This document shows positions 1 to 57,389 of a DNA stretch of 57,389 bases, piece after piece. Below the pieces are notes generated by a model. The model was not told the origin of the DNA, made no database searches, and saw only the letters and a program-made list of their open reading frames with translations. How positions within the stretch are numbered: the stretch's first letter is position 1; each line of letters begins with the position of its first letter. The DNA is from a virus. The position numbers and the translations under genes are program-made. The stretch lies in IMG/VR virus record IMGVR_UViG_3300021091_000085, positions 1-57,389 of that record, one strand, 5' to 3'.

Positions 1-69
1 TCCCCCCCCCAGACTGGAGGTGTTTTACAATTCTATATCACTAATGATCAAATTTTTAAAGAACAAAAA

Positions 70-147
70 TGGTCTCGGGTGCGAGATTTGAACTCACGTT
101 ATTCCACATCCCAAATGTGGTGCCATACCAAGCTAGGCGAACCCGAG
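70..147 (-). tRNA. tRNA-Pro (anticodon UGG)
   Basis: Folded by hand from the minus strand. The acceptor stem CTCGGGT pairs with ACCCGAG, the D stem is GCC/GGC, and the anticodon stem CCACA/TGTGG holds the loop TTTGGGA with anticodon TGG. The T stem is GTGAG/CTCGC. Discriminator A is followed by an encoded CCA at 72-70. The tRNA reads CCA proline codons, which are common in A+T-rich phage genes. The upstream HNH gene runs into its 5' end. Confidence 0.93.
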
Positions 148-615
148 TTTAAAATTACGTATATATTTATCGACTTGATCCTTTATTTCAATATGAAATT
201 TACTATGCATATATTGATGATGAGTGGGGCATAAAGGTATTAAATTGCAAGGGTTGTTATTATTATGATTCATATCGTAATGGTGAACTGCTACAATATT
301 GCATTCTTTACAAATAATACATTCTTTTTTATGGTAGTAAAAACAAGTACTTCTATATACATCATGCTTCCAATTACCATTATTGGGCCCGGTTCTAAAT
401 ATTTTGTTAGAGCATTTATACGAACAAGTAATCTTTTTACTTTTTGAAGGGGTATTAAACTGTTTCAAACATGACGGGCACTGTCTTGTTTCGTAATTAA
501 TTCGTTTACATTTTTTACATTTATAATGTTCTGTATTTTTTATAGCCCTATATTCATACGGCCATTTATGTGATATTTTGGTACAAATGGAACATTTTAG
601 TTCTATTTTTGTCAT
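133..615 (-). CDS. HNH homing endonuclease with zinc-finger modules
   Basis: The N-terminal half carries several CxxC pairs (CSIC, CKKC, CPSC, CIIC), typical of zinc-bound DNA-binding modules. The C-terminal third has an HNH-type core: HHYD, then NHNN, then PLCPTHHQYMH. A GPNNGNW stretch resembles NUMOD3-like DNA-binding segments of homing enzymes. I chose the ATG at 615 (MTKIEL) because a promoter-like element shared with the gene ending at 20,366 (AAATATTTAGTCTGC at 618-632, plus-strand reading) lies just upstream. The last five codons and the stop lie inside tRNA-Pro on the same strand. It is probably a free-standing mobile endonuclease that cuts phage DNA lacking it. The family call is good; the target site is unknown. 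Confidence 0.8.
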   Translation of the reverse strand: MTKIELKCSICTKISHKWPYEYRAIKNTEHYKCKKCKRINYETRQCPSCLKQFNTPSKSKKITCSYKCSNKIFRTGPNNGNWKHDVYRSTCFYYHKKECIICKECNIVAVHHYDMNHNNNNPCNLIPLCPTHHQYMHSKFHIEIKDQVDKYIRNFKLGFA

Positions 616-675
616 GTAAATATTTAGTCTGCATGACAAATTTCGATCGAATTATTTTACCACGACTCTCGGTAA

Positions 676-749
676 TGGCTGAGACGGGTGGAATCGAACC
701 ACCACTGTCTGATCCAAAGTCAGAAGCACTACCATTATGCAACGTCTCA
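676..749 (-). tRNA. tRNA-Gln (anticodon UUG)
   Basis: The acceptor stem TGAGACG pairs with CGTCTCA. The D arm is GCA/TGC, and the anticodon arm TCTGA/TCAGA encloses the loop CTTTGGA with anticodon TTG. The T arm GTGG/CCAC has a TTCGATT loop. Discriminator G and an encoded CCA follow at 679-676. It reads CAA glutamine codons. Confidence 0.93.
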
Positions 750-752
750 ATA

Positions 753-932
753 TCAAACAACACCTGCAGCTTTCACTGCAAGATTAATTCTATTTATCCC
801 GTTAACCCGTTTAAACAAGTTACCGGATGTATACTTATTTAATATCTCTTCTTCAATCTTTTTCTTAGTTGCACGTTTTGTTATATCAACAGTATCATCT
901 GTAAAAATCTCAAGTACAACTTGATATTTCAT
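753..932 (-). CDS. small hypothetical protein, 59 aa
   Basis: A 59-codon ORF starting at the ATG at 932, one base after the stop of the upstream 59-codon ORF (TAATATG), and ending just before tRNA-Gln. The product begins MKYQVVLEIFTDD and is mixed charged with a lysine-rich middle (KRATKKKIEEE). It has no recognisable domain. The tight spacing to both neighbours and the absence of other genes here support it being real. Function unknown. Confidence 0.6.
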   Translation of the reverse strand: MKYQVVLEIFTDDTVDITKRATKKKIEEEILNKYTSGNLFKRVNGINRINLAVKAAGVV

Positions 933-933
933 A

Positions 934-1113
934 TTAAGGATTTTCTTTCTCTTTTACATCATCAATAATACATTGAATCTCATCTTCAATACTTTTAATT
1001 TTTTCACGATACCCTGCGTTCATATCTTTCTTTTCTTGACGAATACGAATAAGATCTTCAGTGAGTTCGTATATCTTAGCTTCTGCTTGCTGCTTAGTTA
1101 GCTTATTTTGCAT
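934..1113 (-). CDS. small coiled-coil hypothetical protein, 59 aa
   Basis: An ORF from the ATG at 1113 to a TAA at 934-936. The product (MQNKLTKQQAEAKIYELTED...) is highly charged and predicted to be almost entirely alpha-helical with heptad-like spacing, so a short coiled coil is likely. The next gene starts one base after its stop, which suggests translational coupling. Small coiled-coil proteins like this are common in T4-like phages; no function can be given. Confidence 0.6.
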   Translation of the reverse strand: MQNKLTKQQAEAKIYELTEDLIRIRQEKKDMNAGYREKIKSIEDEIQCIIDDVKEKENP

Positions 1114-1155
1114 AATGTTATTATATAGTAATCCAAAAATAAATCAATAGGAAAA

Positions 1156-1917
1156 TTATCCGATAATTAATGTACTTTTTAATAAACAACGGTCACCTTT
1201 TTTAGAGGCAAAATAACAATTTCTGCCATGTAATACTCTATAATCATGAAAAAAGACCGTGTCGTTGTTTTTAAGTAAAACGCTGTGAACTAATCCAGAT
1301 TTTTCAACACGATTATCTAACCAATTTTTAAATCTTTCAATTAAATCTTTAGCTGCATGTGTATTTAATGCTCTTTTAGCAGGGGGGTAATTCCAATTAA
1401 TTTTATAATCGTCCGTCACTTTTTCTAAAATACACCGTCTTTTAACTCTATTACCTTTAGCATGCAATACTGGAATAGATAACAAATCATTAAATAAAAC
1501 TTCTTCATTATCCGCTAGTAACAATTCTACTAATAAACGAGTGTCAATAAATGTGGTAGCACCACCTATTGGAGCTTTTTTTACACACATTAAAAATTGA
1601 ATATTATTATCAACATTAACATAACTATAATCTGTATGTAGGGGTTGATTAGCCTTTGCAGTACGGTATTGCTTTTGATCTTCTGGATCAAAGCTAATTT
1701 CCATTAGTTGTTCACCTGTAGTTACCCCGGTTTTTAAATCTTCTTGTGAGTCTACTATTTTACCAAATTTTTTAATATAATTTTCTATAAATTCAGTGAT
1801 AGGCGTATTAAAAATGTAGCTTTTGACGACTAACACTTTATACTTTTTAATACAATCTAAAAAGTATTGCTCATCACCTAGTATACTACTGTAGTCTATT
1901 TGTTTAAAAAATTTCAT
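1156..1917 (-). CDS. TauD-like Fe(II)/2-oxoglutarate dioxygenase
   Basis: 253 aa. The facial triad of the TauD/gamma-butyrobetaine hydroxylase family is visible: H94-x-D96 in PLHTDYSYV and distal H230 in YRVLHGR. R243 follows as the likely 2-oxoglutarate carboxylate ligand. The FIDTRLL segment after the HxD motif is also typical. Such enzymes couple decarboxylation of 2-oxoglutarate to hydroxylation of a small molecule or modified group. The substrate is not deducible. The gene ends directly before an HNH gene in the same direction, two bases apart. It could be a metabolic gene, or could act on a cell-surface or nucleotide substrate. Confidence 0.75.
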   Translation of the reverse strand: MKFFKQIDYSSILGDEQYFLDCIKKYKVLVVKSYIFNTPITEFIENYIKKFGKIVDSQEDLKTGVTTGEQLMEISFDPEDQKQYRTAKANQPLHTDYSYVNVDNNIQFLMCVKKAPIGGATTFIDTRLLVELLLADNEEVLFNDLLSIPVLHAKGNRVKRRCILEKVTDDYKINWNYPPAKRALNTHAAKDLIERFKNWLDNRVEKSGLVHSVLLKNNDTVFFHDYRVLHGRNCYFASKKGDRCLLKSTLIIG

Positions 1918-1918
1918 A

Positions 1919-2527
1919 TTATCTAAATATATATGGTCTCCATTCTTCCCTTTTCAATACTTTGTATTGTAATTTATCGTATTTATCGTAGGTGGTACCA
2001 GTAAGTTCCTCACCTTTATAGTTTGGGTATGGGTATATTTGACCTTTTCTAGTATTGCAGGGTTGACACGTTAAAGTAATATTAAACCAATCAAGTGTAC
2101 CACCGAAAGATTTTGGGTATATATGCTCAAGAGTCATTATATCTTGCGGTTTATGTAAACCGCAAATTTGACAAATACCTTTATATTTCTTATAAAGGAG
2201 AGAAAGTTTAGGCATTTTCTTTGCTTGATGGTAAAAATGTGCCGTAGTTAATAATATTGTAGGTACAGGTATTAACTGATTTATTGATCGAATAAAAGGT
2301 TGGTTTTCATAATAGTGTGTACCACCTGAATTAACCCAATCCTCCCAACAGACCGGTTCACCGACTCTGTTTAACGCTCTAACTTTAGGGTTCTTTTTAT
2401 GTTTACCACCGAATGTGAATAGTTTTTTTACACCTTCACGTACTGATGTTATATGTAAAGGCATCCAACAATAGTCTAAAATTAAAACCAACTCATCGGT
2501 AGGTTTTACCAATACCGGCGTCTTCAT
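1919..2527 (-). CDS. HNH endonuclease
   Basis: 202 aa. The C-terminal half holds a classical HNH nuclease: CQIC, then LEHIYPKSFGG, then N and CQPCNTRKG. The two CxxC pairs form the structural zinc site and H of LEHI is catalytic. The N-terminal about 100 residues match the region found in cyanobacterial and phage HNH proteins rather than T4 endonuclease VII. It may be a homing nuclease or a host-DNA-degrading nuclease. It lies between accessory genes in an operon-like minus-strand run. Confidence 0.8.
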   Translation of the reverse strand: MKTPVLVKPTDELVLILDYCWMPLHITSVREGVKKLFTFGGKHKKNPKVRALNRVGEPVCWEDWVNSGGTHYYENQPFIRSINQLIPVPTILLTTAHFYHQAKKMPKLSLLYKKYKGICQICGLHKPQDIMTLEHIYPKSFGGTLDWFNITLTCQPCNTRKGQIYPYPNYKGEELTGTTYDKYDKLQYKVLKREEWRPYIFR

Positions 2528-2558
2528 TCGTTAAGAATATAATAACACCAATCAAAAA

Positions 2559-3080
2559 TCAATGGTAAATACATCCATTATATTTTTTAAGTTGATGATG
2601 TATAAACTCTTGCTCTAACTCTACAGTTTCTGCACTACGTTCAAACTCTGCTATAGGTTGGAATACAAATGCATAACCTTCGTCAGTTTCACCGTGAAAA
2701 TAATATCCATTTTTACGATAAAAATCTATCGAATCGGGGTCGCAAAACATTCTAATATACTTTACATCATTTTCCAATGCATGTTTTCTAATATTTGAAA
2801 GTAATGCAGTACCGTAACCTTTACCTCGATTATCTGTAGTTGTTAAAATACGTTTTATGTCAAGATATATTAAATCTTTATACATATCATATACATAAAA
2901 ACAAATACCACCTATTTTCGCATTACTATCAAACAGTGCTGCAGGTGATGTTAACCAAAAATTATTTTTATCGTAGTATGGTATACAATCATAAAAAATA
3001 TAAGTGTGGTCGAAACTATCTTCTGGATAGTTGCTAAATAACTTAATCACTTCTGCTCTATCTATTTTAGCTAAATGCAT
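2559..3080 (-). CDS. GNAT-family N-acetyltransferase
   Basis: About 173 aa from the ATG at 3080. I prefer this start because it lies one base after the nrdB stop (TAATATG). The acetyl-CoA-binding motif A is clear (TTTDNRGKGYGTALLSNIRKHA), followed by the FYRKNGY motif B end typical of GNAT enzymes. It transfers acetyl from acetyl-CoA to an amine; the substrate is unknown. Phage GNATs can modify host proteins or tRNA, but nothing here decides that. Confidence 0.75.
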   Translation of the reverse strand: MHLAKIDRAEVIKLFSNYPEDSFDHTYIFYDCIPYYDKNNFWLTSPAALFDSNAKIGGICFYVYDMYKDLIYLDIKRILTTTDNRGKGYGTALLSNIRKHALENDVKYIRMFCDPDSIDFYRKNGYYFHGETDEGYAFVFQPIAEFERSAETVELEQEFIHHQLKKYNGCIYH

Positions 3081-3081
3081 A

Positions 3082-4077
3082 TTAAAAATCATCACTGAGT
3101 GCACCCGAACTTTGATATTCTATCACTCTAGTTTCAAAAAAGTTTTTAGCTTTAATAAGATCTTGAACTTCACTCAAGAATTTAAACGGGTTTTTATCAC
3201 TTGGAAATCTATATAACATTCCTACACCTTCAAGTCTTCTATTACCAATGTATTCCATATATTGTACAAACATACTTGAATTTAAACCAAGTATACCACC
3301 TTGGAGAACATCGTTCGCATAAGCGATCTCAAGTGCAACTGCTTCTCTAAGGTATTCAGTCAACTCATTTTCGAACTCTTTAGTCCAAATTTGAGGGTTC
3401 TGTTCTTTAATTTTGTTTATTACCGCTGTACCAAATTTAATATGGTTACTTTCATCACGAAGTGTGTATTCAATTTGTTCACCTACACCAGGTAACTTGT
3501 CTTTCATTGCAAGTAACATTGCAAATCCTGAGAAAAAGAATGTACCTTCACATACAATCCAATAAAGAAATGCTGCTCTAACAACTTCTTGTAAACCCCT
3601 TGTGGTGGTTACATCTACATTTTTAAGTATACCCGTTGTTACACTCATCAAGAAATCATCTTTTGCTTTAATAGAAGGTATTGAGGTATATGCTTGATAT
3701 ACCTCGGTTATATCTAATGACAAGGAATCGCAAACATGTACAATTGTATCATTATGTAAACATTCTTCCCATATCTGTCTAGACATATATTGTCTACATT
3801 CAGGGTCAGTTACATATTGATATAATGTCACCAGATTATTACCAACAAGGCTCTCACTACCAGCAAAGAATCCAAGTGTTCTTTTTGCAACACGTTTTTC
3901 ATCTTCTGTTAGAACACCGCTGTTCCAATTTTGAATATCGCGAGTCATTGCAATCTCTTCTGGGTCCCAATTATTACGTTTACCTGTTTTATAAAGATCC
4001 CAAGCCCACTTGTTAACATGGGGTAATATTTGATTAACACCTGTTTGATTTGCTGAAATAATAGTACCTGTCTTCAT
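3082..4077 (-). CDS. nrdB: class I ribonucleotide reductase small subunit, tyrosine-less (Ic-like)
   Basis: 331 aa. It supplies the radical initiator for NrdA, making deoxynucleotides for phage DNA. The metal ligands are in place: D47 (RDIQNW), E105 and H108 (EECLH), E177 (CEGTFF), and E209 and H212 (RDESNH). The residue four after H108, normally the radical tyrosine, is I112. Overall similarity, including FFAGSESLVGNN and NFFETRVIEYQ, is to the chlamydial class Ic type, where Phe replaces Tyr and a Mn/Fe centre holds the oxidising equivalent. The ATG overlaps the TGA of an upstream small ORF (ATGA), implying translational coupling. Family certain; cofactor class inferred. Confidence 0.95.
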   Translation of the reverse strand: MKTGTIISANQTGVNQILPHVNKWAWDLYKTGKRNNWDPEEIAMTRDIQNWNSGVLTEDEKRVAKRTLGFFAGSESLVGNNLVTLYQYVTDPECRQYMSRQIWEECLHNDTIVHVCDSLSLDITEVYQAYTSIPSIKAKDDFLMSVTTGILKNVDVTTTRGLQEVVRAAFLYWIVCEGTFFFSGFAMLLAMKDKLPGVGEQIEYTLRDESNHIKFGTAVINKIKEQNPQIWTKEFENELTEYLREAVALEIAYANDVLQGGILGLNSSMFVQYMEYIGNRRLEGVGMLYRFPSDKNPFKFLSEVQDLIKAKNFFETRVIEYQSSGALSDDF

Positions 4078-4196
4078 ACGAAAAATTTATTGCCAATAGT
4101 GTAGTATACTTGTGTTTTAGTACCAAGTTTTTTCTTAACGCTCTTACCAGGAGCTACACGTTTTACAGTGCAGCACTTTTTTGTTCTCCAATTAAT
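4074..4196 (-). CDS. hidden small basic ORF, no canonical start (possible frameshift product)
   Basis: The frame is open in the -1 register relative to the upstream ORF. It has no ATG, GTG or TTG: the region from an in-frame TAA to the stop offers only ATT (4196) as a near-start. From that ATT it encodes 40 aa containing KRVAPGKSVKKKLG and QVYYTIGNKFF, which look like real protein. Its TGA overlaps the nrdB ATG (ATGA). The upstream ORF contains an A6 run (4177-4182, CAA AAA AGT in its frame) exactly where the two frames overlap. A -1 slip there would give a fusion of about 108 aa. It could be an AUU-started gene or a programmed frameshift. Confidence 0.5.
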   Translation of the reverse strand: MNWRTKKCCTVKRVAPGKSVKKKLGTKTQVYYTIGNKFFV

Positions 4197-4399
4197 TTTG
4201 TTATTAAAGATTGAGCAACCTCCAACCCTTTCTGATTGAAGGTTTGCTTATTTCTAACAAAATAATTAATTATATATTCTTTACGAATAGAGTTAATAAT
4301 ATTAAGCATACTTTCATCACTACCTTTATTAGTAATAATGTATTGAAGTAAACCTAATTCATCTTCTGTTAATTTTCCAAGCTCATGATTGAATATCAT
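4163..4399 (-). CDS. small hypothetical protein in the nrd operon
   Basis: 78 aa from the ATG at 4399, which sits two bases after the nrdA stop (TAAATATG). The earlier ATG at 4420 would overlap nrdA. The product (MIFNHELGKLTEDEL...) is helical and mildly acidic at its N terminus, with KQTFNQKGLEVAQSLI near the end. No known domain. Its 3' end overlaps the unusual ORF that leads into nrdB. The position between nrdA and nrdB suggests co-expression with the reductase, but no role can be assigned. Confidence 0.65.
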   Translation of the reverse strand: MIFNHELGKLTEDELGLLQYIITNKGSDESMLNIINSIRKEYIINYFVRNKQTFNQKGLEVAQSLITKLIGEQKSAAL

Positions 4400-4401
4400 A
4401 T

Positions 4402-6879
4402 TTATTGACAGCTCATGCAACTAGGATCATTAATCTTGCACATTTTAGGTTCGTTATCCTCCACCGGTTCAGCCTGTTGGATTTCATTCTTAGAAACAGT
4501 GCTCTTCTCAACTTCACTTGCACCTTTACCTCGCAAGTAATACGTTGTTTTTAAACATGAACCCCATGCATGCATATAAAGGTCATTTAAATGCTTCAAC
4601 GATGTTTTATCGTTGTAGAGGTTTAAGCTTTGACCTTGATCAATCCAAATTTGCCTATACGCAGCATTATCAATTAATTTAAACTGATCTACTTGGAATG
4701 CAGTCTTATATTTTGCTTTAATATTTGCAATTTCATTTGCTTTAATTTTACCAGTAGCTTCAAAATTAAAGTTTTGAATATCACCATTATTATTCTTAAG
4801 GTGAGAAAGCATAGACTCATTCCATAAACCATACTTTCTCATATCTTCAACAAACCATTTATTTACCATAGTGAAATCACCCGATAAAGTACTATACACA
4901 AAAATATTGCTAAAGTATGGTTCAATACTTTGACTTGCACCGGTAATAGAACTAATTGATGCAGTAGGTGCTATTGCCATGGTATTGCTATTACGCATAC
5001 CGTGCTTCTTAATATGTGTACGCAATATATCCCAGTCATCAAGTGTTTCAAGACTGTCACGCTTTAGTGTTTTACCAGTGCGATACTTTATCAATTCAAT
5101 ATATGTATCAACCGGTAATTTACCTTTAGTCCAAAGCGACCCATCGTATGAAGGATATGTACCGCGTTCTTTAGCAAGTTCACTGCTTGCTTTAATTGCA
5201 TTAAATGAAATAAACTCGTATATTTGACTTGCAAGACTACCTGCAAGTTCACTATCCATAGCAACATTTAATGCATGGTATAGGTCATGCCAACCCATCG
5301 AACCCAACCCAACGGGTCTGTGGTTCATATTGCTTTTACGTGCTTCTTCGGTAGGATAAAAATTGATATCAATAACATTATCAAGCATTCGCATTCCTAC
5401 ACGTATAGTATCTTCAAGACCTTCCCAATTAATACCTTCAGAAGGTGTAACAAACTTAGCTAGATTAATACTTGCAAGATTACATACTGCGGTTTCACCG
5501 TATTCCTTCACCTTACGTGTACCATCATCTTTGTATGATGTTGGTTTGGTATGTAAAAGTATTTCAGTGCAAAGATTACTTGAATGAACTACACCTACAT
5601 GTTGATTACTATAACGAATATTAGAAGGGTCCTTAAATGTTATCCAAGGGTGGCCAGTCTCGTAAATCATTCTTAACATCTTTTTCCAAAGATCTTTTGC
5701 ACTTATTTCTTTGAAAAATTTAAGCTTACCAGCCTTACCTTTATCGACATAATTCCAATATATCTTTTCAAATTCTTCACCGAAAGTTTCATGCAACTCT
5801 GGACATTCAGCTGGTGAAAAAAGATACCAAGGACCATCCTTATTAACTTGTTGAATAAACAAATCAGGAATCCAGTTAGCGGTATTCATATCATGAGTAC
5901 GCTTACGTTCATCACCGGTATTTTTTCTCAATTCGAGAAAATCATTTACATCACCATGCCATGATTCGAGATAAGCACAACCCGCACCCTTACGTTTACC
6001 ACCCTGATTTACGGCAACAAGCATGTCATTGTAAACTTTCCAGAAATATACCGCTCCTTGGGTGTAACCGTTAGTACCTTTAATGTAACAATTTTGAGGT
6101 CTGAATGCTGTAAGATCCATACCAAGACCACCAGCGTATTTACTCTTGAGAGCCTCTTGATGTAACCCATCGAAAATACCATCTATACTATCTTCAAACG
6201 TTGACAAGAAACATGAGGATAATTGATTGTGTACACCACCGCTATTGAATAAGGTCGGTGTAGATGATATTAGGCTGAATGTACACAACACATTATAGAA
6301 CTTAATAGCCCATTCATCACGGTCTTCAGCTTTTTCGTTAATTGCTAAACCCATTGCAACCCGCATCCAAAATGCCTGAGGTGTTTCAACCCGACGACCT
6401 TTGATGTGATAAAGATAGCGATCGTATACAGTTTGTAGACCAAGGTACTCAAAATTATTATCATGTGGTACAGACAAAAACTCTGAAAGCTTTTTAAGGT
6501 TAAACTTTTTAAGTTCTTTACTTACAATACCCTCATCAATTAAGTTCTTTATGTTTGAAATAAAGGCTTTCCTGTATTGAAGTTCAAACAGATCGTTATC
6601 GGTATTTTCACCGAAAACTTCCTTATATATAGTTGTAAGAAGAAGGCGTGCTGCAACATATGTGTAATTCGGCTCTTCTTCAATAAGAGCTCTTGCTGAC
6701 TTAATTAAAGCCTTGTCTATTTCCGTAGTTGGAACACCGTCGTATAGTTTAATCTTTGCATTATACATTACCTGTGTAACATCTACATGCTGTATATCAG
6801 CACAGCATCTTGTTACAACAGACAATATTTTCTCTTCGTTGAAAGTTTCTTTATCACCGTTTCGTTTGATTACGTTCAT
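4402..6879 (-). CDS. nrdA: class I ribonucleotide reductase large subunit
   Basis: 825 aa. It reduces ribonucleoside diphosphates to deoxy forms. The N terminus (VIKRNGDKETFNEEKI) is an ATP-cone regulatory domain. The active-site strands include SSCFLST, NLCTEI, CNLASINLAKF and the ALNVAMDSELAGS region. The C-terminal swinging tail ends CMSC, the cysteine pair reduced by thioredoxin or glutaredoxin. Length and motif order are normal for the family. A TATAAATA box lies about 15 bases upstream of the ATG. It heads the operon nrdA, small ORFs, nrdB. It carries no intein or intron, unlike many phage nrdA genes. Confidence 0.97.
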   Translation of the reverse strand: MNVIKRNGDKETFNEEKILSVVTRCCADIQHVDVTQVMYNAKIKLYDGVPTTEIDKALIKSARALIEEEPNYTYVAARLLLTTIYKEVFGENTDNDLFELQYRKAFISNIKNLIDEGIVSKELKKFNLKKLSEFLSVPHDNNFEYLGLQTVYDRYLYHIKGRRVETPQAFWMRVAMGLAINEKAEDRDEWAIKFYNVLCTFSLISSTPTLFNSGGVHNQLSSCFLSTFEDSIDGIFDGLHQEALKSKYAGGLGMDLTAFRPQNCYIKGTNGYTQGAVYFWKVYNDMLVAVNQGGKRKGAGCAYLESWHGDVNDFLELRKNTGDERKRTHDMNTANWIPDLFIQQVNKDGPWYLFSPAECPELHETFGEEFEKIYWNYVDKGKAGKLKFFKEISAKDLWKKMLRMIYETGHPWITFKDPSNIRYSNQHVGVVHSSNLCTEILLHTKPTSYKDDGTRKVKEYGETAVCNLASINLAKFVTPSEGINWEGLEDTIRVGMRMLDNVIDINFYPTEEARKSNMNHRPVGLGSMGWHDLYHALNVAMDSELAGSLASQIYEFISFNAIKASSELAKERGTYPSYDGSLWTKGKLPVDTYIELIKYRTGKTLKRDSLETLDDWDILRTHIKKHGMRNSNTMAIAPTASISSITGASQSIEPYFSNIFVYSTLSGDFTMVNKWFVEDMRKYGLWNESMLSHLKNNNGDIQNFNFEATGKIKANEIANIKAKYKTAFQVDQFKLIDNAAYRQIWIDQGQSLNLYNDKTSLKHLNDLYMHAWGSCLKTTYYLRGKGASEVEKSTVSKNEIQQAEPVEDNEPKMCKINDPSCMSCQ

Positions 6880-6915
6880 AGAATATCGTTATTTATATAT
6901 TATTTTGGTGTTATA

Positions 6916-7416
6916 TCAATAGTAAAATAGGAAAATATACATCCCAGTAACTTTTACGTAACTTGGTGCGCTAGAACAGTTATAAGCTATAGCATCGAGG
7001 TTAGAATGGTTGCTATCTATATATTTTTTACCTTGATCGAATGTTAATGCTAATGTGTCTTTATTCGTCAATAAAAATGATTCAGATAAATTAATATCAT
7101 ATTCTTTTGCGCAGATATTCATCGACGTTTTAATATCTGTAATATTAAGCAATTTAAAATCGCTTATAAAATTATACAACTCATTTCCTTCTCTAGTTAG
7201 GTCCGACCAAATACCGTAATATGTATTACCATCATCGTGACGAACATAAGTCGGGTTATATTCGTCAGGTATTTTATGTCTCACTCTATCATATTCATTA
7301 CGAATAGGAAATCCCACGAAAGCTTTTTTATCGTAATTAGAAGTAATCTCTATACTATCTAAAACAACTGGATATTCAACTAACTTGAAGTATTGTGTGT
7401 TTTCTAATTTATTCAT
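6916..7416 (-). CDS. hypothetical protein, 166 aa
   Basis: The product starts MNKLENTQYFKLVEYP and is rich in aromatic and polar residues (RNEYDRVRHKIPDEYNPTYV, then NTYYGIW). There is no signal peptide, though the C terminus (MYIFLFYY) is hydrophobic. I recognise no domain. It lies upstream of nrdA and downstream of two small genes, all on the same strand with 30-40 base gaps. Function unknown. Confidence 0.65.
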   Translation of the reverse strand: MNKLENTQYFKLVEYPVVLDSIEITSNYDKKAFVGFPIRNEYDRVRHKIPDEYNPTYVRHDDGNTYYGIWSDLTREGNELYNFISDFKLLNITDIKTSMNICAKEYDINLSESFLLTNKDTLALTFDQGKKYIDSNHSNLDAIAYNCSSAPSYVKVTGMYIFLFYY

Positions 7417-7453
7417 AATTCAATAGTAAATTATGAAAATTAAAAATCCACTC

Positions 7454-7675
7454 TTACACTTTAAATGTTCTTTGTAAGAAACAATTAGGTAACTTATATA
7501 TTCTACCTTGTTGCTGACCGTTGAGGTCTATAACCACCGTAAATATATCATCAGATTGAACCGGGCCATTAACTAAATTACCAGGCAAAATAAAAGTTTT
7601 TAATAGTGTACCTGTTTTAGAATTAAAAACTTTTATTTGGTTTTTTGTAGCTGTAATGATATACAAATTCTTCAT
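7454..7675 (-). CDS. small protein resembling one beta-propeller blade
   Basis: 73 aa from the ATG at 7675, which overlaps the previous TGA by one base (TGATG). A GTG at 7678 is also possible. The repeated beta-strand pattern YIITATKNQIKVFNSKTGTL followed by LVNGPVQSDDIFTVVI looks like a single WD40/PQQ-type propeller blade. It is too short to form a propeller alone, so it would have to oligomerise or the resemblance is superficial. Function unknown. Confidence 0.6.
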   Translation of the reverse strand: MKNLYIITATKNQIKVFNSKTGTLLKTFILPGNLVNGPVQSDDIFTVVIDLNGQQQGRIYKLPNCFLQRTFKV

Positions 7676-7860
7676 CACTCTTTCTTTTTATTTATTATCT
7701 CAATCCTATTTAGAATCTTTTCGACATTAACTGCTACACTTAACAACTTGTTTTCAGCTTCAAGCTTTTCAATTGTTTGTGTTTGAATCTTATTTGCACT
7801 TTTTAATAAATCTATTTCACGATAAAGTTCGTTAATCTTAAATGCTTCTTCTTTTGTCAT
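7675..7860 (-). CDS. small coiled-coil protein, 61 aa
   Basis: Highly charged and helical throughout, with heptad-spaced hydrophobics (LYREIDLLKSANKIQTQTIE, then KLEAENKLL), so a dimeric coiled coil is likely. Its stop overlaps the next start, indicating coupling. It follows the baseplate-type genes on the minus strand and could be a virion assembly helper, but that is only positional. Confidence 0.6.
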   Translation of the reverse strand: MTKEEAFKINELYREIDLLKSANKIQTQTIEKLEAENKLLSVAVNVEKILNRIEIINKKKE

Positions 7861-7894
7861 ACTGCTATTTATAATGCTGTAAGATACATATCAA

Positions 7895-8776
7895 CTAAAA
7901 TTCACTTGATGGTGGTACACCTATTGAAACACCTTTTGTGCTTTCATTTTGTTGTTTTTCATGTTCTTGCAATTCTTTATGAAAATTATAAAATATATCT
8001 GATTCTACAGGTGGTAAAGAATCATAATAATTACAATCAATATTATGCTGTTTTGATAAAATAAATTGCTTTAAAAATATATTGGTTAAATGTTCATTAA
8101 AAAATACGGATAATAAAGCATGCATATTATCTTGGTCTAGATATAGCTTAACAGGTGTTTCTTCTTTTGTTTCAATATTAACTTTGAGAGTTAAAATATC
8201 AAAATCTTGTATTTGTTGTTTAAAAAGATATATGCTTTGATACAATCTCAACATAATCTGACCTGGTAATATATTGATAGCTTCAATTTTTTCATTTTCA
8301 GGTAAATTGTTAAGATCAAAAATTCTATTACCAATTTTAATTGAATATATAAAATTGTGAATATCTTGCGGGTTGATAAAAATTTGTTTAGGTACCCCAG
8401 TAGTAACTTGTAATAACCCATACTGTATGTTATCTGCAAAAGTTAGTTGTGAGTTGTTTACAATTTTATCTATTATTGAATATATACTATAATTTAAGTT
8501 ATACTTAGCGCTATCTTTTTGTATAGATTGGGTTAGAGTGTCACCTATAGAAATACAACGTAAGTTAAGTAGTGTAACGAATTTATCTATAAAATTTATA
8601 TCCGTCAATTCTCCAAAGGAGCAATCATATATAAGACTGTTAATAAAATTATTACATTGACTATAATTTTTATTGGTTAATGTTTTAAGTAAATTTTTAT
8701 ATTCCAAATTAGTAAACTGTTTAATAGAAACAGTTTTTTTACTGTATGGTAAATATATGCGGATAGTAAAAGCCAC
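7895..8776 (-). CDS. putative baseplate hub protein, T4 gp26-like
   Basis: 293 aa. The N terminus (IRIYLPYSKKTVSIKQFTNLEY) has the pattern of T4 gp26-type baseplate hub proteins, where a short beta segment with a Lys-rich turn precedes 'xFTxxEYxxLL'. The gene is last in the packaging and tail cluster (gp17, tube-like, gp18, gp19, tube initiator), where hub genes are expected. It is longer than T4 gp26 (about 208 aa), with an extra polar C terminus rich in E, Q and S. It could instead be an unrelated hub chaperone such as gp51. Moderate confidence in a baseplate role, low in the exact homologue. Confidence 0.55.
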   Translation of the reverse strand: MAFTIRIYLPYSKKTVSIKQFTNLEYKNLLKTLTNKNYSQCNNFINSLIYDCSFGELTDINFIDKFVTLLNLRCISIGDTLTQSIQKDSAKYNLNYSIYSIIDKIVNNSQLTFADNIQYGLLQVTTGVPKQIFINPQDIHNFIYSIKIGNRIFDLNNLPENEKIEAINILPGQIMLRLYQSIYLFKQQIQDFDILTLKVNIETKEETPVKLYLDQDNMHALLSVFFNEHLTNIFLKQFILSKQHNIDCNYYDSLPPVESDIFYNFHKELQEHEKQQNESTKGVSIGVPPSSEF

Positions 8777-8813
8777 GTAAATAATTTATCTATAATATAA
8801 GTTTAAATCAATT

Positions 8814-9683
8814 TTAACCCTGTAATGGCGATATACGTGGTATAATATTGCCTGATCTTATTCTATTAATTATATCAGGTAATGGTAAATATAGCGTATT
8901 TTGTACCGCATAATTACTATATCTCCATGTTACCGGGTATGTATCAATTGCTTCACCCTCATACACCAACTCTCTACTTGCCACTGTAGTTGGATAGCAA
9001 TTATAAAAAGTCCAAATTTTGCGAGGTATCATAGATAGTTTTTGATACGATCTAGTATACTGCAAAATTGTTATAGTTGTACTGACGTCTTTTTCTGCTT
9101 CGTTAATTGGTCTTGCAACATAACCATAATGCTCACTTAAAATTACCCATGGTCTAATTACAAAATCTACAAACGATGTATTGGTTTCCAAAAAGTTGAT
9201 TTGAAAGCCTGAATCGAAACCTGTTCTACCGTTACTAACTGAACCGTTTAAAAAACCTCTATTAAACCCATTTTCAGTAGAAGATGTATTATTAACTTCA
9301 TTTTCAGGTATACCTACACCTTGTGCGAAAATACAACCTACAACTTTATTCAATGGAAATGATTTTAATTTTGTAACAGCACTATTTATATTAAAGTTGT
9401 GGGTGTTACCTTCTGTGCGTTCAAGCATTTGCAATGTTTGCGTTGTTAAAGCTTTAGGGTAACCTTGTATTAATACTAACCATTGAGTTTTAAGTGGTAT
9501 AGCAGTTAACCACGACTCCATTTGTGCAATAAAATAATCCCTCGCACTAATTAGTGGTATACCTGGAATTGTGTAACCAAAAATATTCGTTATTTGAGGT
9601 GCAATTAACGAATTTGTACCAGTGAAAACACCTGATATATTTTCACCTAAACCCCTTACTACATCTGTTATTGGGTTATTCAT
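8814..9683 (-). CDS. tail tube initiator / baseplate-tube junction protein, gp54/gp48-like
   Basis: 289 aa. The C-terminal two thirds show the tube fold seen in T4 gp19, gp48 and gp54, with the recognisable segment FVIRPWVILSEHYGYVARP and a final beta-rich stretch (VTWRYSNYAVQNTLYLPLPD). T4 gp54 and gp48 form the platform on which gp19 polymerises. Length and position right after gp19 fit gp54. The N terminus is a Gly/Ser-rich extension ahead of the fold. A perfect 20-base hairpin lies just before the start codon. Confidence 0.75.
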   Translation of the reverse strand: MNNPITDVVRGLGENISGVFTGTNSLIAPQITNIFGYTIPGIPLISARDYFIAQMESWLTAIPLKTQWLVLIQGYPKALTTQTLQMLERTEGNTHNFNINSAVTKLKSFPLNKVVGCIFAQGVGIPENEVNNTSSTENGFNRGFLNGSVSNGRTGFDSGFQINFLETNTSFVDFVIRPWVILSEHYGYVARPINEAEKDVSTTITILQYTRSYQKLSMIPRKIWTFYNCYPTTVASRELVYEGEAIDTYPVTWRYSNYAVQNTLYLPLPDIINRIRSGNIIPRISPLQG

Positions 9684-9703
9684 CTAAGATTATTTAATCT
9701 TAG
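9684..9703 (-). promoter_or_regulatory. 20-base hairpin directly before a start codon
   Basis: CTAAGATT-ATTT-AATCTTAG is a perfect 8 bp inverted repeat. It fills the gap between the gp19 stop (9706) and the next ATG (9683) and contains a TTAAATA-like core. It has no T-run, so it is unlikely to be a terminator. It could be a translational operator, an RNA processing site or a promoter-embedded palindrome. Confidence 0.5.
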
Positions 9704-9705
9704 AA

Positions 9706-10269
9706 TTACTGTCCTCTTGGTGGGGCTAATCTTCTAAAGTAATGGTATGCTACAGTTGCTGTAAAGTTAACAACATCACCTGTACCAGATGACATATTAT
9801 ACTCAATTGCTCCAACGGTTCTTACTGATACACCAACTAACTGATATTGTGATACTCTATTAAGCTGGGTATCTAATTGTAACATATCAATTGTTGCAGT
9901 CTGTCTTGGTGCAAAATAATTACCTGTGCTTGTTGCATCGTCGAATATATCACGTGACCAATCTTCGAATTTGCGACGTATTTGTGATCTTGAATCACAA
10001 TAGAATGTTAAATTATAACCTTCTGAGCCATCGTAAGTTGCTACACCGGGTAAGTTAAAATTGAGACCCATGTATGGTACTGCAACGTTTTGGATTGATC
10101 TTGCAGGTAGTGAACCAGCTGTCAAGTAAACCAAATCATTCTCATCGAATGTAATAGTACTAGCACCACCCGTGTTCATTGAAAGTAATCTAAATTGAAA
10201 ATTACGTGCAAAATCACGTTGTAATGCTACTCTGTAAAAATCGGCTATAGTTTGCTTTACGTCTGGCAT
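9706..10269 (-). CDS. 19: tail tube protein gp19
   Basis: 187 aa, close to the usual 163-200 aa. It has the gp19 pattern: N-terminal helix VALQRDFARNFQFRLL, LTAGSLPARSIQNVAVPYMG, GYNLTFYCDSRSQIRRKFEDW and a C-terminal strand pair ending VNFTATVAYHYFRRL. It stacks as hexameric rings inside the sheath to form the DNA conduit. The start is preceded by AATAAATA about 5 bases upstream, and a strong terminator separates it from gp18, so it likely has its own late promoter. Confidence 0.92.
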   Translation of the reverse strand: MPDVKQTIADFYRVALQRDFARNFQFRLLSMNTGGASTITFDENDLVYLTAGSLPARSIQNVAVPYMGLNFNLPGVATYDGSEGYNLTFYCDSRSQIRRKFEDWSRDIFDDATSTGNYFAPRQTATIDMLQLDTQLNRVSQYQLVGVSVRTVGAIEYNMSSGTGDVVNFTATVAYHYFRRLAPPRGQ

Positions 10270-10304
10270 ATAATTATTTATTCTTGGATGGGTTTTTTTT
10301 ACAT

Positions 10305-10331
10305 AAAAAAGGGACCGAAAAACGGTCCCTT
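10305..10331 (-). terminator. rho-independent terminator after gp18
   Basis: Read on the minus strand: AAGGGACCG, a 5-base T loop, CGGTCCCTT, then a run of T. A 9 bp GC-containing stem with a poly-U tail lies 20-50 bases past the sheath stop. It would uncouple gp18 from gp19 and limit read-through. Confidence 0.88.
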
Positions 10332-10353
10332 CTGTATTAATATTTACCTGTTT

Positions 10354-12780
10354 TTATCCTACCAACTCTTGGAAGTTCTGCGATGTTCTCGTTGCAATAA
10401 AGTTCACTAAGATGAACTCTGCAGTTCTTACAGGTTTAATGTAAATATCAACAATCAATTGATTTTGATCAATTACTTCAGGTGTGTTATTCCTTTCATC
10501 GCATACAATGAGATAATCATATACACCTTCAGTATTTTTAGCATCATCAAATATTGGGTTGATAACATTAACAAGACTAGATCTTGTAAACAATGTATTA
10601 GGTTCAAATATGAAATACTTAACTGTATTTCTTGTTTGTTTCTCTAACACCAAGAACAATCTCCTTACATTAATTCTATCAAATGCACTTGGCTTGTCTA
10701 ATAATGTTTTCTGACCCATTACAACAAACCCTTCACCTGGGAAGAATGCAACAGGATTTATACTTAACGGGTATAATTGATCACGTTGTGCTTGATTTGG
10801 ATAAAATGCAATATCAGTAATTGTTTGCACTAAACCTCTTGTGAAACCAGCTGGTGCAAACCATGGTTTAAAGTTTGCATCAGTGTTACCCATCAATTGA
10901 CCTGCAACACCGCTGAATGGTATCCAAACTTGTTGGCTGCTAAACGAATCAAATACTTTAGCCCATGTACCATATATACAAGCGTAACTTGTGTTAGCAT
11001 TATACAACAAATGTTTTAACGGTGAGTAAATATATTGACCGAAGTTATAGCTACCTTGGCTTATTGTTTTAAGGTTGGGTCCATCAACAAGCAAGTTTCT
11101 ATATACATCAGCAATAAGCAAGCAATCTTTTCTGGTGTTCTGGCAGAATGAATTCATCTGTGAGAATATAACATTCCAGTTTGTTATAATTGCTGATGCA
11201 TCTGTATCATTACCACCTAAAATGTCAGTGGTTGGTTTAGCTGTTCTCAAACCATCTACAAACTGTAACATGCTAACCGTGTCATCAAAGTAATTGGTAC
11301 CTAATGTTTGACATGTAGTGAATATTGTTGAAAGACCTGCGTCAAGAACAATATCAATATCATAAAGGTCAATATTTGACAATCTGTCAAATAAACGATC
11401 TAATTTATTAGGTATGCTACCAACACTCTTATTTGTTATTTGAGTTGGTGTAAATACACCCTGAGCCCAAAGATAGCCACCATCGCTACCAATACCAGTT
11501 GCTGCACTTTGAACAACCCCTGATGCTGCACCAACAATTGATGTATATTCACTATCTGTAATATCTGTGGATGATAACAAATATGTGAGTGTATTTGTTG
11601 CCATTCTTACTTTGGTCTTAGGTAAACCATCTAAACTTAACCAAGTTGTTGTTCTGTAATCTGGTGCACCTGCAGGTTGATATATCTCACCAGAAATATA
11701 CGGGTTAACAAGAACTTTAACATTTGGACTTGTTTGTGCAACTTTTGGTAAAAAGAAACTTATAGGTTGACCACCATTTTCACTGTTAATTTGACGATTA
11801 AAATCAAGTGAACCAATATAACCTTCTTGATAAACGAAATCAAGCTTAATGGTATCGGGTGAGAACGTTGATTGGCGTAATTTAAACACTGCAAGGGTTA
11901 ATGTATCATCAAAACCTCTTGTGTTAAGATTATATGTTGGAATTGCCTCAATAACCTCTGAAACTGTGTTACCAGCAGGAATTTCCGTTGATGGTAATGC
12001 AAGTTGGAAGTTAAGACGTGTAGATGGTAATGTTGAAGCGTATGTATTGCTATTAAGATTATATGAATCCAACAATGTTGAAACACCTCTTACACCGATA
12101 ACATTATCAAATGGTGTTGCAGGGTTATAATTTGTGTTATCTACTATAGCCGTATAATAACCTTCAAATCTGTTGTTGTTAGCAACTTGAGCACTATTAA
12201 GAATAATTACACCAGCACTAGCTAAATTTTGAATATTTAAATCAGAGCTGTTCCAATCTAAAAGTGATGATAAATCAGTTGATGAAGCTGACCATGTAAA
12301 TGATGTACCTTCTTGTAATAACAATGCGTTATATGCTGAAAGCGGTAAATTTACAAGATAAGGAGCACCAAGAAAATATGTCGAAATAGGGTTGGTTGAT
12401 GTATAAGCAAGGTTGCTTGTTAACTCTGTGCCGTTATAAGCTGTAACAGGGTAAACAAGTGCACTATAAAAGGTCTGGCTAAATCCTTCACCGGTGTTGT
12501 CACCATAAGGTAATCTATTAACCAACACATTTACCGGGCTATTAAATAACTGAGCTACTGAATGGTAGAAATACCTTTCTGCAGCATTTGTCGGTGCACC
12601 GTAAATATCGAGAAATTCGGATCTTGATGTAACTTGTATTACTTCATCAGCTGGACCCTGAGGAGCGAAACCTGCAACGAGCACATTTGTACCGATTTTT
12701 AATGCTGCTCTAAGCGTGAGATCAACCTCATTTATTTGCACACCTGGGCTAGTTAATCTATTATTATTCGTGATAGGCAT
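10354..12780 (-). CDS. 18: contractile tail sheath protein gp18
   Basis: 808 aa, in the range of large T4-like sheaths (T4 gp18 is 659 aa). The start (NRLTSPGVQINEVDLT) is the conserved sheath N terminus that joins neighbouring subunits. The C-terminal domain has GEGFVVMGQKTL, INVRRLFLVLEK and RTAEFILVNFIATR, the conserved sheath core. It drives contraction during infection. The leader contains AATAAATATAAAT running into the ATG, identical to that of the plus-strand gene at 16,237, and a terminator follows it. The extra length probably reflects surface domains inserted between residues 100 and 450. Confidence 0.95.
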   Translation of the reverse strand: MPITNNNRLTSPGVQINEVDLTLRAALKIGTNVLVAGFAPQGPADEVIQVTSRSEFLDIYGAPTNAAERYFYHSVAQLFNSPVNVLVNRLPYGDNTGEGFSQTFYSALVYPVTAYNGTELTSNLAYTSTNPISTYFLGAPYLVNLPLSAYNALLLQEGTSFTWSASSTDLSSLLDWNSSDLNIQNLASAGVIILNSAQVANNNRFEGYYTAIVDNTNYNPATPFDNVIGVRGVSTLLDSYNLNSNTYASTLPSTRLNFQLALPSTEIPAGNTVSEVIEAIPTYNLNTRGFDDTLTLAVFKLRQSTFSPDTIKLDFVYQEGYIGSLDFNRQINSENGGQPISFFLPKVAQTSPNVKVLVNPYISGEIYQPAGAPDYRTTTWLSLDGLPKTKVRMATNTLTYLLSSTDITDSEYTSIVGAASGVVQSAATGIGSDGGYLWAQGVFTPTQITNKSVGSIPNKLDRLFDRLSNIDLYDIDIVLDAGLSTIFTTCQTLGTNYFDDTVSMLQFVDGLRTAKPTTDILGGNDTDASAIITNWNVIFSQMNSFCQNTRKDCLLIADVYRNLLVDGPNLKTISQGSYNFGQYIYSPLKHLLYNANTSYACIYGTWAKVFDSFSSQQVWIPFSGVAGQLMGNTDANFKPWFAPAGFTRGLVQTITDIAFYPNQAQRDQLYPLSINPVAFFPGEGFVVMGQKTLLDKPSAFDRINVRRLFLVLEKQTRNTVKYFIFEPNTLFTRSSLVNVINPIFDDAKNTEGVYDYLIVCDERNNTPEVIDQNQLIVDIYIKPVRTAEFILVNFIATRTSQNFQELVG

Positions 12781-12813
12781 ATTTATATTTATTGATTACG
12801 TACCACTTTTTTT

Positions 12814-13434
12814 CTAGATCAAAAGTTTCATGTAAAATTGATTAAATGAAAATGTAAAAGCTGTATCATATTGAGTAGCATCCCTGTAATTAGCTGTTAA
12901 AGACCCTAAATTTACTGGAAATGCTTTGGTGTATGTAAATTGTGCTATTTTATTATTATACTCATCTAAACTATATAAAGTAAAGTCAGTATAGTAAAGG
13001 TCTGACTCAGATAACCCTTGTTTGTAATTCTTTCTTGATATAGACTTAACCACATCATCTATACCACCTTGGTCAGATTTTGCAAAAATACCGTCTTTAT
13101 CATCATTTAAAATATCTAACCATTTATAGATAAAATAGTAATTATGAAATCTATTATCTACAGTAAAGTTTACAGTGATGTCATTATAAGGTGTTCTTGA
13201 ATAAGTTGATACTTTAATACTTTGATTACCAAACCCTAAAGTTGTAGATGGTACACTGATTTCAGGTATTATAGTACCATACACACTATATTGTATACTT
13301 GTTGGAAAAATGTTACCGATATCAAATTCTCTAAATATCTTAGGTGGTGTTAACACAAGAATAAATTTATCCGCTCTCTGTTTATTGATCGGAGCTTGCG
13401 TATACGGTAATGAATTGACTGGTATATCTGCCAC
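12814..13434 (-). CDS. tail tube-fold protein (gp19 paralogue)
   Basis: 206 aa from a GTG start (GTGGCAGATATACC). The ACTAATAAATA box upstream supports that start. It shows the tube-type layout: KFILVLTPP, IIPEISVPSTTLGFG, ITVNFTVDNRFHNYYFIYKWLDIL, with a terminal FTFSFNQFYMKLL strand. T4 gp19, gp48 and gp54 share this fold. Its place between the terminase and the sheath is unusual. It could be a second tube component or a tail terminator-like protein. Tube-fold membership is likely, exact role uncertain. Confidence 0.65.
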   Translation of the reverse strand: MADIPVNSLPYTQAPINKQRADKFILVLTPPKIFREFDIGNIFPTSIQYSVYGTIIPEISVPSTTLGFGNQSIKVSTYSRTPYNDITVNFTVDNRFHNYYFIYKWLDILNDDKDGIFAKSDQGGIDDVVKSISRKNYKQGLSESDLYYTDFTLYSLDEYNNKIAQFTYTKAFPVNLGSLTANYRDATQYDTAFTFSFNQFYMKLLI

Positions 13435-13445
13435 AATAATATTTA

Positions 13446-16202
13446 TTAGTACCTTTGTTGATGTAAGAAAGAGTACCCCATTGCTTTTAGTTCATCTAAG
13501 TCTTCATTTGGCTCACCTTCATTTGATGTAAATACAAAAGGTGTAGGTAAACCTTGTTGTAAATTATTCATCCCGTTGTAAATTGAATTAAATGAATGTA
13601 AAGCAACATTTGATGTATCGTGATATGGTTTAATAATTAACGGTCTTTTATTTTCATCATACTTTTCAACATGAAAATATTTTTCAACAAGTTCGTTATC
13701 CAATACAATTAGAGCCCATACTAGACTCATTACACGGTCATCAAATACATCCGCACCAGGTCTAGCTTTCCATGAACCGTTAGGGTATCTTACGAAATTC
13801 TTAAGTTCTTTTAACGTATTTTCATCCCTTATTGCAACAGCTTTTTGTTCTTTTAACCAATATCTTTTATTCATCACCCCTTTAAATTTTATATTAGAGT
13901 GTGATGTAATACCTTTTTTATTGGTTGCAATTTTTAAGCTGTTTCCATAGCCGTAAGTTAAAATATTAGTGTAATTATAAGAATAAAACAATTGATCAAT
14001 TACTTGACCCCCGCAGTTATTTCTTTCTATTGACACCAATGGGTTACCCCATTGCGTTAAAATTTCATGCAACTTTTTTGTGAAGTGAATAGGAGCAATT
14101 GTGTTACAATTATAGGTCGCAACTTGTTCAATATTGGTCAAATCTTGTAAATCTAAAATTTGGATTGACGTATAATTTTCACCCAGACCTTCCGCTACAT
14201 CAACACCCACAACGTAAACACCGTTAGGTTCAGGGTCTTTATAAACATAGTATTTACCTTCATCTAAAACAAACTGTGGTTGGCGTATATTCTTTTTTAA
14301 ATGTGCAAATAAAACTTCATCAACTGCTGATTCACCTGTTTGTATAAACTTGCAACCAAACTCTTGATCAAATGCCTCTTCGCTACCAAGAGCGAGTATC
14401 ATTTCACGTCTCCACAGTAAATTTCTACCAGGAATCTCACTCCAAAGAACCTTATCGTAAGCCCAATTATTTTTATTAGCTTCTGCTTTGGAATATATAT
14501 CGTAAAATAAATTATCTGTCCCGTTGGCTGTTGAAGCTATAAAGATTTTTGATTTTTTAGATGACGAAACAATGGGAAACACTGATTTCCAGAACTCATT
14601 TACTATGTGTGGTTCAATAAACGCCAACTCATCCAAAATAAGTAAACTGACTGACATACCACGGGCAGCTGTACCCGTTGTGGTACTTATACCTATTGAA
14701 CTACCATTACTCAAAACCATGGATTCCTTACCATATTCTTTAACACCTGCTTTCAACCAATTAGGTAATTCTTCATATGCTAAACGTATTCTACTAAAAA
14801 TTTCTTTAGCGGTACCTTCTTTATTTGCAACAATTAACACTTTTTGATCATCGTTAAAACAAGCAAACCAAAGTGCATATATTGTCATTAATGTGGTGTT
14901 ATGTGTGGGTATATACTGTCTACCACAGAGAAATAAATTATCTTTACTATCTACAGTTATGCATCTTACAGGTACAGAGTCAATCTTCTCAACATTTTTA
15001 ATATAATGCCATTGGGATCTAAATTTTGATTGTACATGTAGTGGTTTAGGTTTTATACGCGACTTTTTAAACATTAAAGTTGCTACATACTCAATAGGTG
15101 TAAAAGTAATACACCCGCATTCAGCGCATTCGACCCCGTTTAATGTAGGGGTATATTGTTTAAATGTAACTTTGTAGCCAAGGCTCTCAACCAGTTCTTT
15201 TACCTGTTTAACCAACCGTATATTAGTATTATAAAATTGACAAACACCGTTTTTATTGATATAACCATCACTATCAATTAAACCTTGTAATAATTTTAAT
15301 CTTTGTTGTCTTGAAGATTGTAAGTAAGCAGTCGGTATATGTTTATTATCTATTAAGTTATTATCATGCAATAATGTAGATAAACTTTTGGTTTTAACAT
15401 TACTTGTTGTAGATAACCTTAATGTATAATTATCTGCATAATATTCGTGTAAAGTTAATTTATCAAATTGTGATTGATATGTTTTAAGTGTATCTATCGT
15501 TTCATTTAAATCACGTTTACCTATTGAGATAGTAGCACCACTTGATGTACCGTCACCTAGCCACATACCTAGCACATAAGGATCAATAGGTAAATTACTA
15601 GATTCATATGTAACACCATTAATACACATTGGTATACGATGGTTAGGCTCTTTACCAGCTAATAATGTTTTACAGATTTCACCTGTTGTCTTAACAGTTC
15701 CGCCTTTATATCTTTCATTTTTCGACTCTGTAAACCATAAATGTTCTTCATCTGCAATAATTGTTTCACCATTATCAAATGTTATTTTATAACATGGTCT
15801 ACCATACATCACATCATGCGCACATAAAATATTACATGGTTTACCATCTAAACCGTATACTTGATCACCTTGTTTAAGCTCACCCATAGTTGTCCACCCG
15901 TTCGGTGTTGGTATAGGCGTATCTAATGCTAATGCCTTACCTATCTGACGGGAAGCTAAAAGTATAAAAAAACGGTTATCCATCATTTTTTTGAGAACCC
16001 GTTTTTGACATTTATGTAGTTCAATACATTTTCTACCTTCATCTAAGCTAATTATATAAAAGTAAGTTGAAGCAAAGTGTACAATATCATCAGATGATTT
16101 TTTAATCTCTTTAATCATCTCAGGAGTATACTCAAAGCTAGTATTTGCTGTTGGTAAATTTGGATTACCCAGGTAGTGTTCTCGTTGTTTTCCTATTGCC
16201 AC
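13446..16202 (-). CDS. 17: terminase large subunit gp17, interrupted by an intein
   Basis: 918 aa precursor; removal of a 346-residue intein leaves 572 aa, near T4 gp17 (610 aa). The ATPase P-loop is rebuilt only after splicing (SRQIGK joined to TT). Walker B/motif II is LLILDELAF, the coupling motif is IASTANG, and the RNase H-like nuclease has VVGVDVAEG and later FDDRVMSLVWA with the catalytic acids. It packages DNA into proheads and cuts concatemers. It starts with GTG, and ACTAAATA lies 5-12 bases upstream. Without splicing the motor cannot bind ATP. Confidence 0.96.
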   Translation of the reverse strand: MAIGKQREHYLGNPNLPTANTSFEYTPEMIKEIKKSSDDIVHFASTYFYIISLDEGRKCIELHKCQKRVLKKMMDNRFFILLASRQIGKALALDTPIPTPNGWTTMGELKQGDQVYGLDGKPCNILCAHDVMYGRPCYKITFDNGETIIADEEHLWFTESKNERYKGGTVKTTGEICKTLLAGKEPNHRIPMCINGVTYESSNLPIDPYVLGMWLGDGTSSGATISIGKRDLNETIDTLKTYQSQFDKLTLHEYYADNYTLRLSTTSNVKTKSLSTLLHDNNLIDNKHIPTAYLQSSRQQRLKLLQGLIDSDGYINKNGVCQFYNTNIRLVKQVKELVESLGYKVTFKQYTPTLNGVECAECGCITFTPIEYVATLMFKKSRIKPKPLHVQSKFRSQWHYIKNVEKIDSVPVRCITVDSKDNLFLCGRQYIPTHNTTLMTIYALWFACFNDDQKVLIVANKEGTAKEIFSRIRLAYEELPNWLKAGVKEYGKESMVLSNGSSIGISTTTGTAARGMSVSLLILDELAFIEPHIVNEFWKSVFPIVSSSKKSKIFIASTANGTDNLFYDIYSKAEANKNNWAYDKVLWSEIPGRNLLWRREMILALGSEEAFDQEFGCKFIQTGESAVDEVLFAHLKKNIRQPQFVLDEGKYYVYKDPEPNGVYVVGVDVAEGLGENYTSIQILDLQDLTNIEQVATYNCNTIAPIHFTKKLHEILTQWGNPLVSIERNNCGGQVIDQLFYSYNYTNILTYGYGNSLKIATNKKGITSHSNIKFKGVMNKRYWLKEQKAVAIRDENTLKELKNFVRYPNGSWKARPGADVFDDRVMSLVWALIVLDNELVEKYFHVEKYDENKRPLIIKPYHDTSNVALHSFNSIYNGMNNLQQGLPTPFVFTSNEGEPNEDLDELKAMGYSFLHQQRY
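14898..15935 (-). mobile_element. class 3 intein with LAGLIDADG homing endonuclease in the terminase P-loop
   Basis: Residues 90-435 of the precursor (346 aa), between Lys of the P-loop and Thr-Thr. It begins ALALDTPIPTPNGW, so position 1 is Ala, not Cys or Ser, and it ends PTHN with Thr at +1. The three class 3 hallmarks are present at intein positions W67 (EEHLWFT, block B), C325 (VPVRCITV, block F) and T344 (PTHN, block G). Two LAGLIDADG motifs (LGMWLGDGT with D128; LLQGLIDSDG with D223) indicate an intact homing endonuclease. In class 3 inteins the block F Cys makes the first branched intermediate. Confidence 0.92.
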
Positions 16203-16223
16203 TCTATTATTTAGTAAGCGGAC

Positions 16224-16237
16224 AATAAATATAAATA
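16224..16237 (+). promoter_or_regulatory. late-type AATAAATA/TATAAATA box at the start of a plus-strand gene
   Basis: AATAAATATAAATATG: two overlapping T4-late-like boxes, the second running into the start codon. The same string precedes the tail sheath gene on the other strand. It is consistent with recognition by the gp55-type sigma factor encoded at 45.5-46.0 kb. Confidence 0.6.
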
Positions 16238-17814
16238 TGAATTTAACACGTCAAATGCAAGGTCTTGCAGATCTTTATTCTTCGATCAAGCCAATAGAAG
16301 AAAAGACCTACACACCTCAGCAATCAGGTAACTATTTTTCATCAGCAAGTGATAAGAACTTAAAAACTTTAAACAATATGTATACCGAAATTTACAATAA
16401 AGGTACAAAAGGTGCCGCAATTGTGAATGAAAAGGTTGAGGAAGGTGAATTTGAAAAATTAGGTAATTCCCGCGAACAACTCATACTTAAAGCTTGTATG
16501 AGCGCAACCGAAAATATGCCTAAAGATTCGGATATAAATTCACTTGTATTTGATGTCAGCGATGATATTAAGAGCAAAACAGGTAAAGGCCTTACCGATG
16601 AAGAAGGTGACATGGCAATTAACGAACTTAAAAAAATGTTAAATCAAGAAGATGAGATTGATACAACTAAATCTGATCTTAATAAAGATGGTAAACTTTC
16701 TGAATACGAAAAAGCCAGAGGTTCAGCAATTGACAAAGCAATGGGTGGTTCTGGTGAATTACCAAAAGGTGAACATGTAACAGAAGCTAAAAAATCATAT
16801 TCAGCTAAGCAAGCAAAAGCTGGTAAAGATATTGGTAAACCTGGCAAACAATTTAAGAAAATTGCTAAGGGTGCAGCTAAAAAATATGGTTCTAAAAAAG
16901 CTGGTCAAAAAGTAGCTGGAGCTGTTTTAGCTAAATTACGTTCTGAAAAATTTGACTTTTTCGGTGGTAAAAAAAATCCAAATTTAATGACTGGTGCTAA
17001 TTATAAGCCACAAAAAGCTAAAACCTTTAAACAACCAGGTAAAGTTAAATTTCAATCGTTACCAACAGCAACAGAAACACCAACAAAAACACCTTTTATA
17101 AAAAATTCTGGCCCTGAATCAGATGGTGTTGAATTACCCCAAACCCCTATTGAACCAGGTGGTACAAAAGAAAATTTTTACGATGTAAATAAATTTTCAC
17201 AGGGGGTAAAGAAAATTGCTAAAGAAAATATAAATAATGATATGAGTAAATCAATATTCGATAAACTTTATGAAGATGTAATGGGTGATGAAGACGCAAT
17301 TGCACTTGGTGCAGCTGAAGCTGAGGCAGAAGCTGGTGCACCTGAACTCGAAGCTGGTGATGAGGGTGAAAATGTTACTCTTACCATTCCAAGAGAAGTT
17401 GCACAACATCTTCACGCTTTGTTAAGTGATATTCTCAGTGGATCAGAAGAACTTGAAGATGAAGGTGAAGTCGAAGAAATAGGTGAGGAAGACGAACAGC
17501 AACCAATGATGGGATATGGTGAAGAGATTGAAGCTGAAGAACTTGGCCATCCACTCGTAAATCAGAAGAAAGGTGACCCTATTCCAGTTAAAGGTAAAGG
17601 TAACGTAGTCGACAGCACAGTATCAAAACTTGCTAAGCCAGGTAAAGGTGGCGACGGTAAAGTAACTGACAAGGTTGGTAATGATGGTGACGAAGGCCAC
17701 CCATTAGTTAATCAGACAAAAGGTACAGAATTGACAAATGTTAAAGGTAAGTCAAACGTTGTTAAGTCAACAACAAGTTCAAAAGTCGGTGATACATTCT
17801 TTCAACCAGCGTAA
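16237..17814 (+). CDS. EF-hand-containing virion-type protein, 525 aa
   Basis: Not assigned to a T4 gene. Features in order: helical N terminus; one canonical EF-hand loop at residues 147-158 (D-x-N-x-D-G-x-L-S-x-x-E); a basic segment near residues 190-230 (KQFKKIAKGAAKKYGSKKAG) of a type repeated in many phage proteins; an internal SIFDKLYEDVMGDEDA motif like the head-targeting peptides elsewhere in the window; then a very acidic region and two C-terminal repeats starting GHPLVNQ. The late box and following terminator make it a monocistronic late unit. Likely structural, scaffold-like or packaged; unproven. Confidence 0.7.
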   Translation: MNLTRQMQGLADLYSSIKPIEEKTYTPQQSGNYFSSASDKNLKTLNNMYTEIYNKGTKGAAIVNEKVEEGEFEKLGNSREQLILKACMSATENMPKDSDINSLVFDVSDDIKSKTGKGLTDEEGDMAINELKKMLNQEDEIDTTKSDLNKDGKLSEYEKARGSAIDKAMGGSGELPKGEHVTEAKKSYSAKQAKAGKDIGKPGKQFKKIAKGAAKKYGSKKAGQKVAGAVLAKLRSEKFDFFGGKKNPNLMTGANYKPQKAKTFKQPGKVKFQSLPTATETPTKTPFIKNSGPESDGVELPQTPIEPGGTKENFYDVNKFSQGVKKIAKENINNDMSKSIFDKLYEDVMGDEDAIALGAAEAEAEAGAPELEAGDEGENVTLTIPREVAQHLHALLSDILSGSEELEDEGEVEEIGEEDEQQPMMGYGEEIEAEELGHPLVNQKKGDPIPVKGKGNVVDSTVSKLAKPGKGGDGKVTDKVGNDGDEGHPLVNQTKGTELTNVKGKSNVVKSTTSSKVGDTFFQPA

Positions 17815-17835
17815 TAAATAGTTTACAAAATATTG

Positions 17836-17865
17836 AACCCTGATAGGCAACTATCAGGGTTTTTT
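17836..17865 (+). terminator. rho-independent terminator
   Basis: AACCCTGATAG-GCAA-CTATCAGGGTT followed by T6. The 11 bp stem begins about 20 bases past the stop of the gene ending at 17,814. It is well formed and lies immediately before the next late box. Confidence 0.9.
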
Positions 17866-17873
17866 AATAAATA
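17866..17873 (+). promoter_or_regulatory. late-type AATAAATA box
   Basis: AATAAATA with an AT-repeat spacer of 7 bases before the ATG at 17,881. It directly follows a terminator, so an independent promoter is expected here. Confidence 0.6.
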
Positions 17874-17880
17874 TATATAT

Positions 17881-18204
17881 ATGCTGGGGTCATTTAAAGA
17901 TTACTTTGATAGACAAGTACAACATAGGCATAGACACCCCCTTGTTAGAGACCCTAGCACTAGAAAACATGCTTACACAGTGCCTAAATATATAAGACCT
18001 AAAACCTCACCTAAAACATATAACGACTTTAAAAAACAAAAAAATAAAAATCAAACAACTTTATCAAATACAGATACAAATAAATTAAAAAATATGTTTA
18101 ACGTGAGGCATTTACCGGTAGGTAAGGTAAAAGGTTTGAAACGTACAGGTGTTGGTTTGAAAAAAACAAATACAGGAAAAATTTTAATGGTTAAAACAAA
18201 ATAA
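17881..18204 (+). CDS. small basic late protein
   Basis: 107 aa from the ATG at 17,881, chosen because it follows the terminator and late box; a start further upstream would lie in the terminator stem. The product starts MLGSFKDYFDRQV and is rich in Lys, Arg and His (HRHRHPLVRD, GLKRTGVGLKKTN), with no hydrophobic core evident. A nucleic-acid-contacting or packaged protein is plausible. The next gene (neck gp14) starts one base after its stop. Function unknown. Confidence 0.65.
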   Translation: MLGSFKDYFDRQVQHRHRHPLVRDPSTRKHAYTVPKYIRPKTSPKTYNDFKKQKNKNQTTLSNTDTNKLKNMFNVRHLPVGKVKGLKRTGVGLKKTNTGKILMVKTK

Positions 18205-18205
18205 T

Positions 18206-18946
18206 ATGTCAATGGGTCGTTACAAAGGTAATAATAGTGCAAAAGTATATCCGTACTCGCAACCGGTTAATACTTGTTTTAGATTTTTAAATAAAACTAC
18301 ACTTGGTTGTGAGCAAGACGTTTTCGATAATTATTGGCGGGAAATAATTAATTTGTATGGTCAAAAAGTATCGTATTTTGTAAACAATTATAGTTTATCT
18401 GGAGCCGATAATTTTTATGGTGAAGATCCAACCAGACATTATGGTGATCCTAAAGAAATAGTTATAGGTGTAGACTTAAATGAAAATGCTATAATGTTGA
18501 CAAAATTTGGTATACAATCTGAAGATGAAGTAACAGCTTATATATCTATAAAAGGTTTTTATAATGCCTTTGGTCAAAATACCGAACCTAAAGCGGGAGA
18601 TGTATTTGTTTTAACTGAATACGGTGAAGGTAGACCAAATGGTAGAACCGGTAAACAATTTGAAATTACAGAAAGATTCGACGAAGACGCATCACGTACC
18701 AGTCAATTGATGGGTCACTACGTTTGGTTAATTAAGGCTAAGAGATTCGAATGGAGTTACGAACCTGGCTTATCTGCAGAAGGTGTTAACAATCAAGTTT
18801 ACGATAGTAGATACGCAGGATTATCTGGTAATACAATGGATCAGAAACCATACGCTGAAAACTTTGATGATAGTTCAAAAGAAATATTCAACTATACAGA
18901 CAATACTGATAGCAATGATGATGTATACGGTGGTTACGGTACTTAA
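18206..18946 (+). CDS. 14: neck protein gp14
   Basis: 246 aa (T4 gp14 is 256 aa). It has the gp14 layout: an early FDNYWREIINLYGQKVSYFV helix-strand, the FYGEDPTRHY motif, KFGIQSEDEVTAYISIKGFYN, GDVFVLTEYGEG and a final GHYVWLIKAKRFEWSYE segment. gp14 joins the filled head to the tail with gp13. The C-terminal about 45 residues are acidic and disordered-looking. Translation is probably coupled to the previous gene (TAATATG). It ends convergently with a minus-strand gene, overlapping by 4 bases. Confidence 0.85.
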   Translation: MSMGRYKGNNSAKVYPYSQPVNTCFRFLNKTTLGCEQDVFDNYWREIINLYGQKVSYFVNNYSLSGADNFYGEDPTRHYGDPKEIVIGVDLNENAIMLTKFGIQSEDEVTAYISIKGFYNAFGQNTEPKAGDVFVLTEYGEGRPNGRTGKQFEITERFDEDASRTSQLMGHYVWLIKAKRFEWSYEPGLSAEGVNNQVYDSRYAGLSGNTMDQKPYAENFDDSSKEIFNYTDNTDSNDDVYGGYGT

Positions 18947-19233
18947 GCTAGTTTACTGTATATTTGAGTGTAATTGGGTATTCTTTCCCCTCTTGCAGAA
19001 GATATGAAGTCATCTGCTTGACCTATAGATTTAAAATTAACAACTAACATTTCACCGTTTTGATTTACAAATGTATAATCCACACCTTCTTTAATTAGTT
19101 TGATATAATTAATAGTGTATGTACCTGGTGGTAAAAAACTACCGCTACTCTTTGGTCTAAGAGCTGAACTAGTTATACCAGGTTTTAACTCCTGACGCTT
19201 TACACTAAAAGTTGTACCAATTATATACGTCAT
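18943..19233 (-). CDS. hypothetical protein, 96 aa
   Basis: Beta-rich small protein (MTYIIGTTFSVKRQEL, PPGTYTINYIKLIKEGVDYTFV). No recognised domain. It overlaps the stop of gp14 on the other strand and the stop of the upstream gene by 4 bases (ATGA type), so it is the last gene of a five-gene minus-strand operon. Function unknown. Confidence 0.65.
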   Translation of the reverse strand: MTYIIGTTFSVKRQELKPGITSSALRPKSSGSFLPPGTYTINYIKLIKEGVDYTFVNQNGEMLVVNFKSIGQADDFISSARGERIPNYTQIYSKLA

Positions 19234-19568
19234 ATTAACACATCTTTACTCTCTTCCTCTGTTTCAATATTTATTTCAATTGAATCTTGATTATCAACTT
19301 CAACGATTGAATAAGCTGGTACATCAAAACGAGGTATTTCATTACGATAATGACATACTTTATCAAGCATCGAAAAATATGTTTCTTTTATATAGGTTTT
19401 AAATGAAAGTGGTTTGATCCATTCATTAGTTTGATTAAGGTCAATGTTTTGTTTGTTAGCTTTTTCTGTTACTATATCAACTGCTTCAAACAAGCATAAC
19501 CATCTTGCTAATTCTTCACTACCCATTTCATCTACTGTCTTTGCGGTATAAATTTCTTCCATTTGCAT
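19230..19568 (-). CDS. hypothetical protein, 112 aa
   Basis: Mostly helical and acidic, with WLCLFEAVDIVTEKANKQN in the middle and an acidic end (EINIETEEESKDVLI). Its start overlaps the preceding gene by about 40 bases (an alternative ATG is at 19,562) and its stop overlaps the next start. Function unknown. Confidence 0.6.
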   Translation of the reverse strand: MQMEEIYTAKTVDEMGSEELARWLCLFEAVDIVTEKANKQNIDLNQTNEWIKPLSFKTYIKETYFSMLDKVCHYRNEIPRFDVPAYSIVEVDNQDSIEINIETEEESKDVLI

Positions 19569-19914
19569 ATGTTATACCATCAATAATACATAAAATATGT
19601 TTATAATCAACTGTTATTTTCGAATCGTGTAAATTTTTAATTACACTTTTAATTATATCACGGTGATTTGCTATAATAATTTTAGTATTAGGGTCAGTCT
19701 GTACACTTTTAATATAGTCAAACACACAATCAACAATAGTATCTAAAACACATAAAGGTGTATTGTCAGTTATTTTATACTGTTGACCTAATTTATATTT
19801 TATATTTAAATCAGAATCATTAGACCATTTTTGATCTAAATTTGTATAATCAATTTGATGTGGTACGTCACGTATTGGTGGTGCAAAAGTGGGGTTTACT
19901 TCACTGTATTTCAT
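19528..19914 (-). CDS. hypothetical protein, 128 aa
   Basis: Contains alternating strand/helix segments (KIIIANHRDIIKSVIKNLHD, HILCIIDGITYANGRNL), suggesting a small alpha/beta fold. No motif of a known enzyme family is visible. It overlaps both neighbours, consistent with an operon. Function unknown. Confidence 0.6.
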   Translation of the reverse strand: MKYSEVNPTFAPPIRDVPHQIDYTNLDQKWSNDSDLNIKYKLGQQYKITDNTPLCVLDTIVDCVFDYIKSVQTDPNTKIIIANHRDIIKSVIKNLHDSKITVDYKHILCIIDGITYANGRNLYRKDSR

Positions 19915-20338
19915 AATCTTTATTTTCTACGAAATTGAAATTTTTAAACGGATCTTGGGTTACTGGTTCGGTAGTTTGAAACGATTTCCAACCAACTATA
20001 CATTTTAATTCTTTATTACAACTATTACAATTGTACAAATTTTCTTGATTAATATTTAACATTACAAGTTGCGAAGTATTTTTATCGCAAGGACATTTTA
20101 CTTGCGCATACTGTTGACTCATTTGGTCTAACATTTCTTTTTCCAACTCTCTTGCTTTGGTGATATCTTTTGCAGCTAAAATTCTATACACGGTATCACT
20201 GATAAAATATTGAACCAATAAAGAAACAAAAAAAGTTGGAAAAAACGATACATTTAGTATCATATTCAAACTAATTGCAATACCAACACTCATTGCAACC
20301 CAAATAATTACACCTAGTATAACCTTATTAAAATTCAT
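19901..20338 (-). CDS. membrane protein with cytoplasmic zinc ribbon
   Basis: 145 aa. Two predicted transmembrane helices lie at about residues 6-28 and 30-51. A helical linker follows (KARELEKEMLDQMSQQ), then two Cys pairs, CPC and CNSC, spaced like a zinc ribbon. The short hairpin of two helices puts the zinc domain in the cytoplasm. It might anchor a complex at the inner membrane or act in superinfection immunity, but this is inference. Confidence 0.65.
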   Translation of the reverse strand: MNFNKVILGVIIWVAMSVGIAISLNMILNVSFFPTFFVSLLVQYFISDTVYRILAAKDITKARELEKEMLDQMSQQYAQVKCPCDKNTSQLVMLNINQENLYNCNSCNKELKCIVGWKSFQTTEPVTQDPFKNFNFVENKDYEIQ

Positions 20339-20365
20339 ACTACATAATATATTGAATAAAATTAA

Positions 20366-20752
20366 TTATTCAACTTTGTCATCAAATGTGTTGACAGTGT
20401 CTTTAAGTATAGTTTCAATTAATTTAAACTTACTAATTATTTGATCATACTTTTCTTTATCCTTGCCTTTTGTTATAGGGTTTTCAAACCCTCTTTTAAG
20501 TTTTTCAAGGATATTACTATATGAAACTATAAAACCAGCTAAGTCATCGTAAATGGTATCGAGAGGGTATGGAAGTTTTTTTGGTAATTTATAATTAGGT
20601 GAACCTACATCACTATTTGTATAATTTTGTGTACTGCTTTGTTGTTTTAAATCAGATAAAAGTATGTTATTACCCTTAAGATCCCGGGTTGCTATGCCTT
20701 GCACCCATTTATTGTACATCATTTTATCGTCTTCAGATATGTAGTGAGGCAT
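20366..20752 (-). CDS. hypothetical protein, 128 aa
   Basis: The first half is polar and flexible (SDLKQQSSTQNYTNSDVG), the second half helical and basic (YSNILEKLKRGFENPITKGK). No known domain. The start is preceded by the element GCAGACTAAATATTT, nearly identical to that before the HNH gene near position 615. It heads the small minus-strand operon to 18,943 and is divergent from the plus-strand gene at 20,785. Function unknown. Confidence 0.6.
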   Translation of the reverse strand: MPHYISEDDKMMYNKWVQGIATRDLKGNNILLSDLKQQSSTQNYTNSDVGSPNYKLPKKLPYPLDTIYDDLAGFIVSYSNILEKLKRGFENPITKGKDKEKYDQIISKFKLIETILKDTVNTFDDKVE

Positions 20753-20784
20753 ATAAAATATTTAGTCTGCGAATAAATAATAAT
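20753..20784. promoter_or_regulatory. divergent late-type promoter region
   Basis: The minus strand reads GCAGACTAAATATTT toward the gene starting at 20,752. The plus strand reads AATAAATA (20,772-20,779) five bases before the ATG at 20,785. One 32-base spacer therefore carries a TAAATA box in each direction. Confidence 0.6.
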
Positions 20785-21186
20785 ATGAGCGTATTCCATA
20801 AGAGATTTTGTAGAGTAATTGAAGCAGCCAACGATGATGCAGCTTCTGATAGAGAAGCAATGACAGCTACACTTGATCAAGGTACTGAAGCAGCAGAGTA
20901 TGATGTACAAGCACCAACTTTATCAACAAAAGATGTTCTTAAACAATCTTATGACATGCAAGCTGGTGAATTACAAGGCTGGATAACACAGATTGAAGAG
21001 TTTGTGCAATATATTAACGGGAATCCACAAGAGTCTATTCAATCCAAATTACATAACGCTAGTTGCGACACAATGTTTGAAAAAATTGCATCATCTGAAT
21101 CAAAGAAAATAGCTAGAGTAGCTAGCGAACTTAGCGGTCTCGTACAATCGTTCAAAGGTTACTTAATCAGTGGTAAGAACGCTTAA
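20785..21186 (+). CDS. small late virion-type protein
   Basis: 133 aa from the ATG at 20,785, chosen for its late box. The N terminus MSVFHKRFCRVIEAANDD fits the head-targeting-like pattern seen on other plus-strand genes (F near residue 4, then I-E followed by small residues). The body is helical (VLKQSYDMQAGELQGW, KKIARVASELSGLVQS). Likely structural or packaged in the head. It ends convergently with the primase gene with no spacer. Confidence 0.65.
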   Translation: MSVFHKRFCRVIEAANDDAASDREAMTATLDQGTEAAEYDVQAPTLSTKDVLKQSYDMQAGELQGWITQIEEFVQYINGNPQESIQSKLHNASCDTMFEKIASSESKKIARVASELSGLVQSFKGYLISGKNA

Positions 21187-22206
21187 TTATATCTTTATCT
21201 TACTTAATACTAACTTAGCTTTTAACCCAGCGTAACTGTTTTCAATAACAAACGCTGGGTTAACTTTGTCTATTTTAACTTTACAACACATTTCATTAAA
21301 ATCTTTAAATTTTTTACCGATATTTTCTGGCCAGACAAACACTGTTTGATTATTCTCTATAAGTTTATACGTTTTCTTTAATCCTGCTTCATCTTGCCAT
21401 TGTGAATCCAGTACCCACACGTGTTTATGTAGTGGGTATTTCTTAATTTGGTGTGATTGTAAGTCTGTAAATGTAGAATAACTATCTTCTTGAATGCCAG
21501 CTACCGCCACTCCATTAGGTACAAAAAAGCTATCTATAGGTCCTTCAAATATAAAAATAAAATCAGTATCATTATTGATATTATCAATATTGAACAATGA
21601 CTTCTCACCGTTTCTTTTAGATAGATACTTAGGTTTAAACTTTTTATCGTAATCTAACACACTTCTACTTTGATAATATATAGGTTTACCATTTTCGTAA
21701 AATGGTATAATTAAACGGTTCTTATGGGTACCATCTTTTAAGCTTGTATATAACGTCTTAGGTCTATTTACTGCTGTGTTCAACCGTCTTTCAATAATAT
21801 AATTGTGTATCGTGTTAATTATTTTATTATCTTTATAGAATTGTAACTGTTGTTCATCTAGTAAGTTAATACAATCATCGGGTAAATCATTAGTTATAGG
21901 TTGCTTCTCTTCTTTTTCAGTTACAATTTTAATACTATCATACTGTTGTAAATCATTTAGTATGCTATTGTAAGAATCTCCTGATACTTGCGTAATCCAT
22001 TTTAATGGGTTACCACTCCACCCACAATTATGACAAAATATTAAATTTTTCTTTACTACATAGAATAACCGTCTTTTTAACCCCCAGCTTTTACCCTCTT
22101 TGCATATCGGGCACCCTCCCTGGTAGGTACGTGTAAGACGGTTATACTTTGGTTTGTTTGCGTATTGATAAAATTTCTGAATTACATATTCTTCTGGAAT
22201 ATACAT
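21187..22206 (-). CDS. 61: DNA primase gp61-like
   Basis: About 339 aa from the ATG at 22,206, one base past the stop of the preceding gene; an upstream ATG at 22,227 would overlap it. An N-terminal zinc-binding domain is visible (C32PIC35 and C58HNC61). A TOPRIM-type core follows: FIFEGPIDSF provides the catalytic Glu and VWVLDSQWQDE the acidic pair. It synthesises RNA primers with the gp41 helicase, encoded about 7 kb away. T4 gp61 is 342 aa. Confidence 0.88.
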   Translation of the reverse strand: MYIPEEYVIQKFYQYANKPKYNRLTRTYQGGCPICKEGKSWGLKRRLFYVVKKNLIFCHNCGWSGNPLKWITQVSGDSYNSILNDLQQYDSIKIVTEKEEKQPITNDLPDDCINLLDEQQLQFYKDNKIINTIHNYIIERRLNTAVNRPKTLYTSLKDGTHKNRLIIPFYENGKPIYYQSRSVLDYDKKFKPKYLSKRNGEKSLFNIDNINNDTDFIFIFEGPIDSFFVPNGVAVAGIQEDSYSTFTDLQSHQIKKYPLHKHVWVLDSQWQDEAGLKKTYKLIENNQTVFVWPENIGKKFKDFNEMCCKVKIDKVNPAFVIENSYAGLKAKLVLSKIKI

Positions 22207-22207
22207 T

Positions 22208-22405
22208 TTATTTACCAGCGGGCTCAATACTAACTATACCTTTTCGTATAAATGAACCACTGTTAGGATCAATCCAATGTGCTTCAGTAACTTTTTGATT
22301 GTTACGCACATATGTTTTCAACTGTGGTTTTACCGGTGCACCACTGATTGGGCTGGTTATAACAGTAGGTCTAACAAATTGTTGATTGCTCATATTGTTA
22401 ATCAT
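22208..22405 (-). CDS. small hypothetical protein, 61-65 aa
   Basis: Proline-rich and basic N-terminal half (FVRPTVITSPISGAPVKP), then KVTEAHWIDPNSGSFIRKG. The start may be the ATG at 22,405 or 22,393. It sits between RNase H and primase with minimal spacing, so it is co-expressed with replication genes. No known domain. It could be a small replication accessory, by position only. Confidence 0.6.
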   Translation of the reverse strand: MINNMSNQQFVRPTVITSPISGAPVKPQLKTYVRNNQKVTEAHWIDPNSGSFIRKGIVSIEPAGK

Positions 22406-22413
22406 ACATGTAT

Positions 22414-23316
22414 TTAATATAATCCTAATTGTTGAACAAGTTTATTCAATTTATTTGCTTCAAAAAACGTTTTATACCATTTATGTTTATTTAAAATGAT
22501 ACGGTTTAACGACAAATCGTTACAATATCTAACGAATCTATTGTAATCCCTTGTATCAACTATGTTATCCAATTGTTTCTCATAGTGTTTATATTCATCT
22601 TCAATAGTATAACCTACATGTAAATCCATTATTCGCATATTTCTCTCAAAAATAACACGTTGCTCATCGGTGAGACAACTAATATTGTTTGTATCAACTA
22701 TTTCAACAGCAAGTTTAAGACCTTTCTTTGGGCCTACCTTATATAAACCCTGTATATTATCACTATTATCACCAATCAAAGCTTTATAAGTTAGAAAATA
22801 TCTTTTATCGATACCTTTATTGGTTAATGTAAAGTTATTTTTAGTAATAAGGTCTTTTTTAATTGGGGAATATACATCAATATTATCATCTACCAACTGT
22901 AAAAGATCTTTATCAACACTTACAATTGTATAATGATTGTTTTTCTTTGTGGTGAGCCATGATATAACATCATCTGCCTCGAGTTTATATGGGTAAAAAT
23001 TACAAGCACCGATCGATTCTAACATACCCACTAACTGTTCATCATATTGATGTGCTTCTAGAGCTAAAGATTTATCCCTATTAGCTTTATATTGATGTAT
23101 TAATGCTTCTTTTCTAAAATTTGTAGAATTTTCCAATAATTTTTTATCCCATACCGTGTAAACCTTATCAGGTTTGAATTGATTGACGTAAGAATAAACA
23201 GAATTTAAAAATAAATGAACTAAAATAGGGCCATCGCTATCATTACCTATTGTATTTTTTGAAACCCAAAACGTTCTATACAGTAAATTATTGCAATCCA
23301 AAATCAGTATTTTCAT
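22414..23316 (-). CDS. rnh: RNase H / 5'-3' flap exonuclease
   Basis: About 300 aa from the ATG at 23,316 (T4 Rnh is 305 aa). FEN-family acids are visible: LILDCNNLLYRTF at the N terminus, YPYKLEADDVISW, IVSVDKDLLQLV and a later LIGDNSDNIQG. The GPKKGLKLA segment is the helix-hairpin-helix that grips the template. It removes RNA primers from lagging-strand fragments. It overlaps the upstream gene by about 29 bases. Confidence 0.92.
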   Translation of the reverse strand: MKILILDCNNLLYRTFWVSKNTIGNDSDGPILVHLFLNSVYSYVNQFKPDKVYTVWDKKLLENSTNFRKEALIHQYKANRDKSLALEAHQYDEQLVGMLESIGACNFYPYKLEADDVISWLTTKKNNHYTIVSVDKDLLQLVDDNIDVYSPIKKDLITKNNFTLTNKGIDKRYFLTYKALIGDNSDNIQGLYKVGPKKGLKLAVEIVDTNNISCLTDEQRVIFERNMRIMDLHVGYTIEDEYKHYEKQLDNIVDTRDYNRFVRYCNDLSLNRIILNKHKWYKTFFEANKLNKLVQQLGLY

Positions 23317-23623
23317 CCTCTTTAATAATATTTGTATTTTTAGGATGGTCAATATTAAACTTGTATTGTTTCAAACAAATTTCAAGTATTTTACCAGATA
23401 AAACAGCATTTGTTTTACGTAATAAATTATTTTCCACCCCTTCTTTAACGTCTTTCGATGGTATGTAAAAATTTTCTAGGTTATTTGTAGATAAAAAATT
23501 AAACGTATCTGTTTCAGTATTTTGTTCTATAAACACCAATAGATGACCTATATACGTACCTTTATGTACTGCGTATATATCACCTTTTTTAAATTTATTT
23601 TTTTTATTTCTAAAAAAATTCAT
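23288..23623 (-). CDS. hypothetical protein, 111 aa
   Basis: Very basic N terminus (FFRNKKNKFKKGDIYAVHKG) followed by beta segments (IGHLLVFIEQN, TFNFLSTNNLENFYIPS). The KKGDIYAV...G pattern resembles small SH3-like beta barrels in general but is not diagnostic. It lies directly upstream of RNase H and overlaps it. Function unknown. Confidence 0.65.
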   Translation of the reverse strand: MNFFRNKKNKFKKGDIYAVHKGTYIGHLLVFIEQNTETDTFNFLSTNNLENFYIPSKDVKEGVENNLLRKTNAVLSGKILEICLKQYKFNIDHPKNTNIIKEDENTDFGLQ

Positions 23624-23636
23624 TTATTAGATGAAT

Positions 23637-24611
23637 TTAAGAAGATATTTCTACAGCACTTGTAGGTATGGTTTCGGTTGTAGATACAATTTGAGGGGGT
23701 TCAATTACAGCATTACCCGTGGTTAAGATTTGCTTATAAAGCATTAATATGTTTTTAATAGATGTTTCGGTTTTAGGTAAACCCAATCCAAGCGAAGTTA
23801 TAAGGTCGGTGTTAAGAACCGTGTTGCTTCTATTAGCTTTAAATTTAAACTTTGCAGGATCTGAAATAAAATTCCACTTCTTATCGAAAACACTAGGTAT
23901 ATTTACTTCCTTCATTAACTCCACAATTTCATTTGCTTTAATTGGTTGCGGGTTAACTACATTATAAGGCCCAAACGGTAAAGGTGATTGATTATCTAAT
24001 AGTAAAAAGTTATATACAAAATTATAGAAATCATCAACACATGTTACACTGTTCAATACATCTAAAGTCTTTTCATACTTTAAAAGTTTATTAAATAAAT
24101 TCTTTTCAACGTCAATAAACGTAAAAGGTAACCTAATTCTAAAGATATGACACTTATGACCAAAGGTTAATTCAGCTAAATGCTTTGTTTTTGAATAAAA
24201 ACTGCTATCGTTATTGTATAACCCAAAATTTGGTTCATCGGTTTCTGTATATTCCTTATCATACCCATCATATACACAACCCGACCCAATGTATATACAA
24301 CTACTACCATATTGATTTACAACATCAATAATATTATTCGGTATAGTAACATTATTTCGATATGTTAGTTGCTTATTTTCTGGTAATTCGCATGAATCAA
24401 TGTTGGGTGTACCGGTATACCCAAATGCAATTATAACTTTATCAAACTGTTGAGTGTTAGCATGGTAATTTAAAAACATGCTAAGCATTTCCGGATTTGT
24501 ATAATCTAATATATCTACACTTACGTTATGTACCTCAAAGTTTGGAGCTTTAGCAAGAAAAAAACTTAAACGCTCACCAATAAAACCTTTACCGAGTACC
24601 AGTATTTTCAT
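23637..24611 (-). CDS. NAD-dependent epimerase/reductase, RmlD-like
   Basis: About 324 aa from the ATG at 24,611 (MKILVLGKGFIG). The Rossmann GxGFxG motif lies at the N terminus and the catalytic Y-x-x-x-K is in SSFYSKTKHLAE. It is an extended SDR enzyme closest in pattern to dTDP-4-dehydrorhamnose reductase. The Ser/Thr-Pro-rich tail (TETIPTSAVEISS) is an addition. It likely prepares a nucleotide sugar for the phage glycosyltransferases at 38.6 and 41.6 kb or for host surface remodelling. Its place inside the replication block is unusual for T4. Confidence 0.82.
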   Translation of the reverse strand: MKILVLGKGFIGERLSFFLAKAPNFEVHNVSVDILDYTNPEMLSMFLNYHANTQQFDKVIIAFGYTGTPNIDSCELPENKQLTYRNNVTIPNNIIDVVNQYGSSCIYIGSGCVYDGYDKEYTETDEPNFGLYNNDSSFYSKTKHLAELTFGHKCHIFRIRLPFTFIDVEKNLFNKLLKYEKTLDVLNSVTCVDDFYNFVYNFLLLDNQSPLPFGPYNVVNPQPIKANEIVELMKEVNIPSVFDKKWNFISDPAKFKFKANRSNTVLNTDLITSLGLGLPKTETSIKNILMLYKQILTTGNAVIEPPQIVSTTETIPTSAVEISS

Positions 24612-24612
24612 A

Positions 24613-24939
24613 TTATTTTTTAATATAAGGATCGTTAAAATCAACGTTGTTCGATATACCTCTTTTAATTAAAAAAGATATAACAACTTCCATTGAATTT
24701 GTTGTTAAATAAAAATTTTTAGGTATTTTATTACCACCGTCATTGAATTCAAACATTATTTCCTTCAGAGAATCTTTATTACAGTAACAAGTCACCACCA
24801 CTGACTCTCTATTGGGGTTAATAATAATTGTCCATTTACGTGGATCTATAAAATTATAATTGTGAAACAGTTTAATTACCACAAAACCGCAATCACGTAG
24901 TCTTTTGATAAAATAACCTTGCGTGGTAATATTATTCAT
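24613..24939 (-). CDS. conserved hypothetical beside the clamp gene
   Basis: 108 aa. The pattern ITTQGYFIKRLRDCGFVV, DPRKWTIIINPNRES, then VTCYCNK matches small unnamed proteins next to gp45 in marine T4-like phages, as far as I can recall. Its ATG overlaps the gp45 stop by 4 bases, implying coupled expression with the clamp. No function is known. Confidence 0.65.
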   Translation of the reverse strand: MNNITTQGYFIKRLRDCGFVVIKLFHNYNFIDPRKWTIIINPNRESVVVTCYCNKDSLKEIMFEFNDGGNKIPKNFYLTTNSMEVVISFLIKRGISNNVDFNDPYIKK

Positions 24940-25670
24940 GTCATTAGTGCCGATACAATATACTTCAATTTATATTGATCTTCACTTATTTCAAACAATA
25001 TAACCCCAAGTTTAGGGTTAATATTAACAGTTAGCTTTTCAAATTTAACCGATGAAATTATTTTTATTGTTTCGAATATAATTGGTATATCATTTATCGG
25101 TTCTTTAGGTTGGAAGTCATCATTTAACACTGTTGAAAATGTATCCAATAAACTATTTGCTTTGTCTGCAATTTCACCGTAAACTTTACCTTCAACAAAT
25201 GAAATATATAACTTGCTTGCTGTATTTGCAAAACTCGACCCTTTAATTAACTCAATAATTTTATTATGGTCAACGGTAAATTGAATATTAAATTCAAGTT
25301 TTGCTATTTTTTCAGCACTTAATGAAGGTCCATTGATAATTCCATTTTCCAAAAGATGGTATGTGAATCTTATTTTACCATCATTGTAACCTAAACTATT
25401 ACCATTATATTTTAATTTGACTTCTTCACAATCTAGAAGTGTTATTATTCTTTCTAACCTACGAAGATCGGGGCAATTTAATACAACAGGTTTATCGGTA
25501 TTAATTTCAATATTACTTTGCGCAAATAAAATTACCGATGCATCTTGTGTGGCATTTATTGATGTTACTTTATTTTCTTGTATCTTAAGATTACCTGAGT
25601 CTGATATATTACATACAGGTTTTAAGAATTTCGTGAGAAATTCCCCTTTATTTTTGATAACCAATTCCAT
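24936..25670 (-). CDS. 45: sliding clamp gp45
   Basis: 244 aa (T4 gp45 is 228 aa). The PCNA-like two-domain repeat is visible: ATQDASVILFAQSNIEIN and LNCPDLRRLERIITLLDCE in the first half, and FTVDHNKIIELIKGSSFANTASKLYIS in the second. The trimeric ring holds gp43 on DNA. In T4-like phages it also activates late transcription through gp55 and a co-activator. The clamp loader genes (44 and 62) are not in this window. Confidence 0.9.
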   Translation of the reverse strand: MELVIKNKGEFLTKFLKPVCNISDSGNLKIQENKVTSINATQDASVILFAQSNIEINTDKPVVLNCPDLRRLERIITLLDCEEVKLKYNGNSLGYNDGKIRFTYHLLENGIINGPSLSAEKIAKLEFNIQFTVDHNKIIELIKGSSFANTASKLYISFVEGKVYGEIADKANSLLDTFSTVLNDDFQPKEPINDIPIIFETIKIISSVKFEKLTVNINPKLGVILFEISEDQYKLKYIVSALMT

Positions 25671-25679
25671 ATTTCTATG

Positions 25680-26141
25680 TTAGACTTTTTTTTCTTTCTT
25701 GTCCAACTTTTTTTTTACAATATGTTCGGAAAGACCATTAACTTTTTCATTTAATTTATCTAAACGTTCAATAATTGTATTGAGTTTATAATATATATTT
25801 TGTGCTGTAGGTGAATTATCGAAATTAAACATCATTTGATTAGAATCATTCACCGGTGTTTGTGGTGTATTAACCGGTGAAGGTTGTTCTACTACAGGGT
25901 ATTGAACTGGTTGCGATCGAGGTAATTGTGGTTGTACTTGTTGAGCAGGTACAACCCTAATATGCTCTTTAACTAAATTAGCTTTTGCTTTTTCAATAAT
26001 ATCACGTGGTTGGATATCAGTTTTAATAAATTTACTATCACCAACCATCATACCATTAACGTTGTTTTTAATAAACCCCGCTGTGCTTGCAGTTAATGCT
26101 GCAATCAATTCTAAATCTTCTTTTACATTATTTGCAGACAT
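25680..26141 (-). CDS. hypothetical protein between gp32 and gp45
   Basis: 153 aa. A helical N terminus (ELIAALTASTAGFIKNNVNG) is followed by a Pro/Gln-rich linker (about residues 60-105), a short MMFNFD patch and a C-terminal coiled coil with a Lys-rich end (KLDKKEKKV). The disordered linker between two helical ends suggests a bridging protein. Its place next to the clamp raises the possibility of a clamp-binding factor such as a gp33-like late co-activator. No gp33 signature is clear, so function stays unknown. Confidence 0.65.
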   Translation of the reverse strand: MSANNVKEDLELIAALTASTAGFIKNNVNGMMVGDSKFIKTDIQPRDIIEKAKANLVKEHIRVVPAQQVQPQLPRSQPVQYPVVEQPSPVNTPQTPVNDSNQMMFNFDNSPTAQNIYYKLNTIIERLDKLNEKVNGLSEHIVKKKLDKKEKKV

Positions 26142-26171
26142 AAAAAAATGGGGAAGGTGTACACCTTCCCC
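26142..26171 (-). terminator. rho-independent terminator after gp32
   Basis: Perfect palindrome GGGGAAGGTG-TA-CACCTTCCCC at 26,150-26,171, followed on the minus strand by A and T7. It ends the gp32 transcript just before the next gene, like the terminator after gene 32 in T4. Confidence 0.9.
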
Positions 26172-26188
26172 TGTATTTATATAACTAT

Positions 26189-27055
26189 TTAACTATTCAA
26201 CTGCTCAAGAATCTTGCTTATATCATCATCTTCCTCTTGAGTATTGAGAGATGTTTCAGCTTCTGCAACTGCTTTACTAACTGGCTTCTGAGCTACAGGT
26301 GTAGCAGCTTCAATAATATTTACCTTCACATCCTCCTTTGCAGCAGGTGTGGCTGTGCAATGATAATGCTCATTAAGAACCTTGGTGAGCTCGTCGTAAC
26401 TCTTAACAGTGAACACCCTTTCAAGATCAATAGTGTCATTGTAAATCTCCTGAATCTTATTTTCGGTAAGATTCTCGATTGCTTTGGGCATTGTGAATTT
26501 AGAAGATGAATACGAAGGATATTCACCTTGCTTATCCACCTTAACCTTGAAATCACAACCCTTACCGCTAAGGTCAAAGATTCTCGAACCAAGTGAATCG
26601 CTATCCTCCCCCTCAATTGCATCCATAATAATCTTATGCAATTGACGACCGAACTTAAGAAGTTTTACCTGACCATTATTTTCAGGGTTCTTAGGATCGT
26701 TGATGACATAAACATTTACAAGCCAATTCTCTTTGCGAAGAATTTTGCTTGCCTTGTCTTTTTCTTCTTGCGAACCAGTCTTGGTAATTTTATATCTATA
26801 CTCATTGATCGGGTCACGATCACCCCACGTCTGAGGACTTACCAAGTTAATATATTGCCCAGTTGAATAAGACGTCCAACCAAAAGTAAAGTAATGGAAA
26901 AACGTTTTGCTTGGATCTTTAATGTTAGGTAACAATCTTACAGTGTAGGTATTACCTACTTCTGTCTTCATGAACTTACCCACACTGTTGTTTTCGTTCT
27001 TGACTAATGCTTGTTTGATGCTATCAAACATCGATGCTGTTATTATGTTATTCAT
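26189..27055 (-). CDS. 32: single-stranded DNA-binding protein gp32
   Basis: 288 aa (T4 301 aa). Core OB-fold segments are recognisable: VRLLPNIKDPSKTFFHYFTFGW, ENWLVNVYVINDPKNPENNGQ and VKLLKFGRQLHKII. The C terminus is the acidic tail that contacts replication partners (EEDDDISKILEQL). The T4 zinc finger (H-x-C-x2-C) is absent, as in several marine relatives. It coats replication-fork and recombination ssDNA. The long A/U-rich leader and terminator make it a separate transcription unit with probable autoregulation. Confidence 0.9.
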   Translation of the reverse strand: MNNIITASMFDSIKQALVKNENNSVGKFMKTEVGNTYTVRLLPNIKDPSKTFFHYFTFGWTSYSTGQYINLVSPQTWGDRDPINEYRYKITKTGSQEEKDKASKILRKENWLVNVYVINDPKNPENNGQVKLLKFGRQLHKIIMDAIEGEDSDSLGSRIFDLSGKGCDFKVKVDKQGEYPSYSSSKFTMPKAIENLTENKIQEIYNDTIDLERVFTVKSYDELTKVLNEHYHCTATPAAKEDVKVNIIEAATPVAQKPVSKAVAEAETSLNTQEEDDDISKILEQLNS

Positions 27056-27128
27056 ATATTTTAGTTATTTTTAGTTTTTTTAGTTTATTAGTTTATTAGT
27101 TATTTTTCAATACGCTACTCACGTATTG
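27056..27128 (-). promoter_or_regulatory. gp32 mRNA leader: hairpin plus A-rich repeats, candidate autogenous operator
   Basis: On the minus strand a 7 bp hairpin (CAATACG-TGAGTAG-CGTATTG, 27,108-27,128) is followed by about 45 bases of nearly unstructured A-rich repeats based on AACTAATAA/AACTAAAAA leading to the gp32 ATG. T4 gp32 represses its own mRNA by binding cooperatively from a 5' structure across an unstructured A/U-rich leader. The same arrangement is seen here; function is inferred. Confidence 0.6.
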
Positions 27129-27158
27129 ATCTATATTTAATATATTTTACCAAAAATT

Positions 27159-27794
27159 TCAAATGGAAAAATAAGGTTTTAATTCCGAAATTATTTTCTT
27201 TGTCGTTTTAGAGTTATAATAAACGGATCTGTAAAGATTAAAATCATGCATTAAATTACCCAACATAAAATTAATGATTTCCTTATCGCATCTACTGTAG
27301 ATTAAATCAATTTTATCGCAAAGAAAAAGACAATACACACTAATTTTATTTTCCTTTAAATGTACCCAAAATGTATTTACCTTATCGGTAATATGATTAA
27401 AATAATCAGAGTATTTCAAATTATTTTCTTTACAAAAAGACATGATATGTTTTATACCGTCTTTTGTTCTTTGCAATACAATATCGGTATCGGGGTTTAT
27501 TGTTAATAGCTTTTTCTCATAAAGGTTGTACACCTTCACACCATTATATGATGAATAAAACTTTAAATCATACGATTTATCACATTTTGGATAAATATAG
27601 TAAGGTGCAAGAAAAAAGTCTTCAATCTTAATATGGTTGTATTTTGTGAAAAAAATTGCAAGCTTTTTTGTATAAATGTAATTTTCTTCATTTTCAAAAT
27701 TTTCGAAATTTACTCTCGTTTTATATGGTTTGTCTAAACTTCGACGAGATACTTTAAGATATTTATTGTAAATATCTTTTTCAAACTCTGTCAT
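27159..27794 (-). CDS. hypothetical protein upstream of gp32
   Basis: 211 aa, rich in Lys, Tyr and Asn (EKDIYNKYLKVSRRSLDKPY, IKIEDFFLAPYYIYPKC). The length and position next to gp32 recall the T4 helicase loader gp59 (217 aa), but the sequence does not show the gp59 pattern. It resembles unnamed proteins of marine T4-like phages. It follows the next gene upstream with one base between. Function unknown. Confidence 0.65.
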   Translation of the reverse strand: MTEFEKDIYNKYLKVSRRSLDKPYKTRVNFENFENEENYIYTKKLAIFFTKYNHIKIEDFFLAPYYIYPKCDKSYDLKFYSSYNGVKVYNLYEKKLLTINPDTDIVLQRTKDGIKHIMSFCKENNLKYSDYFNHITDKVNTFWVHLKENKISVYCLFLCDKIDLIYSRCDKEIINFMLGNLMHDFNLYRSVYYNSKTTKKIISELKPYFSI

Positions 27795-27795
27795 A

Positions 27796-28110
27796 TTAAT
27801 ATGATAATTTAAACGAATCTACTATCAATTTATTTTTTTTATTATTCAAAAACATATTGATATATTTGCTCTTATACAATGTGGGATCGTAATTTAAAAA
27901 ATATTGCACTACTTGGAAAGGTGTATCTAAATCCATACATTTAAGAAACACTTCACATATATGTTTATCGCTTATAACCTTAAGGAAAATGTTGGGTAAG
28001 TTTATTTTTTTATTAAAATAAATATAAGTGTATGAACAACACGTTAAAAATATATGCTCCATCTCATCATTTGATAGATTATTAGATGGGTTAGTATTTG
28101 TCTTTTTCAT
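27796..28110 (-). CDS. hypothetical protein, 104 aa
   Basis: Helical, with hydrophobic segments but no clear membrane span (IFLTCCSYTYIYFNKKINLP, EVFLKCMDLDTPFQVVQYFL). The start overlaps the end of the DHH phosphoesterase gene by about 20 bases. No recognisable domain. Co-transcribed with DNA metabolism genes. Confidence 0.6.
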   Translation of the reverse strand: MKKTNTNPSNNLSNDEMEHIFLTCCSYTYIYFNKKINLPNIFLKVISDKHICEVFLKCMDLDTPFQVVQYFLNYDPTLYKSKYINMFLNNKKNKLIVDSFKLSY

Positions 28111-28978
28111 ACACCGATAACAACTTGGTGTACTCTAAGAACTTTTCTGTTATGGTACCTCCGCAAGCATTATCGTGACCTTCTCCTTTCTCACCCGTTA
28201 CTTCTTCAACGGTAGTTGAAAGTGATACATTAGATGTTTTTTTACGTCTAAAATATATACGCTTTAAACGAGTGTTGACTATACACGCTATATCGCATTG
28301 CGTTTTTTTAAGAACATGGTCAGCGAGTTCGTTAATACTGAAATCACCAAACATGGATGCTATTGAATATCTATCGTTTTTATAATAGTATATTGGATTT
28401 GTCTGTATATGTTCTTGTAATTTTTTAAGTTGTAATAAAATGATATTTCTTTGCTGAACGTTAAACAATTTGAAACCGTTTTCAAAATCCACCACAAACT
28501 GTTTAACTCTATCCCCTTGATATTGCCAGTAAAGAAAATTTAAAAGTAATGATTCTTGATTTTTAAGGGTGTAACTATCATAGTCGTCAACTAATGCAAT
28601 TAAATGTTGTTGTTCGGGTGTTAAACTAGTATTTTTAAGTAATGTTTGCTTAACTAAATCAGCATTACTTGTATGTGTTTTAACAATTTTAACTGCTTTT
28701 TTATAATTTGGTTTATGTGATTGATGATGATCAATCACAATAACATTAGGGTAATCAACAAGATCTATATTTTTTGAAACATCAATATCTAATATAAAAA
28801 TTTTCTTAAATGAATTTATATCATTTTTAGATAACCATGCACTAAAATCGGTACTAAAATTTTTGACTGTTGTTGCTTTATATGGTAGAGGAGTGGACCC
28901 AAGTAGCCATTTAACACATAAATAGCTACAAGCGCCGTCGAGATCACAATCTGTGAAAACGAAATACTTATCCATCAT
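28091..28978 (-). CDS. DHH-family phosphoesterase
   Basis: 295 aa. Metal-binding motifs of the DHH superfamily are clear: TDCDLDGACS (motif I), FILDIDV (motif II), VIDHHQSH (motif III) and ALVDDYDS (motif IV). The DHHA1-type end has GHDNACGG. The family includes RecJ exonuclease and NrnA/GdpP nucleases. The short length favours an oligonucleotide or nanoRNA phosphatase, or a small RecJ-like exonuclease. Placed between gp32-linked genes and the gp41 helicase, it probably degrades short ssDNA or RNA. Confidence 0.85.
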   Translation of the reverse strand: MMDKYFVFTDCDLDGACSYLCVKWLLGSTPLPYKATTVKNFSTDFSAWLSKNDINSFKKIFILDIDVSKNIDLVDYPNVIVIDHHQSHKPNYKKAVKIVKTHTSNADLVKQTLLKNTSLTPEQQHLIALVDDYDSYTLKNQESLLLNFLYWQYQGDRVKQFVVDFENGFKLFNVQQRNIILLQLKKLQEHIQTNPIYYYKNDRYSIASMFGDFSINELADHVLKKTQCDIACIVNTRLKRIYFRRKKTSNVSLSTTVEEVTGEKGEGHDNACGGTITEKFLEYTKLLSVYEKDKY

Positions 28979-29005
28979 AAATAATTAAATACGTTTTTAT
29001 TGATA

Positions 29006-30340
29006 TCAACTATTATCACCTAACAAGTCAAGAGCGTTAATAGCTGTAGCTGCTACTGATTCTAATTGTGGTATATCTTCCTCGGTAATAGTTAATGTAG
29101 GGTAATTAATTTGTAATTGAGTACAACCGGTGTTAGATCCAAATCGGTTTTTCATCATACCTAATCGTATTATGTTTAGAGATCTATCGTCTTCTTCTTG
29201 CCAAATACTCATCATTGCATCAACCGCTTGTGCCATTGCTAAACTCTCACCGATAGTTTCAACACCTGGGTTTGAAACATTATAACCTGTACGATTTAAC
29301 TGAGTAGCAGATATAAACGGCGCATTAAACATATAAGTAAATGCACGTACCTGTTCGGTTATATATTTACCACGTTCGTTGCTATTTGAACCTATCGGTG
29401 AATGTAGTAAGTTAAGATAATCTAAAACAACCGCATCAAAAGCAATACCTTGCGATTGTAACTTTTTAAGAAAAGCTGATAATTGTATAGGTGTTATAGT
29501 ACTAGGTGGAAATTCCTTAATAAGTATTTTACCACCTGGGTATTTTTCGAAAAACAATTCAACGTTACCTCTCAACAAACCTGTTTCATGGCGTAGATTA
29601 GATAACGGTATACTGGTAATGCTTGATGCAAGTCTTCGTGCATAAATCATTTCACTCATTTCAAGTGAAATGATAATTACTGTTTTACCTTGTTTGGCTA
29701 TGTTTGTTGCTACGTTACCTAGAAAAATAGATTTACCAACATTAGTTTCACCTGCAAACAAATATAAAGCTCTACCTGAAGCCAACCATCCCCCGTCTAA
29801 TCTTTCATCTAACCATTTCCAACCCGTTGAAATCACAGGTTGTATGGTTTCAAGATCATTTATTACTGTACCAATGTCTTTGAAGAGATCAATACCTAAA
29901 GTCTGGGTTAGATTTATACTGCAACTCTCCTCAAATTTTTCTAATATCTCTGCTGTATTTACCGTGTTATTAGTTACCTTATCCACCACATCCATCATTG
30001 TATGGAATACAGCCTTTTCCTTTAAAAATTGCTCAGTACTTGCGTACAAGTCATCTTCGTTAAAGTTTTTATCGACTTTTTGAATTTTATTAAGTGCATT
30101 TTTTAAACTATCTTTATATTCTGATGTGTTACAATAGTTTAAAATTTCAGTTTTTGAAGGTAACGTATTTCTTTTTTCAAAAAAGATTTTTATTATGGTG
30201 AAAACGTTTTTAAAATCTTTATCTTTGAAGTAATGAGGTCTAATATAGTCTACAATTGAAGCAAGGTATTTTTGATCGGTAAATGATTTATAAAATATGG
30301 TTGTTTCAAAAATATCTAAATCTAACGATAAATTTTTCAT
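29006..30340 (-). CDS. 41: replicative helicase gp41 (DnaB-like)
   Basis: 444 aa (T4 475 aa). The N-terminal helical domain contains KDKDFKNVFTIIKIFFEKR, and the RecA-like motor has Walker A AGETNVGKS, Walker B-type VVLDYLNLL and the DnaB motif ISATQLNR. It is hexameric, unwinds ahead of the fork 5' to 3' and recruits primase gp61. It overlaps the glutamine amidotransferase start by 4 bases, so the two are translated together. No intein is present. Confidence 0.93.
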   Translation of the reverse strand: MKNLSLDLDIFETTIFYKSFTDQKYLASIVDYIRPHYFKDKDFKNVFTIIKIFFEKRNTLPSKTEILNYCNTSEYKDSLKNALNKIQKVDKNFNEDDLYASTEQFLKEKAVFHTMMDVVDKVTNNTVNTAEILEKFEESCSINLTQTLGIDLFKDIGTVINDLETIQPVISTGWKWLDERLDGGWLASGRALYLFAGETNVGKSIFLGNVATNIAKQGKTVIIISLEMSEMIYARRLASSITSIPLSNLRHETGLLRGNVELFFEKYPGGKILIKEFPPSTITPIQLSAFLKKLQSQGIAFDAVVLDYLNLLHSPIGSNSNERGKYITEQVRAFTYMFNAPFISATQLNRTGYNVSNPGVETIGESLAMAQAVDAMMSIWQEEDDRSLNIIRLGMMKNRFGSNTGCTQLQINYPTLTITEEDIPQLESVAATAINALDLLGDNS

Positions 30341-31008
30341 GATCCGAGAGTAAAGAAATGAGAATCAGCGGCAAACGTCCCTACATTATAAAAGGTATTA
30401 TTGTTTAAATCAAGTTTAAACAAAGTTCTTTCTGGTACCGGTACCATGAGCATGTACTTTACAGAAGAAAACCAATTTTCTTCGTGAAATAAAGTGCTAC
30501 TTAACCTACAAATATATAAATCATTATTTTCATCAATAATCCATAAACTAAATGTACCTTTTAATTTATTACAAGTTTCAATTATAGCTTCTTGCGTTGT
30601 TTTGCCTAAGCTTTTATAGTAATTTATAATATACGGTATAATAGAACTATCTACATTACTATCTATATTATTGCAATTAAATTCACGCTTCAAATCTTCA
30701 TAATTGGTTAATATACCGTTATGTGCTACATGTATATTATTATAGCTAAAAGGATGGATTGTATTTTCATTAATATTCCTATCTGAACCTGTAGGAGCTT
30801 GTATATGACCGAGGTAATATCTGGTATTTTGACCATATTTTTCTAAAATTCTAAGTGTTTGTTCAGAATCTGTAGTTCTATGTATTTCCCATCTATTTGT
30901 TTCACTAGATAACACAGCTATCCCAAACGAAACATTACCTCTAAATTTATTTGTTAAATAAAGTCTAACAAAATGTGATAAATTATACGATCCAAATATT
31001 GCGCACAT
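30337..31008 (-). CDS. stand-alone class II glutamine amidotransferase domain
   Basis: 223 aa. Met is followed directly by the catalytic Cys2 (MCAIFG). GHIQAPTG (67-74), HPF (85-87), AHNG (95-98) and the acid at SNVD120 are the glutamine-binding and oxyanion positions of the PurF/GlmS family. It has no synthase domain, so it releases ammonia to another enzyme. In other phages a glutamine amidotransferase is fused to QueC (Gat-QueC) for 7-deazaguanine DNA modification; queC lies 1.1 kb upstream here. It could equally be a YafJ-type domain of unknown role. Confidence 0.85.
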   Translation of the reverse strand: MCAIFGSYNLSHFVRLYLTNKFRGNVSFGIAVLSSETNRWEIHRTTDSEQTLRILEKYGQNTRYYLGHIQAPTGSDRNINENTIHPFSYNNIHVAHNGILTNYEDLKREFNCNNIDSNVDSSIIPYIINYYKSLGKTTQEAIIETCNKLKGTFSLWIIDENNDLYICRLSSTLFHEENWFSSVKYMLMVPVPERTLFKLDLNNNTFYNVGTFAADSHFFTLGS

Positions 31009-31049
31009 ACTTTTATTATAGTTATTTAACCATTAAATTACTACAAAAC

Positions 31050-31057
31050 AATAAATA
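31050..31057 (+). promoter_or_regulatory. late-type AATAAATA box
   Basis: AATAAATA five bases before the ATG at 31,063. It lies in the 54-base spacer between the divergent amidotransferase and the acidic plus-strand gene. Confidence 0.55.
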
Positions 31058-31062
31058 ATTTT

Positions 31063-32124
31063 ATGCTTCATTCCGATGATAATTTAATTTTTGAAAGTTA
31101 TTTTCATGCTATTAATAATGCTATTAATGAAGCTAGGGGTAGAAAGAAACAATATGGTGAACGTGTCAAACAGATGATAACCGACCCTAAAACAGGGGAA
31201 CAACGTTTAGAATCATATTATGAAATGATGCAAAGACTTAAACGTGCAGCAATAAATGCAGCTTCTGAATCAGAAAACGAACCAATTTCAGATGAACCAA
31301 CAATAGATGAGCCAACAACAGAAGAACCATATGTAGCAAGTGGTAGTGTTGAAGATCAATTGAGACAAAAAATTGCAGATTTACAAAATCAATTAACTGG
31401 TCAACAGGAACCCGATGAAGATGCTGAGCCTGATGAAGATGTTGATATAGATATTGGAAGTAAACCTATAGAGGATGTAGGAGCGTTTAACTTTAACACT
31501 ACGTTAACACTTGGTGACAAGTATGAACAAGCTCCGCTAGATGCGATGACGCAAGATATCTTGCAGTATGTAGAGGATACACCTGCCACCGGTAAAGAAA
31601 TTGTCAATTTTTTAATAGATAAAGGTGTTAATGAAGTTTATGCAAAAAATAAAGTTGCAAGTTTAGCATTATTAGATATATTAAAGTTATATTTTTCAGG
31701 TGAAGAAACCCCAAAAGAAATACCCGGTGAAATTAGTATACCAGATGAACAAAGCGGTGAAATGGAATATGACCCTGAACTAACTAAAGATATTAGCTTA
31801 TCTAACGACGACGAAAGTGAAGATGATATACCTAAAGCACCTAAAGAGTTAAAATTAGGCGGTAAAGAACCAAAAGAACAACCTGACGAAGATTTAGAAT
31901 CTACATTAAAAATGTTCTTACCACTTAAAAAATTCTTACCTTCAGGTAAGAGTGAAGAAGAAAAACGTAAAGAATTTGTCAATAAAATGCTTGAACTCAG
32001 ACGTCAACGTGCAGAAGAAAAACAAAAGTACGAAGCTGAAGAAAAAGCTAGAGAAAAAGAAATTGAAGAGACTGATACTGAAATATCTGATGAAGACGAA
32101 CCAGTATCACCCGACGAACTTTAA
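31063..32124 (+). CDS. acidic late virion-type protein with head-targeting-like N terminus
   Basis: 353 aa. The N terminus includes IFESYFHAINNAINEARGRK, resembling an extended T4 capsid-targeting sequence with a gp21-like site (I-N-E followed by A). After that come low-complexity acidic repeats (DEPTIDEPTTEEP, DEDAEPDEDVDIDI), a small helical domain near residues 155-215 and a charged coiled-coil end. It is isolated on the plus strand inside a minus-strand block, with its own late box. Likely scaffold-like or packaged in the head; no T4 homologue recognised. Confidence 0.7.
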   Translation: MLHSDDNLIFESYFHAINNAINEARGRKKQYGERVKQMITDPKTGEQRLESYYEMMQRLKRAAINAASESENEPISDEPTIDEPTTEEPYVASGSVEDQLRQKIADLQNQLTGQQEPDEDAEPDEDVDIDIGSKPIEDVGAFNFNTTLTLGDKYEQAPLDAMTQDILQYVEDTPATGKEIVNFLIDKGVNEVYAKNKVASLALLDILKLYFSGEETPKEIPGEISIPDEQSGEMEYDPELTKDISLSNDDESEDDIPKAPKELKLGGKEPKEQPDEDLESTLKMFLPLKKFLPSGKSEEEKRKEFVNKMLELRRQRAEEKQKYEAEEKAREKEIEETDTEISDEDEPVSPDEL

Positions 32125-32861
32125 TCTATACGTTTACAGTTATATTTTTCCCATATTAGGGATAAATCTTGCTTATAAGCAAGTGGGTCTATATAACCTG
32201 CATCGATAAACCCTTTAATACGCAAACTACTACTTACACTTTCAGCATCTGAAACCATTTCACCGCTATAACAAGTGTATGTATTACCGAAATTAACACC
32301 TAACCGCACACCTTCAAGTACAATGTCTTTTTTACTCATTAATATAAGAGGTGTATCTACCGTTATTCGTATTGTTCTATTTAATGAAAGTAGGTTATTT
32401 AAATTATTTCTAAATTCGCTACTTGAATCCCAATAACCTGCAAGTGTATCAGCTTGAGCAGACCCATGCCATATTGATGTTATGTTATTTGCTTCAGCTA
32501 ATGAGGCTAAAATACTTAAAAACATCAAGTTGCGGTTTGGTACGTAACTTAATGGTTGAGCCTCTCCCATTACATTTTTAACATTAGGTGTAGCAATTTT
32601 ATTATTAGTTAACGAACTCGTTGGAGCAATTTCTCTAATAAATCTCACATCAATTGTTTTAAATTGTAACGTTTGGTTAGGTTTCAATTTTGACCTAACG
32701 TGATTAATTTGCATTTCAGCGCAAGTCTTTTCTATAATATGTCTTTGACCATAGTCAAAAAACACTGCATGTATATTATCAAAATATTCTAACGTTTTGT
32801 GAAGTAGTACAGAAGAGTCCATACCACCACTTACACCTAATACAACACCATTGTTGGTCAT
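32121..32861 (-). CDS. queC: QueC-like 7-deazaguanine synthase lacking the zinc cysteines
   Basis: 246 aa. The PP-loop SGGMDSS (11-17), PNRNLMFL (108-115) and HGSAQAD identify the QueC family, which converts 7-carboxy-7-deazaguanine through the amide to the nitrile preQ0 using ATP and ammonia. The family's C-terminal zinc site (Cys then CGxCxSCxLR) keeps only Cys197. The other three positions are D205, S208 and S211 before LRIKGF. It lies 30 bases downstream of the carbamoyltransferase. It may stop at the amide or use ammonia from the nearby amidotransferase. The loss of zinc ligands is seen directly; its effect is inferred. Confidence 0.87.
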   Translation of the reverse strand: MTNNGVVLGVSGGMDSSVLLHKTLEYFDNIHAVFFDYGQRHIIEKTCAEMQINHVRSKLKPNQTLQFKTIDVRFIREIAPTSSLTNNKIATPNVKNVMGEAQPLSYVPNRNLMFLSILASLAEANNITSIWHGSAQADTLAGYWDSSSEFRNNLNNLLSLNRTIRITVDTPLILMSKKDIVLEGVRLGVNFGNTYTCYSGEMVSDAESVSSSLRIKGFIDAGYIDPLAYKQDLSLIWEKYNCKRID

Positions 32862-32891
32862 ATTTTTATTATAAAAATTCTCAAATATAAA

Positions 32892-34463
32892 TCAAGACTT
32901 ATGTACAAGAATATCTTCCAATATTAAAAAGTCCATTTGCGTCTTATCTAAAACAACGAGTGCATCTCGGTATGTGTTTAATATTGGTTTGCCTGCAACA
33001 TTAAATGATGTATTCAACAGCACCCCGTGACCTACAAGCTTTTTTAACTCTGTTAAAACATCATACAACCATTCATTTTGTTCACGGGTAATTGTTTGAA
33101 CTCTTGCAGTACCATCAACGTGGGTGATAGATGATAATTTATCTCTCCATTCAGGTTTAACTTTAGGACAAAATAACATATGCCTACACTCACCTTCCCA
33201 TTCAAAATACGTCGAAACTTCTTCAAGTCTTACAACAGGTGCAAAAGGTCTATACCATTCTCTATTTTTTACTTTTGCATTTAATATATCCTTCATTTGA
33301 GGAAACGAAGGGTTACACATAATACTTCTATGACCTAATGCTCTAGGTCCGTGTTCACAACCACCTTGTACTACACCCACTATTTTACCATCAGCAAATA
33401 AAGAAGCTGCTTTTGCAGGTGTTATTTTAAAACTATACCGTGATTCGTATATATCAGAAAGTGTATTTCTATCAAAAACTTCAGGTCCCCCATAAGTTAC
33501 ATCTACAGGGTCCTTAGGTTTCATGTAATCAAGTAAAAACCCTAACGCAATACCGCAATCATTACTATTGGGTGCTACAAATATTTTACGGTTAGGGTAT
33601 TTTTCCTTAACCTTTTGATTTACTAAAATATTCAAAGCGCATCCACCTGTTAATATAATTGGATAATTACATCTAATGAAATAAGGTGACGCTATTTCAA
33701 AGAAAATATCTTCAAAAACTTTTTGCGACGTAGCCGCTAAATTATATGCAATCTCACCTGTGAGTCTCAAACCCTCGTTGAACGGTACACCTATCTCAGC
33801 ACTTAATATTTTTACTTTTTCTATATAAGTTTCACCACATGGAGCTGACATATAGAATTTGCGCATAGGTTTTTCCCATGCAGGTATTGATTGACCATAA
33901 TTACATAGACCCATTATCTTACCACCATACACTAAATTACCATCACCTATCCATTCTTGCTTTATCGGTTCAAGATAATGAGCTATTATCATGTACGGGA
34001 ACCCCATATCAACATGGTGACTTCCTATATGTGATAAACCGTCTTTTCTATTTGCTGTAAATACGTTAAAAAACCCATCATCACCACCACCATCATATGA
34101 AATAATAACAGCCTCATCAAAATTAGACTGGTAATACGATGAGGCTGCATGGGCACGGTGGTGCCAAGTTCTTACTAATTTTGTAGCTGGTATAAAATCC
34201 TTGTAGCTTGTTACTATATCATTGTGTGTAACTTCAGAGTTACTATGAACCATTACATCTACAGGAAACTCAATACCAAGATTATTTTGTAAATATAAAA
34301 GAGCCGTCTTTAAACCCAACTCTCTATTCCTAGCAACTTTATATTGTGCTAGACCTAAATTTTTACCGTTAAATAATCTTTCAAACTCAACAACAGTATA
34401 TTTACCGTTCTGTTCAACTGCAATACCACCGTTATGTGAGCCGTAAAATCCAATATTAGCCAT
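32892..34463 (-). CDS. NodU/CmcH-type carbamoyltransferase
   Basis: 523 aa. The N-terminal ASKHA/Kae1-like domain has the metal-binding motif WHHRAHAASSYY and ISYDGGGDDG. The C-terminal domain has the signature HGPRALGHRSIMCNP and NREWYRPFAPVV. It uses carbamoyl phosphate (or carbamoyl-AMP) to carbamoylate a hydroxyl group. There is no separate YrdC domain. Known substrates in the family are antibiotics and Nod-factor sugars. Beside queC, a modified base or nucleoside is a possible target; a cell-surface sugar is the alternative. Confidence 0.92.
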   Translation of the reverse strand: MANIGFYGSHNGGIAVEQNGKYTVVEFERLFNGKNLGLAQYKVARNRELGLKTALLYLQNNLGIEFPVDVMVHSNSEVTHNDIVTSYKDFIPATKLVRTWHHRAHAASSYYQSNFDEAVIISYDGGGDDGFFNVFTANRKDGLSHIGSHHVDMGFPYMIIAHYLEPIKQEWIGDGNLVYGGKIMGLCNYGQSIPAWEKPMRKFYMSAPCGETYIEKVKILSAEIGVPFNEGLRLTGEIAYNLAATSQKVFEDIFFEIASPYFIRCNYPIILTGGCALNILVNQKVKEKYPNRKIFVAPNSNDCGIALGFLLDYMKPKDPVDVTYGGPEVFDRNTLSDIYESRYSFKITPAKAASLFADGKIVGVVQGGCEHGPRALGHRSIMCNPSFPQMKDILNAKVKNREWYRPFAPVVRLEEVSTYFEWEGECRHMLFCPKVKPEWRDKLSSITHVDGTARVQTITREQNEWLYDVLTELKKLVGHGVLLNTSFNVAGKPILNTYRDALVVLDKTQMDFLILEDILVHKS

Positions 34464-34467
34464 GTAC

Positions 34468-35568
34468 TTATTTACTTACACCATACCTATAAGCCACTGC
34501 TAATTTTTTATCGAGTTCAGGTATAATGTAGTTCTCCCAAAAATCGATATCTTTAGACCAATTTTTGTAATACCCAATCTTATCACCTTGTTTATACTTA
34601 CCATCTTCAGATGTTATTCCAATCTGAAATGTGGGCCCATTGGATATAAGAACACCGTGATTTACAGCCATATCCCTCAAACCACTGTATTTATCTAAAC
34701 CTGTCTTAAAATTAAGATAAATTTCAGCCTGTAAATACTGAGGTATAAAACGATTTTTTACAGTTAAAAACCGTAAAGTTTTACCAGAGTAATTACGTGC
34801 TTCTGTAAGCATTTCATCATTCTCGTTATTTTCATCTTGCTTTTCATTAGAAGCAGCTATTTGACATAGAACACTTGCAAGATATGTAGGACCACTACCA
34901 CCAGCCTGGTTCTTTACCAAAGATGGGTACATTGCAGTAGGATCACCATAAACATGGTTACTAAACAATATAGTGGTGCCTGCAGCAGCAGCCTTGTAGG
35001 TAATAAGGCGCATCATAGCTTTCAGCGTCTTAGCACGAAGACCCATATCAGCAGCAGATTTATCCTTTTCAACATCATCAATTTCTTTTTGAGATGCAAG
35101 GTTACCAAGTGAGTCAACACTTACAATAAACCTACCTTGAAGACCTTTTTCAACCACACTATCTAAAAATGTAGATAGTTGATTCCTGCATTGCTCAACA
35201 GTATAGACTGGAACATATTTGGTCTTTTCAGGGTTAACCCCAACATTGATAGCACTTTCTTTATCGACAGCGAACTCAGTATCAAAAATAACTGGTATCA
35301 AACCGAGTTTATTTTGTGCAATACCAAGAATTTTATTAATAATAAAGGTTTTACCAACACCAGATTCTCCAGAAAACCCTACGATACGACCTTTAGGTAC
35401 ACCACCATTGCGTATTTTACCACTAACAATGGCATTTAGAGCGTAGCAACCAGTATCATACCAGGTATCTACGTTTGATAAAGCACTTTCACTAAGAAAA
35501 GTAGCTTCAGGGTTGAGTTTATCAAGACGTTCAAAAACGTCGTTAATATCTATTTCTTTAGTTCCCAT
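34468..35568 (-). CDS. uvsX: UvsX recombinase (RecA family)
   Basis: 366 aa (T4 391 aa). Walker A GESGVGKT, Walker B FIVSVDSLGNL and the loop region NQAGGSGPTYLAS match UvsX/RecA. It forms filaments on ssDNA for strand exchange and recombination-dependent replication, helped by UvsY (48.1 kb) and gp32. It lies 4 bases downstream of the previous gene in the minus-strand operon gp43, small ORF, uvsX, carbamoyltransferase, queC. Confidence 0.95.
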   Translation of the reverse strand: MGTKEIDINDVFERLDKLNPEATFLSESALSNVDTWYDTGCYALNAIVSGKIRNGGVPKGRIVGFSGESGVGKTFIINKILGIAQNKLGLIPVIFDTEFAVDKESAINVGVNPEKTKYVPVYTVEQCRNQLSTFLDSVVEKGLQGRFIVSVDSLGNLASQKEIDDVEKDKSAADMGLRAKTLKAMMRLITYKAAAAGTTILFSNHVYGDPTAMYPSLVKNQAGGSGPTYLASVLCQIAASNEKQDENNENDEMLTEARNYSGKTLRFLTVKNRFIPQYLQAEIYLNFKTGLDKYSGLRDMAVNHGVLISNGPTFQIGITSEDGKYKQGDKIGYYKNWSKDIDFWENYIIPELDKKLAVAYRYGVSK

Positions 35569-35570
35569 AT

Positions 35571-35927
35571 TTACTCATCAAAAAGTTTGACAACCTTTAT
35601 TTGCTCGCTAGCTTGTTGCACTTGTGCTTGTGGTGGGTTTACAGCATTATAATACTGCTTTTTAAGCTGTTCACTCAATTCAATTGAAGTTGCTTTAGCA
35701 CAATTATTCTTTGGAAAGTCCCAAATACACCGGTCGCAACCCGGTGCGGTTAACTCTCTAAAGAAAAAAGGTATTGTTTGAATTTGAATTTGGCCATTTG
35801 CACCGGTATTGATTACAATTAATGCAGGATTTTTAACACGTATAGTATTGTCATTGTCTGAAGCAATTTCAATACCAAGTATGTATCTACCAGCACCATC
35901 GACATATATGCTTATTTGTTCTTCCAT
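35571..35927 (-). CDS. hypothetical protein between DNA polymerase and UvsX
   Basis: 118 aa from the ATG at 35,927. An upstream TTG at 35,963 is possible but has a weak context. The product has a beta-rich N terminus (ISIYVDGAGRYILGIEIA), then C-D-R-C and a later Cys (GCDRCIWDFPKNNC), suggesting a small zinc or disulfide site, and a helical end. No named family recognised. Its conserved position with recombination genes suggests a replication or repair helper. Confidence 0.6.
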   Translation of the reverse strand: MEEQISIYVDGAGRYILGIEIASDNDNTIRVKNPALIVINTGANGQIQIQTIPFFFRELTAPGCDRCIWDFPKNNCAKATSIELSEQLKKQYYNAVNPPQAQVQQASEQIKVVKLFDE

Positions 35928-35959
35928 AATATTATTATTATAATTGAAATAAATAAAAA

Positions 35960-38545
35960 TCAACTTAAGAGTGAAAATAAATCTGTCTGCACAGCCTTAT
36001 TAGGTATATGAGCTCTCCAACCTACAGCCTCATACATTCGTTCAATTGGTGCAAATATTGCTTTTTCAAAAACCTTATCGTAGTCAAGTTTGAAATACTT
36101 TGAAAGTTCTTGAGGCCATGAATATTTAAATGCTATTGCATCAATACCAAACTGGTTGGGTTTTTGAACATAGAAAAATCTAACCTTATCCCCTGAGCTT
36201 ATTTTTTCGTAAATTTTATCAAGCTTATCTCTTTCAAGTATTTTATTGTAATAATATGCAGCTTTGCAGTGTATAGGCATACCTTTACATACAGTGAACT
36301 CATTACACTGTGCTGCATACTTTTCGTAATTTTTCATACCCATTACCGTTGCTACATTTTCAATAGGTAGTGTTTTAAAAGTATCATATACATGTTTAAG
36401 CGCATGATTAGCTTTTGCATAATCTTGCGTACTTAACATTATTTCCATAACCTCTTTAAGTAAAGGTTTAAGTGCAGTAGGTATTGAAGTGCGTACTACC
36501 TCAACGCCTACATATTTTGTTTTAGCTTTCTTTACACCTTCTTCGTCAAGAACATGTAATACATATCTTTTCTTTTGTAGAAAAACACCGACATCACCTA
36601 TACATTCACGTTTAAATGAAAATCTACAGTCTTTACTGTTTAATTCACTTAAACCCCACTTTGTAATTTCCTTGTTAAGAAACGTAACAAGTTCATTCTC
36701 AATACTATACACTTGCTGACTAACATTACCATCTTTATCGATAAATGGGATATTTAATTTATCAATAAGATGTCTAATTGATATATAAGATGAATCTGTA
36801 TCGTTATAAATTACTGGTGTATCTTTTTCAAGAACTTCAATAGGTATATTTGCTTTCTTGCTAATAAAGTTTGTTATAATACTATTACTCTGTTTAATAA
36901 CACCTTGACCGGTAAGTGTAATAGATGAGGCAATATCATCATCACCAATAGGTGCCTGTTTATTACCAAAATAACCGTATATTGAATTAATAAAAATCTT
37001 AACAGTTAATTGTTTGGTGCCTAATCTTTGCACTTCTGCAGAAACTGTCTTATACTCAGGGTCGGTAGGTTTCAGACTTGCAAGATATTTTTTCCGATTG
37101 ATATACTCTTTCTTAAACTCATTACGTTTAGCAAAGTAATAATCTACGATTTCCGGTACTATACCTTTTTCTTTTTGCGTAAATAAGACATTTGCTTTAG
37201 TAATAGCTATTTCATGGTCTTTTATAAATTTTTCGTATATAGCTTTACTAACTGTTTTTGTTTTACCGTTAGTAAGCTGTATACTATATTTATCATCTTC
37301 AACACCAACCAGTTTACCAATTTTAGTCTCAGGTGATAGATTAAGACTAATCATCACACTAGGATATAGACTAGTAGCGTCAAATGAGAATACATATTTT
37401 TGAAAACCTTGTTTAGGTTCACCTACATATGCACCTGGATTAGTATTATCAGGATCGTTACGTATAAAAGTAGGTATTATTTGATTACGATATCTACCTT
37501 TAACCGCCATTGCACCATTAATAACCGACAAACTACCCATTGCAGCTTCAAATGTAGTTAAACCTACATAGGCAAGCATTCTAACAAGACCTAAGTATTG
37601 AAGTTTTTCTTCAAGTTTAACAAGTAATCGCACGTCTTGCACGTTATACTCGACAAATTTTTCCCAATCTTTATCAGCTAAACCTACAAGATCAGTATTG
37701 GTAAATTTAACTTTAGTACCAACTTCTTCAATTTCACCTATATAATCTAATTTATAGGATTCACGTTCAGGTGAAAACCTTTTATATATATCAAGGTAAT
37801 CAAGTAACGATACACCATCAACATACCACCTTATTTGTGGTCTACCAAATTTACCTAAAATATTTCTACTATAAACATTTTTTACAGGTGAAAGTCTACG
37901 CATTTCATCTTCACCTAAAATATTTGCACATCTATTAATAATGTATGGTAAATCAAAAAACTCAGAGTTCCAACCACTTAAAATATCAGGATAGTCTGAT
38001 TCAATATACGTTAAAAAACTGTTTAACAAATCTTTTTCAGTACGGCAATATATGTAGTTGTGGTCTTGGGTTATACCACTATAAGGTTTAATACCCCATG
38101 TTACAAACTTTTTAGATAAACTATCATATATAGTAATAACGTTGATAGGGTGATTTGCTTTTGCAATATCAGGAAATCCGTCAGGTGAATATGTTTCAAT
38201 ATCAAGTAATAACATCTTGATAGGAAACTTTGAAAAATCTGGTGTTTCATTAACTTGCCAAAACCTATCAATTAAAAATTGTTGATAGTACGGTAAGTTT
38301 TCAAAAACTCTTGTTATATTGTTATCTTTAATAAACTTACTTCTATCATATTGCGATTTAAAATTGAGTTTCTTTAAAGGGGTTTTAAACAAAGAAACTG
38401 CAGTACCTTGTCTTTCGGTGGGTACCTCTACATAAAGATATGGGTGAAAAGTATGATCAACAGTAATGCGATTACCATTTTCATCCCATGTATACAAACG
38501 CATCATCTCTTCTCTAGGATGATACGTTATACTCCTATAACTCAT
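35960..38545 (-). CDS. 43: family B DNA polymerase gp43
   Basis: 861 aa (T4 898 aa). Exonuclease motifs: LLDIETYS, SGWNSEFFDLPY and EYNVQDVRLL. Polymerase motifs: DATSLYPSVM (A), KIFINSIYGYFGN (B) and YNDTDSS (C). It is the replicative polymerase with proofreading. The C terminus (VQTDLFSLLS) resembles a PIP-like peptide for clamp gp45. It is intact, with no intein or split, unlike several cyanophage or T4-like relatives. Confidence 0.96.
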   Translation of the reverse strand: MSYRSITYHPREEMMRLYTWDENGNRITVDHTFHPYLYVEVPTERQGTAVSLFKTPLKKLNFKSQYDRSKFIKDNNITRVFENLPYYQQFLIDRFWQVNETPDFSKFPIKMLLLDIETYSPDGFPDIAKANHPINVITIYDSLSKKFVTWGIKPYSGITQDHNYIYCRTEKDLLNSFLTYIESDYPDILSGWNSEFFDLPYIINRCANILGEDEMRRLSPVKNVYSRNILGKFGRPQIRWYVDGVSLLDYLDIYKRFSPERESYKLDYIGEIEEVGTKVKFTNTDLVGLADKDWEKFVEYNVQDVRLLVKLEEKLQYLGLVRMLAYVGLTTFEAAMGSLSVINGAMAVKGRYRNQIIPTFIRNDPDNTNPGAYVGEPKQGFQKYVFSFDATSLYPSVMISLNLSPETKIGKLVGVEDDKYSIQLTNGKTKTVSKAIYEKFIKDHEIAITKANVLFTQKEKGIVPEIVDYYFAKRNEFKKEYINRKKYLASLKPTDPEYKTVSAEVQRLGTKQLTVKIFINSIYGYFGNKQAPIGDDDIASSITLTGQGVIKQSNSIITNFISKKANIPIEVLEKDTPVIYNDTDSSYISIRHLIDKLNIPFIDKDGNVSQQVYSIENELVTFLNKEITKWGLSELNSKDCRFSFKRECIGDVGVFLQKKRYVLHVLDEEGVKKAKTKYVGVEVVRTSIPTALKPLLKEVMEIMLSTQDYAKANHALKHVYDTFKTLPIENVATVMGMKNYEKYAAQCNEFTVCKGMPIHCKAAYYYNKILERDKLDKIYEKISSGDKVRFFYVQKPNQFGIDAIAFKYSWPQELSKYFKLDYDKVFEKAIFAPIERMYEAVGWRAHIPNKAVQTDLFSLLS

Positions 38546-38578
38546 GATAACTTATGATAAGTTATTTTTGTAAAATCA

Positions 38579-39799
38579 TCAAGTTTTACTTAAAAATTTT
38601 CGTTCAATTGACCCGTATGGGTATTTATACATCTCAACAAATTTCATTATATTTCCCTCATTTTCTAAAAAACGGCTTTCTGCAATTTTGCGAGCATTTG
38701 TAGCCTGTCTCTTATAATTGCCTTCTTTTAAATTTTCGTCAATTTGATCTATCATTTCATCACCAGTTTTAAATCTTATAGGTGCGTTTTTATATGTTAC
38801 CATATCTTGACAAGCTACAGGTATACCGTAACATGCACCTTCAAGATATTTTAGATCACTCTTTGACTTATTAAATGTATTATCAGCTAATGGAGCTACC
38901 ATCATTTGTACGTTGAGTTTATCAATAAAATACGGGTAATCCATTAATTTACACCAAGGGTGAAATTCAATTTCACCTGACTTAATATACGGTATTAAAG
39001 TTTGTGATGCAGCACCGATAAATATCCACTTAAATTTTTTCCTTGTTTTAATAATTGCTTCATTAACATGGTAAAAATCATCATGCTGCTTTACTCTATT
39101 ATCAACGTCAAAATGTGCAGCTGAACCATTATATAAAATACGTGGCTTGTTTTTATTATCGTTTAGATTCTTTAACAACTTTTCTTTGTTATAAAAATTA
39201 CCCATCCAAAATCTAGGTACATAGTTAGGTATTACAGTAACGTTTTGATTAGCTATTTTAGATTTATAATAATCTTTCATGAAATCACATGTTACTGTAA
39301 TTTCGTCGCATAGATTCATTATTTCTTCACAACTTATTCTAACATCATCTGAAGCGAACGCTACTTTAAATCTATTATAATCAGGAATATCTTCTCTAAA
39401 TGTTATATCATCAATTTCATATACGATTTTGAATTTATTTCTCTTTTGTATATCTTTTAAAAATTTAATAAACTCTAACTGTTGCGGTGAAGCTTGACGT
39501 TGTATACGGATTGTAGTCATTTGACTATAAAATCGTTCATCACGTAACATAAAAATACCATTAAAAGATAATAAATCACCTCTGAGATTCATTATCATTT
39601 CAGGCCAAATTAATCTCCAACAACCACAACCACCGTGATCAGCTAAAAAATTAAAAACTTTAACAGTGTCTTGAACAGATTGTTGAATAGGTATTAAACG
39701 CTCACTGTGAGGTATAACACCAGGCGTGGGTTGCTGCTGTGCAAATACAGGTTTAAAAGGTGCAGCAAATGGTGATGTACCCGGGAGCGATGTAAACAT
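38579..39799 (-). CDS. glycosyltransferase, GT-B (group 1) type
   Basis: 406 aa. The C-terminal half has the GT4-like pattern RILYNGSAAHFD, EIEFHPW, then KSDLKYLEGACYGIP, where the E-x7-E-like acid contacts the nucleotide sugar. The N-terminal Pro-rich leader (about 30 residues) is unusual. The gene lies between gp46 and gp43. It might glucosylate DNA bases, as T4 Agt/Bgt do, or modify host or virion surface sugars. The pattern favours a polysaccharide-type transferase. Confidence 0.8.
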   Translation of the reverse strand: MFTSLPGTSPFAAPFKPVFAQQQPTPGVIPHSERLIPIQQSVQDTVKVFNFLADHGGCGCWRLIWPEMIMNLRGDLLSFNGIFMLRDERFYSQMTTIRIQRQASPQQLEFIKFLKDIQKRNKFKIVYEIDDITFREDIPDYNRFKVAFASDDVRISCEEIMNLCDEITVTCDFMKDYYKSKIANQNVTVIPNYVPRFWMGNFYNKEKLLKNLNDNKNKPRILYNGSAAHFDVDNRVKQHDDFYHVNEAIIKTRKKFKWIFIGAASQTLIPYIKSGEIEFHPWCKLMDYPYFIDKLNVQMMVAPLADNTFNKSKSDLKYLEGACYGIPVACQDMVTYKNAPIRFKTGDEMIDQIDENLKEGNYKRQATNARKIAESRFLENEGNIMKFVEMYKYPYGSIERKFLSKT

Positions 39800-39815
39800 A
39801 ATTAAACTTAACGTA

Positions 39816-41621
39816 TTATTCTATATATTCCACACGGGTGGTAATACCATTTCTTTTTTCAAGACATATGATTTCACCGGTAGCAAATTTTGCACTTTCT
39901 TTACGATGGCTAATAACCATCACGCATTCATTATTTTGTTCAACCCGCTCCTTTAGAATATTTAAAACAAGTTCTATACCTCGTTCATCAACACTGCTAT
40001 CAAGCAATTCATCGTATATACTAATATTAATTGAGACACCACCCTGGAGTCTACGCACATCCATAAACGTAAAAAGACATGCTAAATCAATTGCTTTACG
40101 TTCAGCACCTGAAAAATTAAAATATGAACACGATTTACCCTTTTCATTAGTAAATTTTTCGTCAAAATACTCATCAAAAACACAGGTGCAATTGCTATCC
40201 ATTTTTTTAAGATAATATGCAATTCTACCATTAAACAATTCGAGCACTTTTTTAATTATAAACGATTTTACACCTTCTTCTGAAACAATATATTTTACAG
40301 CATCAAGCATACTCAACGTTGCTTTTAAGTTATCCAACTTAGTCTTTGCTGTATTGAGTTTATCTGTTGTTGTGTTGATAACTTCATCAAAGTCTGTAGA
40401 AGTACTATTATACGTTATAAGCTCATTCTCAATATTTTTATTCCAATCCTCTAAGCTTTTAATAGCCGTAGAAAGTGATTTTTTTGATTCTAATTGTTTT
40501 GAAATTGTAGTAATTTCATTACTAATTTTTTCTATTTCTTTTTTAACTTTTTCTTTTTGTGTTTTGTAAACTTGTAGTTTATCGGTATTAGTTTTACAAG
40601 ATTGACCTATAGATATTATTTTATCTTTTAACGTATCTTTTTCTTTATTGATGTGTGCTCTATCGGTTACATCTATTGGTCTTAAGCATACATCACATAA
40701 ATCATTCTTTGTACCAATTAAGTTGTATTTGTTTGTAAGTGTGGTTACTTCAGTTTTTGATGTAGTTATAGATATAGTAAGCTGATTAATTTTATTATCT
40801 AATTCATCAATAGCTTTATTTAAAACTTTTATTCTATCTTGCCTACCTTCTATATCAACATCATCATTTGATGTTTTATCTGCATTTTTTAGTTTTTGTA
40901 TTTTTTCGTTATTTTCCTTAAGTGTCTTTTCTTTTTCTTTCTTTTTAGAAAGACGCTCATTTAAAATACCTTGTCTTTGATTGGTGTAATTTGTTACTGC
41001 AGTTTTAATTTCATTATACTTTGCAGAATCTATATCACATTCTTTTTTATTGGAATTATAATTATCTCTAACTTTAGAAAGCATTTCACTAAAAACTTCT
41101 AACGAAAAAATACCTTCAATAAATTTTCTCTTCTCAACCATTTTCTTTGCCATAAATGGTGTTGAAGAATTTGCACTCATTATAATACAATTTTGGAAAA
41201 CCTCCTCATTACACGATATTAAATCTGTAATAAGATTGTTAGTCCCTGCCATGGTGTGCATGGTAATATTTTCACCATCACGATATAAAAATAATTCAGA
41301 GGGGTTAATTCTACGTATAACTGTATATGTGTTACGTACCGATTTATCATCAATAGTGAAATTAAGCTCAACTTCACATGTGTCATTGGTTATATTATTA
41401 ACCACTAAATCTTTTTTAAGATCCCTCACTGTATTACCAAATACAGCAAAGTTAATAGCATCTAATATAGTGGTTTTACCGACTGCATTGCGTCTATCCT
41501 CTTTATCTTTATTGTAACCTGTAATAATGTGTAAACCTTTGTTGAATTCAACACTAACAGGTTCAGTACCTATAGAAAGAAAGTTTTTAATCGATATACG
41601 ATTAAAGTAAATGTGTTTCAT
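39816..41621 (-). CDS. 46: recombination nuclease ATPase subunit gp46 (SbcC/Rad50-like)
   Basis: 601 aa (T4 560 aa). The Walker A region ends NAVGKTTILDAI. Long charged coiled coils flank a CxxC zinc hook (LCDVCLRP) near the middle, and the C-terminal signature FNFSGAERKAIDLA and Walker B ISIYDELLDSSVD follow. With gp47 it resects DNA ends for UvsX-driven recombination and degrades host DNA. A glycosyltransferase gene separates it from gp47. Confidence 0.94.
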   Translation of the reverse strand: MKHIYFNRISIKNFLSIGTEPVSVEFNKGLHIITGYNKDKEDRRNAVGKTTILDAINFAVFGNTVRDLKKDLVVNNITNDTCEVELNFTIDDKSVRNTYTVIRRINPSELFLYRDGENITMHTMAGTNNLITDLISCNEEVFQNCIIMSANSSTPFMAKKMVEKRKFIEGIFSLEVFSEMLSKVRDNYNSNKKECDIDSAKYNEIKTAVTNYTNQRQGILNERLSKKKEKEKTLKENNEKIQKLKNADKTSNDDVDIEGRQDRIKVLNKAIDELDNKINQLTISITTSKTEVTTLTNKYNLIGTKNDLCDVCLRPIDVTDRAHINKEKDTLKDKIISIGQSCKTNTDKLQVYKTQKEKVKKEIEKISNEITTISKQLESKKSLSTAIKSLEDWNKNIENELITYNSTSTDFDEVINTTTDKLNTAKTKLDNLKATLSMLDAVKYIVSEEGVKSFIIKKVLELFNGRIAYYLKKMDSNCTCVFDEYFDEKFTNEKGKSCSYFNFSGAERKAIDLACLFTFMDVRRLQGGVSINISIYDELLDSSVDERGIELVLNILKERVEQNNECVMVISHRKESAKFATGEIICLEKRNGITTRVEYIE

Positions 41622-41629
41622 TTTGTAAA

Positions 41630-42361
41630 TTATACCGTATTATTTTTAGCAAATCTAGTAAAAAGTTTTTGATATACCTGTGATGCTTCAGTCATTGTTA
41701 ACAGAGGTAAATCAACAGGGGTGTAATTATACTTGAGTTTGAACAGTTTAAGCCCTCTTAACATTATATCTTCTTCAAACGGGGTGGTTGTAGGTTGCTC
41801 AATTACATTGAACTTATTAATGTTAGGTGATGTAAAGTAACTCACAGGTGTACTTAAACCCTTATTATATAACCTATAATAATAGTCTAATGCTTCGAAT
41901 GAATCCTGATATTTTTCGTCAAAATAACCTATTTCCTTTATACACTTCAAATTTAAATATACAAAATGTTTCGAAAAACGATCTGTTACTTTTACCGAAC
42001 AATCTTTATAATCTAAAATAACTCGTTCGGCATCTACATTGAATAAAATGTGTATACCGGTATTTTCAAAGCATTTTACATACTCATTTACAAAATTTGT
42101 ATCTAATAATTCAACATTATCACGTATAATAAAAATATGCTCGCAATTATTTTTACTAAGTTCTCTTAAACCATCATTTACACAAGCTGAAAAATACTTT
42201 TTATCAGCTCTATAAATTTTTGTATCGCATTTAAAGTTATTAGTGTTTAAATCATTAGTTACAACGGTATATGAATTATTTACCGTTGAAAGTAGATCTA
42301 CTAATTTAGTGCAATTTTGTTTATTACTATCGTGATAAATTAAAAAACCGGTTTTATTCAT
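41630..42361 (-). CDS. GT-A-type glycosyltransferase-like protein
   Basis: 243 aa from the ATG at 42,361, which overlaps the gp47 stop (ATGA). The fold hints are GFLIYHDSNKQNCTKLVDLL, EHIFIIRDNVELL (a DxD-like position replaced by RDN) and EIGYFDEKYQDSFEALDYYYRL, the last typical of GT2-like proteins where a D/E pair follows the acceptor loop. It is probably a small glycosyltransferase. Its insertion between gp47 and gp46 is notable because these genes are adjacent or nearly so in T4. The missing clear DxD makes activity uncertain. Confidence 0.6.
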   Translation of the reverse strand: MNKTGFLIYHDSNKQNCTKLVDLLSTVNNSYTVVTNDLNTNNFKCDTKIYRADKKYFSACVNDGLRELSKNNCEHIFIIRDNVELLDTNFVNEYVKCFENTGIHILFNVDAERVILDYKDCSVKVTDRFSKHFVYLNLKCIKEIGYFDEKYQDSFEALDYYYRLYNKGLSTPVSYFTSPNINKFNVIEQPTTTPFEEDIMLRGLKLFKLKYNYTPVDLPLLTMTEASQVYQKLFTRFAKNNTV

Positions 42362-43404
42362 TTTAAACATTCCTTATATAAATTATTAACATATTTACGC
42401 ACTTCAGGTTTATTATCTATCTCCATTAAATTAATAAACTCATCAATCATTGTAGGTATATCTATACTTTGAAGATGAGTATCCTGGTTTGCGTTAATAT
42501 CAATTTTATCAATATCTAGTTTATAATCTACACTAAACCCTAATGGTTTAAGTTGTGATAATTTAGTAGATATTTTATTAATGTTATCAGGTGGTAATTT
42601 TTTATCTACACATAAACGTACAATATTGTTTGTAACAATGTTTTGTATTGTCTTGTCTATATTGTCACCTTGTATCTCACTTAATTTAACAAGATAATGT
42701 CTAGGTGAAACAGTATTCTCTATTGTTTCATATGAATTATCCACAAAATTGTAAATATAAACATATTTCTTTCTTTCCGCATCACCAAAATCCATTTGAA
42801 ATGTATTGCCTACATAGATAATTTTACCATTATCAAATACACGCTCCTGATTTAAATGGAAATGACCAGTAAATGTTATTCTTGCATTGTTAAGTAATTG
42901 ATTATAGTCTTCACCATGGTCGCATATTTTGAAATTATTAATTTGGAAATTAGCTAATTCAAAATGACCAAATACTATATCACTTTCAGGTATATTTGTT
43001 ACAGAACAACCCCAAGGTGCAAACGATACTCTTCTACCGTGTATTGTTGCTGAATATAACTCATCTAAAACAGTTACATTCGATTTACCTTTAAATACAG
43101 ATAACGAATTTATTGATGCGTCATGCTTTAAGTAACAGTCATGATTACCTGGTATCATGACTATATTAAACCCATCTAATATGCTTAATATTTTTGATGA
43201 CACGTCTAATGTAGATACATTAATTTCATCACGATGATGAAACCAATCTCCGCAAAACATAATATCTTCTATACTATTTTGATTTAATATATCTTTCAAC
43301 CACGTAGCATAATTTATAGCAATTGTATGCCAGGATGGATTATTTTGATGAGCTCCAAGATGTAAATCAGAAATTATAGCAATCCGTTTATTTTTAAAAA
43401 TCAT
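42358..43404 (-). CDS. 47: recombination nuclease gp47 (SbcD/Mre11-like)
   Basis: 348 aa (T4 339 aa). All calcineurin-like phosphoesterase motifs are present: ISDLHLGAH, FCGDWFHHRDE, IPGNHDCYL, FGHFELAN and FTGHFHLNQ, giving the two-metal site. It works with gp46 in end resection and host DNA breakdown. It begins the minus-strand run gp47, glycosyltransferase, gp46, glycosyltransferase, gp43. Confidence 0.95.
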   Translation of the reverse strand: MIFKNKRIAIISDLHLGAHQNNPSWHTIAINYATWLKDILNQNSIEDIMFCGDWFHHRDEINVSTLDVSSKILSILDGFNIVMIPGNHDCYLKHDASINSLSVFKGKSNVTVLDELYSATIHGRRVSFAPWGCSVTNIPESDIVFGHFELANFQINNFKICDHGEDYNQLLNNARITFTGHFHLNQERVFDNGKIIYVGNTFQMDFGDAERKKYVYIYNFVDNSYETIENTVSPRHYLVKLSEIQGDNIDKTIQNIVTNNIVRLCVDKKLPPDNINKISTKLSQLKPLGFSVDYKLDIDKIDINANQDTHLQSIDIPTMIDEFINLMEIDNKPEVRKYVNNLYKECLK

Positions 43405-43438
43405 ATTGTAAATTTATAATGATATTTTAAATACTATT

Positions 43439-44557
43439 ATGGTTAATTCCAACATAAGAATCGTCACTAGTGTATATCATTCTCACAGGGAAAGTGAATT
43501 GGGTGGTAGAAGTTGGCCTGAAGAATATTATAAGTGGACTTTATTTAACATATTTAACATGGGGTTACCGGTTACAATTTTTTGCAATACAGATAACAAC
43601 ACTGTTGTAAAAATAAACAACATAATTTCTGAGTTTAAAACAAACCTAAACGATAAATTAGATGCTGAAATAATACAGCACGAATTGAGATCACACCCAT
43701 ATTTGGATTTAATTATAAGCAATAGAGTAAAATCGTTAGAAAAAATAAACAGCGATAAAGTTAACAATCCAAACGGGTTTTATTGGACTCGTAATGAAAC
43801 AATTTGTCATTCGAAGGTTATATTTTTAAAGAAGGTCTTTGATAAGTACCCTGATCTTGGTAGTGTAATTTGGTTAGATGCAGGTATAACTCATTGGGGT
43901 CTAAATCCTAGATGTTACGGTGGTATGGAAATTAACGGTGGTGGCCACAATTATACTCAATTTTATCCACATAGTACTTCAACAATGTTCAAACCATCAA
44001 TTGGTGAAGGCTTTAAGAAATTGTTATCAACTAATGATATATTTTTAGTTGGTCATAAAAATAATTGGTATGATAGCAATTTACAATGGGTACAAGCAAT
44101 TTACGTGTTTAAAAATAATTTAAAAGATTATATTGATCCAAATTGTGAATGGAGTTTAGGTGAAAACAATAAAGTTTATAAATTATCCCCGGTTTATACA
44201 CCGGGTGTGAGTACATATTCAAGACAACCAACTGATAAAGGTAAGCATGACCCTATAGGTATTTTCACCAAACAGATTATAGGTGGTATTATTGGTGTAA
44301 CTCGCTCTAAAATAGATCATTTGAATCATTTTTATTATGATCATTTAAACTTTTTATTGAACTACGAATATAATACATTATTCACTGAAGAGCCAATTTT
44401 ATCATTATATTACTCATTATTTAGACCTAAATTTTTAGAATTTTCAGATTGGTCACATAATGTACCCCATAATCCACCAAACCCTTGCACCACCGATGGT
44501 ACATTTACAAAAAGTTTTTATACAGTTTGGAACGATATAAGTGAATACAACAGTTAA
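43439..44557 (+). CDS. HtrL/YibB-like glycosyltransferase
   Basis: 372 aa. The N terminus IRIVTSVYHSHRE and GLPVTIFCNTDNN form a GT-A nucleotide-binding start. CHSKVIFLKKVF is followed by the family hallmark VIWLDAGIT (D147). The same arrangement is in the truncated gene at 56,848. HtrL/WlaTC proteins are linked to lipooligosaccharide or capsule sugar transfer. A TTTTAAATA box precedes the start. It is isolated on the plus strand between divergent and convergent neighbours, suggesting independent late expression. Confidence 0.75.
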   Translation: MVNSNIRIVTSVYHSHRESELGGRSWPEEYYKWTLFNIFNMGLPVTIFCNTDNNTVVKINNIISEFKTNLNDKLDAEIIQHELRSHPYLDLIISNRVKSLEKINSDKVNNPNGFYWTRNETICHSKVIFLKKVFDKYPDLGSVIWLDAGITHWGLNPRCYGGMEINGGGHNYTQFYPHSTSTMFKPSIGEGFKKLLSTNDIFLVGHKNNWYDSNLQWVQAIYVFKNNLKDYIDPNCEWSLGENNKVYKLSPVYTPGVSTYSRQPTDKGKHDPIGIFTKQIIGGIIGVTRSKIDHLNHFYYDHLNFLLNYEYNTLFTEEPILSLYYSLFRPKFLEFSDWSHNVPHNPPNPCTTDGTFTKSFYTVWNDISEYNS

Positions 44558-45504
44558 CGGTGTCTCCACTTTTCTTCCACCAAAATATTATCAATTATAG
44601 TTTTATTGCTATCATTCATATTCTGACTTAATTTATTAAGAACTTGATCGAGTTCATATTTTACAGACGGGTTGTCTTTTTGCTTTTGTTTTAAAGTTTC
44701 AATTGTATCTATAATTTTAATAAGTGTTTGTTTGTAGCTTTGCGTTACTGCGCTTGATGTATATTTAGCCATTTCAAATGCTTTAGGTGTCAAGCCTTTT
44801 ATAACACCTAAAACCACTGAACCGATAAGGTCAAAAATTGAAAATATAGTTGCTGCTATAGGATTTACAGTTGATAAAATTCTCAATATAATAAAGAGTA
44901 CACTAAAAATTATTAAAAATGTAAATGTACTTATAAAAAATCTTTTTAAACCCCAAAACACAGCATTTAAACCAAAAAACCCACTCATTGAATCAAATGC
45001 AGCTTGATTTTCATCTGCTGTTTTTGCCGACTGTTTTGCAACATCAGTAAGATTTCTTATTTGATCAGCATGTTGTTTTTGTAGACCAGTTTTTTCTCTT
45101 TGTAATTCGACAATTTGACTATCACGCTGAACTAATAATTGTTCACCTTTTTTGCGTTCATTTGCAATTGTTGAATTCAACAAATCAACAATTTTGTTAA
45201 TTTTTTGCAATTCATCTAAATTAGGTGTACCAACAATATTAATTACCCGTTCGTTTAATTGTTGGGCAGTGGTTACTTGTATTGGTGGGTTGGTTATTTG
45301 ATTTAAACTACGTTGTGTACCTGCAATTAATATAGCTGTTTGATTTTTTTGATCTGTGGTATTATCTACCAACTCACTAAAAATTTTAGCTACTTTTTTA
45401 TCTTCTTTGTCAATTGCTTTTTGATTGGTGGTGACTTGCTTTGAAGGTCTAACTGTAGAACAACCTGCTAGTATAAACAATAAAATAATTACACCCCAAC
45501 GCAT
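44554..45504 (-). CDS. lipoprotein with periplasmic coiled coil and membrane helices
   Basis: 316 aa. Residues 1-15 form a lipoprotein signal (VIILLFILAGC, lipobox Cys15). Residues 30-165 are polar and coiled-coil (STIANERKKGEQLL, QIVELQREKTGLQK). Two hydrophobic spans lie at about 190-210 and 215-235. A soluble charged tail of about 80 aa follows. A lipid-anchored N terminus with downstream inner-membrane spans recalls unimolecular spanins or other envelope-bridging proteins. It is longer than typical u-spanins and its tail would be cytoplasmic or periplasmic depending on span number. Lysis or superinfection exclusion are options. Confidence 0.75.
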   Translation of the reverse strand: MRWGVIILLFILAGCSTVRPSKQVTTNQKAIDKEDKKVAKIFSELVDNTTDQKNQTAILIAGTQRSLNQITNPPIQVTTAQQLNERVINIVGTPNLDELQKINKIVDLLNSTIANERKKGEQLLVQRDSQIVELQREKTGLQKQHADQIRNLTDVAKQSAKTADENQAAFDSMSGFFGLNAVFWGLKRFFISTFTFLIIFSVLFIILRILSTVNPIAATIFSIFDLIGSVVLGVIKGLTPKAFEMAKYTSSAVTQSYKQTLIKIIDTIETLKQKQKDNPSVKYELDQVLNKLSQNMNDSNKTIIDNILVEEKWRHR

Positions 45505-45512
45505 GTAATTAT

Positions 45513-46010
45513 TTATACAGAAGCATTGTAGTTATCTTGTGTATCTTCATGCACTATATTAACATATACACAACCATTTGTTATATCTTTATCACCCATT
45601 ATATCTTCATAAACTTTATGTTTATAATCTGTAACAATTTCCTGATGTTTTTTCTCCTTTTTTATACGGTTAATAAATGCATGAAAAGCAATTGTTGTAA
45701 AATATGAAAAAGGATTATAACTATTACCTTCACTATCTCTTGCATCTAACTCAAATTTCTTATTCTTTAATGCTTGGAACATCTTAACTATTGCATCACC
45801 TATCATTTCATCTTTATATGAATAATTGATAAAATTAGGTGCATAGCTCAACCCATGTGCAATTTTTGATAATGAATCACAAAGTTTTTCTGTACATTCA
45901 CCAGTTTTGTAGTACGCTTTGATCTCTTCTTCAAATTCCTTACTATTAACATAATGAGGACGATCCTTAGGTTTAATTTTTTTACCGTTTTGAAGTTTTT
46001 TACTTAGCAT
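45513..46010 (-). CDS. 55: late sigma factor gp55
   Basis: 165 aa (T4 185 aa). It matches the sigma-70 region 2 remnant of gp55: FINYSYKDEMIGDAIVKMFQALKNKKF followed by NPFSYFTTIAFHAFINRIKKEK. It directs host RNA polymerase to TATAAATA-type late promoters and links to clamp gp45. Many TAAATA boxes in this window fit its expected target. It overlaps the upstream kinase gene by 11 bases. Confidence 0.9.
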   Translation of the reverse strand: MLSKKLQNGKKIKPKDRPHYVNSKEFEEEIKAYYKTGECTEKLCDSLSKIAHGLSYAPNFINYSYKDEMIGDAIVKMFQALKNKKFELDARDSEGNSYNPFSYFTTIAFHAFINRIKKEKKHQEIVTDYKHKVYEDIMGDKDITNGCVYVNIVHEDTQDNYNASV

Positions 46011-46611
46011 ATAATTGTTTAAAACCTTGAAATTTTATTTCTTCGAAAAATTGAATGGCTTTTTGAACGCGCTGTTCAAGTGGTCCTCTTAAACTGAGAA
46101 TTCTAACATTATTATTATTTAAAAATTTATTATTACACTTTAAATAATTAATAAATTCTACAGAAATGTCTGTTCTAAACGTGTTATCTGTAGATCTAAT
46201 ACCATCATCCACCAAATCAATATTTTCAATATCACAGTGAAATATTACTGAATAGTATGGCACCAACTTTCTAACCAGGTAACCTGAATATCTTAATAAT
46301 TCTTCAGGGAGAGTTTGTTGTTTTGCAAAAAAATTAGTGTAAACATATGCATCAATTATTGTCCTATCAGTAACAAGAATTCTTTTTAACTTTGTATTAT
46401 ACGCATGATTTAATAACGGTTTAATATGATGGTTCAGCGTCATACATTGAACTAACTCAAGTTCTTTACTTGTAATATCAGTTAAATCTTTAGGTAAAAC
46501 TTGTTCAGGTTGAAATACAACATCAAAATTACAGTTGGTAAGATAACTACACAATTGTGTTGCAATTGTAGTTTTACCAGCGCACTGCGGTCCTGTAAAT
46601 CCTATGATCAT
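46000..46611 (-). CDS. P-loop kinase
   Basis: 203 aa. Walker A GPQCAGKTT lies at residues 6-14, and RILVTDRTIIDAYVY, VIFHCDIENIDLVDDGIRSTD and a late Arg-containing helix follow, as in thymidylate/deoxynucleoside kinases and NadR-type AAA_28 proteins. The DDGIRSTDNTFR segment is typical of the latter group. It may phosphorylate a nucleotide or nicotinamide riboside. It overlaps UvsW (ATGA) and gp55. Substrate unknown. Confidence 0.7.
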   Translation of the reverse strand: MIIGFTGPQCAGKTTIATQLCSYLTNCNFDVVFQPEQVLPKDLTDITSKELELVQCMTLNHHIKPLLNHAYNTKLKRILVTDRTIIDAYVYTNFFAKQQTLPEELLRYSGYLVRKLVPYYSVIFHCDIENIDLVDDGIRSTDNTFRTDISVEFINYLKCNNKFLNNNNVRILSLRGPLEQRVQKAIQFFEEIKFQGFKQLYAK

Positions 46612-48062
46612 ATTTTTTCCTGAAAATTGTGTGTCTTAACTAATATACGCTCGTTTTTATATAATTCAAGTCTACGATCTGAATGGTCACCACCATATTT
46701 AAGCTGATCTGCTATATCAACTAACACTAATTTATTTTTATTTTCATGTAACCGTAAACCCCTACCGATACTTTGCAGTATTTTAACTTTCGCTTTACCA
46801 CCGCTTGCAAATATAATGTAGTGTATGTTATTAATACTAATACCGGTACTAAATATTTTACTTATTGCTATACAAATGATATTATCTTGCTGCTCCATCA
46901 TTTGTTTAACTTTATCTCGTTCACTTACTTCAACTTCACCTTGTATAAAAAACACCTGTTTAGATGGGCACATTTCCTTAAGTGTGGAAAATATTGTTTC
47001 GCCATGTTTAATTAAATCTACAAGTATAAGAGTATTATTTTTAATACCGTTACAAAACTTACCAATAAGCTGATTTCTAAATATATTACCGGTAATAAAT
47101 TCTTGTTCAGCTCTATACCACACTCCCGGGTCTACCAAATCCATAGAACCATAATTTGGTAATATATTATATGAAATATTAAAAATTAATGCTTCAGCAG
47201 TAGTTATATACTTATCATCTCGTAATTCGTAACTACGTTTTTCATACAACACCGAGCCAATTTTACCTATTATGTTATATTGATCAGGTAATTCTTCAGG
47301 CAATGTACCTGTAAATCCAAACTTGTGGACTGTTTTAACTGATTTTATTAATTTGTTAATCTTATTATCTTTACGTAATTTATGCACCTCATCTATAATA
47401 AGAGTATCGACATATTTTATCCATTCAGTATCGGTATTTTTACTTTGTAAAATACCTAAATTAGCAATAATTACGTTTGAACCTAAATTTAACTCATTGT
47501 TACCAGTCCATTTTGAAAACGTAAAGTTTACACCATACTTCACAAAATCATCGTACGTTTGATTTACAAGACCTAAATCTGGAACAACTACAAGTACCTT
47601 CCATATATCTTTTTTATCTATAAGCTGATATAGATTTTCAAGCAGTGTAGCAAATGTTAAAGTTTTGCCACCTGCGGTAGCCAATAACACAACTCCTCTA
47701 CCATGTTGAAGACAAGAATTAACAATATCTTTCTGATAATCACGCAACTTTAAAGTCAATTCAGTTGAAAGATTATCTATAAATTTGGGGTTTAACCTAG
47801 TTTCAAGTTCTTGAGAAACACTAATTGATACACCATTAAACTCTTTTTCAATATAATCTTTTATTGTATATGTTAAACCTTCATCAAACCTACATGTAGG
47901 TGTAATTAAATAGGTTCTCTCAGGTATAAATCTACCTATTCTACGAGCAAATTTAGCACCAGGGTTTTCGTACGAAAAATATTCTCTTACCCGTGCTACA
48001 ACATCATCATCACCGGTAATTACTGCACGTTTATTCCCTTGATCGTAGCTAAACTCAATCAT
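46608..48062 (-). CDS. uvsW: UvsW helicase
   Basis: 484 aa (T4 502 aa). SF2 motifs: LLATAGGKT (I), IIDEVHK (II), FGFTGTLP (III), IAISKIFSTGISINN (V) and QSIGRGLRLHE (VI). An N-terminal double-psi-like substrate domain precedes them. It unwinds R-loops and branches recombination intermediates, switching T4 from origin to recombination-dependent replication. Its ATG overlaps the UvsY stop, as expected from the T4 uvsY-uvsW neighbourhood. Confidence 0.95.
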   Translation of the reverse strand: MIEFSYDQGNKRAVITGDDDVVARVREYFSYENPGAKFARRIGRFIPERTYLITPTCRFDEGLTYTIKDYIEKEFNGVSISVSQELETRLNPKFIDNLSTELTLKLRDYQKDIVNSCLQHGRGVVLLATAGGKTLTFATLLENLYQLIDKKDIWKVLVVVPDLGLVNQTYDDFVKYGVNFTFSKWTGNNELNLGSNVIIANLGILQSKNTDTEWIKYVDTLIIDEVHKLRKDNKINKLIKSVKTVHKFGFTGTLPEELPDQYNIIGKIGSVLYEKRSYELRDDKYITTAEALIFNISYNILPNYGSMDLVDPGVWYRAEQEFITGNIFRNQLIGKFCNGIKNNTLILVDLIKHGETIFSTLKEMCPSKQVFFIQGEVEVSERDKVKQMMEQQDNIICIAISKIFSTGISINNIHYIIFASGGKAKVKILQSIGRGLRLHENKNKLVLVDIADQLKYGGDHSDRRLELYKNERILVKTHNFQEKI

Positions 48063-48466
48063 GTAGTTTCAATTGTAATTATTTTTACTATGTTTGATAT
48101 ATCGAAGGTCATACTTGACAAAGTCTTTTCAGTCTTTTCAAGAAATTCGATAATAAGTTTAGTATATGTTATTTGTGTATCAATTTCAAATAGTGCGCTA
48201 TGTTTTAATGCATTTTTTTCTATAATAGGTTTAGGTAACGGTGCTGGTGATTGGTATTCTATTTGATTTACTATTTCTGTAAGTTTGAGAGATCTTTTTA
48301 AATTTAGCTCATTAAGATCAATTTTATGTCTCACCAACCTTCCCGACCATTTATGTTTTATACCAGGTAATGCCAATTGAACTTCTTTGAGATTAAACTG
48401 ATCTATCTTAACATCCGCATCTAATTCGGTAATATATTTTTCGAGCAGCTCTTTTCCAGATATCAT
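48059..48466 (-). CDS. uvsY: UvsY recombination mediator
   Basis: About 135 aa from the ATG at 48,466 (MISGKELLEKYI), matching T4 UvsY (137 aa) better than the upstream ATG at 48,511. The HKWSGRL segment near residue 40 and the C-terminal FEIDTQITYTKLIIEFLEK helix region are in the UvsY positions. Immediate linkage to uvsW supports the call. It loads UvsX onto gp32-covered ssDNA. Confidence 0.78.
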   Translation of the reverse strand: MISGKELLEKYITELDADVKIDQFNLKEVQLALPGIKHKWSGRLVRHKIDLNELNLKRSLKLTEIVNQIEYQSPAPLPKPIIEKNALKHSALFEIDTQITYTKLIIEFLEKTEKTLSSMTFDISNIVKIITIETT

Positions 48467-48537
48467 AGAGATAGTTTTAATCTTTTCTTCTATAAATATT
48501 ATAAAGGACAATTAATTGGGAAATCAACTGTAAAATT

Positions 48538-49047
48538 ATGAACTTTTCACAATATTATTATCTGCAAACAGAAAGTAAACATTACCCATTATTAGATATT
48601 AAAGGCGAAGTAATAATTGACTCACGTGGAAATCCAATATTTAACATGTCGGATTACGAATTTGAAAAAATACGAAGAGAAATTAATGGTTTACAACCAT
48701 TACCACCACCGCGACCTGAATGGAGCCAAATTATTAGAGTAAAACCATTAGATAAAAAAATTAAATCATGGTTAGATAAATCAATACCACCAGAAAACTT
48801 GAAAAATGAAACAAATCAAAGTGCTGTTATACAAGGTAACAATTTTGGTGATTTTCCAATGACTACATTTCAATCAGCACCAGAACTTTTACCAATACCT
48901 GGATCTAACACAGCAAATAAAATAGCAAAACGTAAAAAACAATATATTAAACCTGGTAATAGAAAAGTAGTTCCCAAATACAATGTTGGGAGAGTAAATA
49001 TGAATATGACTATGTTACCATACCAAACAAATAGTAGTTCATTATGA
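48538..49047 (+). CDS. late hypothetical protein with head-targeting-like N terminus
   Basis: 169 aa. It starts MNFSQYYYLQTESKHYP, where F at 3, aromatic spacing and L-Q-T-E followed by S fit a capsid-targeting peptide with a gp21-type site. The body is Pro-rich (PLPPPRPEWSQIIRVKP) with a basic end (KIAKRKKQYIKPGNRKVVPK). The next gene's ATG overlaps its stop (ATGA). Likely packaged or structural; no known family. Confidence 0.65.
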   Translation: MNFSQYYYLQTESKHYPLLDIKGEVIIDSRGNPIFNMSDYEFEKIRREINGLQPLPPPRPEWSQIIRVKPLDKKIKSWLDKSIPPENLKNETNQSAVIQGNNFGDFPMTTFQSAPELLPIPGSNTANKIAKRKKQYIKPGNRKVVPKYNVGRVNMNMTMLPYQTNSSSL

Positions 49048-49298
49048 AAACATTTGATCAGTTATACACTAAAATAATGGAAGATAATGTAGCTGGTGGT
49101 ACAGGATCTGTATTTTCCAATGGTAATGTTAACATTGGTTCAGGTGGTAATGAATTATATACCGGTGATACATATGCACCAGGTGATTATAGAATACCTA
49201 AAGTGTTAGGTGCAAAACAAATAAAGAAAAAAAGTAAGAAAAAAGGTAAGAGAAAAACAATTATACCAATACAGCGTAGAACATTTACATATTTCTAA
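49044..49298 (+). CDS. small basic protein with T4-type capsid-targeting N terminus
   Basis: 84 aa. MKTFDQLYTKIMEDN closely follows the T4 internal-protein leader pattern (M-K-T-x-x-E/Q-F/L-x... ending in an acid before small residues). A Gly/Asn-rich stretch and a strongly basic tail (KQIKKKSKKKGKRKT) follow. A small basic protein with a head-targeting leader is what T4 internal proteins look like. Candidate internal head protein, possibly injected with DNA. Coupled to the gene before it. Confidence 0.68.
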   Translation: MKTFDQLYTKIMEDNVAGGTGSVFSNGNVNIGSGGNELYTGDTYAPGDYRIPKVLGAKQIKKKSKKKGKRKTIIPIQRRTFTYF

Positions 49299-49309
49299 TA
49301 AGTGAGTAC

Positions 49310-49732
49310 ATGGATTTAGGTCATTGGGAAATTTGTTGTTTTAATCCTGATAATCAATTTATTAGTACGCAGTATGGTTTTATCTATTTAATTACCAATA
49401 CAGTTACTAATAAAATGTATATTGGTAAAAAACAGATGAAGACTATTAAAAAAAGACCACCGCTTAAAGGTAGAAAAAATAAAAGATGTGAAGAAATAGA
49501 AACTGATTGGAAAAACTACACCAGTTCAAGTAACGAGGTTAACGGTGATATACAAAAATACGGTAAAGATAAGTTCAAGTTTCAAATTATAATGTTTTGT
49601 ACAAGTAAATGGGAACTAGCGTATCATGAAGCTAGACTGCAATTTGAGCATAAAGTGTTATTGAGAGAAGATTTTTATAATGGAATTATTAATCTACGTA
49701 TTCCTAAGTTGAAAAAAACATTAAATACATGA
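49310..49732 (+). CDS. GIY-YIG nuclease-like protein
   Basis: 140 aa. YGFIYLITN and MYIGKKQ correspond to the GIY and YIG elements, and YHEARLQFEHKV supplies the later Glu region. Homologues in phages are free-standing homing endonucleases. It interrupts a run of late structural-type genes. The GIY Gly is shifted (FIYLI), so catalytic status is uncertain. Confidence 0.72.
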   Translation: MDLGHWEICCFNPDNQFISTQYGFIYLITNTVTNKMYIGKKQMKTIKKRPPLKGRKNKRCEEIETDWKNYTSSSNEVNGDIQKYGKDKFKFQIIMFCTSKWELAYHEARLQFEHKVLLREDFYNGIINLRIPKLKKTLNT

Positions 49733-49742
49733 ATAATATGGT

Positions 49743-50312
49743 ATGGATAATTTATCCCAGGTTTTAGATTTAGATGACCATGGTATTTGTTTAATCTGTG
49801 TAAATCAAGTTATAAGAGATATTAGTATTATTACGATTAATGATTTAAATTCGTATAATATTGATATAAATTTATCAAAACACGTCGTTAAGAAGTTTGT
49901 TCATTCAAGACTAGTACATCAACTATGCGAAAAAACTATAAAGTATAATACTAAAAATAAGGTAGTGTTATACTATAACTGTGAAGATAATGAATATGGA
50001 TGGTTTGACTGTTTTTTTGATAAAAATGTAATGGTAAAGTTTTTTAAAAGTGCAATGGTAACATATACAAAAATGTTACCGTTATGTATATTTACCGGTA
50101 AATTACCATTATTATACATTGAGAGTGAATTGAAACATAATAACGATGAAATAAAAATATTAGTTAATAAAATTCAACTATTGGCTAAAAACAAACAATC
50201 TAAATACGGTTGGTTTAAAAAAGCAAAACAATTTGCTGAAAAATACGAACTCAATTTTTTATCTAAAGACTATTTTACAACAGTAAAAAGTAAACAGATA
50301 TTGTATAAATAA
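49743..50312 (+). CDS. hypothetical protein, 189 aa
   Basis: No recognised domain. The N-terminal half is hydrophobic beta/alpha (GICLICVNQVIRDISIITIN), the middle has ENEYGWFDCFFDKNVMVKFF, and the C-terminal end is basic and helical (KYGWFKKAKQFAEKYEL). It follows the GIY-YIG gene by 10 bases on the plus strand and precedes a canonical TATAAATA box. Function unknown. Confidence 0.6.
   Translation: MDNLSQVLDLDDHGICLICVNQVIRDISIITINDLNSYNIDINLSKHVVKKFVHSRLVHQLCEKTIKYNTKNKVVLYYNCEDNEYGWFDCFFDKNVMVKFFKSAMVTYTKMLPLCIFTGKLPLLYIESELKHNNDEIKILVNKIQLLAKNKQSKYGWFKKAKQFAEKYELNFLSKDYFTTVKSKQILYK
50304..50311 (+). promoter_or_regulatory. canonical TATAAATA late promoter box
   Basis: An exact match to the T4 late consensus, five bases before the ATG at 50,317 and overlapping the end of the preceding gene. 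Confidence 0.65.
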
Positions 50313-50316
50313 TAGT

Positions 50317-50766
50317 ATGAAGTTCCAACAAACGCTTCAACAAAGATATAAGAAGCATTTAAACACCCCGGTTATATCGGAAAATCTTGATCAAGAAGAG
50401 ATTGATAGGTTGATTAATATTGCTAAAGAAGTTAGAGAAATTATGGATAGCACAAACTATAAAGTAGATGTGCTTAGATTTCTTTTTGACCATATAATGG
50501 AAGAAACTGAAAGATGTGGTAAATGTGTAAGTGTTGAATATGAAGAGGATGAGGAATTTTCTTTAACACCAAATGAAGTGAATGCAATAAACACTGCTTA
50601 TACAATGGCTCAAGGTAAAGCAAAAGGTGGGATGCTAAATACTCTCACAGGTGGTTTAATGGGTAACCCAGTCAAAAAAATACAAAAAGCATACGGTGAT
50701 GTATTAAATGCTTTATCAACAAGATTAACTGCAGCTGCAGCAAAAATGAAAAAGGGAGGCGTATAA
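50317..50766 (+). CDS. late virion-type protein, 149 aa
   Basis: Starts MKFQQTLQQRYKKHLNTPVISENLD, a long basic leader followed by I-S-E and N, in keeping with a processed head-targeting peptide. The body is helical with one Cys pair (CGKC) and an Ala/Gly-rich end (AMAQGKAKGGMLN-like, then LTAAAAKMKKGG). It precedes the next gene with a rare true Shine-Dalgarno (GGGAGG) at its own 3' end. Structural role inferred. Confidence 0.65.
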   Translation: MKFQQTLQQRYKKHLNTPVISENLDQEEIDRLINIAKEVREIMDSTNYKVDVLRFLFDHIMEETERCGKCVSVEYEEDEEFSLTPNEVNAINTAYTMAQGKAKGGMLNTLTGGLMGNPVKKIQKAYGDVLNALSTRLTAAAAKMKKGGV

Positions 50767-50767
50767 T

Positions 50768-51181
50768 ATGAGATTTAAATCAATTATTGGTGTAGAGGGT
50801 AAAAAAATTGAAAAAATTGTTACACCTATCCACGAGACAAAATTTAAAAAACTCATTAATAGTTATAAGTTAGATGAACAAACTGCTGACGACCCTAACG
50901 CTGCAGTAGCGCAAGATGCTGCATTAGACCCCACAGCAGCCCAAACAGCTCAAGCACAACAACAACCGCAACCAGAAGCTACCCCACCTGAGCAAGAAGA
51001 AACAGAAAAATTAACATCTGAAGGTGAGGTTGAATTAATTCGTTTACTAAGAAAAGCACTTACATTAGATATTGATCCAAATAAAATGCCAATCGAAGTA
51101 TTAAATGCAGATATCAATAAAAATAACGCACGGGAAATTTTCGATAAATTAAAGGCATTTATGTCGACATATACAGAGTAA
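50768..51181 (+). CDS. late hypothetical protein with Ala/Gln/Pro-rich linker
   Basis: 137 aa. The start is supported by GGGAGG at 50,754-50,759, eight bases upstream, one of the few clear ribosome-binding sites in the window. A basic N terminus (FKSIIGVEGKKIEKIV) is followed by an Ala/Gln/Pro-rich disordered stretch (about residues 45-80) and a helical acidic domain (EGEVELIRLLRKALTLDI). Probably a virion or scaffold component; no family recognised. Confidence 0.65.
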   Translation: MRFKSIIGVEGKKIEKIVTPIHETKFKKLINSYKLDEQTADDPNAAVAQDAALDPTAAQTAQAQQQPQPEATPPEQEETEKLTSEGEVELIRLLRKALTLDIDPNKMPIEVLNADINKNNAREIFDKLKAFMSTYTE

Positions 51182-51202
51182 GATTGAAAAATTGTATCAA
51201 CC

Positions 51203-51910
51203 ATGTATATAAATTATATGTGGTTTGATTTTTACAATAAAACAATTTTCCAGCACTTATTTAAAACGGGTGGTCATTCCATTTACGCTGCATTTAGCGA
51301 ATATAGACAGGTTGATCAGCGTATGTTAATAAACTGGTGTGCTGATAAATTATATAGAGCACCTTACAATATACTACCAATGGATGTTGGTAATAGTCAT
51401 ATTACTTTTGATCAGTTTAATGTAATATACCCTAAAATAAATTTTAATGAATATTATAAATTTGCTTTTGTAAGAAACACATACGACGGGTTAGTTGCAG
51501 GTTACAAGTATAGTATGCAACATAGTTACTATTCTAATTTACCTGAAGGTATTAGAGAAAAATCTGCTCGCGCTTATACATTTAAACAACATGTTATGGG
51601 TGCTTGGGGTTACGATCATACACAATGGGATTTTTTGACATATAAAGGTGAATTTATAATGGATTTTGTTGGTAGATTTGAAAATTTACAAGAAGATTTT
51701 AATAAAGTGTGTATTAATGTGGGGTTACCTGTTTCGACGTTACCTAAGCTTAATGTATCAGATAGTCATTCATATATATTACCGGAAATAACAGAAAAAG
51801 CCAAAGAGCACTATTCGTTATGGTATACAGATGAACTAATAGATTTTGTCACCAAAAAAGCAAAAACTGAAATAGATTATTTTAATTTTAAATTCGAAGA
51901 CAAACGATAA
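51203..51910 (+). CDS. sulfotransferase-like protein
   Basis: 235 aa. The PAPS 5'-phosphosulfate-binding loop is present as FKTGGHSIYAAF (K21). The 3'-phosphate-binding element is KFAFVRNTYDGLVAGY, and FVGRFENLQEDFNKVC matches the later conserved segment. These are the Sulfotransfer_2-type motifs. It would move sulfate from PAPS to a sugar or tyrosine; the acceptor is unknown. With the glycosyltransferases it may decorate virion or host surface glycans. It ends convergently with a minus-strand gene. Confidence 0.8.
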   Translation: MYINYMWFDFYNKTIFQHLFKTGGHSIYAAFSEYRQVDQRMLINWCADKLYRAPYNILPMDVGNSHITFDQFNVIYPKINFNEYYKFAFVRNTYDGLVAGYKYSMQHSYYSNLPEGIREKSARAYTFKQHVMGAWGYDHTQWDFLTYKGEFIMDFVGRFENLQEDFNKVCINVGLPVSTLPKLNVSDSHSYILPEITEKAKEHYSLWYTDELIDFVTKKAKTEIDYFNFKFEDKR

Positions 51911-51912
51911 TA

Positions 51913-52239
51913 TTAAGTTGTTCTACTATCGTAATAATCAGAAATATCTTGCACTGATTGTGCACTAACTGCTAATTTTTCTTGGACCCAAGGTGGTACA
52001 TCATCAAGTTTTTTGAAATCTTCAGCTATACTACGTATATTTTTTGCTAACGATAAAAGATTTGACTTCACCATATCTTTGCGTCTATCATCATAGTTAT
52101 CATCTTTTACAGCAAAACCCGATGGTACATTAATTAACACTTGTTCATTATTACTTGGACCTACAGGTGACTCTGCAGCTGGACCTAAATTAGCTACATT
52201 TTCATAAAGTCTAAAAATTTGATGATTATCTGATGTCAT
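51913..52239 (-). CDS. small conserved late protein
   Basis: 108 aa from the ATG at 52,239, chosen because TAAATAAATG lies just upstream. MTSDNHQIFRLYENVANLGP and the end DVPPWVQEKLAVSAQSVQDI have the look of a small structural protein found in marine T4-like phages. It shares a divergent promoter spacer with the gene at 52,264. Function unknown. Confidence 0.65.
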   Translation of the reverse strand: MTSDNHQIFRLYENVANLGPAAESPVGPSNNEQVLINVPSGFAVKDDNYDDRRKDMVKSNLLSLAKNIRSIAEDFKKLDDVPPWVQEKLAVSAQSVQDISDYYDSRTT

Positions 52240-52263
52240 GCATTTATTTAATATAAATATATG
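52240..52263. promoter_or_regulatory. divergent late-type promoter
   Basis: 24 bases between two divergent ATGs. The plus strand has TATAAATA (52,252-52,259) four bases before its ATG, and the minus strand reads TAAATAAATGC before its own ATG. Both strands carry a late-type box in one very short spacer. Confidence 0.65.
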
Positions 52264-52594
52264 TATGAATTTCGATATGCTATTAAAGTTTATAGGTGGT
52301 AGTGATATAGCACATTCAATTTTAGAAAAACGTGGACCATCATTATCGGTAAAACGTGGAGAAAAATTGCCTGTAAGCAAAGGTGCAGGTTTAACGGCAA
52401 AAGGTAGAGCTAAGTATAATAGAGCGACTGGTAGTAAACTTAAAGCACCGGTTACAGGTAAAGTTAAAAAAGGATCTAAAGCCTCTAAAAGAAGAAAGAG
52501 TTTTTGTGCAAGATCAAGTGCGTGGATTCCAGCTGGTGGGTGTGCAGGTAAAAAAACAAGAGGTTGTGCAGCCCGTAGGAGATGGAAATGCTAA
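52264..52594 (+). CDS. basic Cys-containing phage protein (KRRKSFCAR family)
   Basis: 109 aa from the ATG at 52,264. An acidic/hydrophobic leader (MNFDMLLKFIGG) is followed by SKGAGLTAKGRAKYNRATGS, LKAPVTGKVKKGSKASKRRK, then SFCARSSAW and an Arg-rich end RRRWKC. This motif set is known from small uncharacterised phage proteins. It is highly cationic with four Cys in the last third. Probably binds DNA; head packaging is suggested by neighbours. Confidence 0.75.
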
Positions 52595-52631
52595 TTTACA
52601 ATGAATACAATAAATACATTTGAACAAGTAT

Positions 52632-52817
52632 ATGAATATAGATTATACAACATTAGAACAAACTAATTTTGATAGGTTGGTAAATAAAATTTTACAAGAA
52701 AAGAAAGATAGATGTTACCATAGAGCTGTTCAAGCATATGGAACCAAAACATCTGCTTATAGATCTGCAGCTATGGTAAAGTGTAGAAAAGGTAAAATTT
52801 GGAAAAAGAAAAAATAA
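52632..52817 (+). CDS. small basic protein, 61 aa
   Basis: Starts MNIDYTTLEQTNFDRLVNKI, with TNFDRLVNKILQEK resembling the head-targeting peptides of neighbours. The core DRCYHRAVQAY, SAYRSAAMVKCRKG is a recurrent small phage protein motif with two Cys. The end is poly-Lys (IWKKKK). An AATAAATA box (52,609-52,616) lies 15 bases upstream, the most T4-like spacing in this block. DNA-binding or packaged protein likely. Confidence 0.7.
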   Translation: MNIDYTTLEQTNFDRLVNKILQEKKDRCYHRAVQAYGTKTSAYRSAAMVKCRKGKIWKKKK

Positions 52818-52818
52818 T

Positions 52819-53076
52819 ATGGAAACATTTAAAAGTTATTGCGAAGCATCGGATAATTTACATCAATGGTTTAAAAGAAAAGCAAGAGACCCTAAAACGG
52901 GTAAAACTTACCATGGCTGGGTAAATTGTAAAACAGGTGGTCCATGTGGAAGAGCTTCTAAAAAGAAAGGTGGTAGTTACCCTGCATGTAGACCTACTAA
53001 ACAGGCTTGTAGATCTATAAAAAATAAAATGTATAAAAAAACAAGTTCAAAACGAGTAAATTGGAAAAATAAATAA
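52819..53076 (+). CDS. small basic protein, GWVNCKTGGPCGR family
   Basis: 85 aa. METFKSYCEASDN is a head-targeting-like leader with a C-E-A cleavage-type site. The core KTYHGWVNCKTGGPCGRAS, YPACRPTKQAC is a well-known but unexplained phage/bacterial motif (DUF5872-like) with four Cys that could bind zinc. Strongly basic. One base separates it from the preceding gene (TAATATG). Third of four cationic proteins in a row. Confidence 0.75.
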   Translation: METFKSYCEASDNLHQWFKRKARDPKTGKTYHGWVNCKTGGPCGRASKKKGGSYPACRPTKQACRSIKNKMYKKTSSKRVNWKNK

Positions 53077-53077
53077 T

Positions 53078-53449
53078 ATGAGTTTTGAAAATTATTTCAT
53101 GTCTAAAGGTGATTCAAAATACGTTGCAAAAATATTCCTATACAATAAAGGAAGGGTGTTGCTTTTACAGAAAGAAAACAACAAATGGCATTTACCTGGT
53201 GGTCATGTAAAAACTACTGAAACACCTTCAGAAGGGTTGGTTAGAGAAGTAAGAGAAGAAACAGATTTAAAAACCTTTACCCACCGTTTATATAGAAAAT
53301 TAAACACTTTATATTTGTATAAAGGTAAAACCAATCAAACAAAAATAGCATTAAGTAATGAGCATATAAACTATAAATGGATACCTGTAATCGATGTGGT
53401 TAAATACGATTTAACCGAAGATACTAAAGGTTACATTAAATATATATGA
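53078..53449 (+). CDS. NUDIX hydrolase
   Basis: 123 aa. The Nudix box runs GGHVKTTETPSEGLVREVREE then TDL, with the catalytic REVREE. An N-terminal strand set (VAKIFLYNKGRVLLLQ) precedes it. It would hydrolyse a nucleoside diphosphate linked to another group, such as oxidised dNTPs, ADP-ribose or mRNA caps. A late box (AATAAATA) ends two bases before the ATG. The leader MSFENYFMSKGD is again of the F-x-x-Y type. Substrate unknown. Confidence 0.85.
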   Translation: MSFENYFMSKGDSKYVAKIFLYNKGRVLLLQKENNKWHLPGGHVKTTETPSEGLVREVREETDLKTFTHRLYRKLNTLYLYKGKTNQTKIALSNEHINYKWIPVIDVVKYDLTEDTKGYIKYI

Positions 53450-53652
53450 ATAAATTATTACCATCTGATAAAGCTTGTGATTTGTTAATTGACAATTTTA
53501 ACGTGTTTATTGATAATTATCAAAAGTTTTATGATAAAGGTAGTAAATTAGCAGCACGTAAATCACGCAAAGCATTAGCAAATATGATAGTTCTTTGTAG
53601 AAAAGTCAGAAAAGAAATATTATTTGATAACACATTTAAAACTATGTTATGA
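53446..53652 (+). CDS. histone H1-like Hc1 family protein
   Basis: 68 aa. FYDKGSKLAARKSRKALANM and VRKEI match the Hc1 nucleoprotein pattern (KGNKAAGTRARKAL...). It is Lys/Arg-rich and helical. Chlamydial Hc1 condenses DNA, and marine phages carry similar genes. Its ATG overlaps the NUDIX stop (ATGA) and its stop overlaps the next gene, so the three are tightly coupled. It may compact phage DNA in the head or the host nucleoid. Confidence 0.72.
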   Translation: MNKLLPSDKACDLLIDNFNVFIDNYQKFYDKGSKLAARKSRKALANMIVLCRKVRKEILFDNTFKTML

Positions 53653-54086
53653 ACACATTTAACGAAACACTTAATAATATAATGCTTGAATATACCAACG
53701 ATAATGTATTGGGTAATACAGAAAAAATTTATATAGATGGTATAGGTGACACGGTATGCAAAGTAGATACAGGTAATAATGCTTTTAACGTGCTACATGG
53801 TATCAATATATCTAAAAACGGTGATGAAGTTGAATTTGATACTATAGAAGGTAAACGTGTAAAGAAAAAAATATTAGATAACGCAACGGTTAATATAGGG
53901 TCTGGTATTAAAGAAGAAAGACCAATAATGCATTTCAATATTAAATTAGGGGAAAAAGAATACCCAAATGTAAAATTCACTATTAGTGATCGCACTGAAA
54001 ATAGTGAACCCGTACTTTTGGGTAAAGAATTTCTTTCTGGCTTAAATAAGCTAATCGATATTAATAAAGACTTTAATATTAGCTAA
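53649..54086 (+). CDS. retropepsin-like aspartic protease with head-targeting leader
   Basis: 145 aa. MNTFNETLNNIMLEYTNDN is a capsid-targeting-like leader. VCKVDTGNNAFNVLHG carries the catalytic D40-T-G of single-domain retropepsins, and EPVLLGKEFLSGL is the following ILG-type strand. Homodimerisation would build the active site. Related bacterial proteins are annotated as putative ATP-dependent zinc proteases (RimB-like). Possibly a packaged protease. It overlaps the convergent tubulin gene by 8 bases. Confidence 0.72.
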   Translation: MNTFNETLNNIMLEYTNDNVLGNTEKIYIDGIGDTVCKVDTGNNAFNVLHGINISKNGDEVEFDTIEGKRVKKKILDNATVNIGSGIKEERPIMHFNIKLGEKEYPNVKFTISDRTENSEPVLLGKEFLSGLNKLIDINKDFNIS

Positions 54087-55188
54087 AAAGCTTTTTCAAT
54101 TCATTTAATTTTGCGGTAGGTTTACCTAAACCGCCTATTGCTGTAAATATACTCAACCCTGATTTATTTCCACGGTAAATACCTTGATGTACAGTAGAAT
54201 TAGTTTTTAGCATTCTTGTCAACTGTTCAAATGCCTGGTCAAGATATTCCTGAGGTATATTTTCTAATGCAGATGAATCACCTACGACAACTGCTGCTGC
54301 AACTGTACCGGTTGAAAGGTCTATATCACCAGAAAGAATGTTCTTTTTAAGATTATCTCTCATAGCTTTTGATATATTTGTACCATCCGACCATTGGGTG
54401 ACTTGAGTTGCACCGAAAACTATAACACCACTATCTAATACTGTCTTGTAGTCTTTATTGTCAAACGATGTATAGCTACTATTTTTTGTTATAATAGTAT
54501 TAAATAAATTAAACAAACTACAAACGCTATTATTAGACGTTGACCAGAACTGGTTGATACTAAGTCTTGGGTATATTGTATTAATTTTTTCATTATCAAT
54601 TATAATAAGAGGTGAAACAATACCGTCATCCACTAATTTTAACACCTCATTTAAGGTTTCGTATGCATTTTCAGCACATTTCTTACCTTCAGTGTTTTTT
54701 GGTAATGCTAAAAATACGCCTACTTTATTAGTAGTAGATTTAACCGAGTCTTGATAGTCTTTTGCTATTTGAACTAATTCAGCTGCAGTACCTGACCCCG
54801 TACCACCACCAGCTCCTGCACATATAAAGACTCTATCAAAGTTACCACCAAACGATTTCCTAAAAAGATCTAATACGTCTTCTTTATTATTGGTAATAAC
54901 CTGTTTTGCAACGTTTCTATTTTTTCCTGCACCTGAAGAATCACCAATTTTAAGTTTATTAGGAACTTCGATTGTTGCTAAATCCTGTTCAGCTGTGTTT
55001 ATAACGCATGCACGTTTATAACCGAGCTTATAAAACGTTTCTGCAATACGAGAACCACCTTGCCCTGCACCGACAAAGCAAAATTTAAAACCAACAGGTA
55101 TAGTATCTTCAATATCCGCATTAATTTGCTCACCCGGTATAGGAATATCAGGTAATTCCATGTCAAAGCTATCAGTATTATCACTCAT
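54079..55188 (-). CDS. tubulin/FtsZ-like GTPase
   Basis: 369 aa. The tubulin-type nucleotide site is clear: GAGQGGSRIAETF (T1, residues 40-52), CVINTAEQDLATI (T2-like), GDSSGAGKNRN (T3-like) and the signature FICAGAGGGTGSGT (T4, 122-134). The ribose/base region includes NAYETLNEVLKL and PLIIIDNEKI. The T7 catalytic loop is degenerate (ILSGDIDLSTG rather than NxDxxD). The N terminus has about 30 acidic residues before the fold. Phage tubulins (PhuZ, TubZ types) centre or move DNA by dynamic filaments. It follows a small gene and folE2 in one operon. Confidence 0.88.
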   Translation of the reverse strand: MSDNTDSFDMELPDIPIPGEQINADIEDTIPVGFKFCFVGAGQGGSRIAETFYKLGYKRACVINTAEQDLATIEVPNKLKIGDSSGAGKNRNVAKQVITNNKEDVLDLFRKSFGGNFDRVFICAGAGGGTGSGTAAELVQIAKDYQDSVKSTTNKVGVFLALPKNTEGKKCAENAYETLNEVLKLVDDGIVSPLIIIDNEKINTIYPRLSINQFWSTSNNSVCSLFNLFNTIITKNSSYTSFDNKDYKTVLDSGVIVFGATQVTQWSDGTNISKAMRDNLKKNILSGDIDLSTGTVAAAVVVGDSSALENIPQEYLDQAFEQLTRMLKTNSTVHQGIYRGNKSGLSIFTAIGGLGKPTAKLNELKKLFS

Positions 55189-55196
55189 AAATCTAT

Positions 55197-55733
55197 TTAT
55201 GATTTAGGTTTGAAAGCTTCAAGGAACAGTTCGAACAATGTTTTCTCTTTTTCAGGTAAAACCTCGAGTGGTATATCTATTACATCATCTTTACTGGTGT
55301 CTGTATCGTAATCACCATAGATTTTTTCATTATCAAATTCTGTAAAATCTAAGGTATTATTGACAACTTTAGTTGGTTGTTTAACAATAGTTGTAGATTC
55401 AAGTTTGTTTTTCTTTTTTATATCTTCAACAATAAGAGTACACAATTGTTGTGTTTCAATATCACGTTTTGATCTAGATAAGAAATCTTCGATCTCAGCT
55501 TTTGTAAAAATACCTTCTAATTTATCAATAGGGTTCTTTAACTCACCCCATATGTAGTGAATAAGGTATTTTTCGGTAATTTTGGCACAATCTCTAATTA
55601 CAAAATACGCTGAACGTTTAGTAACAGTAACCCCTGTATCGGGTTTAGCTGCAGCAGTCTTTGCTGGACCCAACAAAGCAGCTTGTTTACTTTGACTGAC
55701 GTTTAATATCTTATTTTCAAATGCGTATCCCAT
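55197..55733 (-). CDS. hypothetical protein upstream of the tubulin gene
   Basis: 178 aa. The N-terminal region is Ala-rich and flexible (SQSKQAALLGPAKTAAAK), the middle is a helical domain (YFVIRDCAKITEKYLIHYIWGE, FTKAEIEDFLSRSKR) and the C-terminal region is acidic (YGDYDTDTSKDDVIDIP) ending in LFELFLEAFKPKS. It sits 8 bases before the tubulin stop-to-start gap. An adaptor for the filament is an obvious guess by position only; no TubR-like HTH is evident. Confidence 0.62.
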   Translation of the reverse strand: MGYAFENKILNVSQSKQAALLGPAKTAAAKPDTGVTVTKRSAYFVIRDCAKITEKYLIHYIWGELKNPIDKLEGIFTKAEIEDFLSRSKRDIETQQLCTLIVEDIKKKNKLESTTIVKQPTKVVNNTLDFTEFDNEKIYGDYDTDTSKDDVIDIPLEVLPEKEKTLFELFLEAFKPKS

Positions 55734-55741
55734 AATTGTAT

Positions 55742-56791
55742 TTATCGAGGTACATGAATCAAGCTATTATACACTTCACGAGGTACACCAGGTCTAAACC
55801 CGTTAGGTATACCTTTTACAATAACTGCTATAGCATCATGACTGTGAAGACTTTCTTGATGAGATGCAACAATCTTAAAATCATTTATCCGAGAATCATC
55901 ATTTAGTTTAGCATATAAAAGTCGTACTGCATCTTCAACAAATTTAAGGTATGATCCATTAAGCTCAGCAAAAGCTTGTTCATCTTCACGTTTTACAACA
56001 ACTTGTGTTTCAGTTCTAAGTGCATCTAAGCAGTGATCATGAAGATCTTCTATCCAAACCATCTTATCGAACTGAACACTTATACGTGCCACACTACGCT
56101 GACTATGAGGCACCACAGCTCTATTACGATATTTTTCAGCATGTTGACTTAATTCATACGAACAAGGGCATGCTGAACTATATACAAAGTCAAAATGCAA
56201 ATATTTCTTAAAACTACCATTTGCATCAAGATCACCTTCAAGAGTTACATCATAATATTGATAACCTTTATTATCACTGCGTAAACTACGTTGGATAATA
56301 GGATAACTTATCTTCATCATGATACGTGCATCAAATGCGTTAAGTTTACCTTTATAATGATTGAGAACCTCTTCAATAATATCAATATTAAAGATCTTAT
56401 CTTTATAATCGTAAAAACTACGCATTATACGGCTCATATTAATACCTTTCTTATGAGCTTCGAGGCTAACCGTACCGGTAACACTGGTTTCGAGAGTTAT
56501 ATTTCCCCCATCTCTACAATGGTAGAGTAACGGTAATCTAAAATTATGTATACCAACTTGCTGAATTTCTACAGCAGCACCTTGAATTAAACTACTCGGA
56601 CCGTTTTGTAGATCAGGTAACGAATTTATATAATTATCATCAACACGCAAGTCAGAATCATATGTTCTGATTGGTGGTACATAAGTATCAGCCCATGTAT
56701 TACCGAGAATAGATTTTGCTTGTGTATCTTTCTCTCCTTGAAGCTCATCTTTAACATCGCCTAACCAGTCGTACCCTTTATTATTGGACAT
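55742..56791 (-). CDS. folE2: GTP cyclohydrolase I type B (FolE2)
   Basis: 349 aa. Signature motifs of FolE2/MptA: VGIHNFRLPLLY, SSACPCSYELS with the metal Cys, PHSQRSVARI and HQESLHSHDAIA. It converts GTP to dihydroneopterin triphosphate, the first step of both folate and 7-deazaguanine synthesis. QueC in this window makes the deazaguanine route more likely; queD and queE are not seen here. It is the promoter-proximal gene of the operon leading to the tubulin homologue. Confidence 0.92.
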   Translation of the reverse strand: MSNNKGYDWLGDVKDELQGEKDTQAKSILGNTWADTYVPPIRTYDSDLRVDDNYINSLPDLQNGPSSLIQGAAVEIQQVGIHNFRLPLLYHCRDGGNITLETSVTGTVSLEAHKKGINMSRIMRSFYDYKDKIFNIDIIEEVLNHYKGKLNAFDARIMMKISYPIIQRSLRSDNKGYQYYDVTLEGDLDANGSFKKYLHFDFVYSSACPCSYELSQHAEKYRNRAVVPHSQRSVARISVQFDKMVWIEDLHDHCLDALRTETQVVVKREDEQAFAELNGSYLKFVEDAVRLLYAKLNDDSRINDFKIVASHQESLHSHDAIAVIVKGIPNGFRPGVPREVYNSLIHVPR

Positions 56792-56847
56792 ACGATTATA
56801 TTAACTATTTTCCTTTTATTTTCAAGTTTATTTTTTAAATATTTTCT

Positions 56848-57389
56848 ATGAACAATACGGTATTAGTAACATGCCTCTATCATGTAAAGTATACACAACC
56901 TATAGGTGGTAGGGGGTATCCGGTAATAACATATTTTCCTTCATTGATCAATATCTTAAACTTTAACTTACCTATAATAATTTATACAGATCAGGAAACA
57001 GAGCATTTTATTCGCGAATTTTTACAAACATATAATCACGGTGTATTACCTGAATATGAAATACGGGTTCATGATTTATCTACATATAGACATTATAACA
57101 CAATATTAGAAAAGAAAGAAAAATATGTTAACCCTGAATATAGATATTACCATCGATGTGAGGTTTTATGCCATACAAAACTTTATTTTGCAGAACAAGC
57201 ATATAACAACAAATGGGGTAAAACAAATGTTGTATGGATTGATGCAGGTATTACTGAAGCAAGTAAAGTACCTATAAAATACGGTGGTACTGAGTTAGGT
57301 GAAGGTATAGCTATTGAAAGATATAAATTATCAAAATACCCACACAATAAAGAATGTGTTTTTACACCTGAATTAGGTATTTCTTTAGA
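56848..57389 (+). CDS. HtrL/YibB-like glycosyltransferase, truncated at the window edge
   Basis: The first 180 residues are in the window; no stop before the end. MNNTVLVTCLYHVKY, NLPIIIYTDQET, CHTKLYFAEQAY, then VVWIDAGIT (D132) repeat the order of motifs in the gene at 43,439, so the two are distant paralogues. A TTTTAAATA box precedes the ATG. It likely transfers a sugar to surface glycans. The rest of the gene lies outside. Confidence 0.75.
   Translation, partial: MNNTVLVTCLYHVKYTQPIGGRGYPVITYFPSLINILNFNLPIIIYTDQETEHFIREFLQTYNHGVLPEYEIRVHDLSTYRHYNTILEKKEKYVNPEYRYYHRCEVLCHTKLYFAEQAYNNKWGKTNVVWIDAGITEASKVPIKYGGTELGEGIAIERYKLSKYPHNKECVFTPELGISL

Follow-up and report, generated by a model that had tools for sequence, protein, structure and literature searches.

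Do a glutamine amidotransferase, a QueC-family enzyme and a carbamoyltransferase, encoded side by side among the replication genes of a phage, build a modified 7-deazaguanine for its DNA? The 57,389 bases analyzed here (the window) make up an entire IMG/VR record but a piece of a larger genome, and their source is a large, uncultured, distant relative of T4. An overlapping contig (G001) with 99.98% identity across 52.6 kb comes from the same phage, bringing its known sequence to 84 kb. Two relatives, G033 and G034, are near-complete at 200.8 and 217.4 kb. We consider it fairly probable that the locus encodes two proteins of the phage 7-deazaguanine DNA-modification pathway, ending in dPreQ1, while the carbamoyltransferase beside them calls for a separate explanation.

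A conserved block between UvsX and the gp41-type helicase

The block is bounded upstream by the gene for the UvsX recombinase (34468..35568, minus strand) and downstream by that for a gp41-type replicative helicase (29006..30340, minus strand), both identified from sequence and conserved in order. The ATG of a NodU/TobZ-type carbamoyltransferase gene (32892..34463, minus strand; 523 aa) lies 4 bases past the uvsX stop codon, and this gene ends 30 bases before that of a QueC-family PP-loop ATPase (32121..32861, minus strand; 246 aa; PF06508, 3.8e-44). An acidic open reading frame (ORF) on the opposite strand (31063..32124, plus strand; 353 aa) separates queC from the gene for Gat, a free class II (Ntn-type) glutamine amidotransferase (30337..31008, minus strand; 223 aa) that overlaps the helicase gene by 4 bases. 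Gat matches PF13537 (5.7e-8) and PF13522 (1.3e-7), both with scores exceeding the curated Pfam cut-offs. All four genes are intact and located where the original prediction had placed them.

The order UvsX, carbamoyltransferase, QueC, opposite-strand acidic gene, Gat, gp41 helicase is kept in 14 related contigs. Because it persists among contigs whose carbamoyltransferases share 56–75% identity, and because QueC, Gat and the carbamoyltransferase all show a dN far lower than dS (with dS near saturation), the block is not a chance assembly. The acidic ORF is retained between QueC and Gat throughout the carbamoyltransferase-bearing clade of the window (clade 1), has zero Pfam and zero PHROG matches, and is probably not part of the deazaguanine pathway. 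Its N terminus looks like that of other short proteins in this phage group.

Pathway genes in the phage and its relatives

The remaining pathway genes are spread over the phage and its relatives. As predicted, a FolE2-type GTP cyclohydrolase is encoded near 55.7 kb (55742..56791, minus strand; PF02649, 6e-72), and the window ends 0.6 kb beyond it. In a close relative (G004), a FolE2 gene whose product is 82% identical (25181-26227) is followed by QueD (28346-29017) and QueE (29978-30751), just past FolE2. QueD, QueE and DpdA had been expected to lie outside the window, and none of them is found in the window or the overlapping contig. Besides G004, three other relatives (G014, G033 and G034) have both QueD and QueE. 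That contig does add a GMP reductase and QueF (59517-60458), which is full-length and two-domain (QueF_N, PF14819, 7e-29; QueF, PF14489, 8e-22), matches PDB 3bp1 (7e-41) and carries the Cys/Asp and ESKS motifs.

DpdA follows a similar pattern. None is found in the 84 kb of this phage when all six frames are searched with KVP40 DpdA2 and an 85-sequence profile, nor with the TGT Pfam model PF01702, an insensitive model that misses KVP40 too. It is not found between RNR and GMP reductase or beside QueF either, its site in relatives. DpdA does appear in relatives (G033, G034, G043 and G049), the near-complete ones included. In G033 and G034 the QueC-Gat pair is located between UvsX and gp41, and both genomes also encode FolE, QueD, QueE, QueF and a DpdA-like protein. 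The predicted structure of this DpdA-like protein (mean pLDDT 87.5) has a TGT-like fold; its best match is the tRNA-guanine transglycosylase 2pot (4e-10), and the first 43 PDB matches are TGTs, with DpdA 7ui4 (1e-6) coming 44th. QueF lies near a DpdA of this type in 73 of 80 loci, and this DpdA belongs to a different group than the DpdA2 of Vibrio phages.

With QueF in the same phage, QueD and QueE in a close relative and DpdA in near-complete relatives, the assignment of these genes to the 7-deazaguanine pathway is supported. By homology, FolE2 would convert GTP to the first intermediate, from which QueD and QueE would produce 7-carboxy-7-deazaguanine. QueC would adenylate this compound, while the free Gat most likely hydrolyzes glutamine and passes the ammonia to QueC, the two acting as a split glutamine-dependent amide/nitrile synthase. 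We infer this cooperation because their pairing is conserved and a fused Gat-QueC exists. QueF would then form preQ1 by reduction of preQ0, and guanine in replicated DNA would be swapped for this preQ1 by a transglycosylase of the DpdA type, seen in relatives only. The resulting dPreQ1 would protect the phage DNA from restriction.

A split Gat/QueC pair and a QueC without its zinc site

Gat starts with MC, and its Cys2, HNG(I/V) motif and glutamine-pocket Asp are conserved across the clade and in KVP40 and 2.275.O; the MC start and the HNG motif are present in every aligned relative and in GlmS, giving the class II nucleophile and the oxyanion-hole Asn-Gly. Gat and QueC are not fused as in a G+ synthase, being two genes with an opposite-strand ORF in between. 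This split arrangement is not new: the Vibrio phages nt-1, KVP40, 2.275.O and 6E35.1a already have a separate Gat adjoining QueC, in clusters with QueD, FolE, DpdA2 and QueF; that Gat is mostly annotated as 'hypothetical', also in 6E35.1a. A C-terminal QueC extension is common to these phages and the window, and QueF is present in KVP40, 2.275.O and 6E35.1a, as in the phage of the window. The Vibrio QueC and Gat genes are contiguous (with a 1-base overlap, or 32 bases apart in 2.275.O), whereas in the window a gene intervenes, a carbamoyltransferase is inserted and FolE2 replaces FolE. In 6E35.1a DNA, a 295-Da species that fits dPreQ1 makes up 15% of dG (PMC12028318). The split pair in a dPreQ1 phage therefore suggests that Gat can supply QueC with ammonia, rather than act solely as a G+ synthase. 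In phage 9g, a class II Gat also works with a QueC domain (PMC6884629), but there the two are fused and the product is dG+ (archaeosine in DNA), while QueF points to dPreQ1 here. Escherichia phage matches named 'glutamine amidotransferase' represent a 676-aa protein whose gene lies within an amidoligase cluster, a different system.

QueC keeps SGGMDS, YGQRHIIE, VPNRN and the Tyr of TCYxG, in line with the canonical motifs of PF06508 cluster 1, SGGxDS, YxQxHxxE, VPxRN and TCY (PMC13329287). The YPDC motif reads YWDS, with Tyr and Asp retained, and YWDG or YWDT stands in its place in zinc-bearing relatives. In the C(x)8CxxCxxC zinc motif, which the Vibrio phages retain, the first Cys stays and the other three are replaced. 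This is not a sequencing error, since other contigs from this phage encode a 100% identical QueC. The three cysteines are gone throughout the clade, and separately in a second phage lineage with a carbamoyltransferase (clade 2) and in phage immuto. A first alignment tied their loss to the carbamoyltransferase, but zinc-less QueC also occurs on the carbamoyltransferase-free contigs G043 and G049, together with DpdA and QueF, and in a Flavobacterium phage (immuto) that lacks a carbamoyltransferase. Nor does the loss seem to halt QueC at the amide (ADG), as phage CP220, which we take to be a dADG phage, retains all zinc cysteines. A pattern scan finds no cellular homologs of the window QueC.

Because these three canonical cysteines are missing, preQ0 synthesis by this QueC is not certain. 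The enzyme might ligate CDG to another amine or to a protein, like Cap9 or QatC; the QueC fold has been repurposed repeatedly (PMC13329287), and its zinc site was lost clade-wide and separately in clade 2 and immuto. Cap9 and QatC retain the zinc motif, though, the catalytic motifs are kept here, and both the Gat pairing and QueF agree with preQ0 synthesis, which makes this reading quite unlikely. Slightly better placed, but still improbable, is the idea that the genes raise the supply of queuosine or preQ1 for host tRNA and leave phage DNA unmodified. The preQ1 made by QueF is the normal tRNA precursor, and DpdA is not found in the 84 kb of this phage, even beside QueF. Against this, relatives with QueC-Gat at the same locus have DpdA adjoining QueF, zinc-less QueC is found on DpdA-bearing contigs and the genes are located within the replication operon. 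The DNA product may also differ from dPreQ1, as Gat could make G+ instead, like 9g. A dPreQ1 pathway is the reading that we prefer.

The acceptor of the carbamoyltransferase

The carbamoyltransferase has both the N- and C-terminal NodU/TobZ domains (PF16861, 8.4e-62; PF02543, 7e-17), with the metal-binding and carbamoyl-transfer motifs, among HHRAHA, DGGGDDG, EHGPRALG, REWYRPFAP and LLNTSFN. Like NodU/TobZ O-carbamoyltransferases and phage Nol-like proteins, it keeps the active-site motifs and matches phrog_1601 over its whole length (4e-116), but in clade 1 only, its neighborhood is one of replication genes and QueC instead of sugar genes. The NodU/TobZ family mostly performs O-carbamoylation.

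Chances are about even that it acts on a sugar hydroxyl (of a phage or host glycan, or of glycosylated phage DNA), having landed beside queC by chance insertion into the replication operon; this is compatible with the deazaguanine pathway. The characterized relatives TobZ and GdmN are O-carbamoyltransferases, and homologs in isolate phages sit mostly among nucleotide-sugar genes: those in S-SCSM1, Bellamy, HTVC008M and XacN1 lie amid nucleotide-sugar epimerases, UDP-glucose dehydrogenase or glycosyltransferases. The clade 2 copy is flanked by glycosyltransferases, an FkbM-like methyltransferase and DNA polymerase, one such carbamoyltransferase running on into an HtrL-like part. Glycosyltransferase neighbors also occur in the unmodified contigs of the MetaGPA paper (PMC8670742), and the same gene run of the window holds two glycosyltransferases. 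On the other side, the clade 1 gene touches no sugar gene and, in the members seen, has uvsX and queC as its two neighbors, a distant homolog in P-SSM2 has no adjoining sugar genes, and clade 2 genomes pair the sugar genes with deazaguanine genes. The original prediction was that the enzyme may act on a deazaguanine or on a further product. It might, for example, carbamoylate the aminomethyl group of preQ1, and phage DNA would then contain an undescribed ureidomethyl-deazaguanine. A consistent QueC neighbor in clade 1, the combination of carbamoyltransferase with QueD, QueE, QueC, FolE and DpdA in clade 2, the amine acceptor predicted from QueF and a family member that acts on the phage DNA base 5hmC (PMC8670742) would all fit. 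Yet full-pathway relatives have no carbamoyltransferase at the QueC-Gat locus, XacN1 has a close homolog and no QueC, the usual family chemistry speaks against an amine, and the acceptor would have to differ in clade 2, because no QueF is found there. Carbamoylation of a deazaguanine, which rests on gene adjacency, is thus possible but improbable, and the prediction is not supported on this point. Both outcomes that it had named as telling against itself are seen in part, as the carbamoyltransferase kin cluster with sugar enzymes and DpdA is not found in the available 84 kb. Far less probable again is 5-carbamoyloxymethylcytosine synthesis, as by the MetaGPA enzyme (PMC8670742), another phage-encoded member of the same broad family with carbamoyltransferase domains that acts on 5hmC DNA. 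We reject it because its thymidylate-synthase-type partner (dCMP hydroxymethylase) is not found: PF00303 is absent from the window, the overlapping contig and the clade 1 contigs searched, and from seven relatives (two above 200 kb), the genome of this phage itself being incomplete, and in XacN1 and G019 the thymidylate synthase carries the Asn-type motif of ordinary ThyA.

The carbamoyltransferase is a later, lineage-specific insertion, and a sugar is a likelier acceptor for it than the base. A possible source of this sugar acceptor is a GT-B glycosyltransferase encoded immediately downstream of DNA polymerase (38579..39799, minus strand); a second glycosyltransferase-like protein lies between gp46 and gp47 (41630..42370, minus strand). 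The GT-B gene is conserved whether or not a relative has the carbamoyltransferase. The best PDB matches of its product are HepE/PimB-type GT-B enzymes, so it is not clearly a DNA beta-glucosyltransferase like that of T4.

Our analysis assigns the deazaguanine pathway to a large group of uncultured phages that are distant relatives of T4. The split Gat/QueC pair proves to be recurrent among phages, 6E35.1a with its measured dPreQ1 being one of them. The zinc-less QueC offers a testable case for the purpose of the zinc site. Should the carbamoyltransferase act on the base after all, it would represent a new DNA hypermodification.

A conserved block between UvsX and gp41

The record is complete as an IMG/VR entry and holds the genome only in part. 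G001, an overlapping contig of 79,813 bases, shares 52.6 kb with it at 99.98% identity and reaches 27 kb further to the left, which brings the known sequence of this phage to about 84 kb; QueC does not differ between its contigs. Judged by sequence, the phage is a distant relative of T4: its replication genes encode UvsX, a family B polymerase, gp41, gp46/47 and a gp32-like SSB, and it also has a late sigma factor and a large terminase. The best GenBank polymerases among the matches listed are only 31–32% identical to its own. A TubZ-like GTPase of the Tubulin/FtsZ family (window 54079-55188; PF00091, 7e-18) lies near FolE2.

All ORFs named in the original prediction are present where it placed them, and their families are confirmed. 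Scanning IMG/VR with the carbamoyltransferase (32892-34463, minus strand) as query returned 37 loci. Within the window's own clade (14 tree rows, window included), the order UvsX–carbamoyltransferase–QueC–(opposite-strand ORF)–Gat–gp41 is kept to the extent of each contig, with identities to the window proteins of 56–75% for the carbamoyltransferase, 46–76% for QueC (32121-32861, minus) and 31–46% for Gat (30337-31008, minus). The carbamoyltransferases of these phages form a single clade with full support (SH-aLRT 100), and dN is well below dS for all three genes, which are therefore under selection.

The opposite-strand ORF (31063-32124) has an N terminus (LIFESYFHAINNA) like those of several further short proteins from this group of phages (e.g. 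L009:3850-4464), perhaps propeptides of internal head proteins. The minus-strand queC and gat (within window 30337-35568) are preceded by A/T-rich sequence (ATAATAAAA) in which no Shine-Dalgarno motif stands out; this may be a clue to the host group.

The rest of the deazaguanine pathway

By the original prediction, QueD, QueE and DpdA would need to lie elsewhere in the genome. The window stops 0.6 kb beyond its FolE2 (55742-56791, minus); in the close relative G004, the 5 kb that follow an 82% identical FolE2 contain QueD and QueE. Two further contigs, G033 (200.8 kb) and G034 (217.4 kb), came from a scan with QueE of another relative, G014; both encode FolE, QueD, QueE, QueF and a DpdA-like protein, and in both UvsX and gp41 flank QueC and Gat. 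The window phage itself has a full-length QueF (G001 59517-60458) and a GMP reductase-like protein (G001 54842-55801 = L008:14842-15801; best PDB match 1ypf, 3e-80). A gene of the latter type repeatedly accompanies deazaguanine genes, and in G033, G035 and G036 it separates queC from gat.

The relatives' DpdA-like protein has a predicted fold (pLDDT 87.5) whose best PDB matches are TGT (4e-10), with DpdA 7ui4 among the matches (1e-6); used as a query it gave 80 loci, 73 of them with QueF nearby. In the relatives the gene is next to QueF or else falls between RNR and GMP reductase. The known 84 kb of the window phage take in both sites, yet the search there turned up no DpdA. The gene may have moved or may be located in the rest of the genome; alternatively, this lineage may use a different route. 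Where relatives have DpdA between RNR and GMP reductase, the window has an HNH endonuclease and a TauD-type 2-oxoglutarate dioxygenase (5e-19), at 1156-2527.

QueC zinc loss and the carbamoyltransferase

The window QueC retains SGGxDS, YxQxHxxE, VPxRN and TCY but is missing three of its four zinc cysteines, a hallmark motif of QueC (PMC13329287) that is retained in relatives G033–G036. A first impression tied this loss to the carbamoyltransferase. It was ruled out by contigs G043 and G049, with a zinc-less QueC behind UvsX and no carbamoyltransferase on either contig, and by Flavobacterium phage immuto, likewise zinc-less and lacking the enzyme; zinc loss is thus a separate lineage trait. As G043 and G049 also carry DpdA and QueF, the loss is compatible with DNA modification.

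The window carbamoyltransferase has the complete NodU/TobZ motif set. Since full-pathway relatives lack one at the UvsX–QueC position, it represents an addition to the block; a distant copy (29% identical) occurs elsewhere in G033. The role proposed for it in a hypermodified deazaguanine, drawn from gene association, is possible but of low probability. In favor of that role, a second clade (e.g. G015, G017, G018, G019, G022, G029) combines a carbamoyltransferase with QueD, QueE, FolE, a zinc-less QueC and a DpdA-like protein, but in the regions read of G015 and G022 the enzyme falls within a glycosyltransferase run directly before DNA polymerase. A sugar is the more likely acceptor: isolate-phage homologs lie mostly among sugar genes, and phage XacN1 has a homolog and no QueC. 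A search for a dCMP-hydroxymethylase partner in the window, G001, contigs of the window's clade and seven relatives found none. By eye, the G015 carbamoyltransferase (21187-24459) runs on into an HtrL-like part similar to that of a large protein in the phage's structural region (L009:13662-16154), which also has FkbM-methyltransferase-like and glycosyltransferase-like parts.

Split Gat and QueC in other phages

The split Gat/QueC pair is already known by data, though not by name: separate proteins occur in Vibrio phages 2.275.O, KVP40, nt-1 and 6E35.1a. Phage 2.275.O encodes QueF, a putative vitamin-uptake-type transporter, QueC, class II Gat, FolE and QueD in a single region; in the other three, QueC and Gat overlap by one base. 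There, the class II Gat beside queC is annotated only as hypothetical (6E35.1a, L252:4211-4816; nt-1, L240:3711-4319; KVP40, L010:6711-7319), the 6E35.1a protein beginning MCGLFAAKTKK and reading as Gat. DNA of 6E35.1a contains a 295-Da species consistent with dPreQ1 at 15% of dG (PMC12028318), and nt-1 DNA contains traces of dPreQ0, dADG and dG+, which the paper on nt-1 attributed to an ArcS homolog (PMC6884629). The simplest reading fitting both data sets would be that Gat supplies ammonia to QueC. These hypothetical-annotated Gat genes of 6E35.1a, nt-1 and KVP40 bear on the origin of dG+ and dPreQ1 in those phages.
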